Assembly: GCF_003575975.1 (NCBI RefSeq)
Contig: NZ_QQXK01000019.1
Span: 1-64,000, forward strand
DNA from: Galactobacter valiniphilus
GTDB taxonomy: Bacteria; Actinomycetota; Actinomycetes; Actinomycetales; Micrococcaceae
Direction: 5' to 3'
DNA: 64,000 bases
Translations under genes and position numbers: made by a program
In this document: positions 1 through 64,000 of the stretch, piece by piece
How positions within the stretch are numbered: position 1 is the stretch's first letter
How the letters are laid out: every line of letters begins with the position of its first letter
Notes under the pieces: generated by a model
Databases searched by the model: none
What the model was told of the DNA's origin: nothing
What the model saw: only the letters and a program-made list of their open reading frames with translations

Positions 1-77
1 TCGCCATCACCTACCGCGCCGGCGTCACCCTCTGCGCCATCCTCACCTGGCAACGCCTATTAGGAGACACGCCCTAG
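1..77 (+). CDS. IS5-type transposase, C-terminal end (partial)
   Basis: An open frame entering from the left edge (first full codon at base 3) encodes AITYRAGVTLCAILTWQRLL and ends at the TAG at 75-77. The pattern YRAGVTL-AILTW-R resembles the last residues of IS5/IS1182-like DDE transposases, which commonly end in a RYDK-A-SY-A-V-LA-ILTW-like segment. Only about 24 codons are visible, so the family call rests on this short tail. Its stop codon abuts the convergent lipoprotein gene stop at 74-76. Whether the element is complete cannot be judged from this window. Confidence 0.5.
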   Translation, partial: AITYRAGVTLCAILTWQRLLGDTP

Positions 78-703
78 AGCTGCCACTCCCAGCCGCCGTT
101 GACCATAAAGCCTGGCTGCCACACGATCACGCTCTCCAAGTCCGGGACATCGAGAACGACCCAGCCGGTGATCTTCTCGGACGGCCCAACTCCTCGCATG
201 AGCGACGGCTTGACTTCGCAGTTGTACACCGCATCCGTTGAGTCCGGATCCCAACCGGCCGTCTCGCCGTTCTTGTCGATGGCCTTCCAATCCTGCGTGA
301 ACCAGATTTCGTCCGAACCGAGCGTATCGAGCGAGACATTCTTCGTGGTCTTGGCTGTGATCTTGATAGCGATGAGCTTGCCTTCGGGCTTCCGGGCGTA
401 GGGATTCCCGCACTTCACGCTGGTATCTACTTCCGTGACTGTGAACTCGAAGGACCGATCTCCGTTCGAGTCGCCAGCGGCACCGAGCTCGCCCACCTTC
501 TTCACGAGATTCCCACGGTCACTCGTTGTGCGAGGAGTAGACGGAGGCGTGGTCGCCGTCGGGACGGTGGCGGTCGGGGCCGCGGTAGTCGTGCCAACGA
601 CGGTTTCGGTCACCGTCACGGGCGCTGCGGAAGGCTGACCTGAGCAGGCCGTGAGCGCAAGGGCGGCGGTGGCGAACGCAGTCACCATGGGGGTTCGTCG
701 CAA
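74..703 (-). CDS. Secreted lipoprotein with DUF4352-like domain
   Basis: This encodes a lipoprotein of about 209 residues. I place the start at a TTG (703) because GAAGGA lies just upstream and the product then begins MRRTPMVTAF, a normal signal peptide; ATG 688 or ATG 742 are alternatives. The lipobox is LALTAC-SG, followed by a Thr/Pro/Ala-rich linker and a beta-rich domain of about 140 residues with the spacing of DUF4352-type immunoglobulin-like domains. The segment GQ-AAPVTVTETV after the lipid cysteine is nearly repeated in the prophage lipoprotein at 49753-50298. Function is unknown; the protein should be anchored outside the membrane. Confidence 0.75.
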   Translation of the reverse strand: MRRTPMVTAFATAALALTACSGQPSAAPVTVTETVVGTTTAAPTATVPTATTPPSTPRTTSDRGNLVKKVGELGAAGDSNGDRSFEFTVTEVDTSVKCGNPYARKPEGKLIAIKITAKTTKNVSLDTLGSDEIWFTQDWKAIDKNGETAGWDPDSTDAVYNCEVKPSLMRGVGPSEKITGWVVLDVPDLESVIVWQPGFMVNGGWEWQL

Positions 704-742
704 GGGAAGTCCTTCGAGGATGAGCTGTTGCTGGACAGTCAT

Positions 743-1320
743 ATCGCATCATGCTCACACTGTGAGATCCCTTTAATGGACGGCAAGATCACAGAATTAC
801 TTAGCATTTAGTGCCGGTGTAAATAAGCCTAATATCTGCTGGGTTGGCGAAAGACTCGTCATGACGGAAGGCCCTCAACCGCTTGGTGTGCGGGCGGCGC
901 AGCCGGATGATGTCTCACCTCACGCGAACGCCGAGAATCCTTGTGTCGGGGGAGCGGCCCACGGTGTTCTTCGCCCTGCGGCACGACCTGTCGTGCGCCC
1001 CGCTGAGGGGGACCTCGCGGCGAACGTCGCGCCGCTTCGCCACGCCCGACGATGATGCCGGCGACTTCCGCGCCGCTGCGCCGATCGGCACCACTGATCC
1101 GGACCGTGACGGCATCATGGTGCCCGTCGATACGGCCGCGGGGGAGCGAGGCGCCTCGGAGTCGCCGCCCTGGCCCAGCACAGCACCGTAGCCAGAAACG
1201 CGAAACAACCCGTGCCGCTCAGCGAGGTCTCGGGTTCTTTGCGTGTTCGGCGGCAACGTGTCTTGAGGCCGAAGCGCCACCGGTTACTCTCGAAGGCACC
1301 GGCAACTGACGCGGAGGGCA
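743..1320. other. Intergenic stretch, no convincing gene
   Basis: About 580 bases separate the lipoprotein gene from the next membrane protein gene. Open frames exist on both strands but overlap each other, have low-complexity Arg/Pro/Ala compositions and lack ribosome binding sites. Bases 743-850 are AT-richer than the surroundings and probably hold the lipoprotein promoter. I see no RNA gene or repeat here. Confidence 0.5.
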
Positions 1321-1321
1321 A

Positions 1322-1822
1322 ATGCGGGAATGGTGGCGGTCCTGGAGCGGATCTCCCACGTTGAGAGTCTTGTTCTGGCTCTCCGTGCTGCCGATGATCG
1401 GCGCCTTCTGCACCCTCGCGTACGCCCTGCTGCTTGAGCCCCGCGTGGCAACGGAAGCCGACGATCCAACAGGCCTGATGCTCATCGTCCTGGGTGGCGT
1501 CGCTGTGTCGTTGCTCTTCCTGACCGTGGGCTCGGTCATCCAGTGGCGCCAAGCGGTGCGCCGTCGCGCGGAGGATCCTGCCTACGTGCCGTCGACGCCC
1601 GCAGAGCGGGCCGGGGCCGTCTTTGCGTGGGCCGCCGCCTCGCCCGCCATCCTCTGGATGAGCTACGTCTTCACGGCAGCGAAGGGCGTTGATCTCGCCG
1701 AGCGGCCGCCTCATCCCATCATGTGGGTGCTCACCGCACTGACCCTCATTGCGGCCACCGTGTCGGGGCTGGTGTGGCGCCGCCTCGCGCGGCGCGAACG
1801 GGCACTCGGCGAAGCTCGCTAG
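1322..1822 (+). CDS. Small integral membrane protein, unknown function
   Basis: A 166-residue protein with GGAGGG five bases before its ATG. Hydrophobic segments lie near residues 17-38, 55-76, 100-120 and 133-150, giving about four membrane helices, and the C-terminus is basic (RRLARRERALGEAR). No enzymatic motif is visible. It stands alone between an intergenic region and the sugar operon promoter, so context gives no role. The layout resembles small uncharacterised actinobacterial membrane proteins. Confidence 0.7.
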   Translation: MREWWRSWSGSPTLRVLFWLSVLPMIGAFCTLAYALLLEPRVATEADDPTGLMLIVLGGVAVSLLFLTVGSVIQWRQAVRRRAEDPAYVPSTPAERAGAVFAWAAASPAILWMSYVFTAAKGVDLAERPPHPIMWVLTALTLIAATVSGLVWRRLARRERALGEAR

Positions 1823-1922
1823 CCCCGGGCCACCGCTTACGCGTGCCCGGGAACGGGGGACAGCTCCGGATTTCTTTTGTGCCACCGCGGCAACCGAAAT
1901 CCGCGCCCTTCCGGGCGAGTCG

Positions 1923-1936
1923 TGATCGCGCTCTCA
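1923..1936. promoter_or_regulatory. Upstream LacI-type operator copy
   Basis: TGATCGCGCTCTCA differs at two positions from the perfect palindrome at 2011-2024. The two centres are 88 bp apart and flank the promoter at 1967-1996, an arrangement that would allow looping by a LacI-family repressor. Confidence 0.6.
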
Positions 1937-1966
1937 CGCAATGGTGACAACGATCACCAAAATCGC

Positions 1967-1996
1967 TTGACGTGCCCCACGCCACACGTTTAGCGT
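1967..1996 (+). promoter_or_regulatory. Promoter of the sugar uptake operon
   Basis: TTGACG at 1967-1972 and TAGCGT at 1991-1996 are separated by 18 bases and fit a vegetative sigma promoter. The expected transcription start near 2003 lies just before the operator at 2011, so repressor binding would block initiation or early elongation. Confidence 0.6.
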
Positions 1997-2010
1997 TTCA
2001 CCATCGCCCG

Positions 2011-2024
2011 TGAGAGCGCTCTCA
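2011..2024. promoter_or_regulatory. CebR-like operator TGAGAGCGCTCTCA
   Basis: A perfect 14-bp palindrome with the central CGCT core typical of LacI-family operators. It closely resembles the known Streptomyces CebR site TGGGAGCGCTCCCA. It lies between the promoter and the binding-protein gene; the LacI-family gene at 6906-7943 closing the same operon is the likely ligand, giving autoregulation. Confidence 0.8.
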
Positions 2025-2081
2025 CACGGGTGGAGGCAACCCCCCGTTGAACCTCCCCTTTCGCCCCTGCGAGGAGAAACC

Positions 2082-3428
2082 ATGAAGACCCCCCGCAGTC
2101 TCCGTGGCGTGGCCGCCTTCGCCGCCGCCGCCGCCCTCGCCGCAACCGTTTCCGGTTGTGGCTCCAGCTCCGACAGCGCCGCCCCCGGCTCCACCTCGGC
2201 CGCCGGCTCGTCCTCGGCAGCGCCGGTGGAGCTCACGGTGACCACCTTCGGCACCTTCGGCTACGACGAGCTCTACAAGAAGTACGAGGCCGAGCACCCC
2301 GGCGTGACCATCAAGGCCACCAACATCGACACCGGCGGCAACGCCCGCACCGACGCCTTCACCAAGATCGCCGCCGGTTCGGGCCTCTCCGACATCGTCG
2401 CCGTCGAGGAGGGCTGGCTCGGCTCCATCATGGAGGTCTCCGACCAGTTCGTTGACCTGCGTGATTTCGGCGCTGAGGACATCAAGAGCAACTGGCTGGA
2501 CTGGAAGTACGCCCAGGGCACCGACGCTAACGGCCGCGTCATCGGCTACGGCTCCGACATCGGCCCCACGGGCCTGTGCTACAACACCAAGCTCTTCAAG
2601 GAGGCCGGCCTGCCGACCGACCGCGAGGAGGTGGCCAAGCTCTTTGGGGGAGCGGACGCCACGTGGGACAAGTACTTCGAGGTGGGCGCCGAGTACTCCA
2701 AGAAGACCGGCAAGGGCTGGTACGACCAGTCCGGCTTCGTGTGGAACGCCATGGTCAACCAGCTCTCCGAGGGCTACTACAAGGCCGACGGCACGCTCAA
2801 CGTGGCCGACAACGCCGAGCTGAAGACCCGCTTCGAGCAGCTCGCCGCCGCCACCCTCTCCGGCCAGTCCGCCGGCCAGACCCAGTGGGACTGGGGCAAG
2901 GGCAAGGCCTTCGTTGACGGCTCCTTCGCCACCTTCACCTGCCCGGGCTGGATGCTGGGTGTCGTGAAGGGCCAGGTGGAGGCCGGCGGCGGCGACGCGT
3001 CCACCGGTTGGGACTTCGCCGACGTCTTCCCGGGCGGCGCCACCAACTGGGGCGGCTCCTTCCTCTCGGTGCCGACCACCTCCAAGCACCAGAAGGAGGC
3101 CGCCGAGCTCGCCGCGTGGCTGACCGCCCCCGAGCAGCAGGTCGCGCAGTCCGACGCCGCCGGCACCTTCCCCTCCACGGTGAAGGCCGCCGAGGAGATC
3201 GCCTCCAAGGCCACGCCGAACGAGTTCTTCAACAACGCACCGACCGGCGCCATCCTGGCCAAGCGTGCCGAGGGTGTGAAGGCCCAGTTCAAGGGCCCGC
3301 AGGACTCCGTGATCCAGGAGAACGTCTTCGGCCCGGCCCTGGTGCAGCTTGACCTGAAGAAGACTGATGCCAAGGGCGCATGGGACCAGGCGCTGAAGCT
3401 CCTCGACGAGCTGGTCGTCAACAACTAA
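2082..3428 (+). CDS. Sugar ABC transporter solute-binding lipoprotein (CebE-like)
   Basis: This 448-residue protein is the extracytoplasmic binding subunit of a carbohydrate ABC importer. I choose ATG 2082, preceded by GAGGAGAAAC; the frame is open to a GTG at 2010, but that would overlap the operator. The signal peptide ends in the lipobox TVSG-C, followed by a Ser/Ala linker and a family-1 extracellular solute-binding fold (ELTVTTFGTFGYDEL near the start of the mature domain). It heads an operon with two permeases, a GH1 glucosidase and a LacI regulator, so the ligand is probably cellobiose or another beta-glucoside. A strong hairpin follows it. Confidence 0.9.
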   Translation: MKTPRSLRGVAAFAAAAALAATVSGCGSSSDSAAPGSTSAAGSSSAAPVELTVTTFGTFGYDELYKKYEAEHPGVTIKATNIDTGGNARTDAFTKIAAGSGLSDIVAVEEGWLGSIMEVSDQFVDLRDFGAEDIKSNWLDWKYAQGTDANGRVIGYGSDIGPTGLCYNTKLFKEAGLPTDREEVAKLFGGADATWDKYFEVGAEYSKKTGKGWYDQSGFVWNAMVNQLSEGYYKADGTLNVADNAELKTRFEQLAAATLSGQSAGQTQWDWGKGKAFVDGSFATFTCPGWMLGVVKGQVEAGGGDASTGWDFADVFPGGATNWGGSFLSVPTTSKHQKEAAELAAWLTAPEQQVAQSDAAGTFPSTVKAAEEIASKATPNEFFNNAPTGAILAKRAEGVKAQFKGPQDSVIQENVFGPALVQLDLKKTDAKGAWDQALKLLDELVVNN

Positions 3429-3444
3429 GTCCCTGTCCCACCCA

Positions 3445-3476
3445 GGCGGGCGGGCCTCGCGTGAGGCCCGCCCGCC
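3445..3476 (+). promoter_or_regulatory. Strong stem-loop between binding protein and permease genes
   Basis: A perfect 14-bp GC stem (3445-3458 with 3463-3476) and four-base loop fills the intergenic gap. No T-run follows, so it is more likely an mRNA-stabilising or attenuating hairpin that keeps binding protein levels above permease levels, as known for maltose-type operons. Confidence 0.6.
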
Positions 3477-3492
3477 GCACCGGAAAGAAGCC

Positions 3493-4539
3493 ATGACCTC
3501 CACCATCACCCCCAGCGGCGGCCTTGCCGAGGGCACGGAGCCGGAGCCCGGACCGCGGGAAAGCTCCTCAGCCCGCAACCGCCGCCCGTGGCGAGCGCGA
3601 CTGAGCCGGCTCGACGCCAAGGCCTCGCCGTACGTCTACATCGCCCCGTTCTTCATCCTCTTTGGACTCGTGGGTCTCTTCCCGCTCGTCTACACGTTCT
3701 TCGTCTCGCTCTTCAACTGGAAGCTCCTGAAGGGCCAGGGCGACTTCGTCGGCTTCGACAACTACGTCAAGGTCCTGAGCGACGAGTACTTCTGGAACTC
3801 GCTCTTCAACACGGCCAGCATTTTCCTGCTCTCGGCCATCCCGCAGCTGATCGCCGCCGTGTTCATCGCGGCCGTGCTGGATCAGAACATCCGCGCCAAG
3901 ACCTTCTGGCGCATGAGCGTCCTGTTGCCGTATGTGGTGACGCCCGCCGCCGTGGCCCTCATCTTCTCCACCATGTTTGGCGAGCAGTACGGCCTCATCA
4001 ACAACATCCTGCAGAACTTCGGCCTCGACCCGATCATGTGGAAGTCAGAGACGCTGCCGAGTCACATCGCCATCGCCACCATGGTGAACTGGCGCTGGAC
4101 CGGTTACAACGCCCTGATTCTCCTGGCCGCCATGCAGTCCGTCCCGCGCGAACTCCACGAGTCAGCGCAGCTGGACGGCGCCGGCCCCCTGCGCCGCTTC
4201 CTCTCGGTGACGCTGCCCGGCATCCGTCCCACCATGATCTTCGTGATCATCACCGCCACGGTAGGCGGCCTGCAGATCTTCGTGGAGCCGCGTCTCTTCG
4301 ATTCCTCCGGTTCCACGCCGGGCGGCTCGCAGCGCCAGTTCCAGACCACGGTCCTCTACCTCTGGGAGATGGCCTTCCAGCGGCAAAACTTCGGCCAGGC
4401 CTCGGCGATCGCCTGGATCCTCTTCTTCATCATCGTGGGCGTGGGAGTCCTGAACTTCTTCCTGTCCAAGTCGATCGCCACCGCCGAGGCAAAGGTCGGC
4501 GCCAAGCGCCGCCGGCGCCGCGCAGGAGGAGAGAAATGA
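3493..4539 (+). CDS. Sugar ABC transporter permease (CebF-like)
   Basis: This 348-residue inner-membrane subunit of a CUT1-type sugar importer starts at ATG 3493 after GGAAAG. After a charged cytoplasmic N-terminus (about 35 residues) there are six predicted helices. The EAA loop that contacts the ATPase is visible as ELHESAQLDGAGPLRRF. The basic tail KRRRRRAGGEK ends the protein. The stop overlaps the next permease start (ATGA), suggesting translational coupling. No ATPase gene is nearby, so a shared MsiK-type ATPase elsewhere is inferred. Confidence 0.9.
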   Translation: MTSTITPSGGLAEGTEPEPGPRESSSARNRRPWRARLSRLDAKASPYVYIAPFFILFGLVGLFPLVYTFFVSLFNWKLLKGQGDFVGFDNYVKVLSDEYFWNSLFNTASIFLLSAIPQLIAAVFIAAVLDQNIRAKTFWRMSVLLPYVVTPAAVALIFSTMFGEQYGLINNILQNFGLDPIMWKSETLPSHIAIATMVNWRWTGYNALILLAAMQSVPRELHESAQLDGAGPLRRFLSVTLPGIRPTMIFVIITATVGGLQIFVEPRLFDSSGSTPGGSQRQFQTTVLYLWEMAFQRQNFGQASAIAWILFFIIVGVGVLNFFLSKSIATAEAKVGAKRRRRRAGGEK

Positions 4540-5453
4540 GCGCCCCCACCCTTCCCGCCGCCGCCCCCACGGGCGGCGAGGACTCAGGCGAGGCGGGAAC
4601 CTCGGTTCCCACCCGCCGTCGTGCACGACGACGCACGGCCGGGCGCCCGGGCTTCCTCACCTATGGGCTGCTCACCGTGTTCCTGGTGGTCTCGGTCTAC
4701 CCGCTGTGTTGGTCCTTTGTCATGGGCTCGCGCTCCAACGCTGACTTTGGCCTGAGCTGGCCGCCGCTGCTGCCGGGTGGGCGCTTCTGGGAGAACATCT
4801 CCGTTGTGCTCGAGTCCATCCCCTTCTGGAAGGCCCTGGGCAACTCGGTCCTGATCTCCAGCATCATCACTCTCTCGGTGGTGAGCTTCTCCACCCTGGC
4901 CGGCTACGCCTTCGCGAAGCTGCGCTTCAAGGGCCGCAACGGCCTCATGGTCTTTGTTGTCGCGACCCTCGCGGTCCCGACGCAGCTGGGCATCATTCCG
5001 CTCTTCATGCTCATGCGGCAGTGGGGCTGGACCGGCGAGATCGGCGCGGTCATCGTGCCCACGCTCGTTACGGCCTTTGGCGTGTTCTTCATGCGCCAGT
5101 ACCTCGTGGACGTGATCCCGGACGAGCTCATCGAGGCCGCCCGCGTGGACGGCGCGAGCATGTTCAAGACCTTCTGGCACGTGGGTGTGCCCGCGGCCCG
5201 CCCGGCCATGGCCATCCTCGGCCTGTTTACCTTCATGACCGCGTGGACCGACTACCTGTGGCCGCTCCTCGTCCTCAACAACTCCAACCCGACACTCCAG
5301 ACCGCGCTCTCGCAGCTGCAGTCGGCGCACTACGTGGATTACTCCGTGGTGCTCGCCGGGGCCGTGTTGGCCACCATTCCGCTGCTGGTGCTCTTTGTCG
5401 CAGCGGGCAAGCAACTCATCGCCGGCATCATGCAGGGCGCGGTGAAAGGATGA
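4536..5453 (+). CDS. Sugar ABC transporter permease (CebG-like)
   Basis: The second permease is 305 residues long. The start is fixed by the ATGA overlap with the upstream gene and by AGGAGGAG just before it, although the frame is open far upstream. The N-terminus is Ala/Arg-rich, then six helices follow; the EAA loop reads ELIEAARVDGASMFKTF. It pairs with the preceding permease to form the membrane channel. Its stop overlaps the glucosidase start. Confidence 0.9.
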   Translation: MSAPTLPAAAPTGGEDSGEAGTSVPTRRRARRRTAGRPGFLTYGLLTVFLVVSVYPLCWSFVMGSRSNADFGLSWPPLLPGGRFWENISVVLESIPFWKALGNSVLISSIITLSVVSFSTLAGYAFAKLRFKGRNGLMVFVVATLAVPTQLGIIPLFMLMRQWGWTGEIGAVIVPTLVTAFGVFFMRQYLVDVIPDELIEAARVDGASMFKTFWHVGVPAARPAMAILGLFTFMTAWTDYLWPLLVLNNSNPTLQTALSQLQSAHYVDYSVVLAGAVLATIPLLVLFVAAGKQLIAGIMQGAVKG

Positions 5454-6871
5454 CCATGCAGAACTTCCCCCCTTCCTTCCTCTGGGGTGCGGCCACCGCC
5501 GCGGCGCAGATCGAGGGTGCGGGTCACCTGGACGGCAAGACCGACTCCGTGTGGGACGCGTTCGCGCGGGTGCCCGGGGCGGTCGCCGGCGGCGACAATC
5601 TGGAACGGGCGGTGGATCACTACCACCGCTACCCCGAGGACGTCGCGATCCTCAAGGAGCTAGGCCTGGACGCCTACCGCTTCTCGACCAGCTGGTCCCG
5701 CGTGCGCCCCGACGGCGGCGCGGTGAATCCCGCCGGCGTGGCGTTCTACGACCGCCTCGTCGATGAGCTGCTGGGCGCCGGCATCGATCCGTGGCTGACC
5801 CTGTACCACTGGGACCTGCCGCAGGCCCTCGAGGAGCGCGGCGGCTGGGCCAATCGCGAGACCTCCGAGCGCTTCGTCGAGTACGTCCAGAGCATCCACG
5901 ACGCCCTGGGCGATCGCGTGAAAAACTGGAGCACCTTCAACGAGCCCTTCTGCTCGTCCCTGCTTGGCTACGCCTCCGGCGTGCACGCGCCGGGACGCCA
6001 GGAGCCTCGCGCGGCGGTGGCGGCGATCCACCACCAGCACGTGGCCCACGGCCTGGCCGTTCAGGCGCTGCGTTCGGCCGGCGTCACCAACCTCGGCATC
6101 ACGTTGAACCTTTCCAACGCCATCCCGCTGGATCCCACGGATCCCGTGGATCTCGAGGCGGCCCGCCGCTTCGATGTGCTACAAAACCGCGTGTTCCTCG
6201 ACCCGATCTTCAAGGGCGCCTACGCCGGCGACACGCTCGAGGACCTTGCCCCGTTCGGTCTGACCGAGCTGATCAAGGACGGTGACCTCGCCTCCATCTC
6301 CGCACCCCTGGACTTCCTGGGCGTGAATCACTATCACGATGATCAGGTCTCCGGCTACGCGCTGGAGGGAGCGGATGGCCACGGCGGCGGCACCGATCGC
6401 GAGGCCGCCTCGCCCTGGGTCGGCGTGGAGCAGATCAGCTTCCCGCACCGCGATCTGGAGCACACGGGCATGGGTTGGGAGATCAACCCGGACGGCCTGC
6501 GCCATTTGCTGGTGCGCCTGGGGCGGGAGTACCCGGGCCTGCCCCCGCTGTACGTCACCGAGAACGGTGCCGCCTTCCCGGACGAGGTCTCCGCGGACGG
6601 GCACGTCCACGATGGGGAGCGAACCGCCTACATCACCGACCACCTCCGGGCCGTCTCCGAGGCGATCGCCGAGGGTGCTGATGTGCGCGGCTACTTCGTG
6701 TGGTCGCTGCTGGATAACTTCGAGTGGTCCTACGGCTACGAGCAGCGCTTCGGCATTGTCCGGGCCGACGCCGACGGCCCGCGCATCCTCAAGGATTCGG
6801 CGCTGGCCTACGCCCGCATCGCCCAGGCCGCGATCGCGGGTCGCGCCGAGGCCGAGGTCAAGGCGGGTTAG
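5450..6871 (+). CDS. GH1 family beta-glucosidase
   Basis: A cytoplasmic glycoside hydrolase family 1 enzyme of 473 residues, the usual GH1 length, that hydrolyses imported cellobiose or other beta-glucosides. The N-terminal signature is FLWGAATAAAQIEG; the general acid/base is the Glu of STFNEPF (E165) and the nucleophile is the Glu of YVTENG (E371). There is no signal peptide. The start at ATG 5450 overlaps the permease stop; ATG 5456 is an alternative. Its position in the uptake operon supports intracellular hydrolysis of the transported sugar. Confidence 0.92.
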   Translation: MTMQNFPPSFLWGAATAAAQIEGAGHLDGKTDSVWDAFARVPGAVAGGDNLERAVDHYHRYPEDVAILKELGLDAYRFSTSWSRVRPDGGAVNPAGVAFYDRLVDELLGAGIDPWLTLYHWDLPQALEERGGWANRETSERFVEYVQSIHDALGDRVKNWSTFNEPFCSSLLGYASGVHAPGRQEPRAAVAAIHHQHVAHGLAVQALRSAGVTNLGITLNLSNAIPLDPTDPVDLEAARRFDVLQNRVFLDPIFKGAYAGDTLEDLAPFGLTELIKDGDLASISAPLDFLGVNHYHDDQVSGYALEGADGHGGGTDREAASPWVGVEQISFPHRDLEHTGMGWEINPDGLRHLLVRLGREYPGLPPLYVTENGAAFPDEVSADGHVHDGERTAYITDHLRAVSEAIAEGADVRGYFVWSLLDNFEWSYGYEQRFGIVRADADGPRILKDSALAYARIAQAAIAGRAEAEVKAG

Positions 6872-6905
6872 TGTGGTTCGGTCCACGGCAGGAGGAACGG
6901 TAGTG

Positions 6906-7943
6906 ATGCAGTCGCGATCTGGGGCCCCCACGTTGGAGGCGGTAGCCAAGCGGGCCGGGGTTTCCCGGGCCACGGTCTCCCGCGTCGTCAACGGCTCGCC
7001 CAAGGTCACGCCCGATGTGTTGGCCAGCGTGCGCCAGGCGATCGAGGAGCTGGGCTACGTCCCGAACCGCGCCGCCCGCTCGCTCGCGAGCCGGCGCACT
7101 CAGGCGATCGCCCTGGTGGTTCCCGAGGACACCGCCAAGGTCTTCGACGAGCCGTACTTCGCGCAGATCGTGCAGGGTGTGGCAACGCACCTGGCCACGA
7201 CCGACTACGCGCTCAGCCTGCTCATTTCCTCCGCCGGTTCCACCGAAAAGACCAGGCGCTACCTGCTCGGCGGCAACGTCGACGGCGCGGTGGTCGTCTC
7301 GCACCACAAGGACGATCCGCTGCTCGAGGGGGTCGCCGGCACCCTCCCGCTCGTGTTTGGCGGCCGCCCCTTCGAGCCGGTCCCGCCGCACACCCACTAC
7401 GTCGACGCCGACAACGTGGGCGGTGCGCGGGCCGCGGTGGAGCACCTCGTGAAGTTGGGGCGTCGCCGCATCGCGACGATCGCCGGCCCGGCAGACATGA
7501 CGGCCGGTCAGGACCGCCTGCGCGGTTGGGAGGAGGCGCTCGTCGCCGCAGGTCTGCAGGCAGATCTGGCCGAGCGCGGAGACTTCTCCCCGGCCTCGGG
7601 GGCCAAGGCCATGCGTGCGCTGCTGGCCACCGGCGCCCCGATCGACGGCGTTTTTGCCGCCAACGATCAGATGGCGCTCGGGGCCTACGCTGTGCTTGCC
7701 GAGCATGACCTGCGGATCCCGGAGGACGTGGCGATCGTCGGCTTCGACGACGACCGTGCCGCCTCCACGGCGCTGCCGCCGCTCACCTCCGTGGCCCAGC
7801 CCTCCTCCGAGATGGGCGCCGAGATGGCCCGACTGCTGATCCAGCTGATCGACGGCAAGGGGTCGGTGCCCGAGGCCACGGTCATGCCGACCGAGCTGCA
7901 CGTGCGCGCCTCGAGCGCGGCCCAGCTCAAGCTCAGCGCCTAA
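6906..7943 (+). CDS. LacI-family repressor (CebR-like)
   Basis: A 345-residue transcription regulator. The N-terminal HTH reads TLEAVAKRAGVSRATVSRVV, with the hinge helix around NRAARSLASRR, followed by a periplasmic-binding-protein-like effector domain. ATG 6906 is preceded by GGAGGA; GTG 6903 is possible. It lies 34 bases after the glucosidase, probably in the same transcript. The palindromes at 1923 and 2011 are its likely targets, with the imported sugar or its product as inducer. Confidence 0.9.
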   Translation: MQSRSGAPTLEAVAKRAGVSRATVSRVVNGSPKVTPDVLASVRQAIEELGYVPNRAARSLASRRTQAIALVVPEDTAKVFDEPYFAQIVQGVATHLATTDYALSLLISSAGSTEKTRRYLLGGNVDGAVVVSHHKDDPLLEGVAGTLPLVFGGRPFEPVPPHTHYVDADNVGGARAAVEHLVKLGRRRIATIAGPADMTAGQDRLRGWEEALVAAGLQADLAERGDFSPASGAKAMRALLATGAPIDGVFAANDQMALGAYAVLAEHDLRIPEDVAIVGFDDDRAASTALPPLTSVAQPSSEMGAEMARLLIQLIDGKGSVPEATVMPTELHVRASSAAQLKLSA

Positions 7944-7999
7944 GGCGCGTCGAGTCCCCGAGTCCTTGGTGCGGTGCGCGCGCCGGGGACGCCAGACGC

Positions 8000-8027
8000 A
8001 AGACCCCGCCCACCCGGGCGGGGCCTT
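8000..8027 (+). terminator. Terminator after the sugar operon
   Basis: CCCCGCCC (8004-8011) pairs with GGGCGGGG (8016-8023) around a four-base loop, and flanking AAG/CTT bases extend the stem. It lies 60 bases after the repressor stop. Confidence 0.6.
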
Positions 8028-8234
8028 GCCGTGTTCCCGGGCCCGCGCCGTCGGGCAGTGCGTGATGCACCTCACGGCGAGCTGAACGGGCGTGCGAGAT
8101 TTGCACCGTAGAATGACCAATGGTGCGTCGCAAAGGAGCCTCGCTTCTGAGACCGACGCGCGCCCGCGGTGCGCAATGGAGCCATCGCCGGGACACTTTA
8201 GGCCCCGCACGGCCGGAACCTCTCAGGAGACGCA

Positions 8235-9677
8235 GTGACTCAGCAGACCGAAGCAGCCCTCGCCGAGTGGAGCGCCCGTGAGGGCCTTGCCGAGACGATG
8301 ATCCCGCTGATCGGCCGCCTGTACCGCAAGAACAATGTGGTCGCGTCCATCTATGGCCGCAAGCTCATCAACAAGTCCGCCGTGGACATCCTGAAGGCCC
8401 ACCGCGTGGTGCGCCACATCGACGGTGTCGAGATGGATCCGGCCGACTCGCTTGCCCTGCTCGAGGGCCTCGATGCCCTTGACCTCGGCGCCGTGAACGT
8501 CGACCTCGCCCGCCTGAATCAGAAGGCCAAGGCCGCCGGTGGCGACCTCGCCGAGTTCCTGCGCGCCGAGCTGGGCGAGGCCGTCGGCAAGTCCGGCGCC
8601 ACCGCCGCAGAGCCGCGCGACATCGTCCTCTACGGCTTCGGCCGCATCGGCCGCCTGCTGGCCCGCATCCTCATCGAGCGCGGCGGCTACGGCCTGCGCC
8701 TGCGCGCCGTGGTGGTCCGCAAGGGCTCCGAGGACGACCTGCTCAAGCGCGCCTCGCTGCTGCGCCGCGACTCCGTCCACGGCCCGTTCGACGGCTCCAT
8801 CGTGGTGGACGAGGAGAACAACACGATCACGGCCAACGGCACGATGATCCAGTTCATCTACTCCAACGACCCGACCACGGTCGACTACACCGCCTACGGC
8901 ATCGACAACGCCATCGTGGTGGACAACACGGGCCGCTGGCGCGACGAGGCCGGCCTGTCCCAGCACCTCGAGGCCAAGGGCGTCTCCCGCGTGCTGCTGA
9001 CGGCCCCCGGCAAGGGCGCCCTCAAGAACATCGTTCACGGCGTGAACCAGGCCGACATCGAGGAGGCCGATCGCATCGTGTCCGCCGCCTCCTGCACGAC
9101 CAACGCCATCACCCCCGTCCTGAAGGCCCTGAACGACGAGTTCGGCGTCCAGGTCGGCCACGTGGAGACGGTGCACTCCTTCACCAACGATCAGAACCTG
9201 ATCGACAACTTCCACAAGGGCGAGCGCCGCGGCCGCTCCGCCGTCCTGAACATGGTGCTGACCGAGACGGGTGCCGCCAAGGCCGTCTCCAAGGCCCTGC
9301 CGGAGCTGGAGGGCAAGCTCACGGGCAACGCCATCCGCGTCCCCACCCCGGACGTCTCCATGGCGATCCTGAACCTGACGCTGGAGAAGGCCACGGACGC
9401 CGAGTCCCTGAACACCTTCCTGCGCAACGTCTCGCTGGTCTCGCCGCTGCACCGCCAGGTGGACTACATCGATTCCCCCGAGGTCGTCTCCACCGACTTC
9501 GTCGGCTCGCGCCGCGCCGGCATCGTCGACGGCCGCGCCACGATCGTCTCCGCCGATGGCCACCACGTGGTCGTCTACGTCTGGTACGACAACGAGTTCG
9601 GTTACTCCTGCCAGGTGGTCCGCGTCGTCGAGACCATGGCCGGCACCAACCCGGCCAACGTGCCGGCCCTGGGCTGA
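8235..9677 (+). CDS. gap: Glyceraldehyde-3-phosphate dehydrogenase, long form
   Basis: A 480-residue NAD(P)-dependent GAPDH of glycolysis or gluconeogenesis. About 125 N-terminal residues precede the nucleotide-binding motif VLYGFGRIGR (131-140), which marks the long form found in several Actinobacteria and unlike the usual ~335-residue enzyme. The catalytic cysteine is in SAASCTTNAITP (C287). The start is GTG 8235 after AGGAGA. It is a single-gene unit closed by a strong terminator. The cofactor preference cannot be read with confidence; a biosynthetic NADP-type role is possible. Confidence 0.92.
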   Translation: MTQQTEAALAEWSAREGLAETMIPLIGRLYRKNNVVASIYGRKLINKSAVDILKAHRVVRHIDGVEMDPADSLALLEGLDALDLGAVNVDLARLNQKAKAAGGDLAEFLRAELGEAVGKSGATAAEPRDIVLYGFGRIGRLLARILIERGGYGLRLRAVVVRKGSEDDLLKRASLLRRDSVHGPFDGSIVVDEENNTITANGTMIQFIYSNDPTTVDYTAYGIDNAIVVDNTGRWRDEAGLSQHLEAKGVSRVLLTAPGKGALKNIVHGVNQADIEEADRIVSAASCTTNAITPVLKALNDEFGVQVGHVETVHSFTNDQNLIDNFHKGERRGRSAVLNMVLTETGAAKAVSKALPELEGKLTGNAIRVPTPDVSMAILNLTLEKATDAESLNTFLRNVSLVSPLHRQVDYIDSPEVVSTDFVGSRRAGIVDGRATIVSADGHHVVVYVWYDNEFGYSCQVVRVVETMAGTNPANVPALG

Positions 9678-9697
9678 ACCACGCCGTAGCTAGCGCC

Positions 9698-9733
9698 AAA
9701 GGGCCCCGGAACCGTTTGGTTCCGGGGCCCTTT
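9698..9733. terminator. Bidirectional terminator between gap and def
   Basis: A perfect 16-bp stem (9698-9713 with 9718-9733) with a GTTT loop lies between the convergent gap and def genes. The AAA/TTT ends make it usable in both directions. Confidence 0.85.
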
Positions 9734-9812
9734 GTTGTTGCGTTCGGTGCCCGACGGCGCGTGGCCGGGGGAGCGGGCCGCCGCGCCTGGGCGGCGGGCG
9801 GCCGGCGCCGGC

Positions 9813-10388
9813 TCAGTGGCCGAACGGATCCGGGTCAACGCCCGGCATCCAGGTCTGGCCGGGGGTGTTGAACCCCTCCTTCTTCTGCGCCTTCTTCCAG
9901 CGCTTGGTCCACTTGGGATCCAGCATGTCCACGTAGAGCTTGCCGTCCAGGTGGGAGTACTCGTGCTGCATGATGCGCGCGAACCAGCCGCGGGCCTCGA
10001 AGTCCACCTCGTTGCCGTCCATGTCCAGGCCCTGCACGCGCGCGTAGTCGGCACGCTGGAGCGGGAAGTCGAGGCCGGGGGCGGAGAGGCAACCCTCGGA
10101 GTGCTCGTCGGGATCCGGCGCAGCGCCCGAGATCTTGGAGAGCGTGAGGCGCGGGTTGATGACCACACCGCGGTGGGGCGCGTCGTCGTCGTGCTCGTCG
10201 AAGTTGAACGTGAAGATGCGCAGGCCGACCCCGACCTGCGGGGCGGCCAGGCCCACGCCGTTGGCGACGTCCATGGTCTCGAACATGTCGGCGACGAGGG
10301 TCTTGATCTCCTCGTCGATGACCTCGACCTCGGCGGCGCGCTGGTGCAGCACCGGCTCCCCGTAGATGACGATGGGGCGGACGGCCAC
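9813..10388 (-). CDS. def: Peptide deformylase
   Basis: A 191-residue metalloenzyme that removes the formyl group from nascent peptides. All three motifs are present: GVGLAAPQ (44-51), EGCLSAP with metal-ligand Cys100, and QHEYSHLDG with ligands H142 and H146 and catalytic E143. The usual Asp in HEx(D)H is Ser here, a tolerated position. The C-terminus adds a Lys-rich tail of about 40 residues. It is transcribed alone, convergent with gap. Actinobacteria often carry more than one def; the window does not show whether this is the essential copy. Confidence 0.93.
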   Translation of the reverse strand: MAVRPIVIYGEPVLHQRAAEVEVIDEEIKTLVADMFETMDVANGVGLAAPQVGVGLRIFTFNFDEHDDDAPHRGVVINPRLTLSKISGAAPDPDEHSEGCLSAPGLDFPLQRADYARVQGLDMDGNEVDFEARGWFARIMQHEYSHLDGKLYVDMLDPKWTKRWKKAQKKEGFNTPGQTWMPGVDPDPFGH

Positions 10389-10456
10389 GGATGCTCCTAG
10401 CGTTGGGGGTGCCGCGGGTGCGCGACGAGACGTTCCATCTTATCGAGTCGCAGAGA

Positions 10457-10545
10457 TGACCTAGAGCGTGCGCGCAAATCCTGGTTCTATGCGCTGTGGG
10501 CCACGGCGGAGTGAGCTGCGTTACCTAGCCTTGAACGGTAGGTCA
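10457..10545. promoter_or_regulatory. Control region with TGACCTA/TAGGTCA repeats
   Basis: TGACCTA (10457-10463), TTACCTA (10521-10527) and TAGGTCA (10539-10545) occur between def and the monooxygenase gene; the last two form an inverted repeat. They may bind the AraC-type regulator encoded downstream. This is inference from spacing and symmetry only. Confidence 0.35.
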
Positions 10546-10595
10546 CGGACGCCCTCCCCGAGGCGCGGCCCCCAGCATCACCCCCAGGAGAGACA

Positions 10596-12512
10596 GTGCA
10601 GTTTCATCACCACGGTTACGTTGACCACGATCCGCGCTTGCAGGCCGCGGCCGGCGTCGGCATCGAGCGTTCGGCCGAGCTGCCCGAGGTCATGGACGTC
10701 CTGATCGTCGGCACGGGCCCGGCGGGCATGCTCCTGGCGGCCCAGCTCTCCGCCTTCCCCGACATCGACGCGCGCATCATCGACTCCCGCGAGGAGCGCC
10801 TGCGCGTGGGCCAGGCCGACGGCGTGGCGTGCCGCTCCGTGGAGACCTTCCAGGCCTTCGGCTTTGCCGAGGACCTGATCCGCGAGGCCTATCACATCAC
10901 CGAGACCGTCTTCTGGGGACCGGACCCGGCCAACCGCGGCAACATCATCCGCGAGTCCCGCCGCCCCGACGATCCGCGAGGCCTCTCCGAGTTCCCGCAC
11001 CTGGTCTGCAACCAGGTGCGCGTGCAGGACAAGTTCGCCGAGGTCATGGCCAACTCTCCCTCCCGCATGGGCCGCGACTTCGGCTACGAGTTCGTGGGCC
11101 AGGTGCGCGAGGACGGCACCGAGTACCCCATCGTCTCCACGCTGCGCCGCACGGTGGGCGAGCGCGCGGGCGAGGAGCTCACGGTGCGCTCCAAGTACCT
11201 CGTGGGCTGCGACGGCGCCCGCTCCAACGTTCGCCGCTCGCTCGGCCTCAAGCTGCGCGGCGACTCGGCGAACCACGCGTGGGGCGTCATGGACGTGCTG
11301 GTCGACACCGACTTCCCGGATGTGCGCACCAAGGGTGTCATCCAGGCCCACGACGGCCGCTCCATCCTGCTGATTCCCCGCGAGGGCGGCCACCTGGTGC
11401 GCTTCTACGTTGACCTCGGCGAGGTGCCCGAGGGCGACAACGGCTCGGTGCGCTCCACCACGGTGGAGCAGTGCGTGGAGCTCGCCAATGCGATCCTGAA
11501 CCCGTACACCATCACGGTGAAGCAGGTGGCCTGGAGCTCGGTCTACGAGGTGGGCCAGCGCGTGGCCGACCACTTCGACGACGCCGTGGAGGGGGAGCGC
11601 GCGCCGCGCGTCTTCATCGCCGGCGACGCCTGCCACACCCACTCGGCCAAGGCGGGACAGGGCATGAACGTGTCCATGCAGGACACCTTCAACCTGGGCT
11701 GGAAGCTGGCCCACGTGCTGCGCGGCCAGGCGCCGGAGTCGCTGCTGTCCACCTACTCCGCCGAGCGCCAGCGGATCGCCGTCGACCTCATCACCTTCGA
11801 CAAGCAGTGGAGCTCGCTCATGGCGGCGGGCCCGCTGGACCCGCAGCACCCCGAGCGCGGTGGTGTGGATCCCGAGGTGATCCAGGAGTTCTACCAGCGC
11901 AGCTTCGACTTCACGATGGGCTTCGGCACGCGCTACGAGCTCGCGGGGCTGACGGGCACCGACGAGTTCCAGTCGCTCGCCACCGGCTACCCCCTGGGTG
12001 AGCGCTTCCGCTCCGCGAAGGCCATGCGCCTGGCCGACGGCAACGCCCGTGAGTTGGGTCATCATCACCAGGCCGACGGGCGCTGGCGCCTCTACGCATT
12101 CGCCGACGCTCCGGCTCCGGGCCAGGCCTCCAAGCTCGAGGACTTCGCCGCGTGGCTCTCCACCGATCCGGCGTCCCCGGTGCTGCGCTTCACGGCGGAA
12201 GGCGCAGACGCCGACTCGCTCTTCGACGCGAAGGTCATCTACCAGCAGGACTACGAGCACCTGAGCATCATGGACGCCCCGGAGATCTTCCGCCCGCGCA
12301 TCGGCCCGCTGCAGATGATGGACTACGAGAAGGTCTACGCGAGCCTGGACGGCGAGGACATCTTCGACGCACGCGGCGTGAGCCGCGAGGGCGCCGTGGT
12401 GCTCGTGCGCCCGGACATGTACGTCTCGGCCGTGCTCCCGCTCGACCGCCCGGAGCTGCTGGCCGCGCACCTGGACGCCGTGCTGCAGGAACCTGCGGTC
12501 GCCGCGTTCTGA
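10596..12512 (+). CDS. FAD-dependent aromatic hydroxylase (phenol 2-monooxygenase type)
   Basis: A 638-residue flavoprotein monooxygenase. The FAD dinucleotide motif is DVLIVGTGPAG (34-44). The second FAD motif is FIAGDACHTHSAKAGQGMN near residue 345, typical of the PF01494 fold. A C-terminal domain of about 180 residues matches the thioredoxin-like dimerisation domain of phenol hydroxylase and 3-hydroxybenzoate 4-monooxygenase. The start is GTG 10596 after CAGGAG. The reaction is expected to be NAD(P)H- and O2-dependent ring hydroxylation; the substrate is not evident. The adjacent AraC-type regulator may control it. Confidence 0.85.
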   Translation: MQFHHHGYVDHDPRLQAAAGVGIERSAELPEVMDVLIVGTGPAGMLLAAQLSAFPDIDARIIDSREERLRVGQADGVACRSVETFQAFGFAEDLIREAYHITETVFWGPDPANRGNIIRESRRPDDPRGLSEFPHLVCNQVRVQDKFAEVMANSPSRMGRDFGYEFVGQVREDGTEYPIVSTLRRTVGERAGEELTVRSKYLVGCDGARSNVRRSLGLKLRGDSANHAWGVMDVLVDTDFPDVRTKGVIQAHDGRSILLIPREGGHLVRFYVDLGEVPEGDNGSVRSTTVEQCVELANAILNPYTITVKQVAWSSVYEVGQRVADHFDDAVEGERAPRVFIAGDACHTHSAKAGQGMNVSMQDTFNLGWKLAHVLRGQAPESLLSTYSAERQRIAVDLITFDKQWSSLMAAGPLDPQHPERGGVDPEVIQEFYQRSFDFTMGFGTRYELAGLTGTDEFQSLATGYPLGERFRSAKAMRLADGNARELGHHHQADGRWRLYAFADAPAPGQASKLEDFAAWLSTDPASPVLRFTAEGADADSLFDAKVIYQQDYEHLSIMDAPEIFRPRIGPLQMMDYEKVYASLDGEDIFDARGVSREGAVVLVRPDMYVSAVLPLDRPELLAAHLDAVLQEPAVAAF

Positions 12513-12526
12513 GCGAGGGCACCGCA

Positions 12527-12568
12527 CGACGGCGCCGGTGACCCCTTCGAGGGTCCCCGGCGCCGTCG
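12527..12568 (+). terminator. Terminator-like hairpin after the monooxygenase gene
   Basis: CGACGGCGCCGG (12527-12538) pairs with its complement at 12557-12568, with an inner GACCC/GGGTC stem. The T-run is poor, so termination efficiency is uncertain. Confidence 0.55.
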
Positions 12569-12693
12569 GCGCGTGTCCGGCCCGGCGACGCCCGGGCCCG
12601 CCCGGCGCGGGCGCGCGGGTCCCGGGCGTGGACAGCGCTTGGCCGCCGGCGACGGGCGGGCGGACAATGGGCGGTAGAGCAGGGGAGGGCACC

Positions 12694-13641
12694 GTGGAGT
12701 CGAGCGTCATCGAGGTCGAGGACGTCAACGCGTGGCATCGCGTGGTCTCGGAGCGGCTCATGCCCCTGGCCATCGATTCCTCCGCGAATCCGGACTTCAA
12801 GGCCTCCGTGACGGCGCAGGCCTTCGCTGGGGTGCGCCTGGCCCGCGTGCGCGCCGGAAAGCACGCGGCCGAACGCACCCACCGGCTCGCCGCCGGGGGA
12901 GACCCGCACTACTGGCTCGCGCTGCAGATCGCCGGGAGCAGCACCATCTCCCAAGCCGGGCGGACGGCGGAGCTAGCGCCCGGAGAGCTGGCCGTCTACG
13001 ACTCCTCGATGCCGTATCGCCGCGAGTTTCCAGGGGACTCCGACACCCTCGTGGTGCTCATCCCGCAGCAGCTCATCAGCCTGCCGCCGCAGGCGCTCGC
13101 GCTCATCGCCGGCCTGCGCATCGGCGCCGACGAGGGCATGGGCGCCATCCTCTCCGCCTACCTCTCTTCGCTCGCCGCACACCTGCACGAGCTCAAGGAC
13201 GGCCAGGGGGCCAGCACGGTGCACGCGCTCCTCGAGCTCGTGACCGCCGTGTTCTCCGAGCAATTCGGGCTCGTCGCCCCACACCGCTCGGCCCGGCGCT
13301 TGGACGAGGTGATGCGGATCCGGGCCTGGATCATGGATCGACTGGGCGACCCCACGCTGGATCCGGCGGGGATCGCCGCTGCCCACTTCATCTCCACGCG
13401 CCAGCTCCACGTGCTCTTCCACGAACAGGGAAGCAGCGTGGGAACGTGGGTGCGCGAGCGCCGCTTGGATGCCGCGCGGCGTGACCTGCAGACCCCGGGG
13501 GAGGACTCGGGCATCGCGGCGATCGCCGAGCGCTGGGGCTTCGGCGATCCCGCGCACTTCGCGCGGGCCTTCAAGCGCGCCTACGGCGTGAGCCCGCGGG
13601 CGTTCAGGGACGCCTCCCGCAAGGAACATCCGGCGAGCTAA
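12694..13641 (+). CDS. AraC-family transcription regulator
   Basis: A 315-residue regulator. The start GTG 12694 follows AGGGGAGGG; an open frame extends further left but lacks signals. Residues 1-200 form an AraC-binding-like N-terminal domain (YWLALQIAGSSTISQ, LAPGELAVYDSSMPY). The C-terminal AraC/XylS double HTH ends with GFGDPAHFARAFKRAYGVSPRAFR. This architecture is common in regulators of aromatic or amine catabolism. It likely regulates the adjacent monooxygenase gene. Confidence 0.85.
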   Translation: MESSVIEVEDVNAWHRVVSERLMPLAIDSSANPDFKASVTAQAFAGVRLARVRAGKHAAERTHRLAAGGDPHYWLALQIAGSSTISQAGRTAELAPGELAVYDSSMPYRREFPGDSDTLVVLIPQQLISLPPQALALIAGLRIGADEGMGAILSAYLSSLAAHLHELKDGQGASTVHALLELVTAVFSEQFGLVAPHRSARRLDEVMRIRAWIMDRLGDPTLDPAGIAAAHFISTRQLHVLFHEQGSSVGTWVRERRLDAARRDLQTPGEDSGIAAIAERWGFGDPAHFARAFKRAYGVSPRAFRDASRKEHPAS

Positions 13642-13644
13642 GCC

Positions 13645-13675
13645 GCCCGACGGAACCACCCGTCGTCGGGCCTTT
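13645..13675 (+). terminator. Terminator after the AraC-type gene
   Basis: GCCCGACG (13645-13652) pairs with CGTCGGGC (13664-13671) and is followed by CTTTTCTT. The right part shares 17 bases with the hairpin region at 19004-19020. Confidence 0.75.
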
Positions 13676-13716
13676 TCTTGACCACTCCACGAGTCGGCGA
13701 GAAAAGGGGACAACAA

Positions 13717-13756
13717 ACGCGAGGGCCCCGTTTCTTTCGAAACGGTGCCCTCGCGT
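13717..13756 (-). terminator. Terminator downstream of tRNA-His
   Basis: An 18-bp stem (13717-13734 with 13739-13756, one mismatch) directly follows the tRNA-His 3' end on the minus strand and runs into GTTTGTT. Confidence 0.7.
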
Positions 13757-13761
13757 ATCCG

Positions 13762-13835
13762 GGTGAGTAACGGGGCTTGAACCCGCGACCTTCTGGACCA
13801 CAACCAGACGCTCTACCAGCTGAGCTATACCCACC
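13762..13835 (-). tRNA. tRNA-His (GTG)
   Basis: On the minus strand the gene folds as a full cloverleaf: acceptor GTGGGTA with TACTCAC, D-arm AGCTCAGCTGGTAGAGC, anticodon loop TTGTGGT (anticodon GTG) and T-arm GCGGGTTCAAGCCCCGT. An extra 5' G faces C73, the histidine identity feature. CCA is not encoded. Confidence 0.95.
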
Positions 13836-13939
13836 ACAATCCCTGAGGATTGTGTTCCGTTCCCTTTCGGGCCCGGCAACACGAACAATCCTACACGAGA
13901 TTTTGAGTGCTCACGACCACGGGGTTCCTCCCCGGGCGC

Positions 13940-14545
13940 TCAGCCCTCGGAAAGCTCAGCCGCGATCCCCTGTGCCTCGGCCGCGCTGGGGCCGGGCGCC
14001 GGGACCATGATGGCCTCGCGGTAGTACTTGAGCTCGTTGATCGAATCGATGATGTCGCCGAGCGCGCGGTGGTTGCCGGTCTTGGCGGGGGCGTTGAAGT
14101 ACGCGTTGGGGTACCAGCGGCGGGCCAGCTCCTTGATCGAGGAGACGTCGACGATGCGGTAATGCAGGTGCTCGATCACCTTGGGCATATCGCGCACCAG
14201 GAAGTTCTTGTCGTTACCCACCGAGTTACCGGCCAGCAGCGCCTTGCCCGGGTGCGTCACGAAACGCTTGATGTAGGCGAGCACCTGATCCGTGGCCTCG
14301 CGCATGCTCAGGCCCTGGGGCAGCTCCTCGAGCAGGCCGGAGGTCACGTGCATGTTCCGCACAAAGTCGTTCATGCCGGCGATGGCCTCGTCGGTGGGCT
14401 TGATCACCACGTCCAGCCCGGGATCGAGGACGTTGAGGTTGGCGTCCGTGATGACCACGGCCACCTCAATGAGGGCGTCCCGGTGCAGGTCCAGCCCCGT
14501 CATCTCGCAGTCGATCCAGACCAAGGCGTTGTTCATGTCGTTCAC
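13940..14545 (-). CDS. orn: Oligoribonuclease
   Basis: A 3'-5' exonuclease of the DEDD family that degrades 2-5 nt RNAs and pGpG-type dinucleotides. The first motif is VWIDCEMTGLD; the downstream LLAGNSVGNDKNFLVRDMP, YRIVDVSSIKELARRWYP and HRALGDIIDSINELKYYR blocks are characteristic of Orn. The product is about 201 residues from GTG 14545 or 198 from ATG 14536; neither has a strong ribosome site. It is divergent from the mannosyltransferase genes. Orn is the usual nanoRNase in Actinobacteria. Confidence 0.93.
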   Translation of the reverse strand: MNDMNNALVWIDCEMTGLDLHRDALIEVAVVITDANLNVLDPGLDVVIKPTDEAIAGMNDFVRNMHVTSGLLEELPQGLSMREATDQVLAYIKRFVTHPGKALLAGNSVGNDKNFLVRDMPKVIEHLHYRIVDVSSIKELARRWYPNAYFNAPAKTGNHRALGDIIDSINELKYYREAIMVPAPGPSAAEAQGIAAELSEG

Positions 14546-14670
14546 GCGGCCCACCCTACCGCCGCCGCCCCGGAGCCCACGGGAGGCCCGTGCGCCTCCG
14601 GGGAGGGGAGGGGCCGCTTTGCTAGGCTTGCGGACATTCTTGGACGGCTCGGAAAGGACCGCACCCCACG

Positions 14671-16266
14671 ATGAATGCAGCGGTCGCCCCAGCGTCCCAA
14701 CGCCCTGCGGCACGCGGAAGCTTTCTCCTGGTCCTCGCCGAGGGCCTGATCGGGGCGGTGCTCGTATTCATTGGCGCCCTCGGTGTGGGCTGGCTCGCCC
14801 CCGGATCGGCGCTGAACCGCTGGCCCTCCCTCGTCTTCTGGCGGATCGAGATCCCCGGCGTCATGACGGCCGTGGTGGCGTTGACCGCCGGCGTGTGGGT
14901 CATGTTTTCGGCGTGGTTGCGGCTGGGACGGTACCTGCAGCCGTGGGGTCAGTCGATGCGGGCGCTGTGGATCGCGTTGGTCGTCTGGTCGCTGCCGCTC
15001 ATGGTCTCCATCCCCATCTTCAGCCGCGATGTGTACGCGTACATCGGGCAGGGTCGGCTCATGCGCGGCGGCTTCGACCCCTACGTGGACTCCATCTCGG
15101 TGCTGCCCAATTGGCTGCAGCTCGGGACCGACGTCATGTGGGCCGACTCCCAGACCGCCTACGGGCCGCTCTTCTACTGGATGGCGGCCGGCACCGTGGC
15201 TCTCACGGGCCTGAACATCGAGGCGTCCATCCTCGGCTTCCGGCTGCTCTCCTGGGTCGGCATCGCGCTCGTGATGTTCTACCTGCCGCGCCTGGCCAAG
15301 CTGCACGGGGTCAACGGCGTCAAGGCCAACTGGATCACGGTCGCCAACCCGCTCTTCCTGCTCTCCTTCCTGGCCAGCGCGCACAATGATGCCCTCATGA
15401 TCGGGCTCGCCGTGGGCGCCACGTACTACGCGGCCAAGCGCCGCGGCGTGCTGGCCATCGTGTTCCTCGTGGCCTCCGTGGGCATCAAGCCGATCACTCT
15501 CATCACGCTGCCGTTCCTGGCGCTGCTGTGGGCCGGCCCCAACGCGAGCTGGCCCAAGCGCATCCGTTACTGGGTGTACGCGGGCGTCCTGACGATCGCG
15601 CTGTGCTGGCTCATGGGCCTGCCCGGCGGCCTCGGCTTCGGCTGGATCTCCGCGACCCTCTCCGCCGGCAGCGGCTACTACGTCATCTATGCCCCGCTCG
15701 GCTTCGCTTGCTACGTGCTCTTCACACTGTGCTCGGCCTTTGGGCTCGGCAGCGAGTGGGTGCTCTCGGCGGTCGGCCTGCTCGGTCGCGTCGCCGGCCT
15801 GGCCATCGCGGTGTACCTCGTGTTCAAGGGGAGCTACTCGCGGTTGGTGCAGCGCCTCCTGCTCGCCTTCGCGGCCATCACGGTCCTGGCTCCCGTGGTG
15901 CATCCCTGGTATCTGCTCTGGCTGCTTCCCTTCTTTGCCGCGACCGGTATTCGCGATGACTGGCAAAGCCTCTGGGTCTACGCCACGGTCGGCTTCTTCA
16001 TCGCCCTCGGCTGCATCGACCAGATGTTCGTGTGGGACTTCAACAACGGGTGGGAGGGCACGCTGCAGCTCATCTCGCTCGCCGTCACCATCATCAGCGT
16101 GGCGCTCTTGCTGTGCTCGCGCGCCACGCGGCGCCAGCTGGCGCCGTTGATGCCGCGGCGGGTCATGAAGTGGCTCACCAAGGTGAGCGCCAAGGAAGGC
16201 ACGACGACGCGCGCCGGTGACCCGCCGCCGTCGGGCACCACCGCCCCGCCCGAGGCGCGTTCTTGA
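14671..16266 (+). CDS. Polyprenol-phosphate-mannose-dependent alpha-1,6-mannosyltransferase (MptA/MptB-like)
   Basis: A 531-residue GT-C type membrane glycosyltransferase with about 12-13 hydrophobic segments. The first external loop carries FSRDVYAYIGQGRLMRGGFDPY, in which the Arg-Asp pair corresponds to the catalytic acidic site of MptA/MptB-like enzymes, and DSQTAYGPLFYW follows. Such enzymes extend the alpha-1,6-mannan backbone of lipomannan at the outer membrane face. AAAGGA precedes ATG 14671 by 11 bases. It is coupled to a paralogue downstream. Confidence 0.8.
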   Translation: MNAAVAPASQRPAARGSFLLVLAEGLIGAVLVFIGALGVGWLAPGSALNRWPSLVFWRIEIPGVMTAVVALTAGVWVMFSAWLRLGRYLQPWGQSMRALWIALVVWSLPLMVSIPIFSRDVYAYIGQGRLMRGGFDPYVDSISVLPNWLQLGTDVMWADSQTAYGPLFYWMAAGTVALTGLNIEASILGFRLLSWVGIALVMFYLPRLAKLHGVNGVKANWITVANPLFLLSFLASAHNDALMIGLAVGATYYAAKRRGVLAIVFLVASVGIKPITLITLPFLALLWAGPNASWPKRIRYWVYAGVLTIALCWLMGLPGGLGFGWISATLSAGSGYYVIYAPLGFACYVLFTLCSAFGLGSEWVLSAVGLLGRVAGLAIAVYLVFKGSYSRLVQRLLLAFAAITVLAPVVHPWYLLWLLPFFAATGIRDDWQSLWVYATVGFFIALGCIDQMFVWDFNNGWEGTLQLISLAVTIISVALLLCSRATRRQLAPLMPRRVMKWLTKVSAKEGTTTRAGDPPPSGTTAPPEARS

Positions 16267-17825
16267 GCGCCGCTGTGGCCCGCCCCCGGGCCCTCCGCTT
16301 CCTCTCGCCGCTGCTGCACGGCGTGAGCGCGCGCACCGCGGTGCGCACGGGCCTCGTGGCCTCCATCGTGGGCGCCATCGCCTCCTGGGGCGTGGGCTTC
16401 ATGCCCTCGACCCAGGGCTCGATCTTCGTGACGCCTGGCATTCTGCGCCCGCTGCGCGTCAACGAGGTGGGCGTCTACCTCTGCTCCCTGGCGCTTGTCC
16501 TGAGCGCCGTGTGCCTCATCTGGGTCTGGCTGCAGCTCGGCCGCGCCTCGGCGGGGGAGTCAGACCTGCGTCGCGTGAAGCGCGCCATCCTCGCGTGGAG
16601 CGGCCCGTGGTTGCTCGCCTTCCCCGTCATGAGCCGCGATGTGTACTCCTACGCGGCGCAGGGTCGCCTCCTGAGCGTGGGGATGGACCCCTACAGCGAC
16701 GCCGTGGGCTCCCTCCCCGGCTGGCTGGGGCAGGGTGCCGACGTCCTGTGGGCGCAATCGTCCTCCCCGTACGGCCCGCTCTTCCTACTCATCGCGTCTG
16801 GGGTGCAGGGCGTCTCCGGCTGGCGGCCCGAGATCTACGTGCTGCTCTTCCGCGCGCTCGCGATGCTCGGCGTGCTGCTGTGCGTCGTTGCGCTCGAGCG
16901 GATGTGCCGACTGCGCGGCGTCGACCCCGGGTGGGCGCTCTGGATCGTCGTGGCCAACCCGCTCTTCATCTACTCCATGGTCGCGAGCGCCCACAACGAC
17001 TCGCTCATGGTCGGGCTCATCGTTGCAGCGTTCGTGGCGATTGCTCACGGGCGCAAGGCCAGCGGGCTCCTGCTCGTCGCGGCGGCCATCGCCATCAAGC
17101 CCATCATGGTGCTGGCGCTGCCGTTCATCGGCCTGGCGCTGGCAGGCCGGGAGGCCAGCTGGCGCCAGCGCTTTGCGTGGTGGGCCGTCACGGGCGCGGC
17201 CGTCGGTGCCGTGCTCGCCGTCCTCGGCGCGCTCAGCGGACTGTGGTTCGGCTGGATCGGCGCCATGGCGGACCAGGGCTCCGCCGCCTTCCCGTTTGCC
17301 CCGTACGGGCTGATCGGCCTCGCGCTGGGCGCGGGCGTCGGCGCGCTCGGCGGCGCCGCGGTGGGTGCCGCCGTCCAGTCGGGCTTCTACCTCCTCGGCA
17401 AGCTGCTCGCGATCGGCGGCACGTTCTGGCTCGCCCTGCGCCGCCCCCTCGGCGACCCCTTCATGCACACGGGCTGCGCGCTGGCCCTGGCCGTGGTGCT
17501 CAACCCCGTCATCCAACCCTGGTACCTCTTCTGGTTCCTGCCGTTCTTCGTGGCCTACGCGCGCCGCTTTGGCTTCTGGGAGCAGATGACGATCCTGCTG
17601 AGCTCGGCCCTGGTGGTCTGGTGTCTCGTGGACCAGCTGTCGCTGCCCGACTGGGTGCCGGCGACGCCGGTCAAGCTCAGCGTCGCGGCAGCCGGCGCCG
17701 TGACCTTGCTGTTCCTCGTGCTCGCGGCACCGGCGCAGCGCGGCTACTTCCGCGGCCTGCGGTTCGCCTCGCTCCTGCGCCCCGACGCGCTACAGGAGAG
17801 CGTGACGCAACGCCCGGCCGGGTAG
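16263..17825 (+). CDS. Second alpha-1,6-mannosyltransferase-like GT-C protein
   Basis: This 520-residue paralogue keeps the same signatures: MSRDVYSYAAQGRLLSVGMDPYSDAVGSLP and SSPYGPLFLL, with about 12 membrane segments and ANPLFIYSMVASAHND in the middle. The start is TTG 16263, which overlaps the upstream stop as TTGA, a strong coupling signal. The two proteins may start and extend the same mannan, as MptB and MptA do in corynebacteria; that division of labour is inferred. Confidence 0.8.
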   Translation: MSAAVARPRALRFLSPLLHGVSARTAVRTGLVASIVGAIASWGVGFMPSTQGSIFVTPGILRPLRVNEVGVYLCSLALVLSAVCLIWVWLQLGRASAGESDLRRVKRAILAWSGPWLLAFPVMSRDVYSYAAQGRLLSVGMDPYSDAVGSLPGWLGQGADVLWAQSSSPYGPLFLLIASGVQGVSGWRPEIYVLLFRALAMLGVLLCVVALERMCRLRGVDPGWALWIVVANPLFIYSMVASAHNDSLMVGLIVAAFVAIAHGRKASGLLLVAAAIAIKPIMVLALPFIGLALAGREASWRQRFAWWAVTGAAVGAVLAVLGALSGLWFGWIGAMADQGSAAFPFAPYGLIGLALGAGVGALGGAAVGAAVQSGFYLLGKLLAIGGTFWLALRRPLGDPFMHTGCALALAVVLNPVIQPWYLFWFLPFFVAYARRFGFWEQMTILLSSALVVWCLVDQLSLPDWVPATPVKLSVAAAGAVTLLFLVLAAPAQRGYFRGLRFASLLRPDALQESVTQRPAG

Positions 17826-17881
17826 GGTTGCAGGCGGGCCGCGCGCAAGCGTCGCGGCGCATTCGAGAGAGCGGGGCGAAC

Positions 17882-18976
17882 GTGGCGCAGGCCTGGAAGC
17901 AGCTGGACGGATCCTTGAAGGAGCGCGTCGTCGCCAGCGTCGATGCGTACCGCGCGGCGCGGCCCGAGCTCGAGGATGTCACGGAACACCTGCGCAACGA
18001 GGTGGCGGCGCTCTTCGACGACAGCGAGGTCACCCCGCTCTTCGTCACCGCCCGCACCAAGTCCGTGGAGTCCTTCCGCCAGAAGGCCTCCCGCACGGTG
18101 TACACCAAGGAGGACGGGCAGGACCGGGAACTCGAGTTCCCTGAGCCCCTGGATCAGTTGCACGACCTCGTGGGCGTGCGCGTCATCGTCATGCTCCCGC
18201 GCGATGTGCGCGAGGCCGCAGCGATCATCAAGCGCCGCCGCGGGCCGTTCTACTGCCAGTCGGATCGCGAGAAGGACATCGGCTCGCTCGAGTCGGGCAC
18301 CTACGGCTACTCCAGCCGGCACCTCATCTTGATTCCCCGGCACGACGACGCCGTGGATGGCTTTGTTGCCAAGCATCCCCGCGGGGAGCTTCCCTTCGTG
18401 TTCGAGGTGCAGATCCGCACGATTCTCGCCCACGCGTGGAGCGAGATTGAGCACGACATCCGCTTCAAGCGCAAGGATCAGCGGGCCTGGAGCCCCCACC
18501 TGGACCGTCAGTTCACGGCCTCCGCCGCCATGCTCGAGTCCGTGGAGGGCATCTTCACCGACATCGACGAGCGCCATCAGGCGATCCGCTCCTACTGGGA
18601 CAACCAGGGGGCGGGCGCGGAGGAGCTGACGCCGGAAATGGTGGGCGACATCTGGCGCACCCTCTGGCCGCACCTTGACCGCAAGCGCGACAGCGATTGG
18701 GAGTGGGCCCTCGAGCTGCTGCGCGCCCACGGCATCGAGACGCCGAGGGCGCTCGTGGAGCTCCTGGATGCCGGAAATATCCGCAGCGTGCGCAGCGCGC
18801 TCGATCACCGCTACTCGCCCGGGCCGGACCGACTCCTGGACGATCTGCTGCTGTGGACCTACGGGCGGGAGCACATCCAGAAGACGGCGGGGGACGACCC
18901 CCAGCGGCGCTCCTCGCTGACGCGGCGCCTGCAGCAGATGCGCACCTTCGACCGCTCGCGGCGCCCGGCCGAGTAA
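17882..18976 (+). CDS. RelA/SpoT synthetase-domain protein ((p)ppGpp synthetase-like)
   Basis: A 364-residue protein starting at GTG 17882; the frame is open far upstream but that part shadows the mannosyltransferase. The RelA_SpoT fold spans about 50-200: TKSVESFRQKASR (59-71), DLVGVRVIVM (95-104), GYSSRHLIL (142-150), EVQIRT (175-180) and WSEIEHD (186-192). These match pyrophosphate-transfer and GTP-binding positions. There is no HD hydrolase, TGS or ACT domain, so it is a stand-alone synthetase-like protein, longer than typical small alarmone synthetases. The helical C-terminus is of unknown role. Whether it makes (p)ppGpp or another product is not decided by sequence. Confidence 0.75.
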   Translation: MAQAWKQLDGSLKERVVASVDAYRAARPELEDVTEHLRNEVAALFDDSEVTPLFVTARTKSVESFRQKASRTVYTKEDGQDRELEFPEPLDQLHDLVGVRVIVMLPRDVREAAAIIKRRRGPFYCQSDREKDIGSLESGTYGYSSRHLILIPRHDDAVDGFVAKHPRGELPFVFEVQIRTILAHAWSEIEHDIRFKRKDQRAWSPHLDRQFTASAAMLESVEGIFTDIDERHQAIRSYWDNQGAGAEELTPEMVGDIWRTLWPHLDRKRDSDWEWALELLRAHGIETPRALVELLDAGNIRSVRSALDHRYSPGPDRLLDDLLLWTYGREHIQKTAGDDPQRRSSLTRRLQQMRTFDRSRRPAE

Positions 18977-18983
18977 CCAGGGG

Positions 18984-19020
18984 CGACGGGTGGCACCTTG
19001 ATGACCACCCGTCGTCGGGC
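18984..19020. terminator. Hairpin between convergent genes
   Basis: CGACGGGTGG (18984-18993) pairs with CCACCCGTCG (19005-19014). Its right side repeats 17 bases of the AraC-gene terminator. It separates the synthetase gene from the convergent beta-helix gene. Confidence 0.55.
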
Positions 19021-19036
19021 GTGAGGCTTTGCCCGC

Positions 19037-19651
19037 TTAGCGGGAGGCGGCGAGGGACTCGCGGTCCCACGTGACGGCGCGCACGGGCGTGGCCGGCAGG
19101 CCGCGCACGAGCTGACCGGCGGGCACGGCGTCGTCGACGATGGGCGTGAGCTCCAGGACGGCGCCGTCACCGATCGCGGCACCCGCGCGGATCTCTGCGC
19201 CGCGCATGATCCAGACGCGTTCACCGATCGTGACGTCGTGCTGGCGATCGCCGGAGACGGGGCCGAGGCCGCGGGAGTCGTCGGCGACGATGCCGACGTT
19301 GGTGCCGAGGTGACTTCCGGCGCCGATGCGCACGTGGGCCCCGGGGGCCGCCACGACGGTGAGGGTCTTTTCCGAGGTGACGCCAGCGCCGATCTCGATG
19401 GTGGCACCGGCGCCGACGGTGAGGTCGAGGCTCAGGTGATCGCCGGGCTCCAGGGCGCCGATGACGACCTGGGCGTCGTCGCCGCGGAAGCGGATGGTGA
19501 CCTTGTCCAGGCGGGTGGTTCCGTCCACAACAAGGCGGTTGTGGCGTCCGGCAAAGTTCACCGTTGCCCGCGGATCCAGGGCACCCTCGTGCGCCACAAG
19601 GTTGCCGCGGTCGTCGATGGGCCTGGTGCGAAAATCGGTGCTCACGCGCAC
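19037..19651 (-). CDS. Left-handed beta-helix (hexapeptide-repeat) protein
   Basis: A 204-residue protein with imperfect hexapeptide-like repeats: LTVGAGATIEIGAGVTSEKTL, HVRIGAGSHLGTNVGIVAD, VTIGERVWIMRGAEIRAGAAIGDGAVL and a closing VPAGQLVRGLPATPVRAVTW. This is the pattern of the LbH acyltransferase family and related beta-helix proteins. The catalytic His is not clear, so transferase activity is only possible. The start is GTG 19651 or GTG 19645. It is transcribed alone on the minus strand. Confidence 0.65.
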   Translation of the reverse strand: MRVSTDFRTRPIDDRGNLVAHEGALDPRATVNFAGRHNRLVVDGTTRLDKVTIRFRGDDAQVVIGALEPGDHLSLDLTVGAGATIEIGAGVTSEKTLTVVAAPGAHVRIGAGSHLGTNVGIVADDSRGLGPVSGDRQHDVTIGERVWIMRGAEIRAGAAIGDGAVLELTPIVDDAVPAGQLVRGLPATPVRAVTWDRESLAASR

Positions 19652-19767
19652 GAAACTATCACCCCGCGCGGCCCGGCGTCCGGCCCCACGCTCATGTTCC
19701 GGCGCAGCCGCCGTCCTGTGAGGCGCGCCACGACAGCCGCCGAGGCGGCATCGGAGCGAAAAGCGCT

Positions 19768-19799
19768 GCGGGTCCCGCGGAATCTTCCGCGGGACCCGC
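19768..19799 (-). terminator. Terminator downstream of tRNA-Arg
   Basis: A perfect 15-bp stem (19768-19782 with 19785-19799) directly follows the tRNA on the minus strand and ends in GCTTTTCG. Confidence 0.8.
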
Positions 19800-19804
19800 T
19801 TCGG

Positions 19805-19878
19805 TGCCCCCAGCGCGATTCGAACGCGCGACCGGTGGATTAGAAGGCCACTGCTCTATCCAGCTGAGCTATGGGGGC
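19805..19878 (-). tRNA. tRNA-Arg (TCT)
   Basis: The minus strand folds into a full cloverleaf: acceptor GCCCCCA/TGGGGGC, D-arm AGCTCAGCTGGATAGAGC, anticodon loop CTTCTAA (TCT, reading AGA) and T-arm GCGCGTTCGAATCGCGC. CCA is not encoded. Confidence 0.95.
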
Positions 19879-20077
19879 ATGCGGCGCCCGGCGCCGCCTC
19901 TGAAGCATATCTGCCCGCCGGGCCTTCCCTCACATCGGCGCCGGCTCGCCGTGTTGTCCACGACTCGCGGTGCCCGGGCCCCGCGGCGCGCGTGCCGCGC
20001 GCAGGCTGGTGGGACCCCGGCGGAGGGTCGGGGGAGGCAAGAACGGACGGCCGGGGCGCTGGCCCCGAGGAGGAATC

Positions 20078-20761
20078 ATGAACGAGACGATGATCGTGCG
20101 CGGCTTCGTGGCAACGGAGCCCTCGCTGCGCACGTTGGAGAGTGGTCTGCACGTGGTGAGCTTCCGGCTCGGATCCACGCCGCGGCGGTTCGACAAGGCC
20201 ACCTCGACGTGGGTGGACGGGGAGACCAGCTGGTACACCGTCTCCTGTTTCCGGGAGCTCGCCGTCAATGCGCAGGTGTCGCTGAAGAAGGGCCAGCCCG
20301 TCATCGTGTTGGGCCGGCTTAAGGTGCGGCAGTTCTCCCGCACCGACGGAAGCCCCGGCGTGAGCGTGGAGCTGGACGCGGAGACGCTCGGACACGATCT
20401 GCGCTTCGGCGCAGGCACCTTCGGGCGGACCAACCGCGAGCAGCACGCCGGCTCGGCGCCCGGGGCGCCGGGTGGCGACGGCGGGGACAGCGCGGAGGGC
20501 GGGCCGGCCGAGGACGGGGTGAGCTCGGGGCAGGGAGCTCCGGTGGCGGCCCGGGGAGAGGGAACTCATGCAGCGGTGGCCCCCGATGGCGCCGCAGGCG
20601 ACGGTGGTGCGGACGGATGGGCGCCGGGGTATGCGGGCCCACCGCCTGACTTTGCCGTCGGCGCGGGGGAGGAACCGAACGGAGACGACGACGCCCTCGA
20701 GCCCGGTGTGGATCTCGAGACGGGCGAGATCACCGGGGTGGACGCCGACGCTGCGGCCTGA
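20078..20761 (+). CDS. Single-stranded DNA-binding protein, chromosomal paralogue
   Basis: A 227-residue protein with an OB-fold over residues 1-110: MIVRGFVATEPSLR, GLHVVSFRLGSTPRRFDK, WYTVSCFRELAVNAQVSLKKGQPVIVLGRLK. ATG 20078 follows GAGGAGGAATC; the upstream open frame is not coding. The C-terminal half is Gly/Ala/Asp-rich and lacks the acidic DDxPF tip of the main replication SSB, so this is likely an accessory paralogue. It immediately precedes the ettA start, an arrangement known in related Actinobacteria. Confidence 0.85.
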   Translation: MNETMIVRGFVATEPSLRTLESGLHVVSFRLGSTPRRFDKATSTWVDGETSWYTVSCFRELAVNAQVSLKKGQPVIVLGRLKVRQFSRTDGSPGVSVELDAETLGHDLRFGAGTFGRTNREQHAGSAPGAPGGDGGDSAEGGPAEDGVSSGQGAPVAARGEGTHAAVAPDGAAGDGGADGWAPGYAGPPPDFAVGAGEEPNGDDDALEPGVDLETGEITGVDADAAA

Positions 20762-21091
20762 GGCTGGGTTGCGGGCCCCGCGACCGGGGCGCGGGGCGCC
20801 TGGCGCCCGGCGTCGGCCCGCCCCTCCGGCGCCCGCCGTCCCGTCCCCCTGGGGCGGCGGGTCCCCCCACGGCGCTTGCCAGAGCGGATAGACTGAGGGT
20901 TGATGGGATCGCGTCCTCACGCGTGCACCCCGTTCCAGTCCCTCTTCCCCTGCGCGGCACCAGCTGCCCGGAGGCGAAGCGCGGCCGGACGGCGGGCAGG
21001 CGAGGGAGCGGATCCCGCGCGGGGAACTTCCCGCACCACCCCCGGGCACGGCCGTTGGCTTGGCCCCTCGCAAGCACGAAGAGTGGAGAGC
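20762..21091. other. Intergenic region and leader of ettA
   Basis: This 330-bp segment between the SSB gene and the ettA start is very GC-rich at first and contains several inverted repeats. TAGACT at 20889-20894 is a possible -10 for ettA with no good -35. No plausible gene is seen. Confidence 0.45.
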
Positions 21092-21175
21092 ATGGCGGAG
21101 TTCATCTACACCATGTTTTCCCCGGGGTGCGCGCTTCCCAGCGTTGGCGCGGATTGTGCCCCTACTTCCGTGTAA
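21092..21175 (+). pseudogene. ettA: ettA 5' end, interrupted after codon 8
   Basis: The frame starting at ATG 21092 reads MAEFIYTM and then FSPGCALPSVGADCAPTSV before a stop. MAEFIYTM is the conserved start of actinobacterial EttA, the ABC-F energy-dependent translational throttle, which should continue KARKAHGDK-like for about 555 residues. The rest does not match EttA, and phage genes follow immediately. The SSB gene directly upstream is the normal ettA neighbour. I interpret this as the host target gene cut by prophage integration; the remainder should lie beyond the right prophage end. Confidence 0.75.
21110..21160. other. attL: Putative left attachment site (attL)
   Basis: The switch from EttA coding sequence to unrelated sequence occurs at about 21113-21118. 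Exact core and arm limits cannot be set without attR. A junction inside a coding gene rather than a tRNA is typical of large serine integrases, but the integrase is not in the window. Confidence 0.5.
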
Positions 21176-21368
21176 TTCCGGGGATCTGCTTAGGTGAGGC
21201 CGGGGTGCCTGCACGCTCTGCGCGTGAACTGAAACGACAGAGAAACGACAGAGAGCACGAGGCCCGTGAGGCGGCCGCGCCGCCGGGTCCCAGCCGAGCC
21301 GGGACAAACGGCCACAATCTTGCCGCTTGGTATCGTCGGGGACAAAGCGAGGCCTTGGTGAAACGACG
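21176..21368. other. Prophage left-end non-coding segment
   Basis: About 190 bases between the ettA break and the late terminator. It has a tandem 11-bp direct repeat GAAACGACAGA (21231-21241, 21242-21252) and a partial third copy GAAACGAC at 21360-21367. These could be recombination accessory sites. No gene with a convincing ribosome site is seen. Confidence 0.4.
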
Positions 21369-21402
21369 AAAGCGCCCCACCCTGTGAAGGGTGGGGCGCT
21401 TT
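21369..21402. terminator. Terminator of the late operon
   Basis: A perfect 15-bp stem (21369-21383 with 21388-21402) with GTGA loop ends in AAA/TTT and lies directly after the holin gene stop. It ends the minus-strand late transcript and can work in both directions. Confidence 0.85.
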
Positions 21403-21403
21403 G

Positions 21404-21790
21404 TCATGCCTGGTGCCGTCCGGGTTCGTCCTGGATGGCGTGGCCGGAGTAGTCGGCGTCGGGGTCGGAGCCGTCGTAGGCGGGGAGCTCGTCCACCGAC
21501 TCCGGCTCCTGGACCTCGAGGTCAGCGGCCGCGGCCGCAGTGTTCGCCGCGGCGATCGCCTGGGCCTCGGCGAGCTCGGGATCCACGCTGGCCGGCACGG
21601 GGGCCGGGTTCACGATGGACGTGAGCACAGAGGCGAGCGTGGCCAGGGCCGCGATGGACAGCGCGAGGCCCCACTGGACGGCGCCGAATGCGATGCCGGT
21701 GCCGCCGATGGAGCCGAGCAGGGACTGGGCGAAGGTCTTGATGGCGCGCTCGGCGGCGCCCTTCCAGAATGCGATGGTGAACATGTTCAT
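21404..21790 (-). CDS. Holin (r1t-like family)
   Basis: A 128-residue membrane protein. The N-terminal half has two hydrophobic helices (FAQSLLGSIGGTGIAFGAV and ALSIAALATLASVLTSIV), and RAIKTFAQSLLG followed by a second helix is the pattern of the phage r1t holin family. The C-terminal half is acidic and Pro/Ala-rich and presumably cytoplasmic. Its gene directly follows the endolysin gene. It should form the membrane lesion that releases the endolysin. Confidence 0.8.
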   Translation of the reverse strand: MNMFTIAFWKGAAERAIKTFAQSLLGSIGGTGIAFGAVQWGLALSIAALATLASVLTSIVNPAPVPASVDPELAEAQAIAAANTAAAAADLEVQEPESVDELPAYDGSDPDADYSGHAIQDEPGRHQA

Positions 21791-21792
21791 CC

Positions 21793-22566
21793 TCAGACGT
21801 TGATGCCGTGCTTGCGCAGGGCCTTGATGGTGGTGGGGCCGACTACTCCGTCGGGCTTGAGGCCGGTGCGGCGCTGGAACTCGCGCACGACCTTGGCGGT
21901 GTAGGGACCGAACTTCCCGTCGCCGCCGCCGGCGAAGCGGCTGTAGGCGGGGAAGGCGCGGTTGAGCCCGGCCTGCAGCTTCTTGATGCGGGCGGCGTTG
22001 TTCTTGGGGTTGCCCTCGTAGAGCAGAGAGGTCGATCCCTTCGCCGCGGTGACGGCGGGCTTCTTGGTGGGGGTCTTGCCGGTGGTCGAGGGGGCCTTCT
22101 CGCCGCGGAGCTTGGCGGCGACGCGGGCCACGGCGGCGGCGTTGGCGTTGATCTCGAAGTGCATGCCGTCGACGATGGAGAGCTTGCGGTTGTAGTCCTC
22201 GCCCCAGCGCACGACGTTCTCGAGCTGGTTGCGGAGGAAGCCACGGATCTTGGCGGCCTGCGCGGGCGTCCAGGTCCCCTCGCGTCCGCGCCCGTGCAGG
22301 AGCGCGTTCACGTCGATGGCCGTGTAGCTGGCGTGGTTGGAGTAGCCGGTGGTCTTGCCGCGGATGGGGCGGACGTTTCCGCCCCAGTCGTCGGCCCCGC
22401 GCTCCAGGCTCTCGACCTCTCGGTCGATGAACTCCACGAGGGCGGTGAAGATCGTGGCCACATCGCCGGCACGCACGCGGCCGATGATGTGGGGGATCTT
22501 GGTGGTGTTCTTGTCAGTGGCCGTGAAGATCACGGGCCACCCGTTCTGGCTGATGGCGCTCGCCAT
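21793..22566 (-). CDS. Endolysin: M15-type peptidase with peptidoglycan-binding domain
   Basis: A 257-residue cell-wall hydrolase. The N-terminal domain has the M15/VanY zinc pattern: SNHASYTAIDVN with ligands H78 and D85, and DGMHFEI with H136. A Thr/Lys-rich linker near 155-175 leads to a C-terminal PG_binding_1 domain (IKKLQAGLNRAF, DGKFGPYTAKVVREFQRRTGLKPDGVVGPTT). It probably cleaves stem peptides. There is no signal peptide, so release depends on the holin. No second lysin (LysB) gene is present. Confidence 0.87.
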   Translation of the reverse strand: MASAISQNGWPVIFTATDKNTTKIPHIIGRVRAGDVATIFTALVEFIDREVESLERGADDWGGNVRPIRGKTTGYSNHASYTAIDVNALLHGRGREGTWTPAQAAKIRGFLRNQLENVVRWGEDYNRKLSIVDGMHFEINANAAAVARVAAKLRGEKAPSTTGKTPTKKPAVTAAKGSTSLLYEGNPKNNAARIKKLQAGLNRAFPAYSRFAGGGDGKFGPYTAKVVREFQRRTGLKPDGVVGPTTIKALRKHGINV

Positions 22567-22584
22567 GTCAGGCCTCCTTGGGCA

Positions 22585-22620
22585 TGAGGAAGCCCCGCGG
22601 CCCTGGAACGGGCGGCGGGG
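22585..22620 (-). terminator. Hairpin upstream of the endolysin gene
   Basis: AGCCCCGC and GCGGGGCT form a stem in the 60-bp gap before the endolysin gene. The T-run is poor, so it may attenuate rather than terminate. Confidence 0.4.
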
Positions 22621-22627
22621 CTGGTGG

Positions 22628-23113
22628 TCAGTTGTTGTTGCGGGAGGCGGCGCGTTCGGCTTGGGTGCGGCGCCAGGCGTTCATCCGCCAGGTGAAGGGC
22701 GGGGACGGGGGCGGGTTGCCGGCGGCGTAGTGCTCGTCGGTGGCGTGGGCCCACTGGTCGTAGTCGGTGAGGGTTTCGCGGAAGTCGCGGACGGTGTCGT
22801 CTGCGAGGGCGGCTTCGCGGCGGGCGGCGTCGCGCTCGTCGCGGGCTTCTTGCAGCCCGGCTTCGGTGACGGCTTGGCGTTCGCGCACGGCGGTGAGCTC
22901 CTGGCGGAACGTGTCCATGAGGGCGGTGTTCGCGGCTTGGTCGGCTTGGCGTTGAGCGGCGTGTGTGTCCGCGTTGGTTTTGCGGAGCACGCCCCAGAGG
23001 GCGAGTCCGCCGACGATGGCGCCGGACGCGAGGCTGATGACGGCGACGATGACCTCGGAGGGGACGACGTCGAAGAACGTGGGCCCGGGGGCTTCGAAGT
23101 GGTGCAGAATCAC
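22628..23113 (-). CDS. Phage membrane protein with coiled coil
   Basis: A 161-residue protein with one N-terminal transmembrane helix (VIVAVISLASGAIVGGLALWG) and a long Gln/Arg/Glu/Ala-rich coiled coil (about residues 55-115). GTG 23113 overlaps the upstream stop (GTGA). Position next to endolysin and holin suggests a lysis-accessory role such as a second holin-like or spanin-like protein, but this is inferred from place and topology only. Confidence 0.65.
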   Translation of the reverse strand: MILHHFEAPGPTFFDVVPSEVIVAVISLASGAIVGGLALWGVLRKTNADTHAAQRQADQAANTALMDTFRQELTAVRERQAVTEAGLQEARDERDAARREAALADDTVRDFRETLTDYDQWAHATDEHYAAGNPPPSPPFTWRMNAWRRTQAERAASRNNN

Positions 23114-23298
23114 GGGGTCACCGCCTCCGGCACTGGTTCCGGCACGACAACTGGCCCGCCGAGTTGGTCCACGAGGAACTGGGAGTTGTCGGCGGCGCGT
23201 TGTGCTTCGGTGCGGATGTCGGCGAGCAGGTCGGCTTGCGCGGCGGCTTCACGGGCCGCAGCGAGGGCGCGCAGGGTCGCGGCGTTACTCGTGCCCAT
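23110..23298 (-). CDS. Small phage protein, unknown
   Basis: A 62-residue, Ala-rich helical protein (MGTSNAATLRALAAAREAAAQ). Start ATG 23298 overlaps the preceding stop as TGATG, and its own stop overlaps the next start. The tight coupling supports it being real. No function recognised. Confidence 0.6.
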   Translation of the reverse strand: MGTSNAATLRALAAAREAAAQADLLADIRTEAQRAADNSQFLVDQLGGPVVVPEPVPEAVTP

Positions 23299-23762
23299 CA
23301 GTCCACCTCGAATCGCAGGCCGCGCAGTGGCCGCCATGCGTTCGTTGCGGCCGACGCCCAGAGCGTGACAACACCGTCGGGGGCCGCCTGCATAGACAAG
23401 CCCAGCGTTGCGTTCGATGTGTTCTGCGGATACGTGTCACCCGCTGGGGGACGGAATCCAGCCGGTAGCGTGAACGGTGACGTCCAACCCGTCGCGGTCG
23501 TGTGCACCACATGGCCACGCACGCGAACATCCTTACCGATGCGACGGACGGCAACCTGTGTCGAGCCGCCCTGCGTCCAACCGCTATTCAGGGTGAGCGC
23601 CACCCACCCCGTGTCATACGCCGAAGCGCCAGACGGGGACATGGCCTTGATGAAGTTGACGATCTCCACGAACCAACCGACAAGGCGGGGGAGCCCGTTG
23701 ATGGAGAGCGGGGACGAGCCGCTGGGTGCGTCTGGGGCTGCGGCTGTCGTTGGTGACGCCAT
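23298..23762 (-). CDS. Probable tail tip/receptor-binding protein
   Basis: A 154-residue protein at the end of the minor tail gene series. After a short Pro/Ala/Ser N-terminus, the sequence is beta-rich with WVALTLNSGWTQGG, VAVRRIGKDVRVRGHV and PAGFRPPAGDTYP, resembling the small C-terminal domains of siphophage tail tip or fibre proteins that end in a beta sandwich. It likely contacts the host wall. Assigned by pattern and position. Confidence 0.6.
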   Translation of the reverse strand: MASPTTAAAPDAPSGSSPLSINGLPRLVGWFVEIVNFIKAMSPSGASAYDTGWVALTLNSGWTQGGSTQVAVRRIGKDVRVRGHVVHTTATGWTSPFTLPAGFRPPAGDTYPQNTSNATLGLSMQAAPDGVVTLWASAATNAWRPLRGLRFEVD

Positions 23763-23792
23763 GCGGGCCTCCTAGAGAGTCTTGGGTACGAC

Positions 23793-23827
23793 GAAGGCCC
23801 CCGACTCGTGCAGAGTCAGGGGCCTTC
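23793..23827. terminator. Terminator between tail protein genes
   Basis: GAAGGCCCC(C)GACTC pairs with GAGTCAGGGGCCTTC (one bulge) in the 84-bp gap between two minor tail genes. Confidence 0.6.
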
Positions 23828-23846
23828 GGTGTGTGTTGGGTGTGGG

Positions 23847-26216
23847 CTAGTAGTCCACGAGGGTTGCTGAAGCCCAACGATCAAAGTCGTCGAAACTGTT
23901 GACGCCAGCGTTGGCAAGGGCCGTGTTCAGCTGGTCGAACGTCTCGACACTGTTCGCCTGGCACCACGCATCAAAGTCACGGAACACGTCCGTCAACAAT
24001 GCGACATCGAGGGTCTGCGTGATCTCGCCAGCAGACCCGCTCAAGCTGATGCCAGTGACGAGACCCTTCGACTTGAGCGGCTTGTGTTCCTCGGAGCGTT
24101 TCTCTTCGGTGAGCACGATGATGTCGCCGAGCTGCCGGGCGAGGTCGGGCTTAACCTTCACCTGGTCGAGGGTCGGCTGTTGCGCCTGGAACTGCGACAC
24201 GAGCCACGTCAGCATCTCGTTTGCCGTGGTCGAGTCCTGCACCCACTGGCCCGCGTCAAACCGGAACTCCGACAGCGCCGCATCCTCGGGCGCACCCCAC
24301 TCCACCGTCTCCGGCTCTCCTGCGACAACTTGAATCGAAGTTCGGGCAATCAGGAGCGGGTTGCCATTGCCGTCCACCAGCCACCAACCACCAGACGTGA
24401 AGTTCACAACGGTGATCTGCACACGAAACGGCGTGACCATCTTCGCGGAAACAGTGAGGTGGGAGCTGGTCGGCCTTTCTCCAGTCCCGTCACGATTCGC
24501 CGCGGCAGCCCACTTCGACCCCTTGAGCCCGGACGGGTCGGACGCGTCCTCCCAGATCGCCTTGAACGGCGCCACACGGTCCGAAGCCGACTCGAGGTCT
24601 TGCGTGAACACCTTGGTAGCCCACGGACCGACATAGATGGGGTTTGTCGCTTCCCAGAGTGTGAGTCGAGAGTCTGACGACGTGGCGCTGTTGGCGGGCG
24701 TGTAGGACACGACGACACGGTCGGCTGACTCATCGTCGGTGATCGTCCACGGCACATCATCGAGCTGCTCGTCAGCGTTGACTCGCTCGACTGGCGAGCC
24801 GCCACGCAGGGATTCGCGAGACCGGTACACGAGGGCACCGGTCTCGTCGATCCATGCGGCACCCATCGTGGCTTTCGCGATCTCCTGGATGACATCCCAG
24901 CAGGTGCGACCGGCGAGGTTGAATACACCGGTCAACGGGGTGTTCGCGAACTCGATCTTCGTGTTCGCGGCCTCGAAGTTGTAGAGATCGGAGATTCCGC
25001 CGGGAAAATGACTGATCTCTACCGCAAGGTCGCGGACAAACCCGCCTCGCGCTGGGGTGACCGTAATCACCTCGGATGCGGCCTGGCTCGGGAGGGCCGG
25101 CCAGCCCGATGCTGTGTTCGACTCTGACCAGTCGCCCGCCTCAGGTGTGAACCCGATAACGCTCAGAAATGCAACCCCGTTGTTCACGCGCCCAGAGACG
25201 GACACGCGCCCCTTTGCGAGTTTCTTGCCAGTCAACAAGACGGTGAGCGTGTTTGCTCCGACAGTCATGGAGACGACGGAAGGAGAGACCGTGAGTGAGA
25301 CGTCCTCAGACGCAACGGTGACACCGTCGCCTTCAACATCCGCCAGGACAGTCAGTCCGCGGCTTGTAGACATGCCTCCGCCGGAACCACCTGCCCATGC
25401 GACAGCTCCCGAGTTTCGGAACGTGAGTTTACCGCCGGAGTACCACTGCTCACCAGAACGGTTCGTCCACGCAGGGGCTACTGCCGAGGTGAGCGAGCCG
25501 ACAGTTGGGGTCACCGAGCCGATGAGCGGAACATGGAGGGCATACGACCCGGCCACAAAGTCGTGCCACGACTCGTTCGAGGCGTTGGGTAGCCGGGACG
25601 GCCTAAACCCTGCTATGCGGGCCGCCTCAGCCACAACGTACGACGCATCGAACGCGGCGGTGGAAGACGCTACAGCTACGTTGGAAGTGAACTTGCGCTG
25701 CATCCCCGGCACAGTCTCGGCAATGGACATGGACACGTCGCTTGACCCTGCCGACCCGGAAACCGAGTGCGAGGTCATCGAACCAAGCGGCAGGCGCGCT
25801 TCAGCGGACATGTGCGCGAACCCCGCCTCGGGATGGGCGCGCCGCTTCTCAAAAGCGTCAAGGAACGCCTGCCCCGTCAGCGCGTCATATGCCATGGGCT
25901 CAGGTTGCGCGACGCCGCTGTACGCCCACAGCCTGCACGCACCACCAGCCCGCACCAGGCGGCTGCCGAACGGCGACACCCGCCCATCACGGGCCTGCGG
26001 AAGCGTCACCGAACCAGAACCCACAGACAGCCCAGAACCGCCACGAGCGGCGCCAGGAAGGCCGCCACCAGTGAGCGTGCGCTGAACCTGCCACGAGCCC
26101 GCCTCAACGAACCCGCCAGGCAATGACGCGTCCCGGTTCGGCCACGCCTTCTCATCCAGCTCAGCGAACACCCGCACCGGGGCGTCATCGCTCCAGCGAA
26201 CCGGCTTCTTCTGCAT
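23847..26216 (-). CDS. Minor tail protein (tail tip/baseplate)
   Basis: A 789-residue structural protein. The first 60 residues (RVFAELDEKAWPNRDASLPGG) differ in style from the rest. The middle contains repeated beta-rich stretches, and residues 400-780 resemble Gp37/Siphovirus-tail-like hub proteins (DLYNFEAANTKIEFANTPLTGVFNLAGRTCWDVIQEIAKATMGAAWIDETGALVYR). It follows the distal tail gene in the order TMP, Dit-like, hub, tip. It should form the tail tip complex. Confidence 0.7.
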   Translation of the reverse strand: MQKKPVRWSDDAPVRVFAELDEKAWPNRDASLPGGFVEAGSWQVQRTLTGGGLPGAARGGSGLSVGSGSVTLPQARDGRVSPFGSRLVRAGGACRLWAYSGVAQPEPMAYDALTGQAFLDAFEKRRAHPEAGFAHMSAEARLPLGSMTSHSVSGSAGSSDVSMSIAETVPGMQRKFTSNVAVASSTAAFDASYVVAEAARIAGFRPSRLPNASNESWHDFVAGSYALHVPLIGSVTPTVGSLTSAVAPAWTNRSGEQWYSGGKLTFRNSGAVAWAGGSGGGMSTSRGLTVLADVEGDGVTVASEDVSLTVSPSVVSMTVGANTLTVLLTGKKLAKGRVSVSGRVNNGVAFLSVIGFTPEAGDWSESNTASGWPALPSQAASEVITVTPARGGFVRDLAVEISHFPGGISDLYNFEAANTKIEFANTPLTGVFNLAGRTCWDVIQEIAKATMGAAWIDETGALVYRSRESLRGGSPVERVNADEQLDDVPWTITDDESADRVVVSYTPANSATSSDSRLTLWEATNPIYVGPWATKVFTQDLESASDRVAPFKAIWEDASDPSGLKGSKWAAAANRDGTGERPTSSHLTVSAKMVTPFRVQITVVNFTSGGWWLVDGNGNPLLIARTSIQVVAGEPETVEWGAPEDAALSEFRFDAGQWVQDSTTANEMLTWLVSQFQAQQPTLDQVKVKPDLARQLGDIIVLTEEKRSEEHKPLKSKGLVTGISLSGSAGEITQTLDVALLTDVFRDFDAWCQANSVETFDQLNTALANAGVNSFDDFDRWASATLVDY

Positions 26217-26224
26217 GTGGCCTC

Positions 26225-27553
26225 CTAGAAGTTGCCTTGCACGCCGATCTCTTTGAGCTCGACGTCATAGTCGGTGAGCGTCTGTGTGCCCGTCACGAGC
26301 TGGTATGTGCGTCCCGGATCAGTCACCGCGACGCGAGTAGGCGTTCCCTCAGACGGGTAGAACGTCCCGTCAGCGGCGCCCTCATGGATGCGTACGCCAG
26401 ACACCACACGCCCGGCGGGTCGGGTTAGCGTCATCACCCGAGACACCGTGGGCGTGAACGTGGTCTGCGATAGCCCACCGACCGGGGCGGGCATCGAGTA
26501 CGCCGGGTTGCCCGTCTCCTGGTAAGTCAGCGGGTACGTCGTCCCCGTCGTCCACGCAGACAGCGTGTACGTGCGCCCAGCCAGCACGAAAGCTCGCGCC
26601 TTCGTCCATCTGACTGGCGGCATCGGAATGCCAGCAACCGGCACCATAGACGGCACCGTGGCGCTCGCATTCGCCGTTCCTGACCACGCATACCCAGGCG
26701 ACGCCCCATCGAAATACGAGCCATCCGACACGCCTTCCTCGAGCGTGATCGAATCCACCCACAGGTTCCCGGCACGCATCGAATAGAACTGGGTGTCGAG
26801 ACTCAGGGAAGCCTCGGTCGCATCCTCAGGAATCGTGAACTGGAATACCTGACGACCCACCCACGCACGCATCGGAATCGCAGTACCAACAGCAAAAGTG
26901 CCTTCCCCAAACGGACCCTGAGCCTCAAGTGTCCACGCGATGTTCGGCTGCTCCGGCGAGTCGCCAGAACCCAGCGCGGCAGTGGGCTCAAACCGCATCA
27001 TCGCTGACACCGTGTACGTCCGCCCCGGCTGCATCCCGGTGCGGGCCAGCGTGCCAGCGAACGCGCCGAATGGTCGCACGCTCCCATACGTCGTGAACGT
27101 GAACTTCGCCGAGCGCGTGCCACCGTCAAACCAATCCGTCGCGAGCGCCCCAGTCGGCTTCGTCGCAGACGGGCCGTCATACGCCGGCGCGACACCGAAC
27201 TGCGTGAACCCCGACTCCCACCCAGGATTCACACACAAATTCGTCCGAGTCGCCGGAATGCCAAAACTGTCCTTCGCCGGCAAAAGATTCCGCCGCGCAC
27301 ACGCCCGGTCATACAGGTAGAAAGCAGACGCCGGAGAATGCGCCGCGATGTCCAAAAGGCGGGCGAACTCATTGTCCTGCCAGCCCCGCGCAACACGCCA
27401 CGTCCGCGGACTCGAAGCGCCCTGCCGAGCCCACCGAACACCACCACCCGACACAAACTCAGAGCGACCACGCCCCGACTCCACGCCAGCACCGGGGGCC
27501 ACAACCAGATCGGCCATGGCCCCCAGAGGCCCAAACGAAAATGCCGCAACCAC
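26225..27553 (-). CDS. Distal tail protein with carbohydrate-binding-like insertions
   Basis: A 442-residue protein encoded immediately after the tape measure gene, the usual site of Dit. The first 100 residues (PLGAMADLVVAPGAGVESG) are compact; residues 110-260 and 290-400 contain two modules with TNLCVNPGWE, GRTYTVSAMMRF, AGRTYTLSAWTTG and DSITLEEG, patterns of CBM-like jelly-roll modules in evolved Dit proteins. The modules probably assist adsorption to wall polysaccharide. Dit assignment is by position and module style. Confidence 0.7.
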   Translation of the reverse strand: MVAAFSFGPLGAMADLVVAPGAGVESGRGRSEFVSGGGVRWARQGASSPRTWRVARGWQDNEFARLLDIAAHSPASAFYLYDRACARRNLLPAKDSFGIPATRTNLCVNPGWESGFTQFGVAPAYDGPSATKPTGALATDWFDGGTRSAKFTFTTYGSVRPFGAFAGTLARTGMQPGRTYTVSAMMRFEPTAALGSGDSPEQPNIAWTLEAQGPFGEGTFAVGTAIPMRAWVGRQVFQFTIPEDATEASLSLDTQFYSMRAGNLWVDSITLEEGVSDGSYFDGASPGYAWSGTANASATVPSMVPVAGIPMPPVRWTKARAFVLAGRTYTLSAWTTGTTYPLTYQETGNPAYSMPAPVGGLSQTTFTPTVSRVMTLTRPAGRVVSGVRIHEGAADGTFYPSEGTPTRVAVTDPGRTYQLVTGTQTLTDYDVELKEIGVQGNF

Positions 27554-27565
27554 GTGCGGGCCTCC

Positions 27566-30500
27566 TCACTTCAGGCGCGGAGTAACCCGCGCAATCTCCT
27601 GACCAAGACGAGCCACTTCACGGTCGCCAATAGCAACCGGCGCCGGCTGCATCTGCACTCGAGTCATCGCCTCAGCCAGACGGTCGTAATCAAACTCGGC
27701 AGGTTGCCCCTGCGAAGCCGCAAACGCCTGCACCTCAGCCGAAGCCGGGAGCCGGTACTGCGGCTGATACGCCGCCGCCTGAGCCTCCGCAAGATCCCGC
27801 ATCGCACGCTCGTTCTCCGGAATGGAGTCACGAACACCCAACGCAGCACCCTTACCAGCCCACACACCCGCCGCCTTCAGAACACGAGACGGCGACTTGA
27901 TGCCCAACGCCTTGCGGAACGCCTTCTCGCCAGCCGTGCCCATCTTCGCGAACGCCTTCTCAACGGCGGAGATCTGGGACTCAATGCCCTTCACCACGCC
28001 CTGCGCCGCGTTCACGCCGCCCGTGTACATCGACTCGGTGAGGTACGTGCCAGTGGCCGCCCCGTACCGCTCGACGTCCTTGAAGTAGGACGTCAACTGC
28101 CGCTGCTCCGTGGTGTCCATCGTCATCAGCGCGTCGGCCAGCTCGAACGTCTGAGTTGACGCCCACTCGTCGATGACCTGCTGGATCATCGCGGACGGGA
28201 AGCCCCACTTCTTAAGCCAAGCCACCTTCTGCGACAGCTTCTTCGCGCCTGCCGCCATGTTCTTGCCGTAAGCAAGGACAGACTTGTCGGTTACCTTCTG
28301 CTTGTAGCCCCACTGATCCGTCTTGCCGGTCAGTGAACCGAAGTCCATCGCACCCTTGACCTGGTCGCGCACACCGTCATGCACACCAGCGAGCTCGTCG
28401 TACTTCGACTGAGCCGACTCAAGACGCTTCTCAAGCATCCCCTGCTTGAGCGTCAGGCTCTTGGTCTGGCGCTCCTGCGCGTAGGCGAGCTTGCGCATGG
28501 TGGCGCGTTGCTTCGGAGACAGATCCTTGTTATTCGACGCCTCGAACAGTGCATCGACGCCCGAGTAGTTCCCCGCGCCGTAGTTGTCCCGGATGTCACC
28601 CCGGTACAGGTCACGGCGCGTGTCGAACTCGAGCTCGCGCAGACGGCTCGTGCGCTCACGATCATCCTGGTAGGCCTTCTCGGCGCGCTCCAAGGCCTTG
28701 TCAGCCTTGTCCGACCGCTTCTTCGCCGCCGACAACTTCGACTTCGCCGACGACTTCGCGCCCTTGTTGGCCTTCTTCCCGTCGATCTTGTCGTAGGTCT
28801 TCTGGGCGGCCTTCTCAGCCTTCTCAGCAGCCCGCGCCTCAGCCTTCGCCTTAGCCAGCGCCGTCTTCGACTTTCCCTGATCCTTCGAAGACCACGACAC
28901 ACGACCACCAGACGCCAAAGCCGCGAGCCCCTGCACGGCCGGGTCGTCCGCGTTGATCGCCGACAGGAGCCCGTGGTACTTCTGCGACGACTTCCCGTTG
29001 ATGATCCACTCGCCGGCATCCACGCGAGCCAACGGCATGCCCTTGTGGTTGACACCGAGGAAACCGTCTGTCTTCTCAGTGCCCGGTCCCGCGGTTGGCA
29101 GGCGGTAACCCGCCGCGTGACCCGGGAGTCGGCCGCCAGTCGCCTTGCCGCCTGCGGCCGATGCGGCGGCGGCCAGAGCGCCGGTAGCTCCACCAAACAC
29201 CGCAGAGATGACCATCTGCCGCGGCTGCGCCAACGCGCTGAGCCAGCGCGACGCGAAGTCACTGCCCTGGACCGCGTTGAACGGGGCGTTCCGAGGGGCG
29301 GCCAGCGGGTCCAAGAACCCGGACGCTGAGTTGGAACCCGGCGTAGCGTTGAACGGCGCGTTCCGCGGATCCGCCTTCGGGTCCAGCCACCGGGACGCAT
29401 CATCCGCGCCCGGAACCGCGTTGACCGGCGCGTCCGTAGGGTACTTGTACCCTTCGAGCCACGGGCCCGCCGAGTCATGCCCCGGAACCGCGTTGACGGA
29501 AGCGTCCTTCTCGTCCGGGAGCTGAGCCCAGTACGGCAGGAACGAGTTCTCGCCCGGCTTGACGTTGACCTTGGCGTCGACGCTTTCGGGCACCTCACCC
29601 ATCGCCGCCTTGGTCTCCTCGGCCGTCTTCTTGGCGGTGTCCTCCATCCAGGACTTGACCTTCACGTCCTTCGGGATGCCCATCACTTCGCGGGCGAGCG
29701 CTTCGGCGGCGGACTTGCCGATGCCGAAGCCCTTGGCCGTAGACACAAGGTCGTTGTAGGTGGTGTTCAGACTCGCCTGTAGCTTCCCCTGCCCAACACC
29801 GTCGTTCGCCATTGCCGTGACCTTCGCCATGCCATTCTGAGCAAGGCCCTGGAAAGCGGCGTTAGCCTTCTGGCCGGCTTCCGTGGTGAAGTCAAAGTCG
29901 GTCTTGGCCTTGTTCAGGGCCTTGCCGAGCTGCCCGGAAGCGATCTCCTTCTGTGTGTCGGCGATCGTCTTGAGGCCCTGCTCGTACTGCACGGCGGCGT
30001 CGCGTGCGGACATGGTGGCCATGCCCGACGAGAACAGCAGGTCAAGGAACTTCTGCATGTCCGAGACTGCGCCCTCGGCAGAGACTCCCACCGCGGCGAG
30101 AGCTTCCTCTAGCGCGGCGTTGGCTGCCTGCGCCTTCTGTGCGGCCTCGGCCTGCTGCTGCTGTGCGGTCGTGAGCTGCTTGGTCCCATCGGCGGCGGTG
30201 GACATGAACTCGGCGCCACCACTCATGGCGGCGTTGAGCAGATCCTGCCCTTCGATGTTCTTGTCCTGCGCATTGGCAGCCTCGACGAGCGCCTTCTTGT
30301 AGCCGGGCAGGATGTCCAAGGCGGCCTGCATGGCCTCCGGACCCTCCTTGCCCTGCGCCTTGAATGCGTCCGTGATCTGCTGGAACACCTTCGCTGCGGC
30401 CTCGGCGTTGCCGCCGGAGACCATCTTCCCCATCTCGTCAGAGAAGGAGGAGAACTTCTCCTGCAGCTGCGTGAAGTCCGACTTGGCCAGGCCCGTCCAC

Positions 30501-32686
30501 GCGAACGTCTTGTCTGCCCACGAGTTCAGGCCCTGGCCCATCGGCGGGTTCGCGAGCTTCGCGATCGCGTCGTTGAGGTTGTTCACGTCATCGAGGGTGT
30601 TCTGCCCGAACATCTTCGCGCCGTCGCCGAGCATCTTGTCGATGCCTGACAGGTCACCGGTGTTGCTGAGCTTGAGGATCGCGTTCGCGAAGTCCTCAGC
30701 CGTCGCTACCGATTCCTCGGTGATGGCGTGGCCGACGGCGGACAGGGCTGCCGCGGCGAGCCCGACACCCATGGCGCCCTTGCCGATGACGCCCATGGCC
30801 TTGGCAAGCTTGCCCGGTCCCTTCTCGGCGCGGCCGAAGCTGATGCCCAGATCGGAGAGTGCACCCTTGGTGGTGCTGACGAAACCGAGGACCTTGCCGG
30901 CGGCACCACCCAGGAGCAGGGCCGCGCCAGCGAAGCCAGTCAGGGACGTCAGGGCAGACTTCACCGGACCCGGGAGCCCGTTGAAGGCGTCAGCGATGCC
31001 GCCCACAATCTCGGCGACCGTGCCCACGGCCGGCGCGAGGGCTTCGCCCGCGCTGATCGCCGCGTCCTTGATCTTGTTCCACGCGACCTTCACCTTGGAC
31101 GCGGCCGTGTCATAGCGCTTGTCTGCCTCGTCGACGAGAGCCGTGTTCTCCTTCCAAGCCTGGTTGCCCAGCTTGAGCGAGTCCGTGAGCAGGTCTCCGG
31201 AGTTCGCCAAGGCCAGCATGACCTGGGTTTCTTCGGTGCCCTTGATGCCCATCGACTTGAGGGTCGCCGTGACGTTGCCGCCCTCAGAGTTGACCCGGTT
31301 GATGCCCTTCGCGACCAGGTCGAGGGCCTCCATGGGGGCGGACTTGAACTTGGCAGCGAAGTCGTCGGCGCTGACGCCTGCGACCTGAGCGAAAGACTCG
31401 AGGGACTGGCCGCCCTCGTCCACCGCCGTGCGCATCTTGAGGAGCACACGGGTGGCGACGCCGCCGCCGAGCTCCGAACGCACACCCATCGACGCGAGGG
31501 TGTTGGACAGGGCCAGGAGGTCAGACTCGGACCCGCCAAGGGTCTTCACTGCACCGGCCATACGCTGGGCCATGGAGAGGATCTCAGCCTCGGTCGAGGC
31601 GCCGTCGTTGCCAAGGGCCACGAGCGTGGCGCCGAAGCGCGAGACACCTTCGGAGCCGTCGCGGGACATCGTGCCCATGACGTTGGAGATCTGGGCGATG
31701 TTCGTGGCGGCATCATCGGCGGTCAGGTTCGTGGTCTCGCCGAGGTCGATCATCGTCTTCGTGAACCCGACGATGTCCTTGCGGGCCACACCGAGCTGGC
31801 CGGCGTTCTCTGCGACGGCCGCGATCTCCTGATGGGTGGAAGGCAAGGTCTTGGCGAGGCCGCGCAGACCGGCCTCGACTTCGGCCATCTGCTGCGGGGT
31901 CCCGTCGACGGTCTTGGTGACGCCAGTCCAGGCGGACTCCCAGTCCATGGCGGCTTTCACGCCGAGCACGGACGTGGCCGTCAGGGCTGTGCCGGTGCGC
32001 ATCGCAGTCGAGGACACTTCCGAGAGCGACTGCTGGAACGCCTGCGACCGCTGAGCCGCGTACACGGCGGCGGTCGACTGGGCGGCCAGGCCCATCCGGG
32101 CGGCCTTCGATGCAGACACGGTGCGGCCGAACTGGTCGACGAGCTGGCCCTGGGCGTCATACAGGAGGCCGGCGTTCTGCGCGGCTGCGTTGGCGGTCTT
32201 GCCCATGGCCAGCGTCGAAGTGGCGACGCGCTGCTGGTTGGTGGCGTTGAGGCGCTGGGCTGCGGCGGCCTTCTCGGCCGACTGCTCGATGACGACGGCG
32301 GCCTTCTTCGCGGCCTCCTCCGACTTCTTCGACCCGGACGCCGAGTCCTCGCCCGCCTTCTTGCCCTTGCGGCCAGCGTCCTGGGACTTCTGGCCGAGCT
32401 TCTCCTGCGCGGCCCCGGCCTTGTCGGCCCCGGTCTTGGCCTTGTCGGAGCCCTTGGCGGAGTCGTCGCCTGCGGTCTTGGCCTTCCGGCCCGCCTTCTC
32501 GGCCTGGTCGGCGGCCTTGCCCTGCGCCTTCGCGCCCTGCTCGGCTCCCTTTTGCGCGGACTGGCCTGCCTTCTCGGCTTCTTTCGCGAGCGACTGGAGC
32601 GAGGCGCCGGCCTTACTCATGTTCGCTTCCCAGTTGCTGAGGTCGACGGTCAGGCGGGCGGTGAGGGTCTGAGTCAGGTCGGCCAC
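27566..32686 (-). CDS. Tape measure protein
   Basis: A protein of 1706 residues that sets tail length. The start is GTG 32686, because GGAAGGAG, which would lie inside a longer ATG-started frame, serves as its ribosome site. The N-terminus has a long Ala/Lys/Gly coiled region; a PhageMin_Tail-type domain follows (LRGLAKTLPSTHQEIAAVAENAGQLGV). Hydrophobic segments lie in the middle (VKSALTSLTGFAGAALLLGGAAG), and repeated VNAVPG-type motifs occur near residues 1060-1160. At about 0.15 nm per residue the tail would be near 250 nm. Confidence 0.93.
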   Translation of the reverse strand: MADLTQTLTARLTVDLSNWEANMSKAGASLQSLAKEAEKAGQSAQKGAEQGAKAQGKAADQAEKAGRKAKTAGDDSAKGSDKAKTGADKAGAAQEKLGQKSQDAGRKGKKAGEDSASGSKKSEEAAKKAAVVIEQSAEKAAAAQRLNATNQQRVATSTLAMGKTANAAAQNAGLLYDAQGQLVDQFGRTVSASKAARMGLAAQSTAAVYAAQRSQAFQQSLSEVSSTAMRTGTALTATSVLGVKAAMDWESAWTGVTKTVDGTPQQMAEVEAGLRGLAKTLPSTHQEIAAVAENAGQLGVARKDIVGFTKTMIDLGETTNLTADDAATNIAQISNVMGTMSRDGSEGVSRFGATLVALGNDGASTEAEILSMAQRMAGAVKTLGGSESDLLALSNTLASMGVRSELGGGVATRVLLKMRTAVDEGGQSLESFAQVAGVSADDFAAKFKSAPMEALDLVAKGINRVNSEGGNVTATLKSMGIKGTEETQVMLALANSGDLLTDSLKLGNQAWKENTALVDEADKRYDTAASKVKVAWNKIKDAAISAGEALAPAVGTVAEIVGGIADAFNGLPGPVKSALTSLTGFAGAALLLGGAAGKVLGFVSTTKGALSDLGISFGRAEKGPGKLAKAMGVIGKGAMGVGLAAAALSAVGHAITEESVATAEDFANAILKLSNTGDLSGIDKMLGDGAKMFGQNTLDDVNNLNDAIAKLANPPMGQGLNSWADKTFAWTGLAKSDFTQLQEKFSSFSDEMGKMVSGGNAEAAAKVFQQITDAFKAQGKEGPEAMQAALDILPGYKKALVEAANAQDKNIEGQDLLNAAMSGGAEFMSTAADGTKQLTTAQQQQAEAAQKAQAANAALEEALAAVGVSAEGAVSDMQKFLDLLFSSGMATMSARDAAVQYEQGLKTIADTQKEIASGQLGKALNKAKTDFDFTTEAGQKANAAFQGLAQNGMAKVTAMANDGVGQGKLQASLNTTYNDLVSTAKGFGIGKSAAEALAREVMGIPKDVKVKSWMEDTAKKTAEETKAAMGEVPESVDAKVNVKPGENSFLPYWAQLPDEKDASVNAVPGHDSAGPWLEGYKYPTDAPVNAVPGADDASRWLDPKADPRNAPFNATPGSNSASGFLDPLAAPRNAPFNAVQGSDFASRWLSALAQPRQMVISAVFGGATGALAAAASAAGGKATGGRLPGHAAGYRLPTAGPGTEKTDGFLGVNHKGMPLARVDAGEWIINGKSSQKYHGLLSAINADDPAVQGLAALASGGRVSWSSKDQGKSKTALAKAKAEARAAEKAEKAAQKTYDKIDGKKANKGAKSSAKSKLSAAKKRSDKADKALERAEKAYQDDRERTSRLRELEFDTRRDLYRGDIRDNYGAGNYSGVDALFEASNNKDLSPKQRATMRKLAYAQERQTKSLTLKQGMLEKRLESAQSKYDELAGVHDGVRDQVKGAMDFGSLTGKTDQWGYKQKVTDKSVLAYGKNMAAGAKKLSQKVAWLKKWGFPSAMIQQVIDEWASTQTFELADALMTMDTTEQRQLTSYFKDVERYGAATGTYLTESMYTGGVNAAQGVVKGIESQISAVEKAFAKMGTAGEKAFRKALGIKSPSRVLKAAGVWAGKGAALGVRDSIPENERAMRDLAEAQAAAYQPQYRLPASAEVQAFAASQGQPAEFDYDRLAEAMTRVQMQPAPVAIGDREVARLGQEIARVTPRLK

Positions 32687-32725
32687 GCGGGCTCCTTCCA
32701 AGAAAAGCGAACCCCCGCCGCCAGG

Positions 32726-33142
32726 TCAGGCGGCGGGGGTTTCAGCAGGGGAGTCGAGCAAGTCGACAAGAGACAGGGCGACGTGCTCGGGGATCCCGTG
32801 CTCGCCGTAAACGCCGGTCTTGCCAGTGACCTCGGAGACGTACTCACGCACCCGGTCGGAGGCATGACAGACGTCCTCGCGGACCTCGAAACGGTCCAGG
32901 TTCTCCACGCCGCGGCACACCCACACGGGTTGCCCGCACTTCGAACACAGGGAGTCCTCGTACACCTGCAGGGCCAGCGCCATGCGCCGGTCCCGGTCGT
33001 TGATGCGGGTGACGTCGTGCCGGTGCGGGTCGTCGCGGTCGCGCAGGCTGAGTAGCACGGTGATGGGCCAGCCCTGGGAGCGGGCGGCGCGGGCCTCAGA
33101 GAGCAGGTGAGACCAGCGCCGCCGGCTCATCGCCCTCGCTAG
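32726..33142 (-). CDS. Tail assembly chaperone, frameshift extension (T part)
   Basis: This frame encodes the C-terminal extension of the tail chaperone, about 138 residues from the shift site: LARAMSRRRWSHLLSEARAA and onward, with CSKCGQPVWVCRGVENL giving a possible metal-binding site. It lies in the -1 frame relative to the upstream gene and directly before the tape measure gene, as in lambda gpG/gpGT. An independent ATG at 33130 exists but the slippery heptamer makes fusion more likely; the G-T fusion would be 369 residues. Confidence 0.8.
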   Translation of the reverse strand, partial: LARAMSRRRWSHLLSEARAARSQGWPITVLLSLRDRDDPHRHDVTRINDRDRRMALALQVYEDSLCSKCGQPVWVCRGVENLDRFEVREDVCHASDRVREYVSEVTGKTGVYGEHGIPEHVALSLVDLLDSPAETPAA

Positions 33143-33834
33143 AAAGGGGCCGTGACCGCTTCCACGGGCGCGTGGGTTGCCTGCGACCAGGCGTTCTGCA
33201 GCAGGACGATCTGAGGGTCGCCGATGACGCGGTTGAGCTTGTCGAGGCGCTCCCGGCCGATGGGCTCCCACTGACCGTTCTTGCCGCGGATGTGCACGCG
33301 CTCGGCGAGGATGCGGAAGGAGCGCTCGAGGCCGACGATCGCGTCGGAAGCCTGCGCCACGGCGGCCTGCACCGCGGCAAGAGTCTCCTTCGCGCCCATG
33401 CTCAGCGCCGTGGCGAGCTCCGTCGTGTCCGTGCGGGCCTCGTCTTCGGCGGCCTTGCGGGCGTCGGCGAGGTCGTGCTTCACGGCCTTCTCGACGTCCT
33501 TGACCTCCTCCTCGATCGAACCTTCGACCTTGACCTCGGTGCGGGAAGCGTGGAGCTTCGCGGTGAGGGTGTCGCGCTCCTGCTCGAGCTCGGCGCGCAG
33601 TGCGGCCTGCGGGTCCACCGGATCGCCGAGGGAACGTTCGGGGGCGTTCTCCTTCGTCGGGGCGGGCGGCAGCGCGTCGAGGCGCTCACGGACGGCGATC
33701 AGCTCGCCGTACACGTCCGGGCGGGCGTAGAGGGTGACGAGGCGGGAGGGGCGCTCGGCGCCGGACAGCCAGGCGTCGAAGTCAAAGCCCTCAGTCAGGT
33801 CGGCGGCGGTCGGGGTGGTGGTGTTCTCGGACAT
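33139..33834 (-). CDS. Tail assembly chaperone (G part)
   Basis: A 231-residue, Glu/Ala-rich protein with a long helical segment (PQAALRAELEQERDTLTAKL). It lies between the major tail protein and tape measure genes, the standard place for tail chaperones that coat the tape measure during assembly. The last sense codons are CCT TTC before TAG and form a CCCTTTC slippery site. Most translation would end here, a minority continuing into the -1 frame. Confidence 0.82.
   Translation of the reverse strand: MSENTTTPTAADLTEGFDFDAWLSGAERPSRLVTLYARPDVYGELIAVRERLDALPPAPTKENAPERSLGDPVDPQAALRAELEQERDTLTAKLHASRTEVKVEGSIEEEVKDVEKAVKHDLADARKAAEDEARTDTTELATALSMGAKETLAAVQAAVAQASDAIVGLERSFRILAERVHIRGKNGQWEPIGRERLDKLNRVIGDPQIVLLQNAWSQATHAPVEAVTAPF
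33142..33148 (-). promoter_or_regulatory. -1 frameshift heptamer C CCT TTC
   Basis: On the minus strand the sequence CCCTTTC fits X XXY YYZ exactly in the zero frame and is followed by the TAG stop. Slipping one base back continues into the open downstream frame with CTA GCG AGG GCG. Confidence 0.82.
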
Positions 33835-33882
33835 GTCAGGCTCCTAAGAATGTGGTGGTGCCAGGCGGTGAAGGGGTAGTGC

Positions 33883-33918
33883 GGCCCCGCCCCCGTGCCT
33901 GACTACGGGGGCGGGGCC
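33883..33918. terminator. GC hairpin before the tail chaperone gene
   Basis: A perfect 14-bp stem (33883-33896 with 33905-33918) in the gap after the tail tube gene. It has no T-run, so it is perhaps a second attenuator or transcript stabiliser. Confidence 0.5.
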
Positions 33919-33925
33919 GGGCATG

Positions 33926-33960
33926 AAAAAGCCCCCGGGCCACGAGGTGTGGCGGGGGCT
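33926..33960 (-). terminator. Intrinsic terminator after the major tail protein gene
   Basis: On the minus strand AGCCCCCGCCACA pairs with TGGCCCGGGGGCT (small irregularities) and is followed by TTTTTC. It would cut most transcripts after the tail tube gene, keeping tube protein in excess over chaperones and tape measure. Confidence 0.75.
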
Positions 33961-33985
33961 TGGTATGCGGGGAGTGGCTACCTCA

Positions 33986-34504
33986 TCAGGCGCCGGCGGC
34001 GACCTTGGCGCGCTCGTCGACGTTGTCCTGCACGTAGAACTGGACCTTGAACTTCTCGAATCCGGCATCGGCGGGGGAGAGGATCTGCGGGACGCCGGAG
34101 ATCACCTGGTAGACCTGCACCTCGTCGCCGGCCTTGAACGGCGACTCGAACGGCTTCTTGTCGGGCTCCCCCTGACCGATGCGGCGCACGAGGTAGCCGT
34201 TGATGCCCTTCTTGGTGAAGGTCGTCCACGCCTTGTCTTCGGCGGTCTCGGTGTACCGGAAGAAGTTCATCGCGGCCTCGTAGTTGTCTCGGCCCGGGAC
34301 GGAGGAGTTGGTCGAGGTGCACAGCGCCGGGTCCGACACGTCGTCGTTGCCGGTGGCTCCGAGCACGAAGTCGGCCGCGGTGATCGCGCAGGACAGGTCG
34401 AGGACGCCGGAGCCGGTGAGCTCCGAGACCTTCGGGGCGCGGTGGTCGGCGAGGGTGGGGACGAACGCGAGCTTGGTGTTCGCGTCGTTGAGCATCTTGG
34501 GCAT
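33986..34504 (-). CDS. Major tail (tube) protein
   Basis: A 172-residue protein located two genes before the tape measure, with a terminator directly after it. The sequence (GVLDLSCAITAADFVLGATGNDDVSD, MNFFRYTETAEDKAWTTFTKKGINGYLVRR, GDEVQVYQVISGVPQ) is beta-rich and matches the style of actinophage tail tube proteins. It should polymerise into the tail tube. Confidence 0.8.
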   Translation of the reverse strand: MPKMLNDANTKLAFVPTLADHRAPKVSELTGSGVLDLSCAITAADFVLGATGNDDVSDPALCTSTNSSVPGRDNYEAAMNFFRYTETAEDKAWTTFTKKGINGYLVRRIGQGEPDKKPFESPFKAGDEVQVYQVISGVPQILSPADAGFEKFKVQFYVQDNVDERAKVAAGA

Positions 34505-34505
34505 G

Positions 34506-34724
34506 TCAGTTGCCTTCCTTGGTGGAGGGGGTCTCCCGCAGGTTCGGGAAGTTGTCGAGCCACGTCTCGGGCACCAGGTCGGGGTTCTTGGCCCCGGTTT
34601 CCGGGTCGTAGACGTGGATGAGTCGCCGCGGATCGCGGGCTCGCACCTTGGCCGCCGGGGCGGTTTCGGGCGCGCTGGTGTTGGCGGCCGACTTGGTGTC
34701 GGTCGCCTTGGGGGCGGTTGCCAC
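34506..34724 (-). CDS. Small phage protein between tail terminator and tail tube genes
   Basis: A 72-residue protein starting at GTG 34724, with AGGAGG seven bases upstream. The N-terminal half is Ala/Thr/Lys-rich; the C-terminal half (RLIHVYDPETGAKNPDLVPETW) looks folded. The stop is adjacent to the tail tube start. Similar small proteins occur here in other actinophages, but I do not recognise a function. Confidence 0.6.
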   Translation of the reverse strand: MATAPKATDTKSAANTSAPETAPAAKVRARDPRRLIHVYDPETGAKNPDLVPETWLDNFPNLRETPSTKEGN

Positions 34725-34734
34725 GAGGGGCCTC

Positions 34735-35160
34735 CTATTGGGTGGTGACGAGCCGGAACCGCAGCGGCATGAACATGCGCACGGGGGTGACGGTGTTGTC
34801 GGGGATGGGGGAGAGCTGCCGGTTGTGGTCGGCGTCAGGGATGAGCCAGCCGCCGCCCACATGCAGGTTGCGCAGGGCGGCGAGGACGGCGCGGGCGCCG
34901 TCGCGGCACACGGCGCCACTGGGGCCCACGACGGTGACCTGGGGTCGCCAGTCGAGGACGTCGGCCGCGGAGAGCCGGGTGAGGTCTCGCTCCGCGGGGA
35001 TGTCGTCGCCCGTCCCGGCCCACAGGACCGCGTAGGGCTTCACGAACTTTCCCTGGCCCGTCGTGGGGATCGTGTCGGGCACCTGACCGTCGTACACGCC
35101 ACCGGTCAGCCCGGGAACGCCCTGCAGCACGGCCATGACGATCGCGGAAGGGTCAGCCAC
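34735..35160 (-). CDS. Tail terminator protein
   Basis: A 141-residue protein at the position of the tail-completion protein (between connector and tail tube genes). PSAIVMAVLQGVPGLTGGVYDG at the N-terminus and VTVVGPSGAVCRDGARAVLAALR in the middle fit the alpha/beta fold of gpU/DUF3168-like tail terminators. It should cap the tail tube and join it to the head. Its start overlaps the upstream gene by 8 bases. Confidence 0.68.
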   Translation of the reverse strand: MADPSAIVMAVLQGVPGLTGGVYDGQVPDTIPTTGQGKFVKPYAVLWAGTGDDIPAERDLTRLSAADVLDWRPQVTVVGPSGAVCRDGARAVLAALRNLHVGGGWLIPDADHNRQLSPIPDNTVTPVRMFMPLRFRLVTTQ

Positions 35161-35500
35161 CGGGCATCACCTTCTTCGCCGCAGCCGCCAGCGCCGTCGT
35201 GAACGACTGCGCATTCCGATCGAGCGCGGGGAACAGGTACGGCTGGGCTGCCATCCGGCTCGTGCCGAGCTCGACGTAGTGGGCGTAGTTCACACCCGGC
35301 CGCACCGTGGCGGACAGGCCCGCCACGTCAGCGGTGATCGACGAGCGCAGCGCGCCCGTGTCCACCGGCGCGGACTGCGCCGCCTGGGTCGCCACATCAG
35401 CGGCGACCTTCGCCACGACCTTCTGTGCGAGAGGCTGCAGCTTCGGCGCCGCCCGGTTGAGCTTGCGCCCAAAGTCCTTCGCGTCGGAGAAGTCGAACAC
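35153..35500 (-). CDS. HK97 gp10-like neck protein
   Basis: A 115-residue protein. The core AAQSAPVDTGALRSSITAD followed by YAHYVELGTSRMAAQPYLFPAL is the diagnostic pattern of HK97-gp10/minor tail-neck proteins. GTG 35500 follows GGAGGG. It acts at the head-tail joint. Confidence 0.82.
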   Translation of the reverse strand: MFDFSDAKDFGRKLNRAAPKLQPLAQKVVAKVAADVATQAAQSAPVDTGALRSSITADVAGLSATVRPGVNYAHYVELGTSRMAAQPYLFPALDRNAQSFTTALAAAAKKVMPGG

Positions 35501-35501
35501 G

Positions 35502-35912
35502 TCACCCTCCGTCCGTGGACTGCAGCATGAGGTCGCACTCCCACAGCTCGGAGCCCTGCAGGGCGTCGAGGATCATGTAGGAGCGCCCGCCCGCCTTGAG
35601 CACGTCCCCGGCCTCGCCGGAGCGCACGAGGGCGAGCACCTCGTAGGGGAGTACGGCCAGGTAGTCACGCACCTGCACGGCCTGATCGGCGACGACTTTG
35701 CCGCCGTCGCCGGTGGCGCGCTGCTGTAGGCGACACTGGCCCGACCACACGAGGACCGCGGGGGCCTCGTCCTGCCCGAAGGGTGGCGGCCCGTCACCAG
35801 GCCGCCACACCTCGCACGCCAGGTTGAAGGATCCCTCAACCACGGGCCGGTGGTGCGCCGACCAGCCCACCGGGATCACCCGCGTGCCGTTCAGCGGGGC
35901 CACGCCGACCAC
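35502..35912 (-). CDS. Head-tail stopper/connector (DUF6093-like)
   Basis: A 136-residue beta-rich protein: RVIPVGWSAHHRPVVEG, VLVWSGQCRLQQRATGDGG and VRDYLAVLPYEVLALVRSGEAGDVLKAGGR. This style and the position between adaptor and gp10-like genes match actinophage DUF6093 connector proteins. The start (GTG 35912) overlaps the upstream gene by 22 bases; an internal GTG 9 bases later is possible. Confidence 0.65.
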   Translation of the reverse strand: MVGVAPLNGTRVIPVGWSAHHRPVVEGSFNLACEVWRPGDGPPPFGQDEAPAVLVWSGQCRLQQRATGDGGKVVADQAVQVRDYLAVLPYEVLALVRSGEAGDVLKAGGRSYMILDALQGSELWECDLMLQSTDGG

Positions 35913-36274
35913 TCCTCGCCCTCGAGACGGGCCGAGGCTCCGTCCGGGATCACGTGGAAGAAACCGACGTTCGGGTCGTCCTGGGCCTTCTCGGTGGCGA
36001 CCTCGGTGCGGAGGCGCTTCGCGTGCTCGCGGAGCTCCTTCGACACCGCGGTGCCGTCCGTGGAGAGATCCTGGGTGGTGATCTTCTTGGAGACCATCAC
36101 CTCGGACACGGCGATCTGGTCGAGGAGGTCCGCGGCGGCCAGCTTCACCCGGTGGGCGTCACTGTCCGCCGCGAACATCGCCAGGGCGTCGGTGACGGCC
36201 TGGTCGTCGAACAGGGCGCCGTCCGGGTCGGCCACGGTGCGCCGGACCAGCCGGATCATCTGCTGCTCATCCAC
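35891..36274 (-). CDS. Head-tail adaptor
   Basis: A 127-residue, mostly helical protein encoded just after the capsid gene. VRRTVADPDGALFDDQAVTDALAMFAADSDAHRVKLAAADLLDQIA resembles gp6-like adaptors that bind below the portal. The C-terminus is acidic and aromatic. Assigned mainly from position and helical character. Confidence 0.65.
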   Translation of the reverse strand: MDEQQMIRLVRRTVADPDGALFDDQAVTDALAMFAADSDAHRVKLAAADLLDQIAVSEVMVSKKITTQDLSTDGTAVSKELREHAKRLRTEVATEKAQDDPNVGFFHVIPDGASARLEGEEWSAWPR

Positions 36275-36313
36275 GAGGGACTCCTCTCAGGTGGCGGCTG
36301 GCCCGGCGCCCGG

Positions 36314-37384
36314 TCACGCGGCGCCGTTGGAGGCGTAGACGCCGGTGCCGAAGCCCTTGTCGATGCCGAAGAACGTGCGGCCGCGGTACCAGATGGTGTC
36401 GTCGTTGAACGAGCCCTGATCAGCGCTGATCGCGCCGCCGCCGACGTTGGTGCCCTGGTCGTTCTTGACGCGGATGTCGACGTTGCCGTCGTGGCCCTCA
36501 AGGCCCGTGTCGATCAGGGACGGGAGCGTGGAGCCCTTGCCCTGGACGAGCGCCCAGGCCTTGGACTGGTTCGCGCCCAGGCGCTTACCGACCGAGCGGG
36601 AGACGAGGAGGGTGACGAGGCCCTTGAAGGGGTTCGGCACCTCCGTGCGGGTCTCCTTGTTGCCGACGGTCTGCTTGATGACCAGTCGGTCAACGTTGAG
36701 CAGGCGGGCGGCCTGAGTCTGCAGGCCAGGGCCGACCACCAGCACCAGGTTGGACGTATCCACCAGGTCACCGCGGTGATCCTCACGGATCGCCAGGGCG
36801 TTGATCGCGGCATCCAGACCGTCAGCGTCCAGCGCGGTGGACTGCACCGCGCCGAACAGGGCCGGGTCCCACGCGCCAGCGGCGGTGACCAGGGCGGACG
36901 CGGCGGCCGTGTTCTTGGCCTTCACCGCGCCGTTGCCGAGCAGGGTCGGGAAGTTCGCCAGGTCGGAGAACAGGCGACGCAGGCGCAGCTCGAACGTCAA
37001 GCCGTAAGACTTGCCCCACTTGGCGGTGCCGTGGTCCAGGTCGGTCTCGTTCAGCGAGCCGCCCTTGTACTCCTCGCCCTCGCGGACGCGCTCGAACTCG
37101 TCGGCGCCCCACAGGTCGACCAGCTTGTGGCGCTGGAAGTCCGGGACGGTGGTGTGCGCGAGGATCGGGTCGAACTCGTTGACCGCGGCCTTCTGCGCCA
37201 CGATGGCCTTCTTGGTGAAGGCGTCACCCAGGAGCTTGGGGAAGTCCGGGGTGGAGAACGCCTCCTGCAGTTCGGCCTGCTGGATGGGCGAGCCGGTGCG
37301 ACCGGCGTTGAAGAACTTGGCGGCCTCGTGCACCTTCTCCTGGTGGGAGGGGGCGGCGCGGAAGCCGTGCTTGTCGAAGTTCAT
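36314..37384 (-). CDS. Major capsid protein
   Basis: A 356-residue protein in the standard place after protease/scaffold and decoration genes. The N-terminal 60 residues are helical (SHQEKVHEAAKFFNAG); EYKGGSLNETDLDHGTAKWGKSYGLTFELRLRRLFSD and the central LVLVVGPGLQTQAARLL belong to an HK97-like or related capsid fold. It shows no scaffold-type N-terminal delta domain of more than 100 residues. Confidence 0.82.
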   Translation of the reverse strand: MNFDKHGFRAAPSHQEKVHEAAKFFNAGRTGSPIQQAELQEAFSTPDFPKLLGDAFTKKAIVAQKAAVNEFDPILAHTTVPDFQRHKLVDLWGADEFERVREGEEYKGGSLNETDLDHGTAKWGKSYGLTFELRLRRLFSDLANFPTLLGNGAVKAKNTAAASALVTAAGAWDPALFGAVQSTALDADGLDAAINALAIREDHRGDLVDTSNLVLVVGPGLQTQAARLLNVDRLVIKQTVGNKETRTEVPNPFKGLVTLLVSRSVGKRLGANQSKAWALVQGKGSTLPSLIDTGLEGHDGNVDIRVKNDQGTNVGGGAISADQGSFNDDTIWYRGRTFFGIDKGFGTGVYASNGAA

Positions 37385-37401
37385 GATGTGGTCGTCCTTT
37401 C

Positions 37402-37740
37402 TCAGGCCGTCGGGGCCGTGCGGCCGAGCGGGGCGACCTCGACGACACCGGCCGCCGCGGCCTTGGTGCCGATGGCGGCGCCCCAGGGCTTGTTGCCGGA
37501 GGCGGTCGTGTTGAGCGCGCCGGCGGGGGTGATGTAGACGGTCGCGCCGGGCGTGGTGGCGCCGGTGACGGTGACGTCGTAGGAGCCGTCCAGCCAGACG
37601 GTGGCGGTCTCGCCGGACTTGCCGCCGTTGAGGGCGACGCCATTGAAGATGCCGATGTTGACGGGCTCGCCGGGAGCGCGGTCGTAGGGCAGGGGGAGCG
37701 CGATGTGACGCGACTCGGTGTAACGCTGGTTCTTCGCCAT
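37402..37740 (-). CDS. Capsid decoration protein (DUF2190-like)
   Basis: A 112-residue Gly/Ala/Thr-rich protein encoded directly before the capsid gene. RAPGEPVNIGIFNGVALNGGKSGETATVWLDGSYDVTVTGAT and GNKPWGAAIGTKAAAAGVVEVAPLG are typical of DUF2190/gpD-like cement proteins, which stabilise the expanded capsid. Confidence 0.75.
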   Translation of the reverse strand: MAKNQRYTESRHIALPLPYDRAPGEPVNIGIFNGVALNGGKSGETATVWLDGSYDVTVTGATTPGATVYITPAGALNTTASGNKPWGAAIGTKAAAAGVVEVAPLGRTAPTA

Positions 37741-37755
37741 GATGTGGGTGCCTCC

Positions 37756-38121
37756 TTAGAGCGCGTTGGCGATGTCCTCGTCCGTCGGCAGCGCCGCGGA
37801 CTCGGAGACGTGGGTGGAGCCGAGCCCGGCGGGCTGGCCGGCCTTGTGGGCTTCGGCGGCCTGGGCGGCCTCGCGGACGGCCTTCTCGTCGAAGGTGCCC
37901 TGCTCGGCGGCGTGCTTGGCGGACTCGACGATGAACGCGGGCGCGTCCTCGCCGAAGGCTTCCTTGACGACCTTTTCGGCGGCGGCCACGCGGGCCTCCT
38001 TGGCCTCGGTCTCGCGCTTCTCGGCGTCGGCCTTGAGCGTCGCGTTCTCGGTCGCGAGCGCCTCGGCCCGGCCGGCGGACTCGCGGAGCTTGTCCAGCTC
38101 CGCCTGTTCAATCTGCGGCAT
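37756..38121 (-). CDS. Nested scaffold protein from internal start
   Basis: Within the protease gene, ATG 38121 (residue 282) is preceded by a perfect AGGAGG five bases upstream, a rare strength for a chance site. The in-frame product, MPQIEQAELDKLRESAGRAE and onward, is a 121-residue helical scaffold. The same strategy is known in lambda C/Nu3. Confidence 0.65.
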   Translation of the reverse strand: MPQIEQAELDKLRESAGRAEALATENATLKADAEKRETEAKEARVAAAEKVVKEAFGEDAPAFIVESAKHAAEQGTFDEKAVREAAQAAEAHKAGQPAGLGSTHVSESAALPTDEDIANAL

Positions 38122-38964
38122 GTCATCCTCCTGATGGGGTGTGCCTTGGATGGTGGAATCCCCAGCCGGGTTGGTCTTGGGGGCCCCGGCCTCGACGGCA
38201 GGGGAGTTGGTGGGGGCGTCGTCCCAGATGTCGCGGGACGAGAGGCCGGGAAGCGCGGCGATCGCGCCGGTGATGGACGCGACGGCGGACGCCGCGGCGA
38301 CCTGCAGCACGTCCCATTCCTCGCGGGTGAGTCGCCCCTCGCCGTACATGTCGGCGAACAGCTCGTTGAGGTAGCGGTGCGTGCGCGCCTCAAGGAACGT
38401 GGCGACGGTGCGGGCTTCCTCGGCGCGACCGGACTCGAGGACGGTGAACGTGCCGCCGCGCCCGGGCACGGTCACGAAGTCGACCGTGTTCAGGGGCGAG
38501 GGGTACATGGCCTCGACGATCATCGGTAGCCCGTCCGGTGCTGTGCCAGGATCGAACGACGCGGCGGAGGCGATCGACACGTGGGCCACGCCAGCGGCCT
38601 CGCGCATGTGCTGCCCATTGAGGCCAATCGGGCGAGCCTCGGCCACGAGAGCCTGGCCGTCCCAGCGGGCGTCCTCAGTGAGTACAGCGGCCAGGGTGGC
38701 GACGGACCGCACGCCACGCTCGTACCGCTCCGTTTCCGTCTGGTGATCCAGGTGCATGGCGGTACCTTCGGGGAACACCTTGGCTGTCGCTGCGGCCTCG
38801 AGGACCTCGGGCGTATAGAAGCCCGAAGCGCCTCGACCGGGCGTTATCAGGGTGACGAGGAACCGGCCGCCAGATGAGGTGACGGCACCTGACTCGGTGA
38901 CGCGTTCGACGGGCGGGGCGGTGGTGGCGGACTCGGTGGCCCAGCCGTGGATGGTGGTGGTCAA
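37756..38964 (-). CDS. Capsid maturation protease with fused scaffold
   Basis: A 402-residue protein. Residues 1-150 resemble an HK97-type prohead serine protease, with FPEGTAMHLDHQ (H71/H74) and GVAHVSIASAASF (S130) as likely catalytic residues. Residues 180-400 are helical and acidic with a coiled segment (LDKLRESAGRAEALATENATLK), typical scaffold. The start is TTG 38964 with GGAGG upstream. An internal start at 38121 probably makes the scaffold alone. It lies between portal-side and capsid genes. Confidence 0.83.
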   Translation of the reverse strand: MTTTIHGWATESATTAPPVERVTESGAVTSSGGRFLVTLITPGRGASGFYTPEVLEAAATAKVFPEGTAMHLDHQTETERYERGVRSVATLAAVLTEDARWDGQALVAEARPIGLNGQHMREAAGVAHVSIASAASFDPGTAPDGLPMIVEAMYPSPLNTVDFVTVPGRGGTFTVLESGRAEEARTVATFLEARTHRYLNELFADMYGEGRLTREEWDVLQVAAASAVASITGAIAALPGLSSRDIWDDAPTNSPAVEAGAPKTNPAGDSTIQGTPHQEDDMPQIEQAELDKLRESAGRAEALATENATLKADAEKRETEAKEARVAAAEKVVKEAFGEDAPAFIVESAKHAAEQGTFDEKAVREAAQAAEAHKAGQPAGLGSTHVSESAALPTDEDIANAL

Positions 38965-38975
38965 GGGTGGCCTCC

Positions 38976-38987
38976 TACACTGGGGCG
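38976..38987 (+). promoter_or_regulatory. -10-like element for a leaderless plus-strand gene
   Basis: TACACT at 38976-38981 lies six bases before ATG 38988, the usual spacing for leaderless transcripts in Actinobacteria. No clear -35 is seen. Confidence 0.5.
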
Positions 38988-39299
38988 ATGGGCATGGACG
39001 ACGCGAATGAGCGCCGCGGCGAGCCGGGGGCTTGCCCGGGCCACTCTTGGGTGGCGGGCGAGGTGCTGCTGAAACCTCGCGGGGCTCAGCTGACGGTGGT
39101 GTGTGTGTACTGCGACGCGATCCAGGTGGAGCCGTCGAAGAACGCGGACTTCTACCGGGACACGGCGTTGGAGGACGAGGCGCTACAGCTCGTCTACGAG
39201 GAGTTCGTGAAGCGGGCGGAGGCGGAGGGAATCACGCCAGCCGACGTTCTGCTGAAAATGGGACAGGTCTTCCCACCGGACTTTCCCGTCATGGAGTAG
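38988..39299 (+). CDS. Plus-strand phage gene inside the late cluster, zinc-ribbon-like
   Basis: A protein of 103 residues (or 101 from ATG 38994) encoded opposite to all neighbours. The sequence CPGHSW and, 25 residues on, CVYC gives a C-H-C-C putative zinc knuckle; the C-terminal half is helical and acidic (EALQLVYEEFVKRAEAEGITPADVLLKMG). Its last 117 bases overlap the 3' end of the Mu-F-like gene in antisense. Its own -10-like site suggests expression from the prophage, as in phage morons. Function unknown. Confidence 0.65.
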   Translation: MGMDDANERRGEPGACPGHSWVAGEVLLKPRGAQLTVVCVYCDAIQVEPSKNADFYRDTALEDEALQLVYEEFVKRAEAEGITPADVLLKMGQVFPPDFPVME

Positions 39300-40232
39300 C
39301 TGGGCGCGGGCCCGTCCGATCATGCGGTCCTGCGACTCGGGGGTGAGGTTGTCCCACCACGCATCCCGGTCGCGCCACACGGGCTCCGGTTCGTCGACGC
39401 CGTCGAGGCCGAGCTCGGCCCACGTCTTCGTGACGTCCGTGAAGCAGCAGCGGCCGTTGGGGTGATCCCAGGGCCCGTCGGTGCCGGGCGGGTACATGCG
39501 CCCGTGGCGTCCGATGCAGGATGCGCAGGTGCGCGGCCCAAGCTCGGCAGTCCAGCGGCGCCCCGCCAGGATCTCCGTGTTCGCCTGGGAGGCGTGCCGG
39601 GATGCGGCGCGGTATGCGTCGAGGATCTCCGTGCGTGCGATCGTGGAGGCCCGGCTGATGCCGCCGTTGAAGGCTCCCTCTGTGCGGTCCATGATGCGGC
39701 GCGCCACGGTGCGCGGGTTGTCGCCCACGGCGATGCCACGCACAAGCTCGGCCCGCATCGCGGCCACCGACTCAGCCGACAGGGCCCGGTACTGCGAGTG
39801 GATGCGCTGCTGGGTGCGCATCACGATCGCGTCCAGGGCGTCCGGCGCCGGGTGCGCCACCGGGAGCGTGGACCCTGCCGGGAGCTGGGTGCGGACGCTG
39901 GCCTCGAGGTCGGGGCCAGCGGCGGACACCTCGGCGGGGATGATCGCGGCCGCCGATTCGCCGGTGGTTTTGGCGACCTCCTTGATGGTGGCGCGCACCT
40001 GCGCGAGCGCGGCCCGGAGCCGGGCGTCTTTCGCCACGGCGTGGCGCGGCACCCGGCCGTCCTGCGCGTACCGCACCATCAGATCCAGCAGGGACGCCAG
40101 TAGCTCCGGAGAGATCAGGTCCCAAGCGTCGGCCCAGGCCCGCGTGATCGCGAGCTCCTGCTCGCGGGTCGCGTTGATGAGGCGGGCGCGGGTGGCGGCG
40201 GCCACGCGCAGAGTGTCCTCCGTGATGGCCAC
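39183..40232 (-). CDS. Mu F-like minor head protein
   Basis: A 349-residue protein following the portal gene. The C-terminal half has the Phage_Mu_F pattern: ISRASTIARTEILDAYRAASRHAS, WTAELGPRTCASCIGRHGRMYPPGTDGPWDHPNGRCCFTDV. The paired cysteines (C-SC and CC) are characteristic. Such proteins sit inside the capsid or at the portal during head morphogenesis. Its 3' end is overlapped by the plus-strand gene. Confidence 0.87.
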   Translation of the reverse strand: MAITEDTLRVAAATRARLINATREQELAITRAWADAWDLISPELLASLLDLMVRYAQDGRVPRHAVAKDARLRAALAQVRATIKEVAKTTGESAAAIIPAEVSAAGPDLEASVRTQLPAGSTLPVAHPAPDALDAIVMRTQQRIHSQYRALSAESVAAMRAELVRGIAVGDNPRTVARRIMDRTEGAFNGGISRASTIARTEILDAYRAASRHASQANTEILAGRRWTAELGPRTCASCIGRHGRMYPPGTDGPWDHPNGRCCFTDVTKTWAELGLDGVDEPEPVWRDRDAWWDNLTPESQDRMIGRARAQLLHDGKVRWEDLSHFQQNVGWRDSLRLRPLHELLVDEL

Positions 40233-40244
40233 CGCCCCACCCCC

Positions 40245-41810
40245 TTACTCGGTCTCGGGCTCGTCATCCGGTGCGGGCGGCTTGCCGCCGCGGTACCGAT
40301 TCGCGAGCGCGGCGCCGACCTGCTCGTCGTTGTCGCGCTGGTCGACCCACTCGCCCGCGTCGTCGGTCATCTTGTCGATGAGCTCGGCCACGTTGGGCAC
40401 GCGCAGCGCGTGGAGCACGAGCTTGGCCAGCTCGACCATCGGCAGGACGCCGAGGCTGTCGGCGACCTCGAGCGCGTCGAGCACCGTCTTCACGTCGGGT
40501 TCGTCCATGTCCGGCCAGACCACGTTGATGGTGACCTCGGTGGCGTCCGTGAACTCCACCGTCATGCGGTCGTCCTCGGGGACCACGCGGCCCTTGAGGG
40601 AGCCTCGCGGGGCGATGACGTGCTGCTCGATGACGAACTGGATGGACGCCCGGTCGGCGGCCTCCCAGAGTCGCTGACGGGCGCGCATCGCATCCTTGGT
40701 GGGCTTGTCCAGGGTCTCGGCCACGGCGCGGGCCCCGGTCGTTCCGGGGTCAGCGGTGAGCATCGTGACGGGCAGGTCCAGGGCCGCGGCCACGAGCGAC
40801 ACGATCGGCCGGCCCGAGTCCGCGTCGACGGTCGCGCCGGACACGTTCGCGGCCTTGAGTTCGCCGGTGCCCGTGGCGATCGTCCCGCCGGCGCCCTGCA
40901 TGCTGGCGACGGCCTGCGCCGCGGCGCGCATCTGCTGGGACTTGCCGTTGGGGTCGACCACCTGCCACGCGACCTTGGAGAGCGCCTTCACGAGGGTGAG
41001 CCAGTCGGACAGGAAGCCCTCGTAGCGGATCGCGAACGGTGCCGCCGCGTAGGCGTCGGGGATGCCCCAGCGGGAGCCGCGCCCCGCGGTGCGGGAGGAC
41101 ACGTGCAGGATCGCCGCGCCGCCGATCTCGCCGGGCCACAGCACCTCGATGCCGTCGATGAGCTTCGGCTTGGCGCGGGGCTGATGCCGCAGGTCCGGAT
41201 ACCAGGCCTTGCGCTGCACGGCGGAGAGCCCGTAGCCGGTCTCCGTCCACTCGCGCAGGTAGTAGTGCGGGGTGAAGCGGTCGCCGGGCGCCGTCATGAT
41301 CTGGGTGATCTCGTTGAACGTGATCGGGCGGACCTGCACGTGCCCGGTCATGCGGTCCACGAAGTGAGCGCGGAAGTGGTTGCCGTCGGAGAACAGGTCG
41401 CCTTCGGCTTCCTCGCGGGCCTCGGCGCCGAAACAGGCGGCCTCGTTGCGCTCATCGGTCAGGAAGCCCTGCACCACGTGGTCGACGTCCTGGCCGTTCT
41501 CCTGCTCGGCGGCGCTGATCGTCACGCCAGTGCCCCACACGTACCCGGTGCGCACGCCCAGGGCGCGGCGCAGGAGCGGGTTCGCGACGGTGAGGCCGCG
41601 CAGGGTGTCGGCCTTCGCGCCGAGCTCCTCCCGGCTGATGAGGTCCGATCCGAGCCCGGTGAGCGGCTTCCAGCCGATGTCCTCGCGGCGAAGCGACGCC
41701 AGGGACTCGGTCAGGCGCTCAACCTCGAGCGAGAGCGTGTCCACTCGGTGCGCGGGCACCATCGGCTCGGTGGCCTCCACGGCGGTCTTGGTACGGCCAA
41801 ACAGGGCCAT
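40245..41810 (-). CDS. Portal protein
   Basis: A 521-residue protein between terminase and Mu-F-like genes. SP beta/DUF-type actinophage portal features include VANPLLRRALGVRTGYVWGTGVTI, LREWTETGYG, WPGEIGGAAILHVSSR and the late LPVTMLTADPGTTGARAVAETLDKPTKDAM, the region contacting DNA. It forms the dodecameric DNA channel. Length and place are normal. Confidence 0.88.
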   Translation of the reverse strand: MALFGRTKTAVEATEPMVPAHRVDTLSLEVERLTESLASLRREDIGWKPLTGLGSDLISREELGAKADTLRGLTVANPLLRRALGVRTGYVWGTGVTISAAEQENGQDVDHVVQGFLTDERNEAACFGAEAREEAEGDLFSDGNHFRAHFVDRMTGHVQVRPITFNEITQIMTAPGDRFTPHYYLREWTETGYGLSAVQRKAWYPDLRHQPRAKPKLIDGIEVLWPGEIGGAAILHVSSRTAGRGSRWGIPDAYAAAPFAIRYEGFLSDWLTLVKALSKVAWQVVDPNGKSQQMRAAAQAVASMQGAGGTIATGTGELKAANVSGATVDADSGRPIVSLVAAALDLPVTMLTADPGTTGARAVAETLDKPTKDAMRARQRLWEAADRASIQFVIEQHVIAPRGSLKGRVVPEDDRMTVEFTDATEVTINVVWPDMDEPDVKTVLDALEVADSLGVLPMVELAKLVLHALRVPNVAELIDKMTDDAGEWVDQRDNDEQVGAALANRYRGGKPPAPDDEPETE

Positions 41811-41828
41811 GCGGCACCGCCTTTCAGA

Positions 41829-43331
41829 TCACCAGGTGGAGAAGTCCACCGGGGTGAAGTCGTCGAACAGATCGCCCGGGGTGACGCGCCCACCATTGAT
41901 GAGCGGGTGCAAGAGCATCTGGTTCACGGCTTGGGAGAGCGCATCGACAGTGTCGTCGTGCTTGGACGTCGGGAAGTTCACGAGCTCCTCGCGCAGCTCC
42001 TCCACGTTCGGGAGGAGCGCCGCGGTGGGGAGCTTGATGTTCCCCGCGAACGCGAGCGGCGAGACGGCCGAAGCGCGGGCGATCTTGGAGCCCTCCGGCA
42101 TCACCGGCACGAGGCCGACGAGCTGGCGCTGCAGGGCGTTGATCACGGCCGGGCCGTTGGCCTTGTCCTCCACGAACGTCTGGATGGCCTGGGGCCATCG
42201 GGCGCGCATCGCAAGGATGGCCTCGCACGTCGCGTTGAAGTTCATGCGCCGGCGGACCATGTCCAGGAGGAACATCTCGTTCTGGACGCGCAACCACACC
42301 TGCCCGACGACGTAGTCGGATCCCTTGGTGTCGGAGAACGTGAGGTCCCAGGACATGGCCAGTTCGTGGTCGTCGCGTTCGCCCACGCCGGGAACCCAGC
42401 GGGAGCCGTCCGGGCGTTCCTGCCACGGAGCCACGTCGTAGGTGGCCCAGTCGCGGGGGAAGATCCCGCCCTCGTCAGGGGTCGGCTTGCCCTGGTAGAG
42501 CGCCGCCCAGGATCGGGGGCCGGTGTCGCGCTTGCGGCGCTCCCACTGCGCGGCAGTCATGCCTCGCGTGGTCACCATCCACTCGCCGGGCTCGCGGCCC
42601 AGCGGGTCAGTCTCGCCCAGCTCGGGGCGGTGATCGGCTTGGGCTGGGATGTTGAGGACGCGCCAGTCCTCGCCGCCGTTCTCCGGCTTGAGGACTTTCC
42701 CGCCGAGGTCGTCGGGGGACCAGCGCGTCATGATGATGATGGCCGGCGCGCCAGGGGCGAGGCGAGTCATGGCGACTTCACGCCACCAGTCCCAGTTGCG
42801 TTCCTGGTAGCGGGCGGAGTCGGCGTCCTCGCGGCCCTTCACGGGGTCGTCCACGATCATCAGGTCGGAGGGCCGGCCAGTGAGCGACGCACCCACACCG
42901 GCGGTGAACACGCCGCCGTCATGCCCGTCGAGCTGCCACTCGGACTGCGACGAGACGTCATGTCGGATCACAAGGCCGCCGAGCGCGTCGCCGTGCTCGT
43001 TGATGTCGTCGCGTATCGTGCGGCCCCAGCGGCGGGCCGTGTCCGTGTTGTAGGAGCAGACCGTGATGCGGGTGTCCGGGTTCTGGGAGAGCGCCCACTC
43101 AGCGAAGCGGCGCGTGGCGCGCTGAGACTTGCCGGCCTGCGGCGGCACGCTGATGATCAGCCGGGCGTCGGGCGTGTTCCAGGCCCACACGAGGGCCTCG
43201 TCGATGAGGTCCATCGCCCGGGTCTGCACCGTCTTCGGGTCGAGCGCCTGCGCGAGCTCGCCGGGAGTGGCGAAGCGCGGCTTGGGCTTCTCGAAGGCTT
43301 GGGCCATGAGGCCGAACACGGAGGTCGTCAT
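41829..43331 (-). CDS. Terminase large subunit
   Basis: A 500-residue packaging motor. The ATPase domain has Walker A SVPPQAGKSQ (61-70) and Walker B DLMIVDDP (156-163); IIIMTRWSPDD follows as the coupling region. The nuclease domain carries D329 in SWDLTFS, E388/D389 in VEDKANGP, and KHDDTVDALSQAV (458-469). ATG 43331 follows AGGAGG. The sequence resembles the headful and cos terminases of Terminase_6 type; the packaging mode cannot be set. Confidence 0.93.
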   Translation of the reverse strand: MTTSVFGLMAQAFEKPKPRFATPGELAQALDPKTVQTRAMDLIDEALVWAWNTPDARLIISVPPQAGKSQRATRRFAEWALSQNPDTRITVCSYNTDTARRWGRTIRDDINEHGDALGGLVIRHDVSSQSEWQLDGHDGGVFTAGVGASLTGRPSDLMIVDDPVKGREDADSARYQERNWDWWREVAMTRLAPGAPAIIIMTRWSPDDLGGKVLKPENGGEDWRVLNIPAQADHRPELGETDPLGREPGEWMVTTRGMTAAQWERRKRDTGPRSWAALYQGKPTPDEGGIFPRDWATYDVAPWQERPDGSRWVPGVGERDDHELAMSWDLTFSDTKGSDYVVGQVWLRVQNEMFLLDMVRRRMNFNATCEAILAMRARWPQAIQTFVEDKANGPAVINALQRQLVGLVPVMPEGSKIARASAVSPLAFAGNIKLPTAALLPNVEELREELVNFPTSKHDDTVDALSQAVNQMLLHPLINGGRVTPGDLFDDFTPVDFSTW

Positions 43332-43360
43332 GGTCGCCTCCTGCTGTCGGCCTGCCCTTC

Positions 43361-43372
43361 TACGCTTGGCGG
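43361..43372 (+). promoter_or_regulatory. -10-like element for a second leaderless plus-strand gene
   Basis: TACGCT at 43361-43366 lies six bases before GTG 43373, the same geometry as at 38976-38988. Surrounding bases are also similar (TCTACrCTkGGsGrTG). Confidence 0.5.
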
Positions 43373-43717
43373 GTGGAGCGGGAATTGTGGATCAGGTGGG
43401 ACGGGCCGAACGCTGGCGCCCTGGTGAACGGCACGGGCAGGGATCTGCTGTCGTTCCGGGTGTTGGTGCCGGGGCCGTCGCGGGTGCGCGCCCGGGCGGA
43501 CTGGTACGAGGACAAGGACGTGCTGCGCGCCAACGGCGAGGTCACGTTCTCGCGGCTCGACCGCCGCGGCCCGGACCCCGTCATGCGCGTCCGGTTCAAG
43601 CTCGGGCTGGGCCCGCGCTTCGACTGGATCACCAAGCAGATCAGCCTGCGCCCACCCGCGCCAGGCATCCCCGAGCAAGACCCTTGGAGCCTCGGCGCGA
43701 GGACGCGGAAGCCCTAG
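43373..43717 (+). CDS. Plus-strand phage gene beside terminase, unknown
   Basis: A 114-residue protein divergent from the terminase gene. It is beta-rich and basic: LWIRWDGPNAGALVNGTGRD, LLSFRVLVPGPSRVRARADWYEDKDVLRANGEVTFSRLDRRG and VRFKLGLGPRFDWITKQI. No known domain is recognised. Its stop overlaps the small minus-strand gene that ends at 43714. The promoter-like element and isolation on the opposite strand suggest expression independent of the late program. Confidence 0.65.
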   Translation: MERELWIRWDGPNAGALVNGTGRDLLSFRVLVPGPSRVRARADWYEDKDVLRANGEVTFSRLDRRGPDPVMRVRFKLGLGPRFDWITKQISLRPPAPGIPEQDPWSLGARTRKP

Positions 43718-43857
43718 GCCGCGTTGAGCATGGGGCAGGCGCCGCCACACCCGCAGGTGTCGGGGTCGCCCTGGCAGGTCTGCGAGAGCGCGAACCGCTG
43801 GGCGCGGTGTTCGCGGAGCTCGTCACTAACCTGGGTCGGAGTGGTGGGCTCGGGCAT
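43714..43857 (-). CDS. Cys-rich 47-residue phage protein
   Basis: A short gene on the minus strand encoding MPEPTTPTQVSDELREHRAQ and ending CQGDPDTCGCGGACPMLNAA. Start ATG 43857 overlaps the upstream stop as TGATG, supporting translation. Four to five cysteines in the last 20 residues suggest metal binding. Function unknown. Confidence 0.6.
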   Translation of the reverse strand: MPEPTTPTQVSDELREHRAQRFALSQTCQGDPDTCGCGGACPMLNAA

Positions 43858-44282
43858 CAGGACTCCTTGCGGGGGAACAGGGCTGCAGTGATGGCCTTGA
43901 TGGCGTCATCGTTGCGCTCGTCCCAGCCGAAGTGCTCAGCGAAGACCATCTCGAGTACCTCGACCGGGTTCATGATCAGGTCGGTGGCGTAGTCGGACGG
44001 CGGAAGCGTCCCGACGAGTGGCCGCGTGACTTCGGTGGTGAGGTATCCGCCGCTGCCGACTACGCGCTGGCCGTTCTCGGTGTAGCGGTATACGCGGGCG
44101 GTGACGGTGTGCTCGTCGAGGTTCACGATCATGTCGGAGGCCGCGGTGCGTTCGGGGTCGAAGCCGCACCCGGCCATGAACTGGCTCATGGGCGAGTCCT
44201 TACCGATGCCGTAGTACAGGGTGGCCTCGATGCCCTTGTTGATGACCGTGGTCGGGTAGATGGCGCTGTTGAGCAGGGCCAT
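43857..44282 (-). CDS. Phage protein, unknown
   Basis: A 141-residue protein, first of the late unit after the tRNA and a small gene. It has a possible beta domain (VNLDEHTVTARVYRYTENGQRVVGSGGYLTTEV) and an acidic-aromatic C-terminus (EHFGWDERNDDAIKAITAALF). No domain recognised. It is coupled to the Cys-rich small gene. Confidence 0.6.
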   Translation of the reverse strand: MALLNSAIYPTTVINKGIEATLYYGIGKDSPMSQFMAGCGFDPERTAASDMIVNLDEHTVTARVYRYTENGQRVVGSGGYLTTEVTRPLVGTLPPSDYATDLIMNPVEVLEMVFAEHFGWDERNDDAIKAITAALFPRKES

Positions 44283-44291
44283 GGGTTTCTC

Positions 44292-44516
44292 CTAGTCGAT
44301 GAGGATGGCGACGCCGTTTTCGGCTGCGCATTGGTGTGCTTGGGTGGCGACGTGCTCGGGCCCGTCGTGCTGGATGAGCACGAGGTCATGCACGCCGGCG
44401 GCCGGGCGGCCCGGGTGCGCCAGGGCGTACTGGTGCGCCGTGTTGGGGGAGGTGCGCGCTACGTCCGCAGCCACAGCCTCAGCCCACTCGCGACGGCCTG
44501 CGATGAGGATGCGCAT
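44292..44516 (-). CDS. Small phage protein, SLOG/DUF2493-like start
   Basis: A 74-residue protein from ATG 44516, with AGGAGG five bases upstream. MRILIAGRREWAEAVAADVAR resembles the nucleotide-binding start of DUF2493/YspA-type SLOG proteins, but it is short, and the rest (HDLVLIQHDGPEHVATQAHQ) lacks clear motifs. Function unknown. Confidence 0.5.
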   Translation of the reverse strand: MRILIAGRREWAEAVAADVARTSPNTAHQYALAHPGRPAAGVHDLVLIQHDGPEHVATQAHQCAAENGVAILID

Positions 44517-44655
44517 GGGGGCCTCCTGGTGGTTTGGTCCCGGGCAGGTCACCCTCGGCTAGAAGAAGTTGAGCCGTCGTGGGGTGCCTTCGGTGGAGTG
44601 GACGGTGGGGAGCAAGTAGAAACCCGGCCGCCCGTGAGCCGTTGACCCGGGGGAG

Positions 44656-44729
44656 CTGACACCGCAGGAGTCGAACCTGCATCGTCCGGTTTTGGAGACC
44701 GGCCATCTACCTGTTGAAAGTAGGTGCCA
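44656..44729 (-). tRNA. Phage tRNA-Trp (CCA)
   Basis: On the minus strand TGGCACC pairs with GGTGTCA (one G-T), the anticodon arm is CCGGT-CTCCAAA-ACCGG (anticodon CCA), the T-arm is GCAGGTTCGACTCCTGC, and discriminator G73 fits Trp identity. The D-stem CTTT/GATG has one mismatch. It lies between the non-coding leader and the late genes. Confidence 0.75.
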
Positions 44730-45138
44730 TCGCACCCGTACCGAAGACAAGACCGGCGTCTTCGGGCCGGGGCGGTGCAGGCCGTGGCCCGCTGCTGGTC
44801 TGACGCTCCCAGCGGCGAGATGGGGCCTCCTTGTGGTTGGTGTTGCCCGATCTGGTGCCCTTGTGCCCTGGGCGGGGGTGACGAGTGCGCCCGCGTGTGT
44901 CGCCCTCGCGTAGCGGGGCCTGGGGTGCTGTGTGGCGACTCGTCAGTCTGGGGTGGCCGGCGTTTCGAGGGCGGTTCTCACGCCGCCCGGTCTTCGCCGT
45001 GGTGGGTGCCGCTACCGCGCCGGCCTGAACATTGAGAAGGCCAGCCGGGGGAGCGCCAGCAGGAGAGGCCCCATGACGAGCCTGTAGCTGTCGGCTCAAC
45101 CCCTGGCTGGCCTTGGGAACCGACACTTGTTCGATTCT
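44730..45138 (-). ncRNA. Structured non-coding leader before the late genes
   Basis: A ~410-base segment with no plausible gene, expected to be transcribed from the promoter at 45145-45173. A 15-bp stem (45037-45051 with 45100-45114, one G-T, 48-base loop) forms near the 5' end, and an 8-bp inverted repeat TGACGAGT/ACTCGTCA sits at 44879-44886 and 44938-44945. It may be a regulatory RNA or antitermination leader, or contain the cos/pac region. RNA function is inferred. Confidence 0.45.
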
Positions 45139-45144
45139 GAGGAA

Positions 45145-45173
45145 AATCTAGTTGCACCGTTGTCATTTGTCCA
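45145..45173 (-). promoter_or_regulatory. Candidate late promoter
   Basis: On the minus strand TGGACA (45173-45168) and TAGATT (45150-45145) are separated by 17 bases, five and four matches to consensus. It points into the non-coding leader, tRNA-Trp and structural genes. Confidence 0.6.
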
Positions 45174-45202
45174 GTGATGTACGGCGTGTCACGGCAATTC
45201 GT

Positions 45203-45934
45203 CTACGCCGCGACGGGTTTCGATTCCAGAAGATCCAGCACGTCGCCTGCCCGGTACAGCGGCACGGCGCCGTGGAAGCCGGCCGGGACGAGCCGCCCGC
45301 GGTGCGCCCAGGACTTCACCGTGTTCATCCGCACCGCCACGCCCAGGGCACCCAGGCCGCGCACGACGTCGGTCAGGCGGGCGGGGGCGAACGGCACGCC
45401 GCGCAGCTGCCAGCGGCGGTATTCGTCCACCGACACCTCGTAGGGGCACTTGCGGCACCGCGCCACGGTGTCGCCGGTCTGGTAGCGGTACTGGCCCGGG
45501 CACGGTGCGCCGTCCTCCGTGGTGCCCGCGCAGTCGCCGAGGATGAGCCAGTCGGCGGGGCGCTCACACACGGCCATCATGCGGGCCTCAGCGCGTTCGA
45601 GGTGCGCGAGTGTCGGGCCAGCGGACGAGCTGCGGGCGAGGACGCGGACGCGCTCGACGGTGGGCTCCGGGCCAAGGTGGCGCGGGTCGGCTTCGATGAG
45701 CCGCACGTACTCGTCGACGAGGACCATGGCCGTCAGGTTCACGGGCGCCGAGGACACGGACCCGCCGCCGCCCCCGCCGGCCGTGTTGGAGCCCTGCTTG
45801 GCGACGGTCTCCCGCGCCGTGGCGACCTGTTCACCCGCACGGTCCAGGAGCGCGACAAAAGCGCCCTGGTGCGGGGCGCAAAGGTGGATGCCGGGGGTGG
45901 TCGCGGTCTCGCACTGCGGGTACGTGCAGGTCAT
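45203..45934 (-). CDS. Zinc-ribbon and helix-turn-helix DNA-binding protein
   Basis: A 243-residue protein, last of its unit before the late promoter. The N-terminus has CTYPQC and HLC; a Gly-rich linker GSNTAGGGGGG follows; residues 150-185 have CAGTTEDGAPC and CRKC as a likely zinc ribbon. The C-terminal 60 residues form a MerR/excisionase-like winged HTH (LGVAVRMNTVKSWAHRGRLVP and YRAGDVLDLLE). Place and domains make it a candidate late-gene activator or packaging regulator. Confidence 0.65.
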   Translation of the reverse strand: MTCTYPQCETATTPGIHLCAPHQGAFVALLDRAGEQVATARETVAKQGSNTAGGGGGGSVSSAPVNLTAMVLVDEYVRLIEADPRHLGPEPTVERVRVLARSSSAGPTLAHLERAEARMMAVCERPADWLILGDCAGTTEDGAPCPGQYRYQTGDTVARCRKCPYEVSVDEYRRWQLRGVPFAPARLTDVVRGLGALGVAVRMNTVKSWAHRGRLVPAGFHGAVPLYRAGDVLDLLESKPVAA

Positions 45935-45952
45935 CAGGGGAGGCTCCTCAGG

Positions 45953-46594
45953 TCAGCGGGGCAGAGTGAGGCGTACAGGCTGGCGCGGTGGCAGGTGGAT
46001 GGCCCTACCGTCGATTTCGAGGTTGACGCCGGTGACGATCGTGTGGGGTTCATCGCATAGGGCGTGATCCTCGATCACGTCTGCTTCGTGGACGGCAGTG
46101 ATGGTCCCGGCAGGCACTCGCCAGGTGCCGTGGGGTAGAGCGGGCCCAGAGTGCGGCGCGCAGATCATTTGACCAACATGCTCTTGTGTGAGGTACTCGG
46201 CAGGCATGTGCGGCACGTCGTGGCGGGGCAGGGTGTCGATAACGCACTCGACGTCGCGGGCGGGGTTCAGCTCGGCCAGGGTCGGTGGCCACATCAGGCG
46301 GTTCGCCGTGGTGAGCATCCGTGACACCGGGACCACCGCTTCGCCGCGGCCGAGCGTCGTGGTGGCTGGCTCGGGGAGGCCCTGCGCCCGGCGGAAGTCC
46401 CGCTCCCATTCCGTCAGCGCCGAGGTGCGCTCCCGGCGCCGGGCCGCGTAGTGCTCGGCAACGGGGTCAGGCCCGGGCTTGCGCCCCATGAGCGCCCTAG
46501 ATGGCGAGTGGACATCGTGGCGCACGGCCCAAATGCAGACCAGCACGCCGGAAGCGATCACGAGGGCGGACAACACCCACCCGAGCCAGATCAC
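45953..46594 (-). CDS. Phage single-pass membrane protein
   Basis: A 213-residue protein from GTG 46594, which overlaps the upstream stop (GTGA). One N-terminal helix (WLGWVLSALVIASGVLVCIWAV) anchors a soluble domain of about 185 residues with LPRHDVPHMPAEYLTQEHVGQMICAPHSG and AGTITAVHEADVIEDHAL. Function unknown. Confidence 0.65.
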   Translation of the reverse strand: MIWLGWVLSALVIASGVLVCIWAVRHDVHSPSRALMGRKPGPDPVAEHYAARRRERTSALTEWERDFRRAQGLPEPATTTLGRGEAVVPVSRMLTTANRLMWPPTLAELNPARDVECVIDTLPRHDVPHMPAEYLTQEHVGQMICAPHSGPALPHGTWRVPAGTITAVHEADVIEDHALCDEPHTIVTGVNLEIDGRAIHLPPRQPVRLTLPR

Positions 46595-46845
46595 AGCAGC
46601 ACCCCTTGGACGGCGGCCGGGTTGATCCATTGGAGGGTGTGCGTGCACCCGTTGGCGTCGGTGTAGGTGCACGACCCGTCGGGGTGCCGGGTCACGGGGG
46701 ACGCACCGGGCCGGTCCCTGGTGAGCCATTGCCGCCGCGCCTCGGTCGCGTCCACGTGGCGATCCTCGTGCTCCCACTCGTCCACGAGCTCCGGCAGGTC
46801 GTCGACGGCCGGGTGCACGGCATGGACCTTGAGGAGGTGGGTCAT
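46591..46845 (-). CDS. Small phage protein, unknown
   Basis: An 84-residue protein from ATG 46845, overlapping both neighbours by four bases. It is acidic, with a Trp/His-rich core (ELVDEWEHEDRHVDATEARRQW) and a C-terminal CTYTDANGCTHTLQWINP that reads like a small beta unit with paired cysteines. Function unknown. Confidence 0.55.
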   Translation of the reverse strand: MTHLLKVHAVHPAVDDLPELVDEWEHEDRHVDATEARRQWLTRDRPGASPVTRHPDGSCTYTDANGCTHTLQWINPAAVQGVLL

Positions 46846-47165
46846 AGGAGTGCCTCGATCCGCCACGCCATGGCGGTGTTCTTGGGCACCCGCACCCATG
46901 CGCCGTCCTGCTCGACAAACGCGTGGGCGGAGTTGAAGCCAAATTCGGTGGCGTACTCGATCGTGTTCTCGTCTCCCCGGGAAACGGTGACCACGAGGTA
47001 CTGGTGCGTCGGCTTCTCGGTGACGATCGGCGTCGGCCAGCCCTCAGAGTCGGCCACGACCTCCCAGTCGGACAGCCGGGTGATGTCCTCCACCCACACC
47101 CGATCCAGGTCGATGCCGAGCGCGAGCAACTGGCCGCGGATCAGGTGGCTCATGCGCTGCTTCAC
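46842..47165 (-). CDS. Phage protein, unknown
   Basis: A 107-residue protein from GTG 47165 (GTGA overlap); the longer upstream frame is not coding. It reads LALGIDLDRVWVEDITRLSDW, EKPTHQYLVVTVSRGDENTIEYATEF and VPKNTAMAWRIEALL. It looks like a single alpha/beta domain. No family recognised. Confidence 0.55.
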   Translation of the reverse strand: MKQRMSHLIRGQLLALGIDLDRVWVEDITRLSDWEVVADSEGWPTPIVTEKPTHQYLVVTVSRGDENTIEYATEFGFNSAHAFVEQDGAWVRVPKNTAMAWRIEALL

Positions 47166-47800
47166 GCGGCACCGCCTTCGAGGGCGCGGAACTCGACAGA
47201 GAGGAGGCCGTGGGCCCGGTCTCGCTGCTCCGGGGTGAGTTCCAGGGCCTCGATGACGCGCTGCACCGCGCCGACCATCTTCGCGGCCTGGCCTTCGGCG
47301 ATGCGCACCTGACGCTCGGCAACGCCGGCCTTGAGCGCGGCGGTCACGTACTTGGCAAGCTGATCTTCTGCGGAGCGGAGCATCACCCACCACGTGTTGG
47401 GCGCGGCTTTGACGGTGGACATGTCCACGGCGCCCATCGGGCCGACGCCCTCTTGATGCTCGACTGGGCCCCACACCTTGGCCTCGTCGCCGAGCTCTTC
47501 GACCTTGAAGCGCAGCCACTCGACCTCCTGGGCCTTGTCGCTGATGAGGCCGAGGAGGGCCTCGAGCGGGTCGACGTCCTTGGGGGTGCCGAAGGGGAGG
47601 GCTCGGCGCATGATCTCCTCGTTCTTGCGGGTCTCCACGCGCTCGATCTCCTTGGCCTTCGCCTGGGGTGCGGCGCCGCCGTGGCGCCGGCAACGCTTGG
47701 CGCCATCGGCGAGGCGGGTCTGGCAGTAGGCGTCCTGGCCGCGCAGCTTCGCGCCACACCTGCCCTCCTGCGGCTCGGGGGAGCCTGCGGACTTGGTCAT
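47162..47800 (-). CDS. Putative terminase small subunit
   Basis: A 212-residue protein. The N-terminus has CGAKLRGQDAYCQTRLADGAKRCRRHGGAAP, a Cys/His cluster common at the start of actinophage HGG-type terminase small subunits. It is followed by helices (VDPLEALLGLISDKAQEVEWLRFKVEELGDE) and a long C-terminal helical region. It lies 4 kb upstream of the large subunit in transcription order. Assigned by pattern. Confidence 0.6.
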   Translation of the reverse strand: MTKSAGSPEPQEGRCGAKLRGQDAYCQTRLADGAKRCRRHGGAAPQAKAKEIERVETRKNEEIMRRALPFGTPKDVDPLEALLGLISDKAQEVEWLRFKVEELGDEAKVWGPVEHQEGVGPMGAVDMSTVKAAPNTWWVMLRSAEDQLAKYVTAALKAGVAERQVRIAEGQAAKMVGAVQRVIEALELTPEQRDRAHGLLSVEFRALEGGAA

Positions 47801-48039
47801 GCATCACCACCGGGGGCTTTGGTACCGACGACGTTGTCGTAGATGTCCTGGCAGGTGGGGCAGACGGGGAAGCGCTGGGGGTCGCGGTTCGGCAACCAGG
47901 TCTTGCCGCAGAGCGCGGTGCAGGGGACGCCGTCGAGGATCGCGGCCTCGATGTCGGTCTTACGGGCGTAGTGCGCGAACAGGTCGTGGTCGCCGGGCTC
48001 GGCCGGCGCCTGGACGGTCTCGGGGGCGATGGTGCTCAC
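47797..48039 (-). CDS. DUF3039-like protein
   Basis: An 80-residue protein from GTG 48039 (GTGA overlap). The core HYARKTDIEAAILDGVPCTALCGKTWLPNRDPQRFPVCPTCQDIYD is the DUF3039 pattern known from actinobacterial genomes and phages, with a CxxC-type zinc site. Its role is unknown; it resembles a small zinc-binding adaptor. Confidence 0.75.
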   Translation of the reverse strand: MSTIAPETVQAPAEPGDHDLFAHYARKTDIEAAILDGVPCTALCGKTWLPNRDPQRFPVCPTCQDIYDNVVGTKAPGGDA

Positions 48040-48284
48040 GCGGCGGCTCCTTGGTGTTCGGGGGTGTAGCGGGTGGGGGTGAGGGTCCACCCGTGGACGG
48101 TGACGTCCTGGGTGGCGGGGATGAAGAGGGTGGCGGTGGCGGTGCCATCGGCTTCAAGGTGGAGGGCGACCCAGTCGGGGCCGGCGGGCACTGCGGCGAC
48201 GAGCCGCCCCGCCGCATGGAACCCGGCGTCGTGGACTTCGACGTGCTGGCCACCATGCAGGGCCGTCAGGTCAGAGGCGCGCAC
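48036..48284 (-). CDS. Small phage protein, unknown
   Basis: An 82-residue, beta-rich protein: HVEVHDAGFHAAGRLVAAVPAG and VALHLEADGTATATLFIPATQ, then VTVHGWTLTP. It may be an SH3-like barrel. It overlaps its neighbours on both sides in the early minus-strand series. Confidence 0.55.
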   Translation of the reverse strand: MRASDLTALHGGQHVEVHDAGFHAAGRLVAAVPAGPDWVALHLEADGTATATLFIPATQDVTVHGWTLTPTRYTPEHQGAAA

Positions 48285-48654
48285 GGCTTCGCTCCCCGAT
48301 CACCTGCATGGCCTCGGAGAAGCTGCGGGCGGATCCGTCGCGGCGGGCGAGCGCAGTGAGGGCGTCGTCTGCTTCGACGCGAGCCAGCGTGAGGCTGATG
48401 CGCACCTGCGTGAGCCGCTCGCGGTAGTAGTCCACTGTCGCGCCCCATACGCACGCGGCGATCAGGCCGACGGACACGAGGGTGATGACCAGTCCGCCGC
48501 CGATGATCTGCAGGAGCGCGCCAGCACACATGAGGATGCGTGACCACAGGGTCAGGTGCCAGGTGGCGCGTTCCGGCACGCGGGGAAGCCAGGTGATCCA
48601 CAGGGTCACGCTGCCGGCGACGATGATCCAGGTGCCGATGGTCGCGATGCTCAT
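48271..48654 (-). CDS. Phage membrane protein
   Basis: A 127-residue protein with three hydrophobic segments (IGTWIIVAGSVTLWITWL, ILMCAGALLQIIGGGLVI and TLVSVGLIAACVWGA) and a soluble helical C-terminus (RISLTLARVEADDALTALARRDG). Function unknown. Confidence 0.6.
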   Translation of the reverse strand: MSIATIGTWIIVAGSVTLWITWLPRVPERATWHLTLWSRILMCAGALLQIIGGGLVITLVSVGLIAACVWGATVDYYRERLTQVRISLTLARVEADDALTALARRDGSARSFSEAMQVIGERSRARL

Positions 48655-48664
48655 GGGGTTTCTC

Positions 48665-48793
48665 CTAGGGGTGGATGGTGACGTAGAGGATGGGGCCGAA
48701 CCAGGCGGTGAGGCCGGTGGCGATGGCCGCCCAGGTGCCGATGCGGCGGGCGCGGGCGGTCCAGCGGATGGGGGTGCGGGCCGGGGCGGTCAT
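48665..48793 (-). CDS. 42-residue single-span membrane peptide
   Basis: Start ATG 48793 overlaps the upstream stop (ATGA). A basic N-terminus (RTPIRWTARARR) precedes one helix (IGTWAAIATGLTAWFGPILYVTI), giving N-in topology. It may act with the adjacent membrane protein. Confidence 0.5.
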   Translation of the reverse strand: MTAPARTPIRWTARARRIGTWAAIATGLTAWFGPILYVTIHP

Positions 48794-49215
48794 GACGCCA
48801 CCTGCCCGTGGCTGGTGCCGACGATGCGGTTGTGGGGAATGCGGGGCTCGTCCATGCCTGGTGCTGCGTGGCACGTGACGGTCTTCGCGTTGATGCGCTT
48901 CACGCGCATCCAGACGGCCCGCCAACGTTCGTTGACGAGGATGTGGGTGGCGCCAGCCAGCACCGCGGGATCAACCGGTTCAGTGGGAACAGCGGCTCGT
49001 CGTTCGTCGCGGCGGGCTTTGGCGAGTGCTTCGGTGAGGCGTTCGTGCTCGGCGGATTCACGGCGCATGCGGTTCAGGAACGCGGTCAGGTCTTTGTCGC
49101 GCTTGGCTTGGGTCTGGTGGAACCGCATGGACTGCATGCCGGGGTCAATGGGTTCGAGCTGGTGGGCTGCCTCCCAGTCCGCGAGGGCCTTCTCGGCGGC
49201 GTCAACGGCGGTCAC
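48790..49215 (-). CDS. Phage protein, unknown
   Basis: A 141-residue protein from GTG 49215 (GTGA overlap). The N-terminal two thirds is helical with charged residues (FHQTQAKRDKDLTAFLNRMRRESAEHERLTEALAKARRDE). The C-terminal part (GATHILVNERWRAVWMRVKRINAKTVTCHAAPG) is beta-rich, like a small nucleic-acid-binding barrel. Function unknown. Confidence 0.55.
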   Translation of the reverse strand: MTAVDAAEKALADWEAAHQLEPIDPGMQSMRFHQTQAKRDKDLTAFLNRMRRESAEHERLTEALAKARRDERRAAVPTEPVDPAVLAGATHILVNERWRAVWMRVKRINAKTVTCHAAPGMDEPRIPHNRIVGTSHGQVAS

Positions 49216-49589
49216 AGCGGGGCCACGGTGTGCTCGTGGGCGTACGTGGCGGCTTCTTCGAGGGCGGTGCATGCGGCTTCGAGGGCGATAATTTCGGCGG
49301 GGTTGAAGCGGCCGAGGAATTCGATGTCGTTCTCGCAGGCGCGCATGGCGGTTTCGGCGGCGTCAAGCTTGGCGCCCACGTAGTCGCAGACGTTGGCCGG
49401 CACGGTGTTGGGGTTGAGGTCGGCGCGGTGGGAGTCGATGCGGGTGCCGACGGTGGCCCAGGTGTTCTGGACGAGGGTGGGCGCGTACTGGGTCCAGTCC
49501 TGGTCGGTGATCACGGGGGTGAGCTCGGCGAGCAGCGCCGCCGTGGACGCGAGCGTCGCCGTGGTGGCGAAGGCGGGAGCGAGAGTCAT
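49212..49589 (-). CDS. Phage protein, unknown; first gene of its unit
   Basis: A 125-residue helical protein: FATTATLASTAALLAELTPVITDQDWTQYAPTLVQNTWATV followed by a second helical block NPAEIIALEAACTALEEAATYA. It is the first gene after the promoter-operator at 49626-49668 and has AGGAGG before its ATG. Function unknown. Confidence 0.6.
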   Translation of the reverse strand: MTLAPAFATTATLASTAALLAELTPVITDQDWTQYAPTLVQNTWATVGTRIDSHRADLNPNTVPANVCDYVGAKLDAAETAMRACENDIEFLGRFNPAEIIALEAACTALEEAATYAHEHTVAPL

Positions 49590-49625
49590 GGGTTCCTCCT
49601 AGGTGGTCGCGAAACAACGAGTGTT

Positions 49626-49636
49626 GTTTACTGACC
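49626..49636. promoter_or_regulatory. Phage operator GTTTACTGACC
   Basis: This copy of the GTTTACTRGYC-like element sits immediately downstream of the -10 of the 49.65 kb promoter. A similar element sits in the same position at 63719-63729. Confidence 0.6.
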
Positions 49637-49639
49637 AAC

Positions 49640-49668
49640 AGCCTAGGGGTGTGTTTGCCGTCAGTCAA
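49640..49668 (-). promoter_or_regulatory. Phage promoter for the 49.6-45.2 kb unit
   Basis: On the minus strand TTGACT (49668-49663) and TAGGCT (49645-49640) are 17 bases apart, a good sigma-70-type promoter. The operator follows the -10 directly. Confidence 0.7.
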
Positions 49669-49713
49669 CTGACATGCATCAAAAGTTTGATGTTGACTAA
49701 CATGCGAGCGTGC

Positions 49714-49742
49714 AAAAGGCCCCCACCCGAAGGTGAGGGCCT
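49714..49742 (-). terminator. Terminator after the phage lipoprotein gene
   Basis: GGCCCTCACC pairs with GGTGGGGGCC (one mismatch) around TTCG on the minus strand and is followed by TTTT. It ends the unit running from 55.4 kb. Confidence 0.75.
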
Positions 49743-49752
49743 CAGAAGGCGG

Positions 49753-50298
49753 CTACGGGCGCGAAAGTGATCCGAGCCCCTGCGATACCTCGGTCATCGC
49801 GTCTGCGAACGCGATTGAGAACTCGGGGCATTTCGCTCCAGACCCGTCTGCCGCGCATCCAGCCTCCGCCCAACTGGTGCCGTTCTTCGATGCTGTGCCC
49901 AGGGCCACTCGGATTGACTCAAGTTCGCTGCCCACTGCGGCGGAGCGCTCACCCAGGTATCCGGCGCCGTCCGTCCTCATTGCTGATGCCATGGAGACGG
50001 CGAGGTCTTTCAGTACGGTGAGGCCGTTGAGGATGTGCCTGGAGCACTTGCCTGACCCGGTGTTGTCGTCACAGCCTTCGCTCTGCCACGTGTTGGCCCA
50101 CTCCAGGACCGGAGATTTTGCTTCTTTGGCCCACTGCGAGTATGCGGGCCGGGTTTCGTCTTGGGTGGGTGTGGCCGCTGCGCTGCTGGTGGCCGGCACA
50201 GTTTCGGTGACGGTGACGGGCGCCGCCTCAGTCTGGCCCGCGCACGCGGTGAGTGCGAGGCCGGCGACGGCGAGCAGGGTGAGGGCGGGGCGCTTCAC
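49753..50298 (-). CDS. Phage-encoded lipoprotein
   Basis: A 181-residue lipoprotein: basic start MKRPALTLL, lipobox LALTAC-AG, Thr/Ala linker, then a helical domain of about 130 residues with four cysteines (EGCDDNTGSGKC, AGCAADGSGAKC). GQTEAAPVTVTETV after the lipid cysteine parallels the chromosomal lipoprotein at 74-703. Its start overlaps the stop of a two-span membrane protein gene. Phage lipoproteins of this kind often block superinfecting phage DNA entry; that role here is inferred. Confidence 0.75.
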   Translation of the reverse strand: MKRPALTLLAVAGLALTACAGQTEAAPVTVTETVPATSSAAATPTQDETRPAYSQWAKEAKSPVLEWANTWQSEGCDDNTGSGKCSRHILNGLTVLKDLAVSMASAMRTDGAGYLGERSAAVGSELESIRVALGTASKNGTSWAEAGCAADGSGAKCPEFSIAFADAMTEVSQGLGSLSRP

Positions 50299-50561
50299 TT
50301 GCGAGCCTCCCCTTGGGCGGCGATCTGCGCGAGGTAGCCGGCGCAGAGCATGAGGAGGCCGACGATCATGACGAGGGTGGAGGAGATGGCTACGAGCGCG
50401 GCTTGTATTGACCCGTTGAACACGCCAATGAGGCCGAGCAGGAGTCCGACGGCGGCGATCGAGGCGATGACGACGCCACTGGTGCGCGTGTTGTCACCGA
50501 CCTTCTTTGTTGATGCTGGTGCGGTCGCTTGGGCAGGCGCGGGTGCGGGTTGTTCGCTCAT
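50295..50561 (-). CDS. Two-span phage membrane protein
   Basis: An 88-residue protein from ATG 50561 after GGAGG. Residues 1-30 are Ala/Pro/Thr-rich; two helices follow (GVVIASIAAVGLLLGLIGVF and ALVAISSTLVMIVGLLMLCAGYLA). Its stop overlaps the lipoprotein start, so the two are probably made in step and may act together at the membrane. Confidence 0.65.
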   Translation of the reverse strand: MSEQPAPAPAQATAPASTKKVGDNTRTSGVVIASIAAVGLLLGLIGVFNGSIQAALVAISSTLVMIVGLLMLCAGYLAQIAAQGEARK

Positions 50562-50576
50562 GGTTTCCTCCATCGG

Positions 50577-51071
50577 TTAGGCGGCGAGTGATTGCCCGAT
50601 CACATCATGCTGACGCTGTGAGGGAACAGTGAGCGGTTCCACGGTGACATCGACCCCTGCCATTTCACCGGGCCCGGCGTAGACCTTGTGGGTGGTCATC
50701 GAGCAGACGCGGCTGTCGTCGGCCCAAACACGGGCTTGGGTGAGCGCGTCGTTGATGGCACGGGCGAGTTTGTCGAGGTCGAGACCGGTGTGGGGGAGAG
50801 CGGGCGCTGACGGCTTGAGCCGCTGCGCGTTCCGCCCGGTGCCGTAGTGGGACTTGGGCCGGGCGAGCCGGAACGTGAGCGTCACGGCCACGGGCCCGTC
50901 GAGCGGCGCGGCGCGCCCCCAGGCTCGGCGCGCCTCCAACGTCACCCTGGACCTCCAGTGGTTCAACGCCGGCCCCTTGTCGTGCGTCACGATCGCACGG
51001 CCGCCGCGAGCGAAGGCGCGCATGCTGCCCTGGGTGATGGGGTCGCCTGGGACGGTGAACGTCAGGGTCAC
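50577..51071 (-). CDS. RusA-like Holliday junction resolvase
   Basis: A 164-residue endonuclease. The RusA pattern is clear: FTVPGDPITQGSMR at the start, LDLDKLARAINDALT (98-111) with metal-binding Asp residues, and VWADDSRV (115-122). RusA enzymes resolve recombination junctions and act with phage recombination systems such as the RecT module at 60.6-62.8 kb. Confidence 0.88.
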   Translation of the reverse strand: MTLTFTVPGDPITQGSMRAFARGGRAIVTHDKGPALNHWRSRVTLEARRAWGRAAPLDGPVAVTLTFRLARPKSHYGTGRNAQRLKPSAPALPHTGLDLDKLARAINDALTQARVWADDSRVCSMTTHKVYAGPGEMAGVDVTVEPLTVPSQRQHDVIGQSLAA

Positions 51072-51292
51072 GCGTCCGCCCCGGTGATGGTGACGGCGTC
51101 GTGGGGGCTGACCTCGAACAGGTACTCGGCAGTGCCGCGTCTGATGGTGAACGAGACCGTGCCGAGCTCGTGCTCGACTCTTTCGAGCGTCCCGGTGAGG
51201 TGGTAGCCGATGCGTTCGACCCGGATGGTCCTGCCAAGGTCCGCCCCGCTGAGGAACCTTGCGTCGCGCACGCTGCCCACCCGCTCACTCAT
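51068..51292 (-). CDS. Small phage protein, unknown
   Basis: A 74-residue protein from ATG 51292; an earlier in-frame start has no ribosome site. It is beta-rich: IRVERIGYHLTGTLERVEHELGTVSFTIRRGTAEYLFEV. The end overlaps RusA by four bases. It may be a small OB or SH3-like domain. Confidence 0.55.
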   Translation of the reverse strand: MSERVGSVRDARFLSGADLGRTIRVERIGYHLTGTLERVEHELGTVSFTIRRGTAEYLFEVSPHDAVTITGADA

Positions 51293-51605
51293 CGCCGGCC
51301 CCGATGCGGTCGGCGCGGGCGCGAAGTGAGCGTTGCAAGCCGCTGGCGAAGTTGATGCGAATGTCGTCCGCACACTTGGGGTCGCCGCACTTGTCGGTGC
51401 ACATGAGTGGCCCTTCCATCGTGTCGAACAACCAGTCAGCGACGTCTCGAAGCTCCTGTGCCCGTGCCTTCGCGGCTACCTCCCGGTCACGGGCGGCGAG
51501 CCAGGCGTCGAAGGCGTCTCCGGCTTCGACGGGCAGGATGGGCGCAGTGACCCCGGTGCGGTAGCCGTACCGCACGTCTTCGGTGCTGGGTGTCTGGTTG
51601 GTCAT
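51285..51605 (-). CDS. Phage protein, unknown
   Basis: A 106-residue protein from ATG 51605 (AGGAGGAA upstream, ATGA overlap). The middle is helical (ARDREVAAKARAQELRDVADWLFDTMEG), and the Cys cluster MCTDKCGDPKCADD may bind metal. Function unknown. MTNQTPSTED at the start resembles the N-terminus of the partial gene at 63943. Confidence 0.55.
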   Translation of the reverse strand: MTNQTPSTEDVRYGYRTGVTAPILPVEAGDAFDAWLAARDREVAAKARAQELRDVADWLFDTMEGPLMCTDKCGDPKCADDIRINFASGLQRSLRARADRIGAGDE

Positions 51606-51754
51606 GATTCCTCCTGGTAGCGGGCGGTGTGGGTGATGCCGTGCACCTCGGTGGTGGAGACCCAGTGGTCTCGACCCTGGCGTTTGGCGGTGCGTTCGGC
51701 TTCGCGTGCCAGCCACTCACATGTGGTGCAGTCGTCGTGCGTGGTCTCGGTCAT
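51602..51754 (-). CDS. 50-residue phage protein
   Basis: A short gene encoding MTETTHDDCTTCEWLAREAE and 30 further residues. Its stop overlaps the next start and its start overlaps the previous stop region, so it is part of the coupled chain. CTTC could bind metal. Function unknown. Confidence 0.5.
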   Translation of the reverse strand: MTETTHDDCTTCEWLAREAERTAKRQGRDHWVSTTEVHGITHTARYQEES

Positions 51755-51882
51755 GGGGTGTCCTTTCGGGTGAGTAGGTCGAAGCAGTCAGGGCAGACTT
51801 CCAGGTCGATCTCAGGGATAGGGCCGACGCTAAAGACATCATGAAGGGTGCTGGTGAAGCGTCCACATCGGTCGCACTTCAT
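51751..51882 (-). CDS. 43-residue zinc-ribbon protein
   Basis: Encodes a small protein starting MKCDRCGRFTS with CxxC and a second CPDC near the end, a compact zinc ribbon. ATGA overlaps on both sides. Such mini zinc proteins are common in actinophage early regions. Function unknown. Confidence 0.55.
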   Translation of the reverse strand: MKCDRCGRFTSTLHDVFSVGPIPEIDLEVCPDCFDLLTRKDTP

Positions 51883-52127
51883 CCCCGCCCCTTCCGCCCG
51901 TTGTGCAGCAGAGGGCGCCAACCTGGGTTGCGGACGACGCGGCGACAGTCAAGGCAGACTTGGTAGCGGCTGAACATGTCGGCGCCAGGTGCATACCGTC
52001 CCCAGTGGGCCTTGCGGCTGCTCTCGGGGGTGCGGACGTTGTCAATAACGCCCGCACGTCGATAGCTGCGGATCACTCGGTAGGTGACTCCGGAGCCGGG
52101 TTTGAATGCCGATGAGCGCGGCCTCAC
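51879..52127 (-). CDS. Small basic phage protein
   Basis: An 82-residue protein from GTG 52127 (GTGA overlap). It is strongly basic (RVIRSYRRAGVIDNVRT, RNPGWRPLLHNGRKGRG) with one CLDC motif. A nucleic-acid-binding role is possible but not shown. Confidence 0.55.
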   Translation of the reverse strand: MRPRSSAFKPGSGVTYRVIRSYRRAGVIDNVRTPESSRKAHWGRYAPGADMFSRYQVCLDCRRVVRNPGWRPLLHNGRKGRG

Positions 52128-52486
52128 GCTTTCCCCTCCTTGAGCGCGGCGATGGTGGCGGTGAGGACGCGGCGCATCCCATCCATCCGGTCGGCCTTGA
52201 GCTCGGGGTGCACGTCCTCCCAGGGCTTCCCCCACCATCTGCCGTCGGTCATGTCCCAGTCCGCCTTCGCCCCTGCTTCCACGGCTGTGTCGGGCAGGTC
52301 GGCCAGGACGGTCAGCACGGCGTCGGCGCGGTGGGCCTTCCACGCGTTCACCGCGTAGGCGCCGTCCGGTGCGAGGAAGTGCTCGCAGTCGCAGTACGCC
52401 CCCTTGCCGGGAACGCCGTACCAACCGTCGTGCTCACTGATGACTGCGGCGATGCGTTCCCACATGGGCAGGTCAGGCGCGGTCAC
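52124..52486 (-). CDS. Phage protein, unknown
   Basis: A 120-residue protein with MWERIAAVISEHDGWYGVPGKGAYCDCEHF near the start and helical Ala-rich regions after it (AVNAWKAHRADAVLTVLADLP). Trp-rich later part. Function unknown. Confidence 0.55.
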   Translation of the reverse strand: MTAPDLPMWERIAAVISEHDGWYGVPGKGAYCDCEHFLAPDGAYAVNAWKAHRADAVLTVLADLPDTAVEAGAKADWDMTDGRWWGKPWEDVHPELKADRMDGMRRVLTATIAALKEGKA

Positions 52487-52761
52487 TGCCCCTCACCGCC
52501 CAGGCCAAGGCGGGTGGCGATCTGCGGGAACAGATTGGACTCCTGGTCATCGAAGTACCCGCCGTCCCGATCCCAGGCATGCTGAAAGTTGAGCCATGCG
52601 ATCAGGTTGGTAGTGCGCAGTTCGTGGGCGACCGCGAGAGTGGCTTCGATCTGCGCAAGTTCACGGAGGCCAGTTGACTCGGCTCCTTCGGGTAGGAGTT
52701 CTTCAGCGTCGATGTTGGCCTGTGCCATTTCAAGGTGCGGGTTTCCGGGGAGCGTGCTCAT
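52483..52761 (-). CDS. Phage protein, unknown
   Basis: A 92-residue, mostly helical and acidic protein from ATG 52761 (AGGAGG upstream). It reads MAQANIDAEELLPEGAES and LAQIEATLAVAHELRTTNLIAWLNF. Function unknown. Confidence 0.55.
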   Translation of the reverse strand: MSTLPGNPHLEMAQANIDAEELLPEGAESTGLRELAQIEATLAVAHELRTTNLIAWLNFQHAWDRDGGYFDDQESNLFPQIATRLGLGGEGQ

Positions 52762-52822
52762 TTGTCCTCCTGGGTGTGTTGGTTGGTGGGTGCGGTCGCC
52801 CCCAAAGGGGGACGGTGGGTGG

Positions 52823-53560
52823 TCATGCGAGGCCTGCCAGGGGGAGGACTCCTTGGGAGAGCCGTTTGGCGGTGGTCTCGCATTGTTCTTCGCGGATCTC
52901 GTAGCCGATGGCGCGGCGTCCGAGGTTCTTGGCTGCGGCGAGGGTGCTCCCTGATCCGGCGAAGGGGTCGAATACGAGTCCGCCGGGCGGGCAGGCGTAG
53001 GCGATGAGGGGTTCGAGGATGCCGACAGGCTTCTCGGTCGGGTGGATTCCTCCACGCACGGATTGAGCGCGAAGCACTGATCGCTGCAGTCGTAGGCCGT
53101 CGTCCACGTATGCGCTCGCGCCGATCTTGCCGGTGTGAGTCGGCGGCGGATTCCGGCGGACGCTCTTCGTGCCGCTACCGCCTGCGACCCGCGGCGTCTC
53201 ATGTCTGACTCCCGCCCAGTCTCCGCGGTACCAGTGGAGGGCGTGTTCGTGAACGCGCTTGAATCGGTCGGTGGCAAAACCGGAGCCGTTGTGTTTCTCC
53301 CAGACGATGTCCTGTGAGAGCTTCCAGCCGGAGAAGTCGGCGGCGTGGTCGAGGAACATGCGCATGGAGCCGAAGCACCACATGGAGTTCGCGATGGCGG
53401 TCATTGATTCGACCCAGCCGGTGGGCCAGACGTCCCAGTCGAGAGAGGTTTCACCGTAGGGCGGGTCGGTCACGATGGCGTCGGCCGTCATGTTCCCGAT
53501 AGCTTCGCGGAAGTCCCCGTGGTGGAGCGTGACGTGCTCGTCTCGGTAGTAGATGCTCAT
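52823..53560 (-). CDS. DNA adenine-N6 or cytosine-N4 methyltransferase (beta class)
   Basis: A 245-residue methyltransferase. Catalytic motif IV is TDPPY (31-35) and the AdoMet motif I is FDPFAGSGSTLAAA near residues 197-210; this order (IV before I) marks the beta class. No restriction gene is beside it. It likely protects phage DNA from host restriction or regulates phage genes. The recognition site cannot be read from sequence. ATG 53560 overlaps the upstream stop. Confidence 0.87.
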   Translation of the reverse strand: MSIYYRDEHVTLHHGDFREAIGNMTADAIVTDPPYGETSLDWDVWPTGWVESMTAIANSMWCFGSMRMFLDHAADFSGWKLSQDIVWEKHNGSGFATDRFKRVHEHALHWYRGDWAGVRHETPRVAGGSGTKSVRRNPPPTHTGKIGASAYVDDGLRLQRSVLRAQSVRGGIHPTEKPVGILEPLIAYACPPGGLVFDPFAGSGSTLAAAKNLGRRAIGYEIREEQCETTAKRLSQGVLPLAGLA

Positions 53561-53721
53561 CCCTTGGCCTCCTGTTCGTGCTCGCGGCAGAGGGCGGTGA
53601 TGGTCCCGCCTTCCCATTGGTCGTCGGAGAAGCGGTCGAGGTAGATGCTCCCGGTGTAGGCGGATTCGAAGGCGTCGCATCCCTCGGCGGAGCACTGGAC
53701 GTAGATGTAGTGGCTGCTCAT
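53557..53721 (-). CDS. 54-residue phage protein with Cys/His pattern
   Basis: Starts MSSHYIYVQCSAEGCDAF at ATG 53721 (ATGA overlap) and ends with CREHEQEAKG. The C-C-C-H arrangement suggests a small zinc finger. Function unknown. Confidence 0.55.
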   Translation of the reverse strand: MSSHYIYVQCSAEGCDAFESAYTGSIYLDRFSDDQWEGGTITALCREHEQEAKG

Positions 53722-54029
53722 CCCTTCGCCTCCCCGTCGAGCAGGGCGCGGAGGGCGGCGGCCGCGTGACCGTACGCGGAGGCGCTGCCAGGATCGTTCT
53801 CGTCGTGTGCTGCCCATCCTTTTGCATGCAGGGCGGCTGCCAGCGCTTTGATCTCGTCGCGGAGGCGGTCACGGTCGGCTTCGACGTCGTTGAGGTAGTC
53901 GAGGTGTTCTGCCTGGTATTGGGTCTGCCACTGCCGCCGGGTTGCTTGCTCGTGGGCGAGTTGGGCGAGGGCGTTGTCTCGCTCCTGTTCGGCGTCGTGC
54001 ACGGCGCGCTGCCAGTTCTTGGTGCTCAT
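53718..54029 (-). CDS. Coiled-coil phage protein
   Basis: A 103-residue protein with long helical content (QRAVHDAEQERDNALAQLAHEQATRRQWQ and DVEADRDRLRDEIKALAAALHAK). It probably oligomerises. Function unknown. Confidence 0.55.
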   Translation of the reverse strand: MSTKNWQRAVHDAEQERDNALAQLAHEQATRRQWQTQYQAEHLDYLNDVEADRDRLRDEIKALAAALHAKGWAAHDENDPGSASAYGHAAAALRALLDGEAKG

Positions 54030-54032
54030 GGG

Positions 54033-54467
54033 TTACTCGTTTCCGTCGAGGATGCGGATCGTCGGGCAGGGGTAGAGGACATTGCCGAGGCCGTTCTCGC
54101 CGAAGTACCTGTACGACTCCTTGGCGATGCGGTTGCATTCGGCGCAGACCTCGATGGGCTCCGTGGGGCATTCGCCTTCGTGGTCGCAGTCCTCGATACA
54201 GCAGTCGTAGCCGGTGATCGCGTGGACGGTCTCGGCCTTGTGCACCTCCCGGATCCGTTCGATCTGTTCGAGCGCGGTGATGAGGTCGGCGAGGTGGGTC
54301 GGAGCGGCGGCGATCAGGGCGGGTCCTGCGGGGTCGGCGCCCCACGAGACAGGCTCGTTGCTGTCATCGCGCACGTCGCCCGGCAGCTCGGGGTCGATCA
54401 CCCACGGCGCCGGAGAATGGCGCGTGGCTTCGGATTGCAGTTGGCGGCGGTTGTTGAGGGTGGTCAT
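54033..54467 (-). CDS. Phage protein, unknown, Cys-rich
   Basis: A 144-residue protein with APTHLADLITALEQIERIREVH, a helix, and a Cys cluster YDCCIEDCDHEGECPTEPIEVCAEC likely binding zinc. Function unknown. Its stop is near the next ATG and its start overlaps the previous gene. Confidence 0.55.
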   Translation of the reverse strand: MTTLNNRRQLQSEATRHSPAPWVIDPELPGDVRDDSNEPVSWGADPAGPALIAAAPTHLADLITALEQIERIREVHKAETVHAITGYDCCIEDCDHEGECPTEPIEVCAECNRIAKESYRYFGENGLGNVLYPCPTIRILDGNE

Positions 54468-54850
54468 CGGGTCACGACCTGGTAGCCGGCGGCTTCGAGT
54501 GCGGCGGTGTGGTCGAGGTGGCCTTTGAGGGAGCCAGGGAGCTCGGTCCAGTCGGTCACTTCGCCGCTGGCGTCGGCTGGGAACAGGTAGGTTTCGGGGT
54601 TGCCGTAGGCGACTGCTGCGGACACGATCACGTGCTTGTTGCCGTGGTAGGGCGGGGTCATGCGGTAGAGGCGGGTGTCGCCGTTGTAGCCGGTGAGCTT
54701 GCGGAGCTCGGTGGCGGTGGGCCGGTCGAGGATGGTGCCTTCGAGCGGGGCGGCGGCGGCCGGGGTGGGTGCTTGGACGGCTTCGAGGAAGGCCCAGGTG
54801 CGGTTTTTCTCGTTGCGGCGTTCGGTGGGGGTGAGGGGTTGTTCGGTCAT
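54464..54850 (-). CDS. Phage protein, unknown
   Basis: A 128-residue protein: RRNEKNRTWAFLEAVQ, LRKLTGYNGDTRLYRMTPPYHGNKHVIVSAAVAYGNPETYLFPADASG, then ELPGSLKGHLDHTAALEAAGY. It looks like one alpha/beta domain. Function unknown. Confidence 0.55.
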   Translation of the reverse strand: MTEQPLTPTERRNEKNRTWAFLEAVQAPTPAAAAPLEGTILDRPTATELRKLTGYNGDTRLYRMTPPYHGNKHVIVSAAVAYGNPETYLFPADASGEVTDWTELPGSLKGHLDHTAALEAAGYQVVTR

Positions 54851-54944
54851 GGGTTTCTCCTGGCGTTTTGCGGGGCTGGTTTGGCCTCGGGTGGGTTCCT
54901 GTGCCGGCTTGGGTTGTTCGGCGCTCTGGTGGGTCGCGTAGACC

Positions 54945-55439
54945 CTAGGAATGGCCCTGGGGGTTGTGGCGTCCGATGTGGTTTCGGCGTCGGGTGCCGG
55001 TTTGGACTTCTGCCCAGCAGGTGGGGCAGGTGCCGGCCTCGTGCTCGGGGTGGTCTTGGCAGGTTGCCGGGGGTGCGAGCTCGGACTGGCCGGTGTTGGT
55101 GGTGTTCGCGGCGAGTCGGTCGGCTGCGCAGCACCGGCAGGTGTGTTCGTCTTCCTCGCGGTGCTGGGGGCACGGCGTGCGAGGGAGTGTCGCCTTGGCG
55201 CGCTCGGGCCAGTGGGGGCCGGGGTTGAAGATCGCGGCCGGGGTGCGGAGGTCTGCCTCCTGGGCTTTGGTGATCGCCGCCTGGCAGATCTCCCCGAACG
55301 TGGCCGGGTGGGTTCGATGCTCGGCGAGGAGCGTCATCAGGGAGCTGGTGGGCCAGTCCGGGCGGATCTGGTTCAGCAGGTTCGCCAGGCAGGCGGCCTG
55401 CTCACGGGTTTGGATTCCCGTGGGGGGTGTGGTGGTCAT
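54945..55439 (-). CDS. Phage protein, unknown; first gene of its unit
   Basis: A 164-residue protein. The N-terminal half is helical with QIRPDWPTSSLMTLLAEHR and ATFGEICQAAITKAQEADLRTP. The second half carries CPQHREEDEHTCRCC and CQDHPEHEAGTCPTC, two probable zinc knuckles. ATG 55439 follows AGGAGG, downstream of an operator-like element. Function unknown. Confidence 0.6.
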   Translation of the reverse strand: MTTTPPTGIQTREQAACLANLLNQIRPDWPTSSLMTLLAEHRTHPATFGEICQAAITKAQEADLRTPAAIFNPGPHWPERAKATLPRTPCPQHREEDEHTCRCCAADRLAANTTNTGQSELAPPATCQDHPEHEAGTCPTCWAEVQTGTRRRNHIGRHNPQGHS

Positions 55440-55458
55440 GGGTTCCTCCTGCCCAGAA

Positions 55459-55500
55459 GTTTACTAGCTTCTAACTCTTGTTGTCCATCAATAAACATCG
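55459..55500. promoter_or_regulatory. Operator-like sites before the 55.4 kb unit
   Basis: GTTTACTAGCT (55459-55469) and a reverse-strand GATGTTTATTG (55490-55500) match the phage operator family seen at 49.63 and 63.72-63.89 kb. They lie just upstream of the gene starting at 55439. Confidence 0.5.
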
Positions 55501-55639
55501 ACCAACCAAACGTCGTGTCGCCGGCGCCTGCTCTGGGCACTGCTGCGCTGGGCCTGCCGTCGCGCTCGGCGCCCTCGCCCCTGGTGACCTTGAGTACGTG
55601 ACTTGGTTGGCACTGAGGTGCTCGGTGGTGGTGCTAGGT

Positions 55640-55790
55640 GTTAGGTGTTAGGTGTGAGGCATCCCTTAACCGATCCCTTCCCTCGGGTGGATTCAAGGGT
55701 CAGGGGATCCCTTGGGGGATGGGTTGGGGGAAGGGTTCAGCGATGGGTTGGGGGATCCCTTAGGGGATGGGTTTCGGGAGGGGGTCCGGG
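55640..55790. repeat. G-rich repeat cluster, possible origin or regulator site
   Basis: The palindrome-like core ATCCCTTRGGGGAT followed by GGGTT occurs at 55707-55720 and 55755-55768, 48 bases apart, with further ATCCCTT copies near 55670-55680 and short GGTGTTA tandem repeats at 55637-55653. No gene overlaps. Iteron-like spacing suggests a replication or regulatory site; this is inference. Confidence 0.5.
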
Positions 55791-55924
55791 GTCGATGGGG
55801 GAGGGGCTAGCCCATCTTGTCCAGGCCGATGCGACGTACTCATCGGGCCCCGCCGTGTCACAGTTCGGCCACCATCGAATGACTGGGTAGTCTCACAGCT
55901 TCGCACCAGGAAAGGGTTGGTATC

Positions 55925-56542
55925 GTGACGGGTGATAGCAGTTCGTCTCGTAGAGAGGGAGAAAATGACACTTCAGACGTACCGTCCGAGGGAAGCCTTC
56001 ACTCGCGGGATGGCGATGGGTTGGGGCGCCTCAACTCCGATCCGGGATCGGAGCTCGAGTCTGCAGAACACGAACTCCGTCGCCGAGGCCTGGCAGGAGA
56101 CGGGGAAGGCGTTGCGGCAGTCGATGCAGCAACTGAAGGCCGAATCGTCGAGGACGCAGAACAGGTCGAACAAGGACCGCTGACCCAAGATCAATCTCAG
56201 ATCATTTCCATGAGGCACGAGGGACCATTGCCGGCGCCTCACACCCTCGCCGGATATGGTCACATTGACTCATCTTTCCCTGAGCGCATCATGAGGATGG
56301 CCGAAACACAGGTGGAAGCAAATGTCTCGGCCACAAAGAAGCTTTCGACGGCTGATGCCCTCAGCACTACTATCGGTGCGGTCACGGTCCCGCTTGTCAA
56401 CATCGCCTGCGTAGTGCTGGCTGGCATCGGTGTGGTGAATGGTCAACCTCAAGCGCTTGTAGCCATGGTTGTGCCGGCGGGATCGGCATTGATCGCTATG
56501 GTTCAAAGGACTCGCGCTGGCAAGTCTCCAGATAACGACTGA
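55925..56542 (+). CDS. DUF2335-like membrane protein
   Basis: A 205-residue plus-strand protein in a minus-strand region. The first 95 residues are charged and Ser/Glu-rich. HEGPLPAPHTLAGYGHIDSSFPERIMRMAETQVEAN matches the DUF2335 core (GPLPPPE-L--YE---PG-AERI--MAE-Q). Two helices close the protein (TIGAVTVPLVNIACVVLAGIGVV and ALVAMVVPAGSALIAMV). GTG 55925 follows GGAAAGGG; TAGTCT at 55888-55893 is a possible -10. It has its own terminator. Likely lysogenic cargo acting at the inner membrane. Confidence 0.75.
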   Translation: MTGDSSSSRREGENDTSDVPSEGSLHSRDGDGLGRLNSDPGSELESAEHELRRRGLAGDGEGVAAVDAATEGRIVEDAEQVEQGPLTQDQSQIISMRHEGPLPAPHTLAGYGHIDSSFPERIMRMAETQVEANVSATKKLSTADALSTTIGAVTVPLVNIACVVLAGIGVVNGQPQALVAMVVPAGSALIAMVQRTRAGKSPDND

Positions 56543-56551
56543 ACGCACAAT

Positions 56552-56586
56552 CGCCCCGCTCCTCTCTTGAGGGCGGGGCGTTTGCG
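56552..56586 (+). terminator. Terminator after the DUF2335-like gene
   Basis: CGCCCCGC (56552-56559) pairs with GCGGGGCG (56573-56580) and is followed by TTTGCGTTT. It lies ten bases after the plus-strand gene and could also stop minus-strand transcripts. Confidence 0.7.
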
Positions 56587-56600
56587 TTTCCAGGCGCGTC

Positions 56601-57152
56601 TCAGAACGGCGCTTCCTGGGTGTCTGCTCCGGCGGGTGCGTCCGCGCCGGGCAGGGGTTCATGGCGATAGGCCGCAGGGTCTGTGGCGGGCTTCTCCAGC
56701 ACCTCAGCGACCAGGGGCCAGCCCTTCCAGTCGGGATGCTCGGCGTGGAGGCGCTGCAGCTCCCACACGATGACGTCCTTGAGCTTGAGGGACGTGACTT
56801 TGTAGTAGGCCTTCTTGACTGCTGTGCCCATGTTGGGTTGCTTGAGGCACTCGTCATTGCGATGCCATGAGCGGATGAAAACTTCTTCGGTGTCCTCGTC
56901 GATGACGATGTAGCCCTTGGCTTGCAGGACGGAGGCGGCAAGCTCGATGTCGGACACATTCAAGTCGGTTGCCATGGGCTTGATGCGCTTGGGTCGCCAG
57001 TCGCACACGCCAGAGTAAGTCATCTTGTCGGTGGTCACGAGGTGCAGGTAAAGCCACTGCTCGACCAGCGTGAGCGAGCGAAACTCGTGATCCGACCAGA
57101 CGCGGCGATGGATCTGCGCGTACAGCCCGGCCTCGGGCTTGTCGTCTGCCAT
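56601..57152 (-). CDS. Winged-helix replication-type protein
   Basis: A 183-residue protein. AGLYAQIHRRVWSDHEFRSLTLVEQWLYLHLVTTDKMTYSGVCDW and IELAASVLQAKGYIVIDEDTEEVFIRSWHRND form the N-terminal winged-helix arrangement known from phage replication initiators and DnaD-like replisome organisers. The C-terminal part is helical, then Pro/Ala-rich. It is followed in transcription order by the repeat cluster at 55.6-55.8 kb, a possible origin. Confidence 0.65.
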   Translation of the reverse strand: MADDKPEAGLYAQIHRRVWSDHEFRSLTLVEQWLYLHLVTTDKMTYSGVCDWRPKRIKPMATDLNVSDIELAASVLQAKGYIVIDEDTEEVFIRSWHRNDECLKQPNMGTAVKKAYYKVTSLKLKDVIVWELQRLHAEHPDWKGWPLVAEVLEKPATDPAAYRHEPLPGADAPAGADTQEAPF

Positions 57153-57161
57153 GGGGTACTC

Positions 57162-57392
57162 CTAGTCAACGTGTCGGTGAAATGCGGCGGCTTGCCGCTC
57201 GATGTCGTGCGTCCAGTGGTGTCCGCCGCTCGCGCATATGTAGTAGCGAACGGGAAGGGTGTCCCCGCTGGCCTGACGTGCAGCCGTGGCATCTTTTCTG
57301 GTGGGGTAGTAGGCCTTCCCGCACCCGCATGTCGCCGCTTGGACCCGGCCGACAGGGAACGCCGGGCCGCGGCGCCGCGTCCGGGTGCTCAT
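57162..57392 (-). CDS. Small zinc-binding-like phage protein
   Basis: A 76-residue basic protein: CGCGKAYYPTRKDATAARQASGDTLPVRYYICASGGHHWTHD. The pattern C-C...C..HH suggests a zinc finger. ATG 57392 overlaps the methyltransferase stop (ATGA). Confidence 0.6.
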   Translation of the reverse strand: MSTRTRRRGPAFPVGRVQAATCGCGKAYYPTRKDATAARQASGDTLPVRYYICASGGHHWTHDIERQAAAFHRHVD

Positions 57393-58756
57393 GCGGCGAC
57401 GAGGGACTCGACGCCGACGCGGATGAGGTCGCGGGCGGCCGGCGGGGTCACGGCGTTGCCCATTTGCTTGGTCCTCTCACGCTTGTTTCCGGTCACGACG
57501 TAGTCCTTGGGGAAGGCCATGCCGACCTGGATCTCGTGGGGCTCAAGCATGCGGAACTCGCAGTCTTCAACGTTGATGGACTGGGGGCTGGCGAGGCCGT
57601 GGTGGGTGCCGTTGGCGGCGAACGTGTCGAGCGGCTGGGTCACGTCCTTGGGGGCGTTGGTGCCGCGCATGGTGGCGACGAACGCGGCCCGGGCATGCTC
57701 GGGGACGAGGATCCCGGTCTCGTTGCGGGTGGTCTGGGTGCGCATGGCCTCGTGAACCGCCTGGGCCTGCTTCCCGTCACGCCCCTCGACGGGCACGAGG
57801 AGCGAAGCGTGGAGGCCGCCGGCCACGAGCGTGCGCAGCGGGTCCGTCGCCAGGTCCGTGCGCGAGGAGTCCGAGCCGCTCAGGTTGTTGACCACCAGCG
57901 GATCCCGGCGCCCCGCATACTTGTCCAGGCCTGCCTTGATGCGCGCCATGGTCTTGTCCGCGAGGGGCTTGGCGCGGTCGCCGATGCGCTGGCCTCGGAT
58001 GGACCAGTCGATCGCGGATGCGGCAGGAAGCCACCCGGGTTCGATGATCTGGCCGCGGCAGGTGCCCTTGGGGCAGCGCCACACGTACTGGGAGCGGTAG
58101 CGTCCCCAGCGGTCCTTCTTGAAGGACTGAATGGCGTCCACGGTCTCGTCGCACGAGGGGCAGTAGGCCTTGGGGCGCAGGCGGTTGAAGTCCGGCGCCT
58201 TGTTGCCCTTCTTCCAGAACATCACGTACATGCGGTCACGGGACTGGGGCGCGGGGAGCCCGCCGGCCTGCGCATGCATCGAGTTCATGTAGACGATGTG
58301 GTGCTCGTAGCCGAGGGAGTCCATCGCGTGCAGCCAGGCAGGGAACATCACCCACTTCGCGGCGTCCACGACGTTCTCGGTGATGATGAGCCGGTAGTCG
58401 TGGTGCTCGGCGAAGCGGGGCACGTCCCACATGGTGGCGCGGGAGCGGTCGGCGGCCTCGTCGGCGATGGACTCGCCGAACAGATCGGGCTGGTTGGTGA
58501 CGCGCTTGCGGCCCTTAGCCACGGAGTGGTTTGTGCACTCGGGGGACGCCCAGAGGATGTCGGACGGGGCGACGTAGCGGGGGTCGGTGATGCTGATGTC
58601 CGCCTGGATGTGCGTGGCATCGGGGTGGTTGGTGTTGTGGGTCTCGATGGCGCGGGCCCAGTGGTTCATCGCGGTGCGGACCTCGACGCCGGGCACGGAG
58701 AGCGCTCCGGTCGAGGAGCCGCCGGCGCCGCAGAACATGTCGGTGAGGGTGAGCAT
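57389..58756 (-). CDS. C5 cytosine DNA methyltransferase, ASPEC variant
   Basis: A 455-residue enzyme. Motif I is DMFCGAGGSSTG (6-17). Motif IV is ASPECTNHS with Cys74, in place of the usual GPPCQ-FS. ENV (128-130), QSRDR (171-175) and GNAVTPPAARDL near the end complete the set. A zinc-binding insert (C199, C202, C228, C233) sits before the target recognition region. It likely protects phage DNA from restriction; this variant form is known from actinophages. Confidence 0.85.
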   Translation of the reverse strand: MLTLTDMFCGAGGSSTGALSVPGVEVRTAMNHWARAIETHNTNHPDATHIQADISITDPRYVAPSDILWASPECTNHSVAKGRKRVTNQPDLFGESIADEAADRSRATMWDVPRFAEHHDYRLIITENVVDAAKWVMFPAWLHAMDSLGYEHHIVYMNSMHAQAGGLPAPQSRDRMYVMFWKKGNKAPDFNRLRPKAYCPSCDETVDAIQSFKKDRWGRYRSQYVWRCPKGTCRGQIIEPGWLPAASAIDWSIRGQRIGDRAKPLADKTMARIKAGLDKYAGRRDPLVVNNLSGSDSSRTDLATDPLRTLVAGGLHASLLVPVEGRDGKQAQAVHEAMRTQTTRNETGILVPEHARAAFVATMRGTNAPKDVTQPLDTFAANGTHHGLASPQSINVEDCEFRMLEPHEIQVGMAFPKDYVVTGNKRERTKQMGNAVTPPAARDLIRVGVESLVAA

Positions 58757-58781
58757 GGGTTTCTCCTTGGGGTGTGGTTGG

Positions 58782-58949
58782 TCAGGCGGCGAGGGCGTGG
58801 CGCCCGGCGGCGGCCCGGCGGGCCTGGCGCTGGGCCATGTACCCGGCGACGTCGCGGACGTTGTTCTCGTGCGTGGCGCGGGCCTCGGCCTTGGGGCCCT
58901 TGACGGTGACGCGCTCAGCGGACGGCGTCAGGTTGAAACGGGGTTGCAT
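58782..58949 (-). CDS. 55-residue basic phage protein
   Basis: Encodes MQPRFNLTPSAERVTVKGPK and 35 further residues rich in Arg/Ala, from ATG 58949 with GAGGAGG upstream. Helical with positive charge, perhaps nucleic-acid binding. Not recognised. Confidence 0.55.
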   Translation of the reverse strand: MQPRFNLTPSAERVTVKGPKAEARATHENNVRDVAGYMAQRQARRAAAGRHALAA

Positions 58950-59039
58950 GGGTTCCTCCTCGAGGTGATGGGGTGGTGGTGAGTGCCCGCCCGCGGCGTC
59001 GAACCACGGGCGCCGGCCAGGATCCGGGCGGGCCGGGCG

Positions 59040-60272
59040 TTACGCGGCAGAGGCGGCGTCGGCCGGAGCGACGATCTCGCCGTCCTCGATGACGTAGCCG
59101 TCCTCACGTGGGCCGACCATCTCGATCCAGATCTGGAAGTCGTGGGCTTCGGCCTGCTCCTTGATGAGCGCGAGCGAGCGCGGATCCAGGAGAGAGCCGT
59201 CAGCGATGCGGATCACGCGCAGGCCCGGGTTCAGCGCCATCGCCATGGCCATGGACACGCGGATCTGCTCGGCGGACGAGGCCTGCTTGAACGGGACACC
59301 CTGGAACGTCACGCCCTGCGTGTCGAAGCCAAGCCCGTCGACCGGGAACTCGGCCGCGGCGAGCCCGGCCGCCTTCTCCTTGTCGAACGCGGTGAGCGCA
59401 GCGGTCATGATGTCCGCCTGCTTGCGCAGCTCGGCGAGCTGGTGCTCGGCGGCGGCGCGCTCGCGCTTGGCACGCACGGCCGCGTTGATGGTGTCTGATG
59501 CGGCGATCCGCTCTTGGATCTCCGCCGGGTCAGCGGTCGGCGCGGGCAGGCTGGCGAGCCGCTCGGCGTTGACCAGCGCATCGGCGCGCAGGCGCTCGAG
59601 CTCATGCTCCGCCTCACGCACGCGTCGCTGGGCCACGGTGACGTCCTGCTCGGCCTGCGCGTACGCGGCGCGGCCGGCGTTCGCGGCTTGGAGCTCGGCG
59701 ATGAGTCCTGCCGCTGAGACTTCCTCGTCCGGGGTGTCGGCGGGCACCTGCGGAAGCGAGGCGACGTAGCCCTCCCCGGTCTTGACCCGGCGGTTGACCT
59801 CGGTACGCTCGGCGAACGTCGCGGCACGGCGGGCGTCCAGCTCTGCGAGGTCGAACGGCAGATCCACGAGGGCGAGCAGCTGGGCGAGCTGGTCGCGGTC
59901 GGAGAGCTGGGTGAACGCCAGCGGATCCAGGGCGAGCTTCCCCACGATCTCGTCGAGCTTCGCCTGACCCTTGGAGTACGTGGCGCCGTCCTTGGACTTG
60001 ACGACGAGCCGAGAGTCAGACTCGGTAAACACGCGGGTAACGATGAGCTCCTCGGTCTCGAGGACGATCTCGGCGCGGTCGGCGCCGTCGCGGATGGGCT
60101 TGGGCGTGATCTTGGCGTTGTAACCGCCGAGCGCCGCGGCGATGGAGTCCAGCACGGACGACTTCCCCTCGCCGTTGTTGCCGGACAGGATCACGACGTT
60201 GCCCTCGGGGGTGATGTCGACGCGGCGAGCACGCTTGAAGTCGGTGGTGGTCAGGCTGACGATCTTCGACAT
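59040..60272 (-). CDS. SbcC/RecF-like ATPase with coiled coil
   Basis: A 410-residue protein from ATG 60272. Residues 1-110 are an ABC-type ATPase N-lobe with VVILSGNNGEGKSSVLDSI (Walker A 31-38). Residues 155-310 form coiled coil (QAEQDVTVAQRRVREAEHELERLRAD). The C-lobe has ASSAEQIRVSMAMAMALNPGLRVIRIADGSLLDP, a signature/Walker B region. It is a short SMC-like protein, as in many phage recombination cassettes, located by RecT and exonuclease genes. Confidence 0.78.
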   Translation of the reverse strand: MSKIVSLTTTDFKRARRVDITPEGNVVILSGNNGEGKSSVLDSIAAALGGYNAKITPKPIRDGADRAEIVLETEELIVTRVFTESDSRLVVKSKDGATYSKGQAKLDEIVGKLALDPLAFTQLSDRDQLAQLLALVDLPFDLAELDARRAATFAERTEVNRRVKTGEGYVASLPQVPADTPDEEVSAAGLIAELQAANAGRAAYAQAEQDVTVAQRRVREAEHELERLRADALVNAERLASLPAPTADPAEIQERIAASDTINAAVRAKRERAAAEHQLAELRKQADIMTAALTAFDKEKAAGLAAAEFPVDGLGFDTQGVTFQGVPFKQASSAEQIRVSMAMAMALNPGLRVIRIADGSLLDPRSLALIKEQAEAHDFQIWIEMVGPREDGYVIEDGEIVAPADAASAA

Positions 60273-60309
60273 GGGTTTTCTCCTTGGTGATGGGGTGGGT
60301 ACTGCTCGT

Positions 60310-60380
60310 GGCGCGCCGGGACTCGAACCCGGGTGTGTGCCGCTCGCGCCGGCGGGTTCTACCCGCCGCCTACATGTGCT
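60310..60380 (-). other. tRNA-like T-arm and hairpin, incomplete tRNA
   Basis: On the minus strand CCGGG-TTCGAGT-CCCGG is a perfect T-arm, and a 7-bp hairpin GGCGGGT-AGA-ACCCGCC lies about 25 bases upstream. No matching 5' acceptor or D-arm is found. It could be a tRNA remnant or a tRNA-like structure in the gap before the ATPase gene. Confidence 0.35.
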
Positions 60381-60625
60381 TGGCCTTCTGATCTCGGTTC
60401 GCGTGGTGCGCTCCCGAGCCATTCGGCGCCGTCGTAACTGACGGGGAAGTAGACGCGGGACGGAGTCCAGGCCAGGACTTCCGGCCCTTCCTCGCCTCCG
60501 TATCCGTCGTAGAATTCGACGTCGAAGGCCGCGGCATCGGGGGCCCGGGCCAGAACGGGCCCAGGGTCGCCCGCCTCGGTCATGGCCGCAGCGAGCGCCT
60601 GATTCCAGGTCGTCCGGCCGCCCAT
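60359..60625 (-). CDS. Phage protein, unknown
   Basis: An 88-residue protein from ATG 60625, overlapping the SSB stop by one base (TGATG). It reads TWNQALAAAMTEAGDPG, FDVEFYDGYGGEEGPEVLAWTPSRVYFPVSYDGAEW. Acidic, aromatic. Function unknown. Confidence 0.55.
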   Translation of the reverse strand: MGGRTTWNQALAAAMTEAGDPGPVLARAPDAAAFDVEFYDGYGGEEGPEVLAWTPSRVYFPVSYDGAEWLGSAPREPRSEGQAHVGGG

Positions 60626-61143
60626 CAGAATGGAGGTTCGTTCTGGCCCGCGGCAGGCCAGCCGCCCGAGCCGCCGGAGGGCTGGCCCCACGGGTCGTTC
60701 TGCTGCGCCGGGGCGCCCCAGTCGTTGCCGCCGGACGCCGGGGGCGTGGCCCCGCCGAAGCCGGAGCCGCCCTGGCCGCGGGCCGCTTTGGTTACCTGGG
60801 CCTCTTGGCCGTACAGGCTGGGCCCGACGTGCTGCACGTCGATCTCCTGCCGGGACCGCTGGCCGCCGTCCTTGGCCTCCCACGAGCGGGTGATGATGTT
60901 CCCGTAGACGATGACCTGCATGCCCTTGGCCAGGGACTGGGCCACGTGCTCGGCCTGGTCGCGCCATACGGAGCACGGCCAGTAGGTGGTCGGCCCGTCC
61001 TTCCACTCGTTCGCCTGCTTGTCGATCACCCGGGCGTTGGATGCGACGTCGAAGTTCGCCACCGCGGCGCCGGAGGGCACGAACCTGAGCTCCGGGTCAG
61101 CGGTGAGTCGACCGATCACCGTCACTGGCGTCTCCCCGGCCAT
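60625..61143 (-). CDS. Phage single-stranded DNA-binding protein
   Basis: A 172-residue SSB. The OB-fold is clear: TPVTVIGRLTADPELRFVPSGAAVANFDVASN, YWPCSVWRDQAEHVAQSLAKGMQVIVYGNI. A Gly/Gln/Pro linker and the C-terminal tip NEPPF resemble the replication SSB tail that recruits partners. It lies directly after the RecT gene and likely covers ssDNA during replication and recombination. Confidence 0.9.
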   Translation of the reverse strand: MAGETPVTVIGRLTADPELRFVPSGAAVANFDVASNARVIDKQANEWKDGPTTYWPCSVWRDQAEHVAQSLAKGMQVIVYGNIITRSWEAKDGGQRSRQEIDVQHVGPSLYGQEAQVTKAARGQGGSGFGGATPPASGGNDWGAPAQQNDPWGQPSGGSGGWPAAGQNEPPF

Positions 61144-62003
61144 CAGGCGGCCGCCTTCGCTGCGTCGGCGGCGGCCTGGCCGGCCGCGGCGATCGAGTCC
61201 AGGGTGGCCTTGTCGGCGCCGCCGGCCTCGGCCTGCTTCCACAGGGTGCGCAGCGCGGCGGCGTCCTCGACGATCGGCTCCATGCGGGCGAACCAGTCAA
61301 CGGCCTCCTCGATGATCTCGCCGGTGATTTCGTCAGCTTCGATGGGGGCGTCATTAACCACAGGCGGCAGCGTCGGTGCGGGCGCTGACCCGGTGGCCCG
61401 CGTCTGGCGGCGAACCGTCTTGACCGGCGCGTGGCGCGGATTGTCCGCCTGTGCCATTTCCTCCGTGGTGTAAAGGCCGGAGAGGTCTTCGGGGAAGGCC
61501 TTGCGGATCCCGAGGGCCTCGGCGCACTTGGCGATCATGCGGGCGGGCATCTTCGACCACATCGGCCCCGCGGCGCTGTACTCGCCAGTGAGGGCGACAG
61601 TGGTGAAGCGGGCGCCGTTGCGCTGCACAACGACCTTGGCCGCCGCGGGCTCGTTCCGTCCCAGCCATACGTCGTGCCAGACGCCGTCCTCGCCGCACCA
61701 GTACGTTTCCTCGATGCCCCACGTGCCGCCGGTGTTCGCGGTGACGCGGGCCGCGATCTTGTAGAAGCCGTCGATGCCGGTCTGAATGGTCGGCTTGCCC
61801 TTGCGGGTGATCATGTAGATCTCGCGCTTGAACGGGTCGAGGCCGGTGGCCTGCGCCTGGTGGAAGAAGACGGCGAGGTCACCCTTGGAGTTGGTATCTA
61901 CGCCCAACTGGCGGAGTGCGGCGATCTGGCGGTCGCTCCAAAAGTCCTGGTCGTCATGCAGGATCAGCGAGGATCCGCGGTGCGTCTCGATTTCAGTGGT
62001 CAT
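61143..62003 (-). CDS. RecT/Bet-type recombinase
   Basis: A 286-residue annealing protein. Phage recombination protein Bet features: FFHQAQATGLDPFKREIYMITRKGK, GIDGFYKIAARV, WSKMPARMIAKCAEALGIRKAFPEDLSGLYTTEEM. It pairs with the exonuclease gene directly upstream. Together they anneal ssDNA in phage replication and recombination. The C-terminal Ala/Glu/Pro-rich tail is typical. Confidence 0.88.
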   Translation of the reverse strand: MTTEIETHRGSSLILHDDQDFWSDRQIAALRQLGVDTNSKGDLAVFFHQAQATGLDPFKREIYMITRKGKPTIQTGIDGFYKIAARVTANTGGTWGIEETYWCGEDGVWHDVWLGRNEPAAAKVVVQRNGARFTTVALTGEYSAAGPMWSKMPARMIAKCAEALGIRKAFPEDLSGLYTTEEMAQADNPRHAPVKTVRRQTRATGSAPAPTLPPVVNDAPIEADEITGEIIEEAVDWFARMEPIVEDAAALRTLWKQAEAGGADKATLDSIAAAGQAAADAAKAAA

Positions 62004-62004
62004 G

Positions 62005-62820
62005 TCAGGCGGCTTTCTGCTCGGTGAAGCTGGGGATGGTCAGGGGCTCGGCGACGGTGTCGCGGGCCTTGGTGGTTTTGGCGATGTACGCGGCGGCAAG
62101 GAACTCGCCGAAGTGCCCGGCGATCACCTCGGCGCCCTCGCCCATCACGTACAGGGACGTGCCGAGCGGGGCGTCGCCGTAGCGGGCGTGCTCGCCCTCG
62201 CGGGTGTCCGGGGTGACGTGGGCGACGTAGTTGCCGGCTATCTCCGGCATGGGCTGCTCGACGCCGTCCTCGTCCACGTAGAACTCGGCGTGGGCGTACG
62301 CGGCGGTCTGCAGCTTGGTCTCGCCGTGCACCGACTTCGAGGTCTTGATGTCGATCTGCACCGGGCGGCCGTCGCACAGGAGCGGCGACGTGGCGATGAG
62401 GTCGAACGTGCCGGCGTACCAGTGCTGGCGATTCCCGACCGGGCGCTCCATGAGCAGCGGGGTGATCTGCCAGGCGTCGAGGAACTCGGCGTAGCCCGTC
62501 AGGAACGGGATGACCTCCTCGGGCGCTTCGACCTCACCGGTGCGGGCCAGGATCTCGGCGTGGTGGTGCACGGCGGTGCCCTGCACGGCCGCGGCGTCGC
62601 GGACCAGGTTGTGCGCTCGGCGCATGGCCCGCACGGCGGCCTCGTCCCCCATGACGGGGATCTCGGGGTAGTGCTCGATGGCCCAGAGGCCGGCCTGCTC
62701 GGCAGCCCACCACATGAGGGCGGGCTTCGGGATTCCGGCGCCGATGAGGCCGGTGACGCCACGGACGGGCTTGCCGTCGAGGCGGTAGCGGTGGGAGTCA
62801 GCGTTGAACGTCAGGCTCAT
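62005..62820 (-). CDS. PD-(D/E)XK exonuclease (RecB-like), RecT partner
   Basis: A 271-residue nuclease. Motifs: GTAVHHHAEIL (H of motif), AGTFDLIA (the GTxD site) and IDIKTSKSV (D-x-K), followed by LQTAAYA (QxxxY). It lies just before the RecT-type gene in the operon. It should resect dsDNA ends to give ssDNA for RecT. Confidence 0.83.
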   Translation of the reverse strand: MSLTFNADSHRYRLDGKPVRGVTGLIGAGIPKPALMWWAAEQAGLWAIEHYPEIPVMGDEAAVRAMRRAHNLVRDAAAVQGTAVHHHAEILARTGEVEAPEEVIPFLTGYAEFLDAWQITPLLMERPVGNRQHWYAGTFDLIATSPLLCDGRPVQIDIKTSKSVHGETKLQTAAYAHAEFYVDEDGVEQPMPEIAGNYVAHVTPDTREGEHARYGDAPLGTSLYVMGEGAEVIAGHFGEFLAAAYIAKTTKARDTVAEPLTIPSFTEQKAA

Positions 62821-62836
62821 GGGTTTCTCCTTCGGG

Positions 62837-63031
62837 TCAGGCGGCGTGTGCCGCTGCTTCTTGGGTGGCGATGAACTCGGCGAGGGCTTCCTCGGTGATG
62901 CGCCAGGGGGCGGTGCGTCCGGTGGTGGCGCGGAAGGCGCGGAGCCGGCCGGAGCGGATCAGGCGGCCAACGTCCTGCGGGTCGATGCGCAGCGTGGCGG
63001 CGACTTCCTTGACGGTGTGGACCGGCTCCAT
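62837..63031 (-). CDS. Excisionase-like HTH protein
   Basis: A 64-residue protein from ATG 63031. VHTVKEVAATLRIDPQDVGRLIRSGRLRAFR followed by WRITEEALAEFIA is the HTH_17/excisionase winged-helix pattern. Candidate recombination directionality factor or early regulator; position near the regulatory switch supports either. Confidence 0.65.
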   Translation of the reverse strand: MEPVHTVKEVAATLRIDPQDVGRLIRSGRLRAFRATTGRTAPWRITEEALAEFIATQEAAAHAA

Positions 63032-63333
63032 CAGGCCGCGTCCAGGAACAGGGCCCGACGCCGCTCTGGGTTCGGTGCCCAGATGCGGGTGAGGCGGCCG
63101 CGGGCCGGGCCGCTGGTGGCCTTCTTCGCGCCGTCCTCGACGATGTAGCCGAGGTCCCGGGCCCGAGTCAGGAGCGACCCCCACTGGTTCGGGTGGTACG
63201 GCTCGCCGATCTCTGCGTGCAACTCGTCTGCGGTGAAGCGACGCCCGTCCTTGGCCCACTGCTCGATGAGCGCCAGACCGCGGGCCGCCCACGTCGCGGT
63301 GGCCTGGTTCTCGAGTGCCATCGGGGTGCTCAT
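63031..63333 (-). CDS. Winged-helix-like phage protein
   Basis: A 100-residue protein: LIEQWAKDGRRFTADELHAEIGEPYHPNQWGSLLTRARDLGYIVEDG fits a winged-helix DNA-binding fold. The C-terminus is basic (RGRLTRIWAPNPERRRALF). It may regulate early genes. Confidence 0.6.
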   Translation of the reverse strand: MSTPMALENQATATWAARGLALIEQWAKDGRRFTADELHAEIGEPYHPNQWGSLLTRARDLGYIVEDGAKKATSGPARGRLTRIWAPNPERRRALFLDAA

Positions 63334-63692
63334 GCCGCCACCTTGGCCGTGGCGTTGCGGCGGGGCGTCGGCTTCGCATCGGCCGGCACGTGCACCTCGT
63401 AGAGGTAGTCAAGGTCGACGCCGAGGGCTTCGGCGATGCGCTCGGCGATGATCGGGCGGGAGCCCTTGTTCTTGCCGGACAGCAGGTGGTTGATGGACGA
63501 GCGCCGCTGGTCAGTCTTGGGCGTTCCGTCGGGGTTGAGTTCGGTGAGAACGGGGCTTTCGCGGTAGACCTCGCGGGCCAGCGAGGCCTGCGTGTAGCCG
63601 CGGTTCTTCATGAGGTTGGCGAGGGTCTTGGGGTCCCTGAGACGCATGTACGTCCCTTCCTTCCATCGACGTCGAGAGGTACGGGTGGCCAT
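63330..63692 (-). CDS. Cro/CI-type HTH regulator
   Basis: A 120-residue protein from ATG 63692, with AAGGAGAA upstream. The HTH_XRE core is TLANLMKNRGYTQASLAREVY, SSINHLLSGKNKGSRPIIAERIAEALGVDLDYLY. First gene of the rightmost minus-strand unit, as for a Cro-like regulator. It probably binds the GTTTAC-type operators beside its promoter. Confidence 0.82.
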   Translation of the reverse strand: MATRTSRRRWKEGTYMRLRDPKTLANLMKNRGYTQASLAREVYRESPVLTELNPDGTPKTDQRRSSINHLLSGKNKGSRPIIAERIAEALGVDLDYLYEVHVPADAKPTPRRNATAKVAA

Positions 63693-63718
63693 GGGTTCTC
63701 CTTCTTCTAACTTTCGTT

Positions 63719-63729
63719 GACTGGTAAAC
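63719..63729. promoter_or_regulatory. Phage operator copy at the early promoter
   Basis: GACTGGTAAAC (reverse GTTTACCAGTC) lies directly downstream of the -10 at 63733-63738 on the minus strand, as at 49626. Confidence 0.6.
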
Positions 63730-63732
63730 AAC

Positions 63733-63762
63733 AGGCTAGAGCGGAGAGGGGTGTCACGTCAA
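63733..63762 (-). promoter_or_regulatory. Early minus-strand promoter
   Basis: TTGACG (63762-63757) and TAGCCT (63738-63733) lie 18 bases apart. It drives the Cro-like gene and the recombination module. Confidence 0.7.
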
Positions 63763-63844
63763 CTGGCAATCAACATTCGTTTGTGGTTGGACAACATCGA
63801 GGGTGTCCTGATGGGCCGTGATCCCGCGCCACGCCGAGAAGTTT

Positions 63845-63888
63845 CTAGTAAACGTTTGTCGCTCGTAAAATGATGTTGGCTAGTAAAC
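63845..63888. promoter_or_regulatory. Two operator copies upstream of the divergent plus-strand gene
   Basis: CTAGTAAAC (63845-63853) and GGCTAGTAAAC (63878-63888) match the GTTTACTRG core in reverse. The second overlaps the -35 of the plus-strand promoter. Confidence 0.6.
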
Positions 63889-63903
63889 ATGCGAGCATAT
63901 GTT
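63876..63903 (+). promoter_or_regulatory. Plus-strand promoter of the regulatory switch
   Basis: TTGGCT (63876-63881) and TATGTT (63898-63903) are 16 bases apart and precede the partial plus-strand gene. The overlapping operator suggests autoregulation of a repressor. Confidence 0.5.
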
Positions 63904-63942
63904 CGAAGGCGTGCACCGCTTCGGAGAGGCAAGGTCTCACCC

Positions 63943-64000
63943 ATGACCAACCAGACGCCCCAGGGCACCCCAGAAGACGACGGACTCATCCAGTTCATCG
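63943..64000 (+). CDS. Start of a plus-strand gene, probable repressor or integrase unit (partial)
   Basis: ATG 63943 opens MTNQTPQGTPEDDGLIQFI and runs off the window. AAGG lies 8 bases upstream and a promoter with operators lies at 63845-63903. Divergence from the Cro-like gene suggests the lysogeny side (repressor, then integrase), but 19 codons show no domain. Confidence 0.5.
   Translation, partial: MTNQTPQGTPEDDGLIQFI

Follow-up and report, generated by a model that had tools for sequence, protein, structure and literature searches.

The window analysed here (64,000 nt) comprises bases 1-64000 of the 69,860-base contig C10 of the draft Galactobacter valiniphilus genome (3.4 Mb, 99 contigs), and positions beyond its end are given as contig coordinates (C10). 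The ssb gene, which in this family usually lies upstream of ettA, is located at 20078..20761 on the forward strand (Pfam SSB, E 3.5e-19), and was upstream of ettA in 6/6 Micrococcaceae regions examined that hold ettA. It is followed by the hexamer TAGACT (20889..20894, +), taken as the probable -10 element of the native promoter, and by the probable native ettA leader of approximately 197 nt (20895..21091, +). The start codon at 21092, located 330 bp 3′ of ssb, opens a reading frame of only 27 codons (21092..21175, +), which consists of MAEFIYTM, 19 unrelated, phage-coded residues and a stop codon, and which has the same length in a sibling prophage (L013, a metagenomic phage end). A preliminary description of this DNA had recognised MAEFIYTM as the start of EttA after ssb, running on into unrelated sequence, and had proposed that a prophage interrupts ettA after codon 8; both proposals were borne out.

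A 40-bp sequence at 21076..21115 (+) forms the attL core and is repeated exactly at C10:66279-66318 (attR), with this second copy 2.3 kb beyond the window end. The core contains the Shine-Dalgarno sequence, the start codon and ettA codons 1-8, and ends with codon 8. Between the two copies lies a prophage of approximately 45.2 kb carrying phage genes (21116..64000, on to C10:66278; no strand assigned), and beyond its right end ettA continues from codon 9. The site is empty in 3/3 other Galactobacter species, where the left flank of attL is joined to the right flank of attR. In a survey of the family the pattern of ettA codons 1-8 was found in 364 of 395 genomes, and in one of the order that of codons 2-8 in 154 of 396; among the matches listed, it occurs twice only in the prophage genome in either survey. 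The preliminary description would have given up the insertion if an intact ettA lay elsewhere; none was found in the genome, and the insertion reading stands. Site-specific insertion of the prophage of a temperate tailed phage at the 5′ end of ettA was confirmed. Assembly or binning might have joined a phage to the ettA region by mistake, especially in a draft of so many contigs, but a single contig spans both junctions with the exact core, an independent metagenome shows the same attL, and the integrase genes of unrelated phages are followed by the same core (described below), and such an artefact is scarcely credible.

Terminase, portal, head, tail and lysis genes are all present, and the element has the features of a temperate tailed phage with a tyrosine integrase. 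They include genes for an endolysin (21793..22566, -; phrog_1512, E 4e-38), a tail tape-measure-like protein (27566..32701, -; PhageMin_Tail, E 3.5e-14), the portal protein (40245..41810, -; phrog_10963, E 1.9e-94) and the terminase large subunit (41829..43331, -; phrog_38, E 1e-99, and Pfam Terminase_6C). An HTH regulator (63330..63731, -; phrog_8, E 8e-10) is divergent from the lysogeny row, which lies all or mostly beyond the window and is composed of a repressor (C10:63943-64554, +), an M78 metalloprotease (ending at C10:64987, +) and the tyrosine integrase (C10:64984-66198, +; PF00589, E 3e-13), with matches to phrog_12831, phrog_87 and phrog_1 (E 3e-51), respectively. The metalloprotease and integrase (int) genes overlap by ATGA, and the row lies on the ettA strand and reads into ettA, with the core 80 bp past the int stop codon and the ettA start codon 96 bp past int. 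The prophage also encodes its own tRNA-Trp (cca; 44655-44729, -), as well as two DNA methyltransferases and an AAA ATPase (52823-53872, 57389-58756 and 59040-60422, all -), with the ATPase matching phrog_1499 (E 6e-92) and its best defence-library matches lying mainly over the N-terminal ATPase part. A second, distant integrase-like gene (25% identity) is located elsewhere in the genome (G000:C11:3125-4249).

Tyrosine integrase arm sites are typically laid out as repeat pairs near both ends of the element. A pair of AAACGACAGA repeats, 11 bp apart, is located at 21232..21252 (+) with a matching pair at C10:66157 and 66168, and this 10-mer, a putative arm-type site, has only four copies in the contig. 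The left prophage end further contains a strong hairpin (21365..21405, no strand assigned; -37 kcal/mol, with z -5.7 for one strand and -6.6 for the other), which is likely to be a two-way terminator and is kept in the sibling L013; it has no T run and was missed by the terminator scan. The sibling is approximately 90% identical over 1.5 kb of phage sequence and has the same attL except for a 7-base repeat. This is a tandem copy of ACGAAGA beside the core (approximately 5110-5135 of L013, - strand), which is absent from the three empty sites compared and which a slipped crossover or a small duplication could explain.

At attR, ettA starts at C10:66295 and runs for 560 codons without an internal stop, encoding two ABC_tran stretches, an ABC_tran_Xtn linker (E 3e-14) and the MAEFIYTM start. 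It is the sole orthologue in the genome, the next best match being 32% identical. The preliminary description had expected the lysogen either to be without EttA or to make it from a phage-derived start, with excision as the switch that turns ettA on. Codons 1-8 are indeed cut from the remainder of the gene at attL, and an in-frame ATG on the phage side (C10:66217) could give a longer EttA, with nothing favouring it over the kept start. Against this, attR carries an exact second copy of the Shine-Dalgarno sequence, the start codon and codons 1-8, and because the core holds all of these the frame is rebuilt there and unbroken over 560 aa, which makes inactivation or a new N-terminus very improbable. 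Excision as an on/off switch is likewise unsupported, as the frame is whole with and without the prophage. In active-lysogeny switches of the hlb and comK kind the gene is broken in the lysogen and whole only after excision, and ettA is whole in the lysogen. Since int reads towards ettA, lysogeny exchanges only the promoter and leader and leaves EttA unchanged, and with these as the only difference between the two states a change of EttA level is possible. The native promoter and leader remain at attL, where they lead into the 27-codon stub and then the hairpin.

A scan of viral contigs with the codon 2-8 pattern gave six stretches, representing the Galactobacter phage, its sibling, an ordinary ettA (L110), a chance match and two new cases (L109 and L111). 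L109 comes from an IMG provirus of an isolate (G405), whose record starts with TACACGATG and ends with GTGGCTGAGTTTATCTACACGATG, the terminal GTGGCTGAGTTTATCTACACGATG being located 54 bp past the integrase gene. The complete Rhodococcus phage ReT1v-1 (LC859273; host Prescottella equi) has an integrase 85% identical to that of this provirus, and its attP has codons 1-8 beginning 54 bp past int, with a stop codon directly after; pairs of the repeat GCGGGACC, 11 bp apart, are located on both sides of the core. ReT1v-1 thus resembles the Galactobacter prophage both in its core of codons 1-8 after int and in arm pairs spaced 11 bp apart on both sides. L111 is located in a 91-kb metagenomic contig (G406), where codons 1-8 lie 73 bp past int and the frame stops after one further codon; given this short frame and the phage-type genes on both sides, it represents an attP. 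The Galactobacter prophage is hereafter lineage A, ReT1v-1 and provirus G405 lineage B, and contig G406 lineage C, for which only the attP and no integrated copy was seen. A further IMG record (G407) has an integrase 99% identical within lineage B, and was not counted as a site because the record stops short of the core. The remaining candidates were set aside: L112-L117 and L119-L121 hit other genes or other frames, and phage-collection record MT835831, which ends in ettA, has plain chromosome without an integrase upstream. The latter (L118, MT835831.1, 16490-20721) is filed as phage and looks like bacterial chromosome.

The site is otherwise seldom encountered. No ettA start was found within 600 bp after int in nine other phages with related integrases (for two of these, within a shorter stretch, to the end of the available sequence), nor, allowing 3 substitutions, in 20 loci with approximately 1.5 kb of flank (L007-L012 and L015-L028). 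The lineage B core was found in none of 198 genomes of the phylum, and the Galactobacter core searched against the phage collection gave matches all at E 2 in the best 20 of 78 records. A peptide-pattern scan, which covers close relatives only, confirmed no close relative of the Galactobacter integrase in the species-genome collection, and only its own record was found in the viral contigs. The ReT1v-1 integrase gave a single match (49%) in 401 Mycobacteriaceae genomes at E 1e-70, with no ettA start in the 165 bases past int at that locus (L141). The preliminary description had called the site unusual, which holds for its rarity per genome and not for its use, which extends to at least three unrelated integrase lineages.

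The integrases of the lineages are only distantly related, with identities of 29-31% between A and B (over 185-259 residues; 30% over 185 residues for ReT1v-1 versus Galactobacter), 25% between A and C, and 24-25% between B and C. In an integrase tree of 25 rows the ettA users are found in three places, with starred branches keeping lineages A and B apart, and constraining the five ettA-user rows (the G407 integrase included) to one clade costs 169 log-likelihood units (p-AU 1.6e-23). As the integrases are not one clade, the ettA site was taken at least three times (three changes). The integrase phylogeny thus shows that actinobacterial phages of no fewer than three integrase lineages came to the same eight codons independently. 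The alternative is that one ancestral ettA-specific integrase diverged and that the three phage groups inherited the site from it. In each group a tyrosine integrase gene lies upstream of the ettA core and reads towards it, the exact place of L111 in the tree is uncertain owing to its long branch (2.36), and phages may also have exchanged att regions by recombination; the rejection of a single clade and the use of other sites by the nearest relatives of A and B argue against shared descent, which we consider improbable.

Many near relatives of the lineage A integrase have another motif after int. Five genomes of the family have integrase relatives at 11-30 kb from ettA, which were considered as ettA insertions and rejected. 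Of the 12 loci with downstream sequence inspected, 7 have the motif ACCCGGCGTA after int, as does phage Kukla, several times before a gene which, from reading its protein, we take to be GAPDH-like. In the form (A)CCCGGCGTA it is shared after int by 7/12 Micrococcaceae integrase loci and Arthrobacter phage Kukla (L089, L093, L094, L095, L098, L099, L100 and L105), and in the Galactobacter contig it occurs inside the prophage only.

The sequences upstream of ettA were compared between phages and hosts, with the hosts of lineages B and C assigned by core sequence only. The exact B core occurs in genome G962 and the exact C core in G1071 (one each among nine Mycobacteriaceae genomes, single copy); in both, the 1.5 kb around ettA lacks ssb. 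In lineage B, TAGGCT is located at -73 relative to the ettA start in the host and in both phages, and the stretch from -100 to -60, which in the phages is the 3′ end of int, is identical between host and phages at 27/40 and 29/40 positions although the att identity is only 25 bp (27/60 at -60 to -1). This likeness out to -100 suggests that the lineage B attP arose from host DNA that was captured together with its promoter. In lineage C, TAGGCT is located at -13 in both host and phage, with an att identity of 27 bp and no other clear likeness beyond the hexamer (4/20 at -80 to -60 and 24/60 at -60 to -1). In the phage stretches examined, TAGGCT occurs at 3.5e-5 to 8e-5 per position, and coincidence at the exact distance is therefore unlikely in each of B and C, for which imitation of the host promoter is likely.

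In lineage A, TAGACT is located at -203 in the host and at -244 in the phage, inside int (C10:66051-66056), so that the putative imitation lies within int itself in two of the three lineages (A and B). This strand of the prophage has no other TAGACT, and the 290 bp preceding ettA have no other TANNNT. The Arg codon within the phage copy is AGA, which accounts for 2/37 Arg codons in int and 6/463 in 14 other prophage genes, and AGA is present at that position in 0/9 integrase relatives where the AVA-x-RLGH motif was found. Around the hexamer, phage and host are not alike (6/40 at -100 to -60), and TAGNCT was also found in the matching stretch (up to 267 bp, chosen after seeing the data) near the int end of 4/21 control integrase loci. 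Since some controls match, the distance differs and there is no wider likeness, promoter imitation in lineage A is only suggestive. The -35 boxes are weak throughout, and a consensus promoter scan of both host and phage sides found nothing.

Alternatively, ettA might lack a dedicated promoter and depend entirely on read-through from the lysogeny genes, with the EttA level tracking repressor transcription. The three lysogeny genes on the ettA strand, their ATGA overlap and the short int-ettA distance would allow this, and a terminator scan (the one that missed the left hairpin) found no site between int and ettA. The int-ettA gap folds moderately, however, better than 196/200 shuffles (z -2.3), and could thereby hinder read-through into ettA, and the hexamers at host distance in B and C also speak against read-through as the only source, which we regard as rather unlikely. 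We instead favour convergent integration at the ettA 5′ end with the frame rebuilt and with ettA transcribed from phage DNA, most likely from a host-like promoter, and place the probability of this reading at roughly 85%. The phage tyrosine integrase recombined at the 5′ end of ettA, with the 40-bp core restoring the frame at attR and the native promoter and leader left stranded at attL, where they can make only the stub before the hairpin. The intact ettA thus lies at the end of the repressor-metalloprotease-integrase row, and in the lysogen it would be expressed from phage DNA; the most likely source is a promoter within int or behind it which imitates that of the host, to which read-through from the lysogeny genes may or may not add. 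A need to keep EttA may be the simplest reason for the shared direction of int and the kept hexamers. A broader version, in which the ettA 5′ end is a general convergent attachment site for temperate phages of actinobacteria, where these imitate the host ettA promoter and lysogeny changes EttA level and translation, is tentative, and we would put it at somewhat below even odds.

With a crossover at the 5′ end of the gene and a whole frame at attR, the Galactobacter prophage belongs to the known class of 5′-end integrators that rebuild their target gene, of which prfC, dusA and torS are examples; host-like -10 hexamers, as candidates for a replacement promoter, are present in all three lineages, at host distance in two. 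According to the accessible text of PMC8409611, the integrative conjugative element SXT inserts at the 5′ end of another translation-factor gene, prfC (RF3), and supplies it with a new promoter and N-terminus, whereas the Galactobacter prophage keeps host codons 1-8 and the ribosome-binding site; SXT further differs in being a conjugative element of gammaproteobacteria. The same text describes IMEVchUSA3 in dusA, also a 5′-end site with the frame restored at attR, where the element promoter drives the gene and measured expression is lower, but where the N-terminus is changed (61% identity over 35 residues). Prophage HK022 likewise replaces a native promoter, which for ettA is judged from sequence, and the available part of PMC6814406 reports that a phage promoter raises torS expression and that the int promoter is not needed, although its site lies between torS and torT and not in the coding start. 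The Rhodococcus phage Sleepyhead (PMC13313380) has an integrase 47% identical to that of lineage B and rebuilds its target gene, but it enters this gene, for an acyl-CoA dehydrogenase, at the 3′ end, so that there is no promoter exchange.

No report of ettA as a phage integration site was found in the open-licence literature searched, including that on Galactobacter and Rhodococcus phages, nor any publication there assigning the integration site of ReT1v-1. The accessible excerpts of PMC11282234, PMC10497606 and PMC7042692 name EttA, not as a phage site, and the attB of the E. coli paper is a cloning locus. New here is the use of ettA codons 1-8 as attachment core in two further phage groups besides the Galactobacter prophage, and the interest lies in three independent choices of these eight codons, together with host-like promoter elements in the phages. 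Integration at a 5′ end obliges a phage to bring a working promoter, and the att region would therefore record what the host promoter needs. The three lineages, two with the hexamer at the host position, form a clean set for asking why ettA was chosen, with very conserved codons, an exchangeable promoter and a gain from controlling EttA as candidate reasons, and they make it testable whether prophages retune host translation. In E. coli, EttA relieves ribosome pausing and shapes metabolism (PMC11282234, accessible text), and a changed EttA level could therefore matter. If the broader version above is true, phage transcription drives a ribosome regulator, whose gene in Galactobacter has also lost its long leader, and lysogens would differ from non-lysogens in EttA level and, through it, in translation.

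The TAGACT 5′ of ettA is conserved in the four Galactobacter species compared, and the long leader after it measures 112-198 nt (20889-21091 of the window, and L030-L032). This leader was considered as a structured RNA and rejected, as its folding energy differs little from that of shuffled sequences in three of the four species (z -0.4, -0.1 and 0.5; -2.1 in the fourth) and it has no match in Rfam. Across the order, a TANNNT hexamer is located 11-14 bp before the ettA start in 17 of 28 loci, comprising 0/4 from Galactobacter and 17/24 of the others, which suggests that ettA transcripts are leaderless in the latter.
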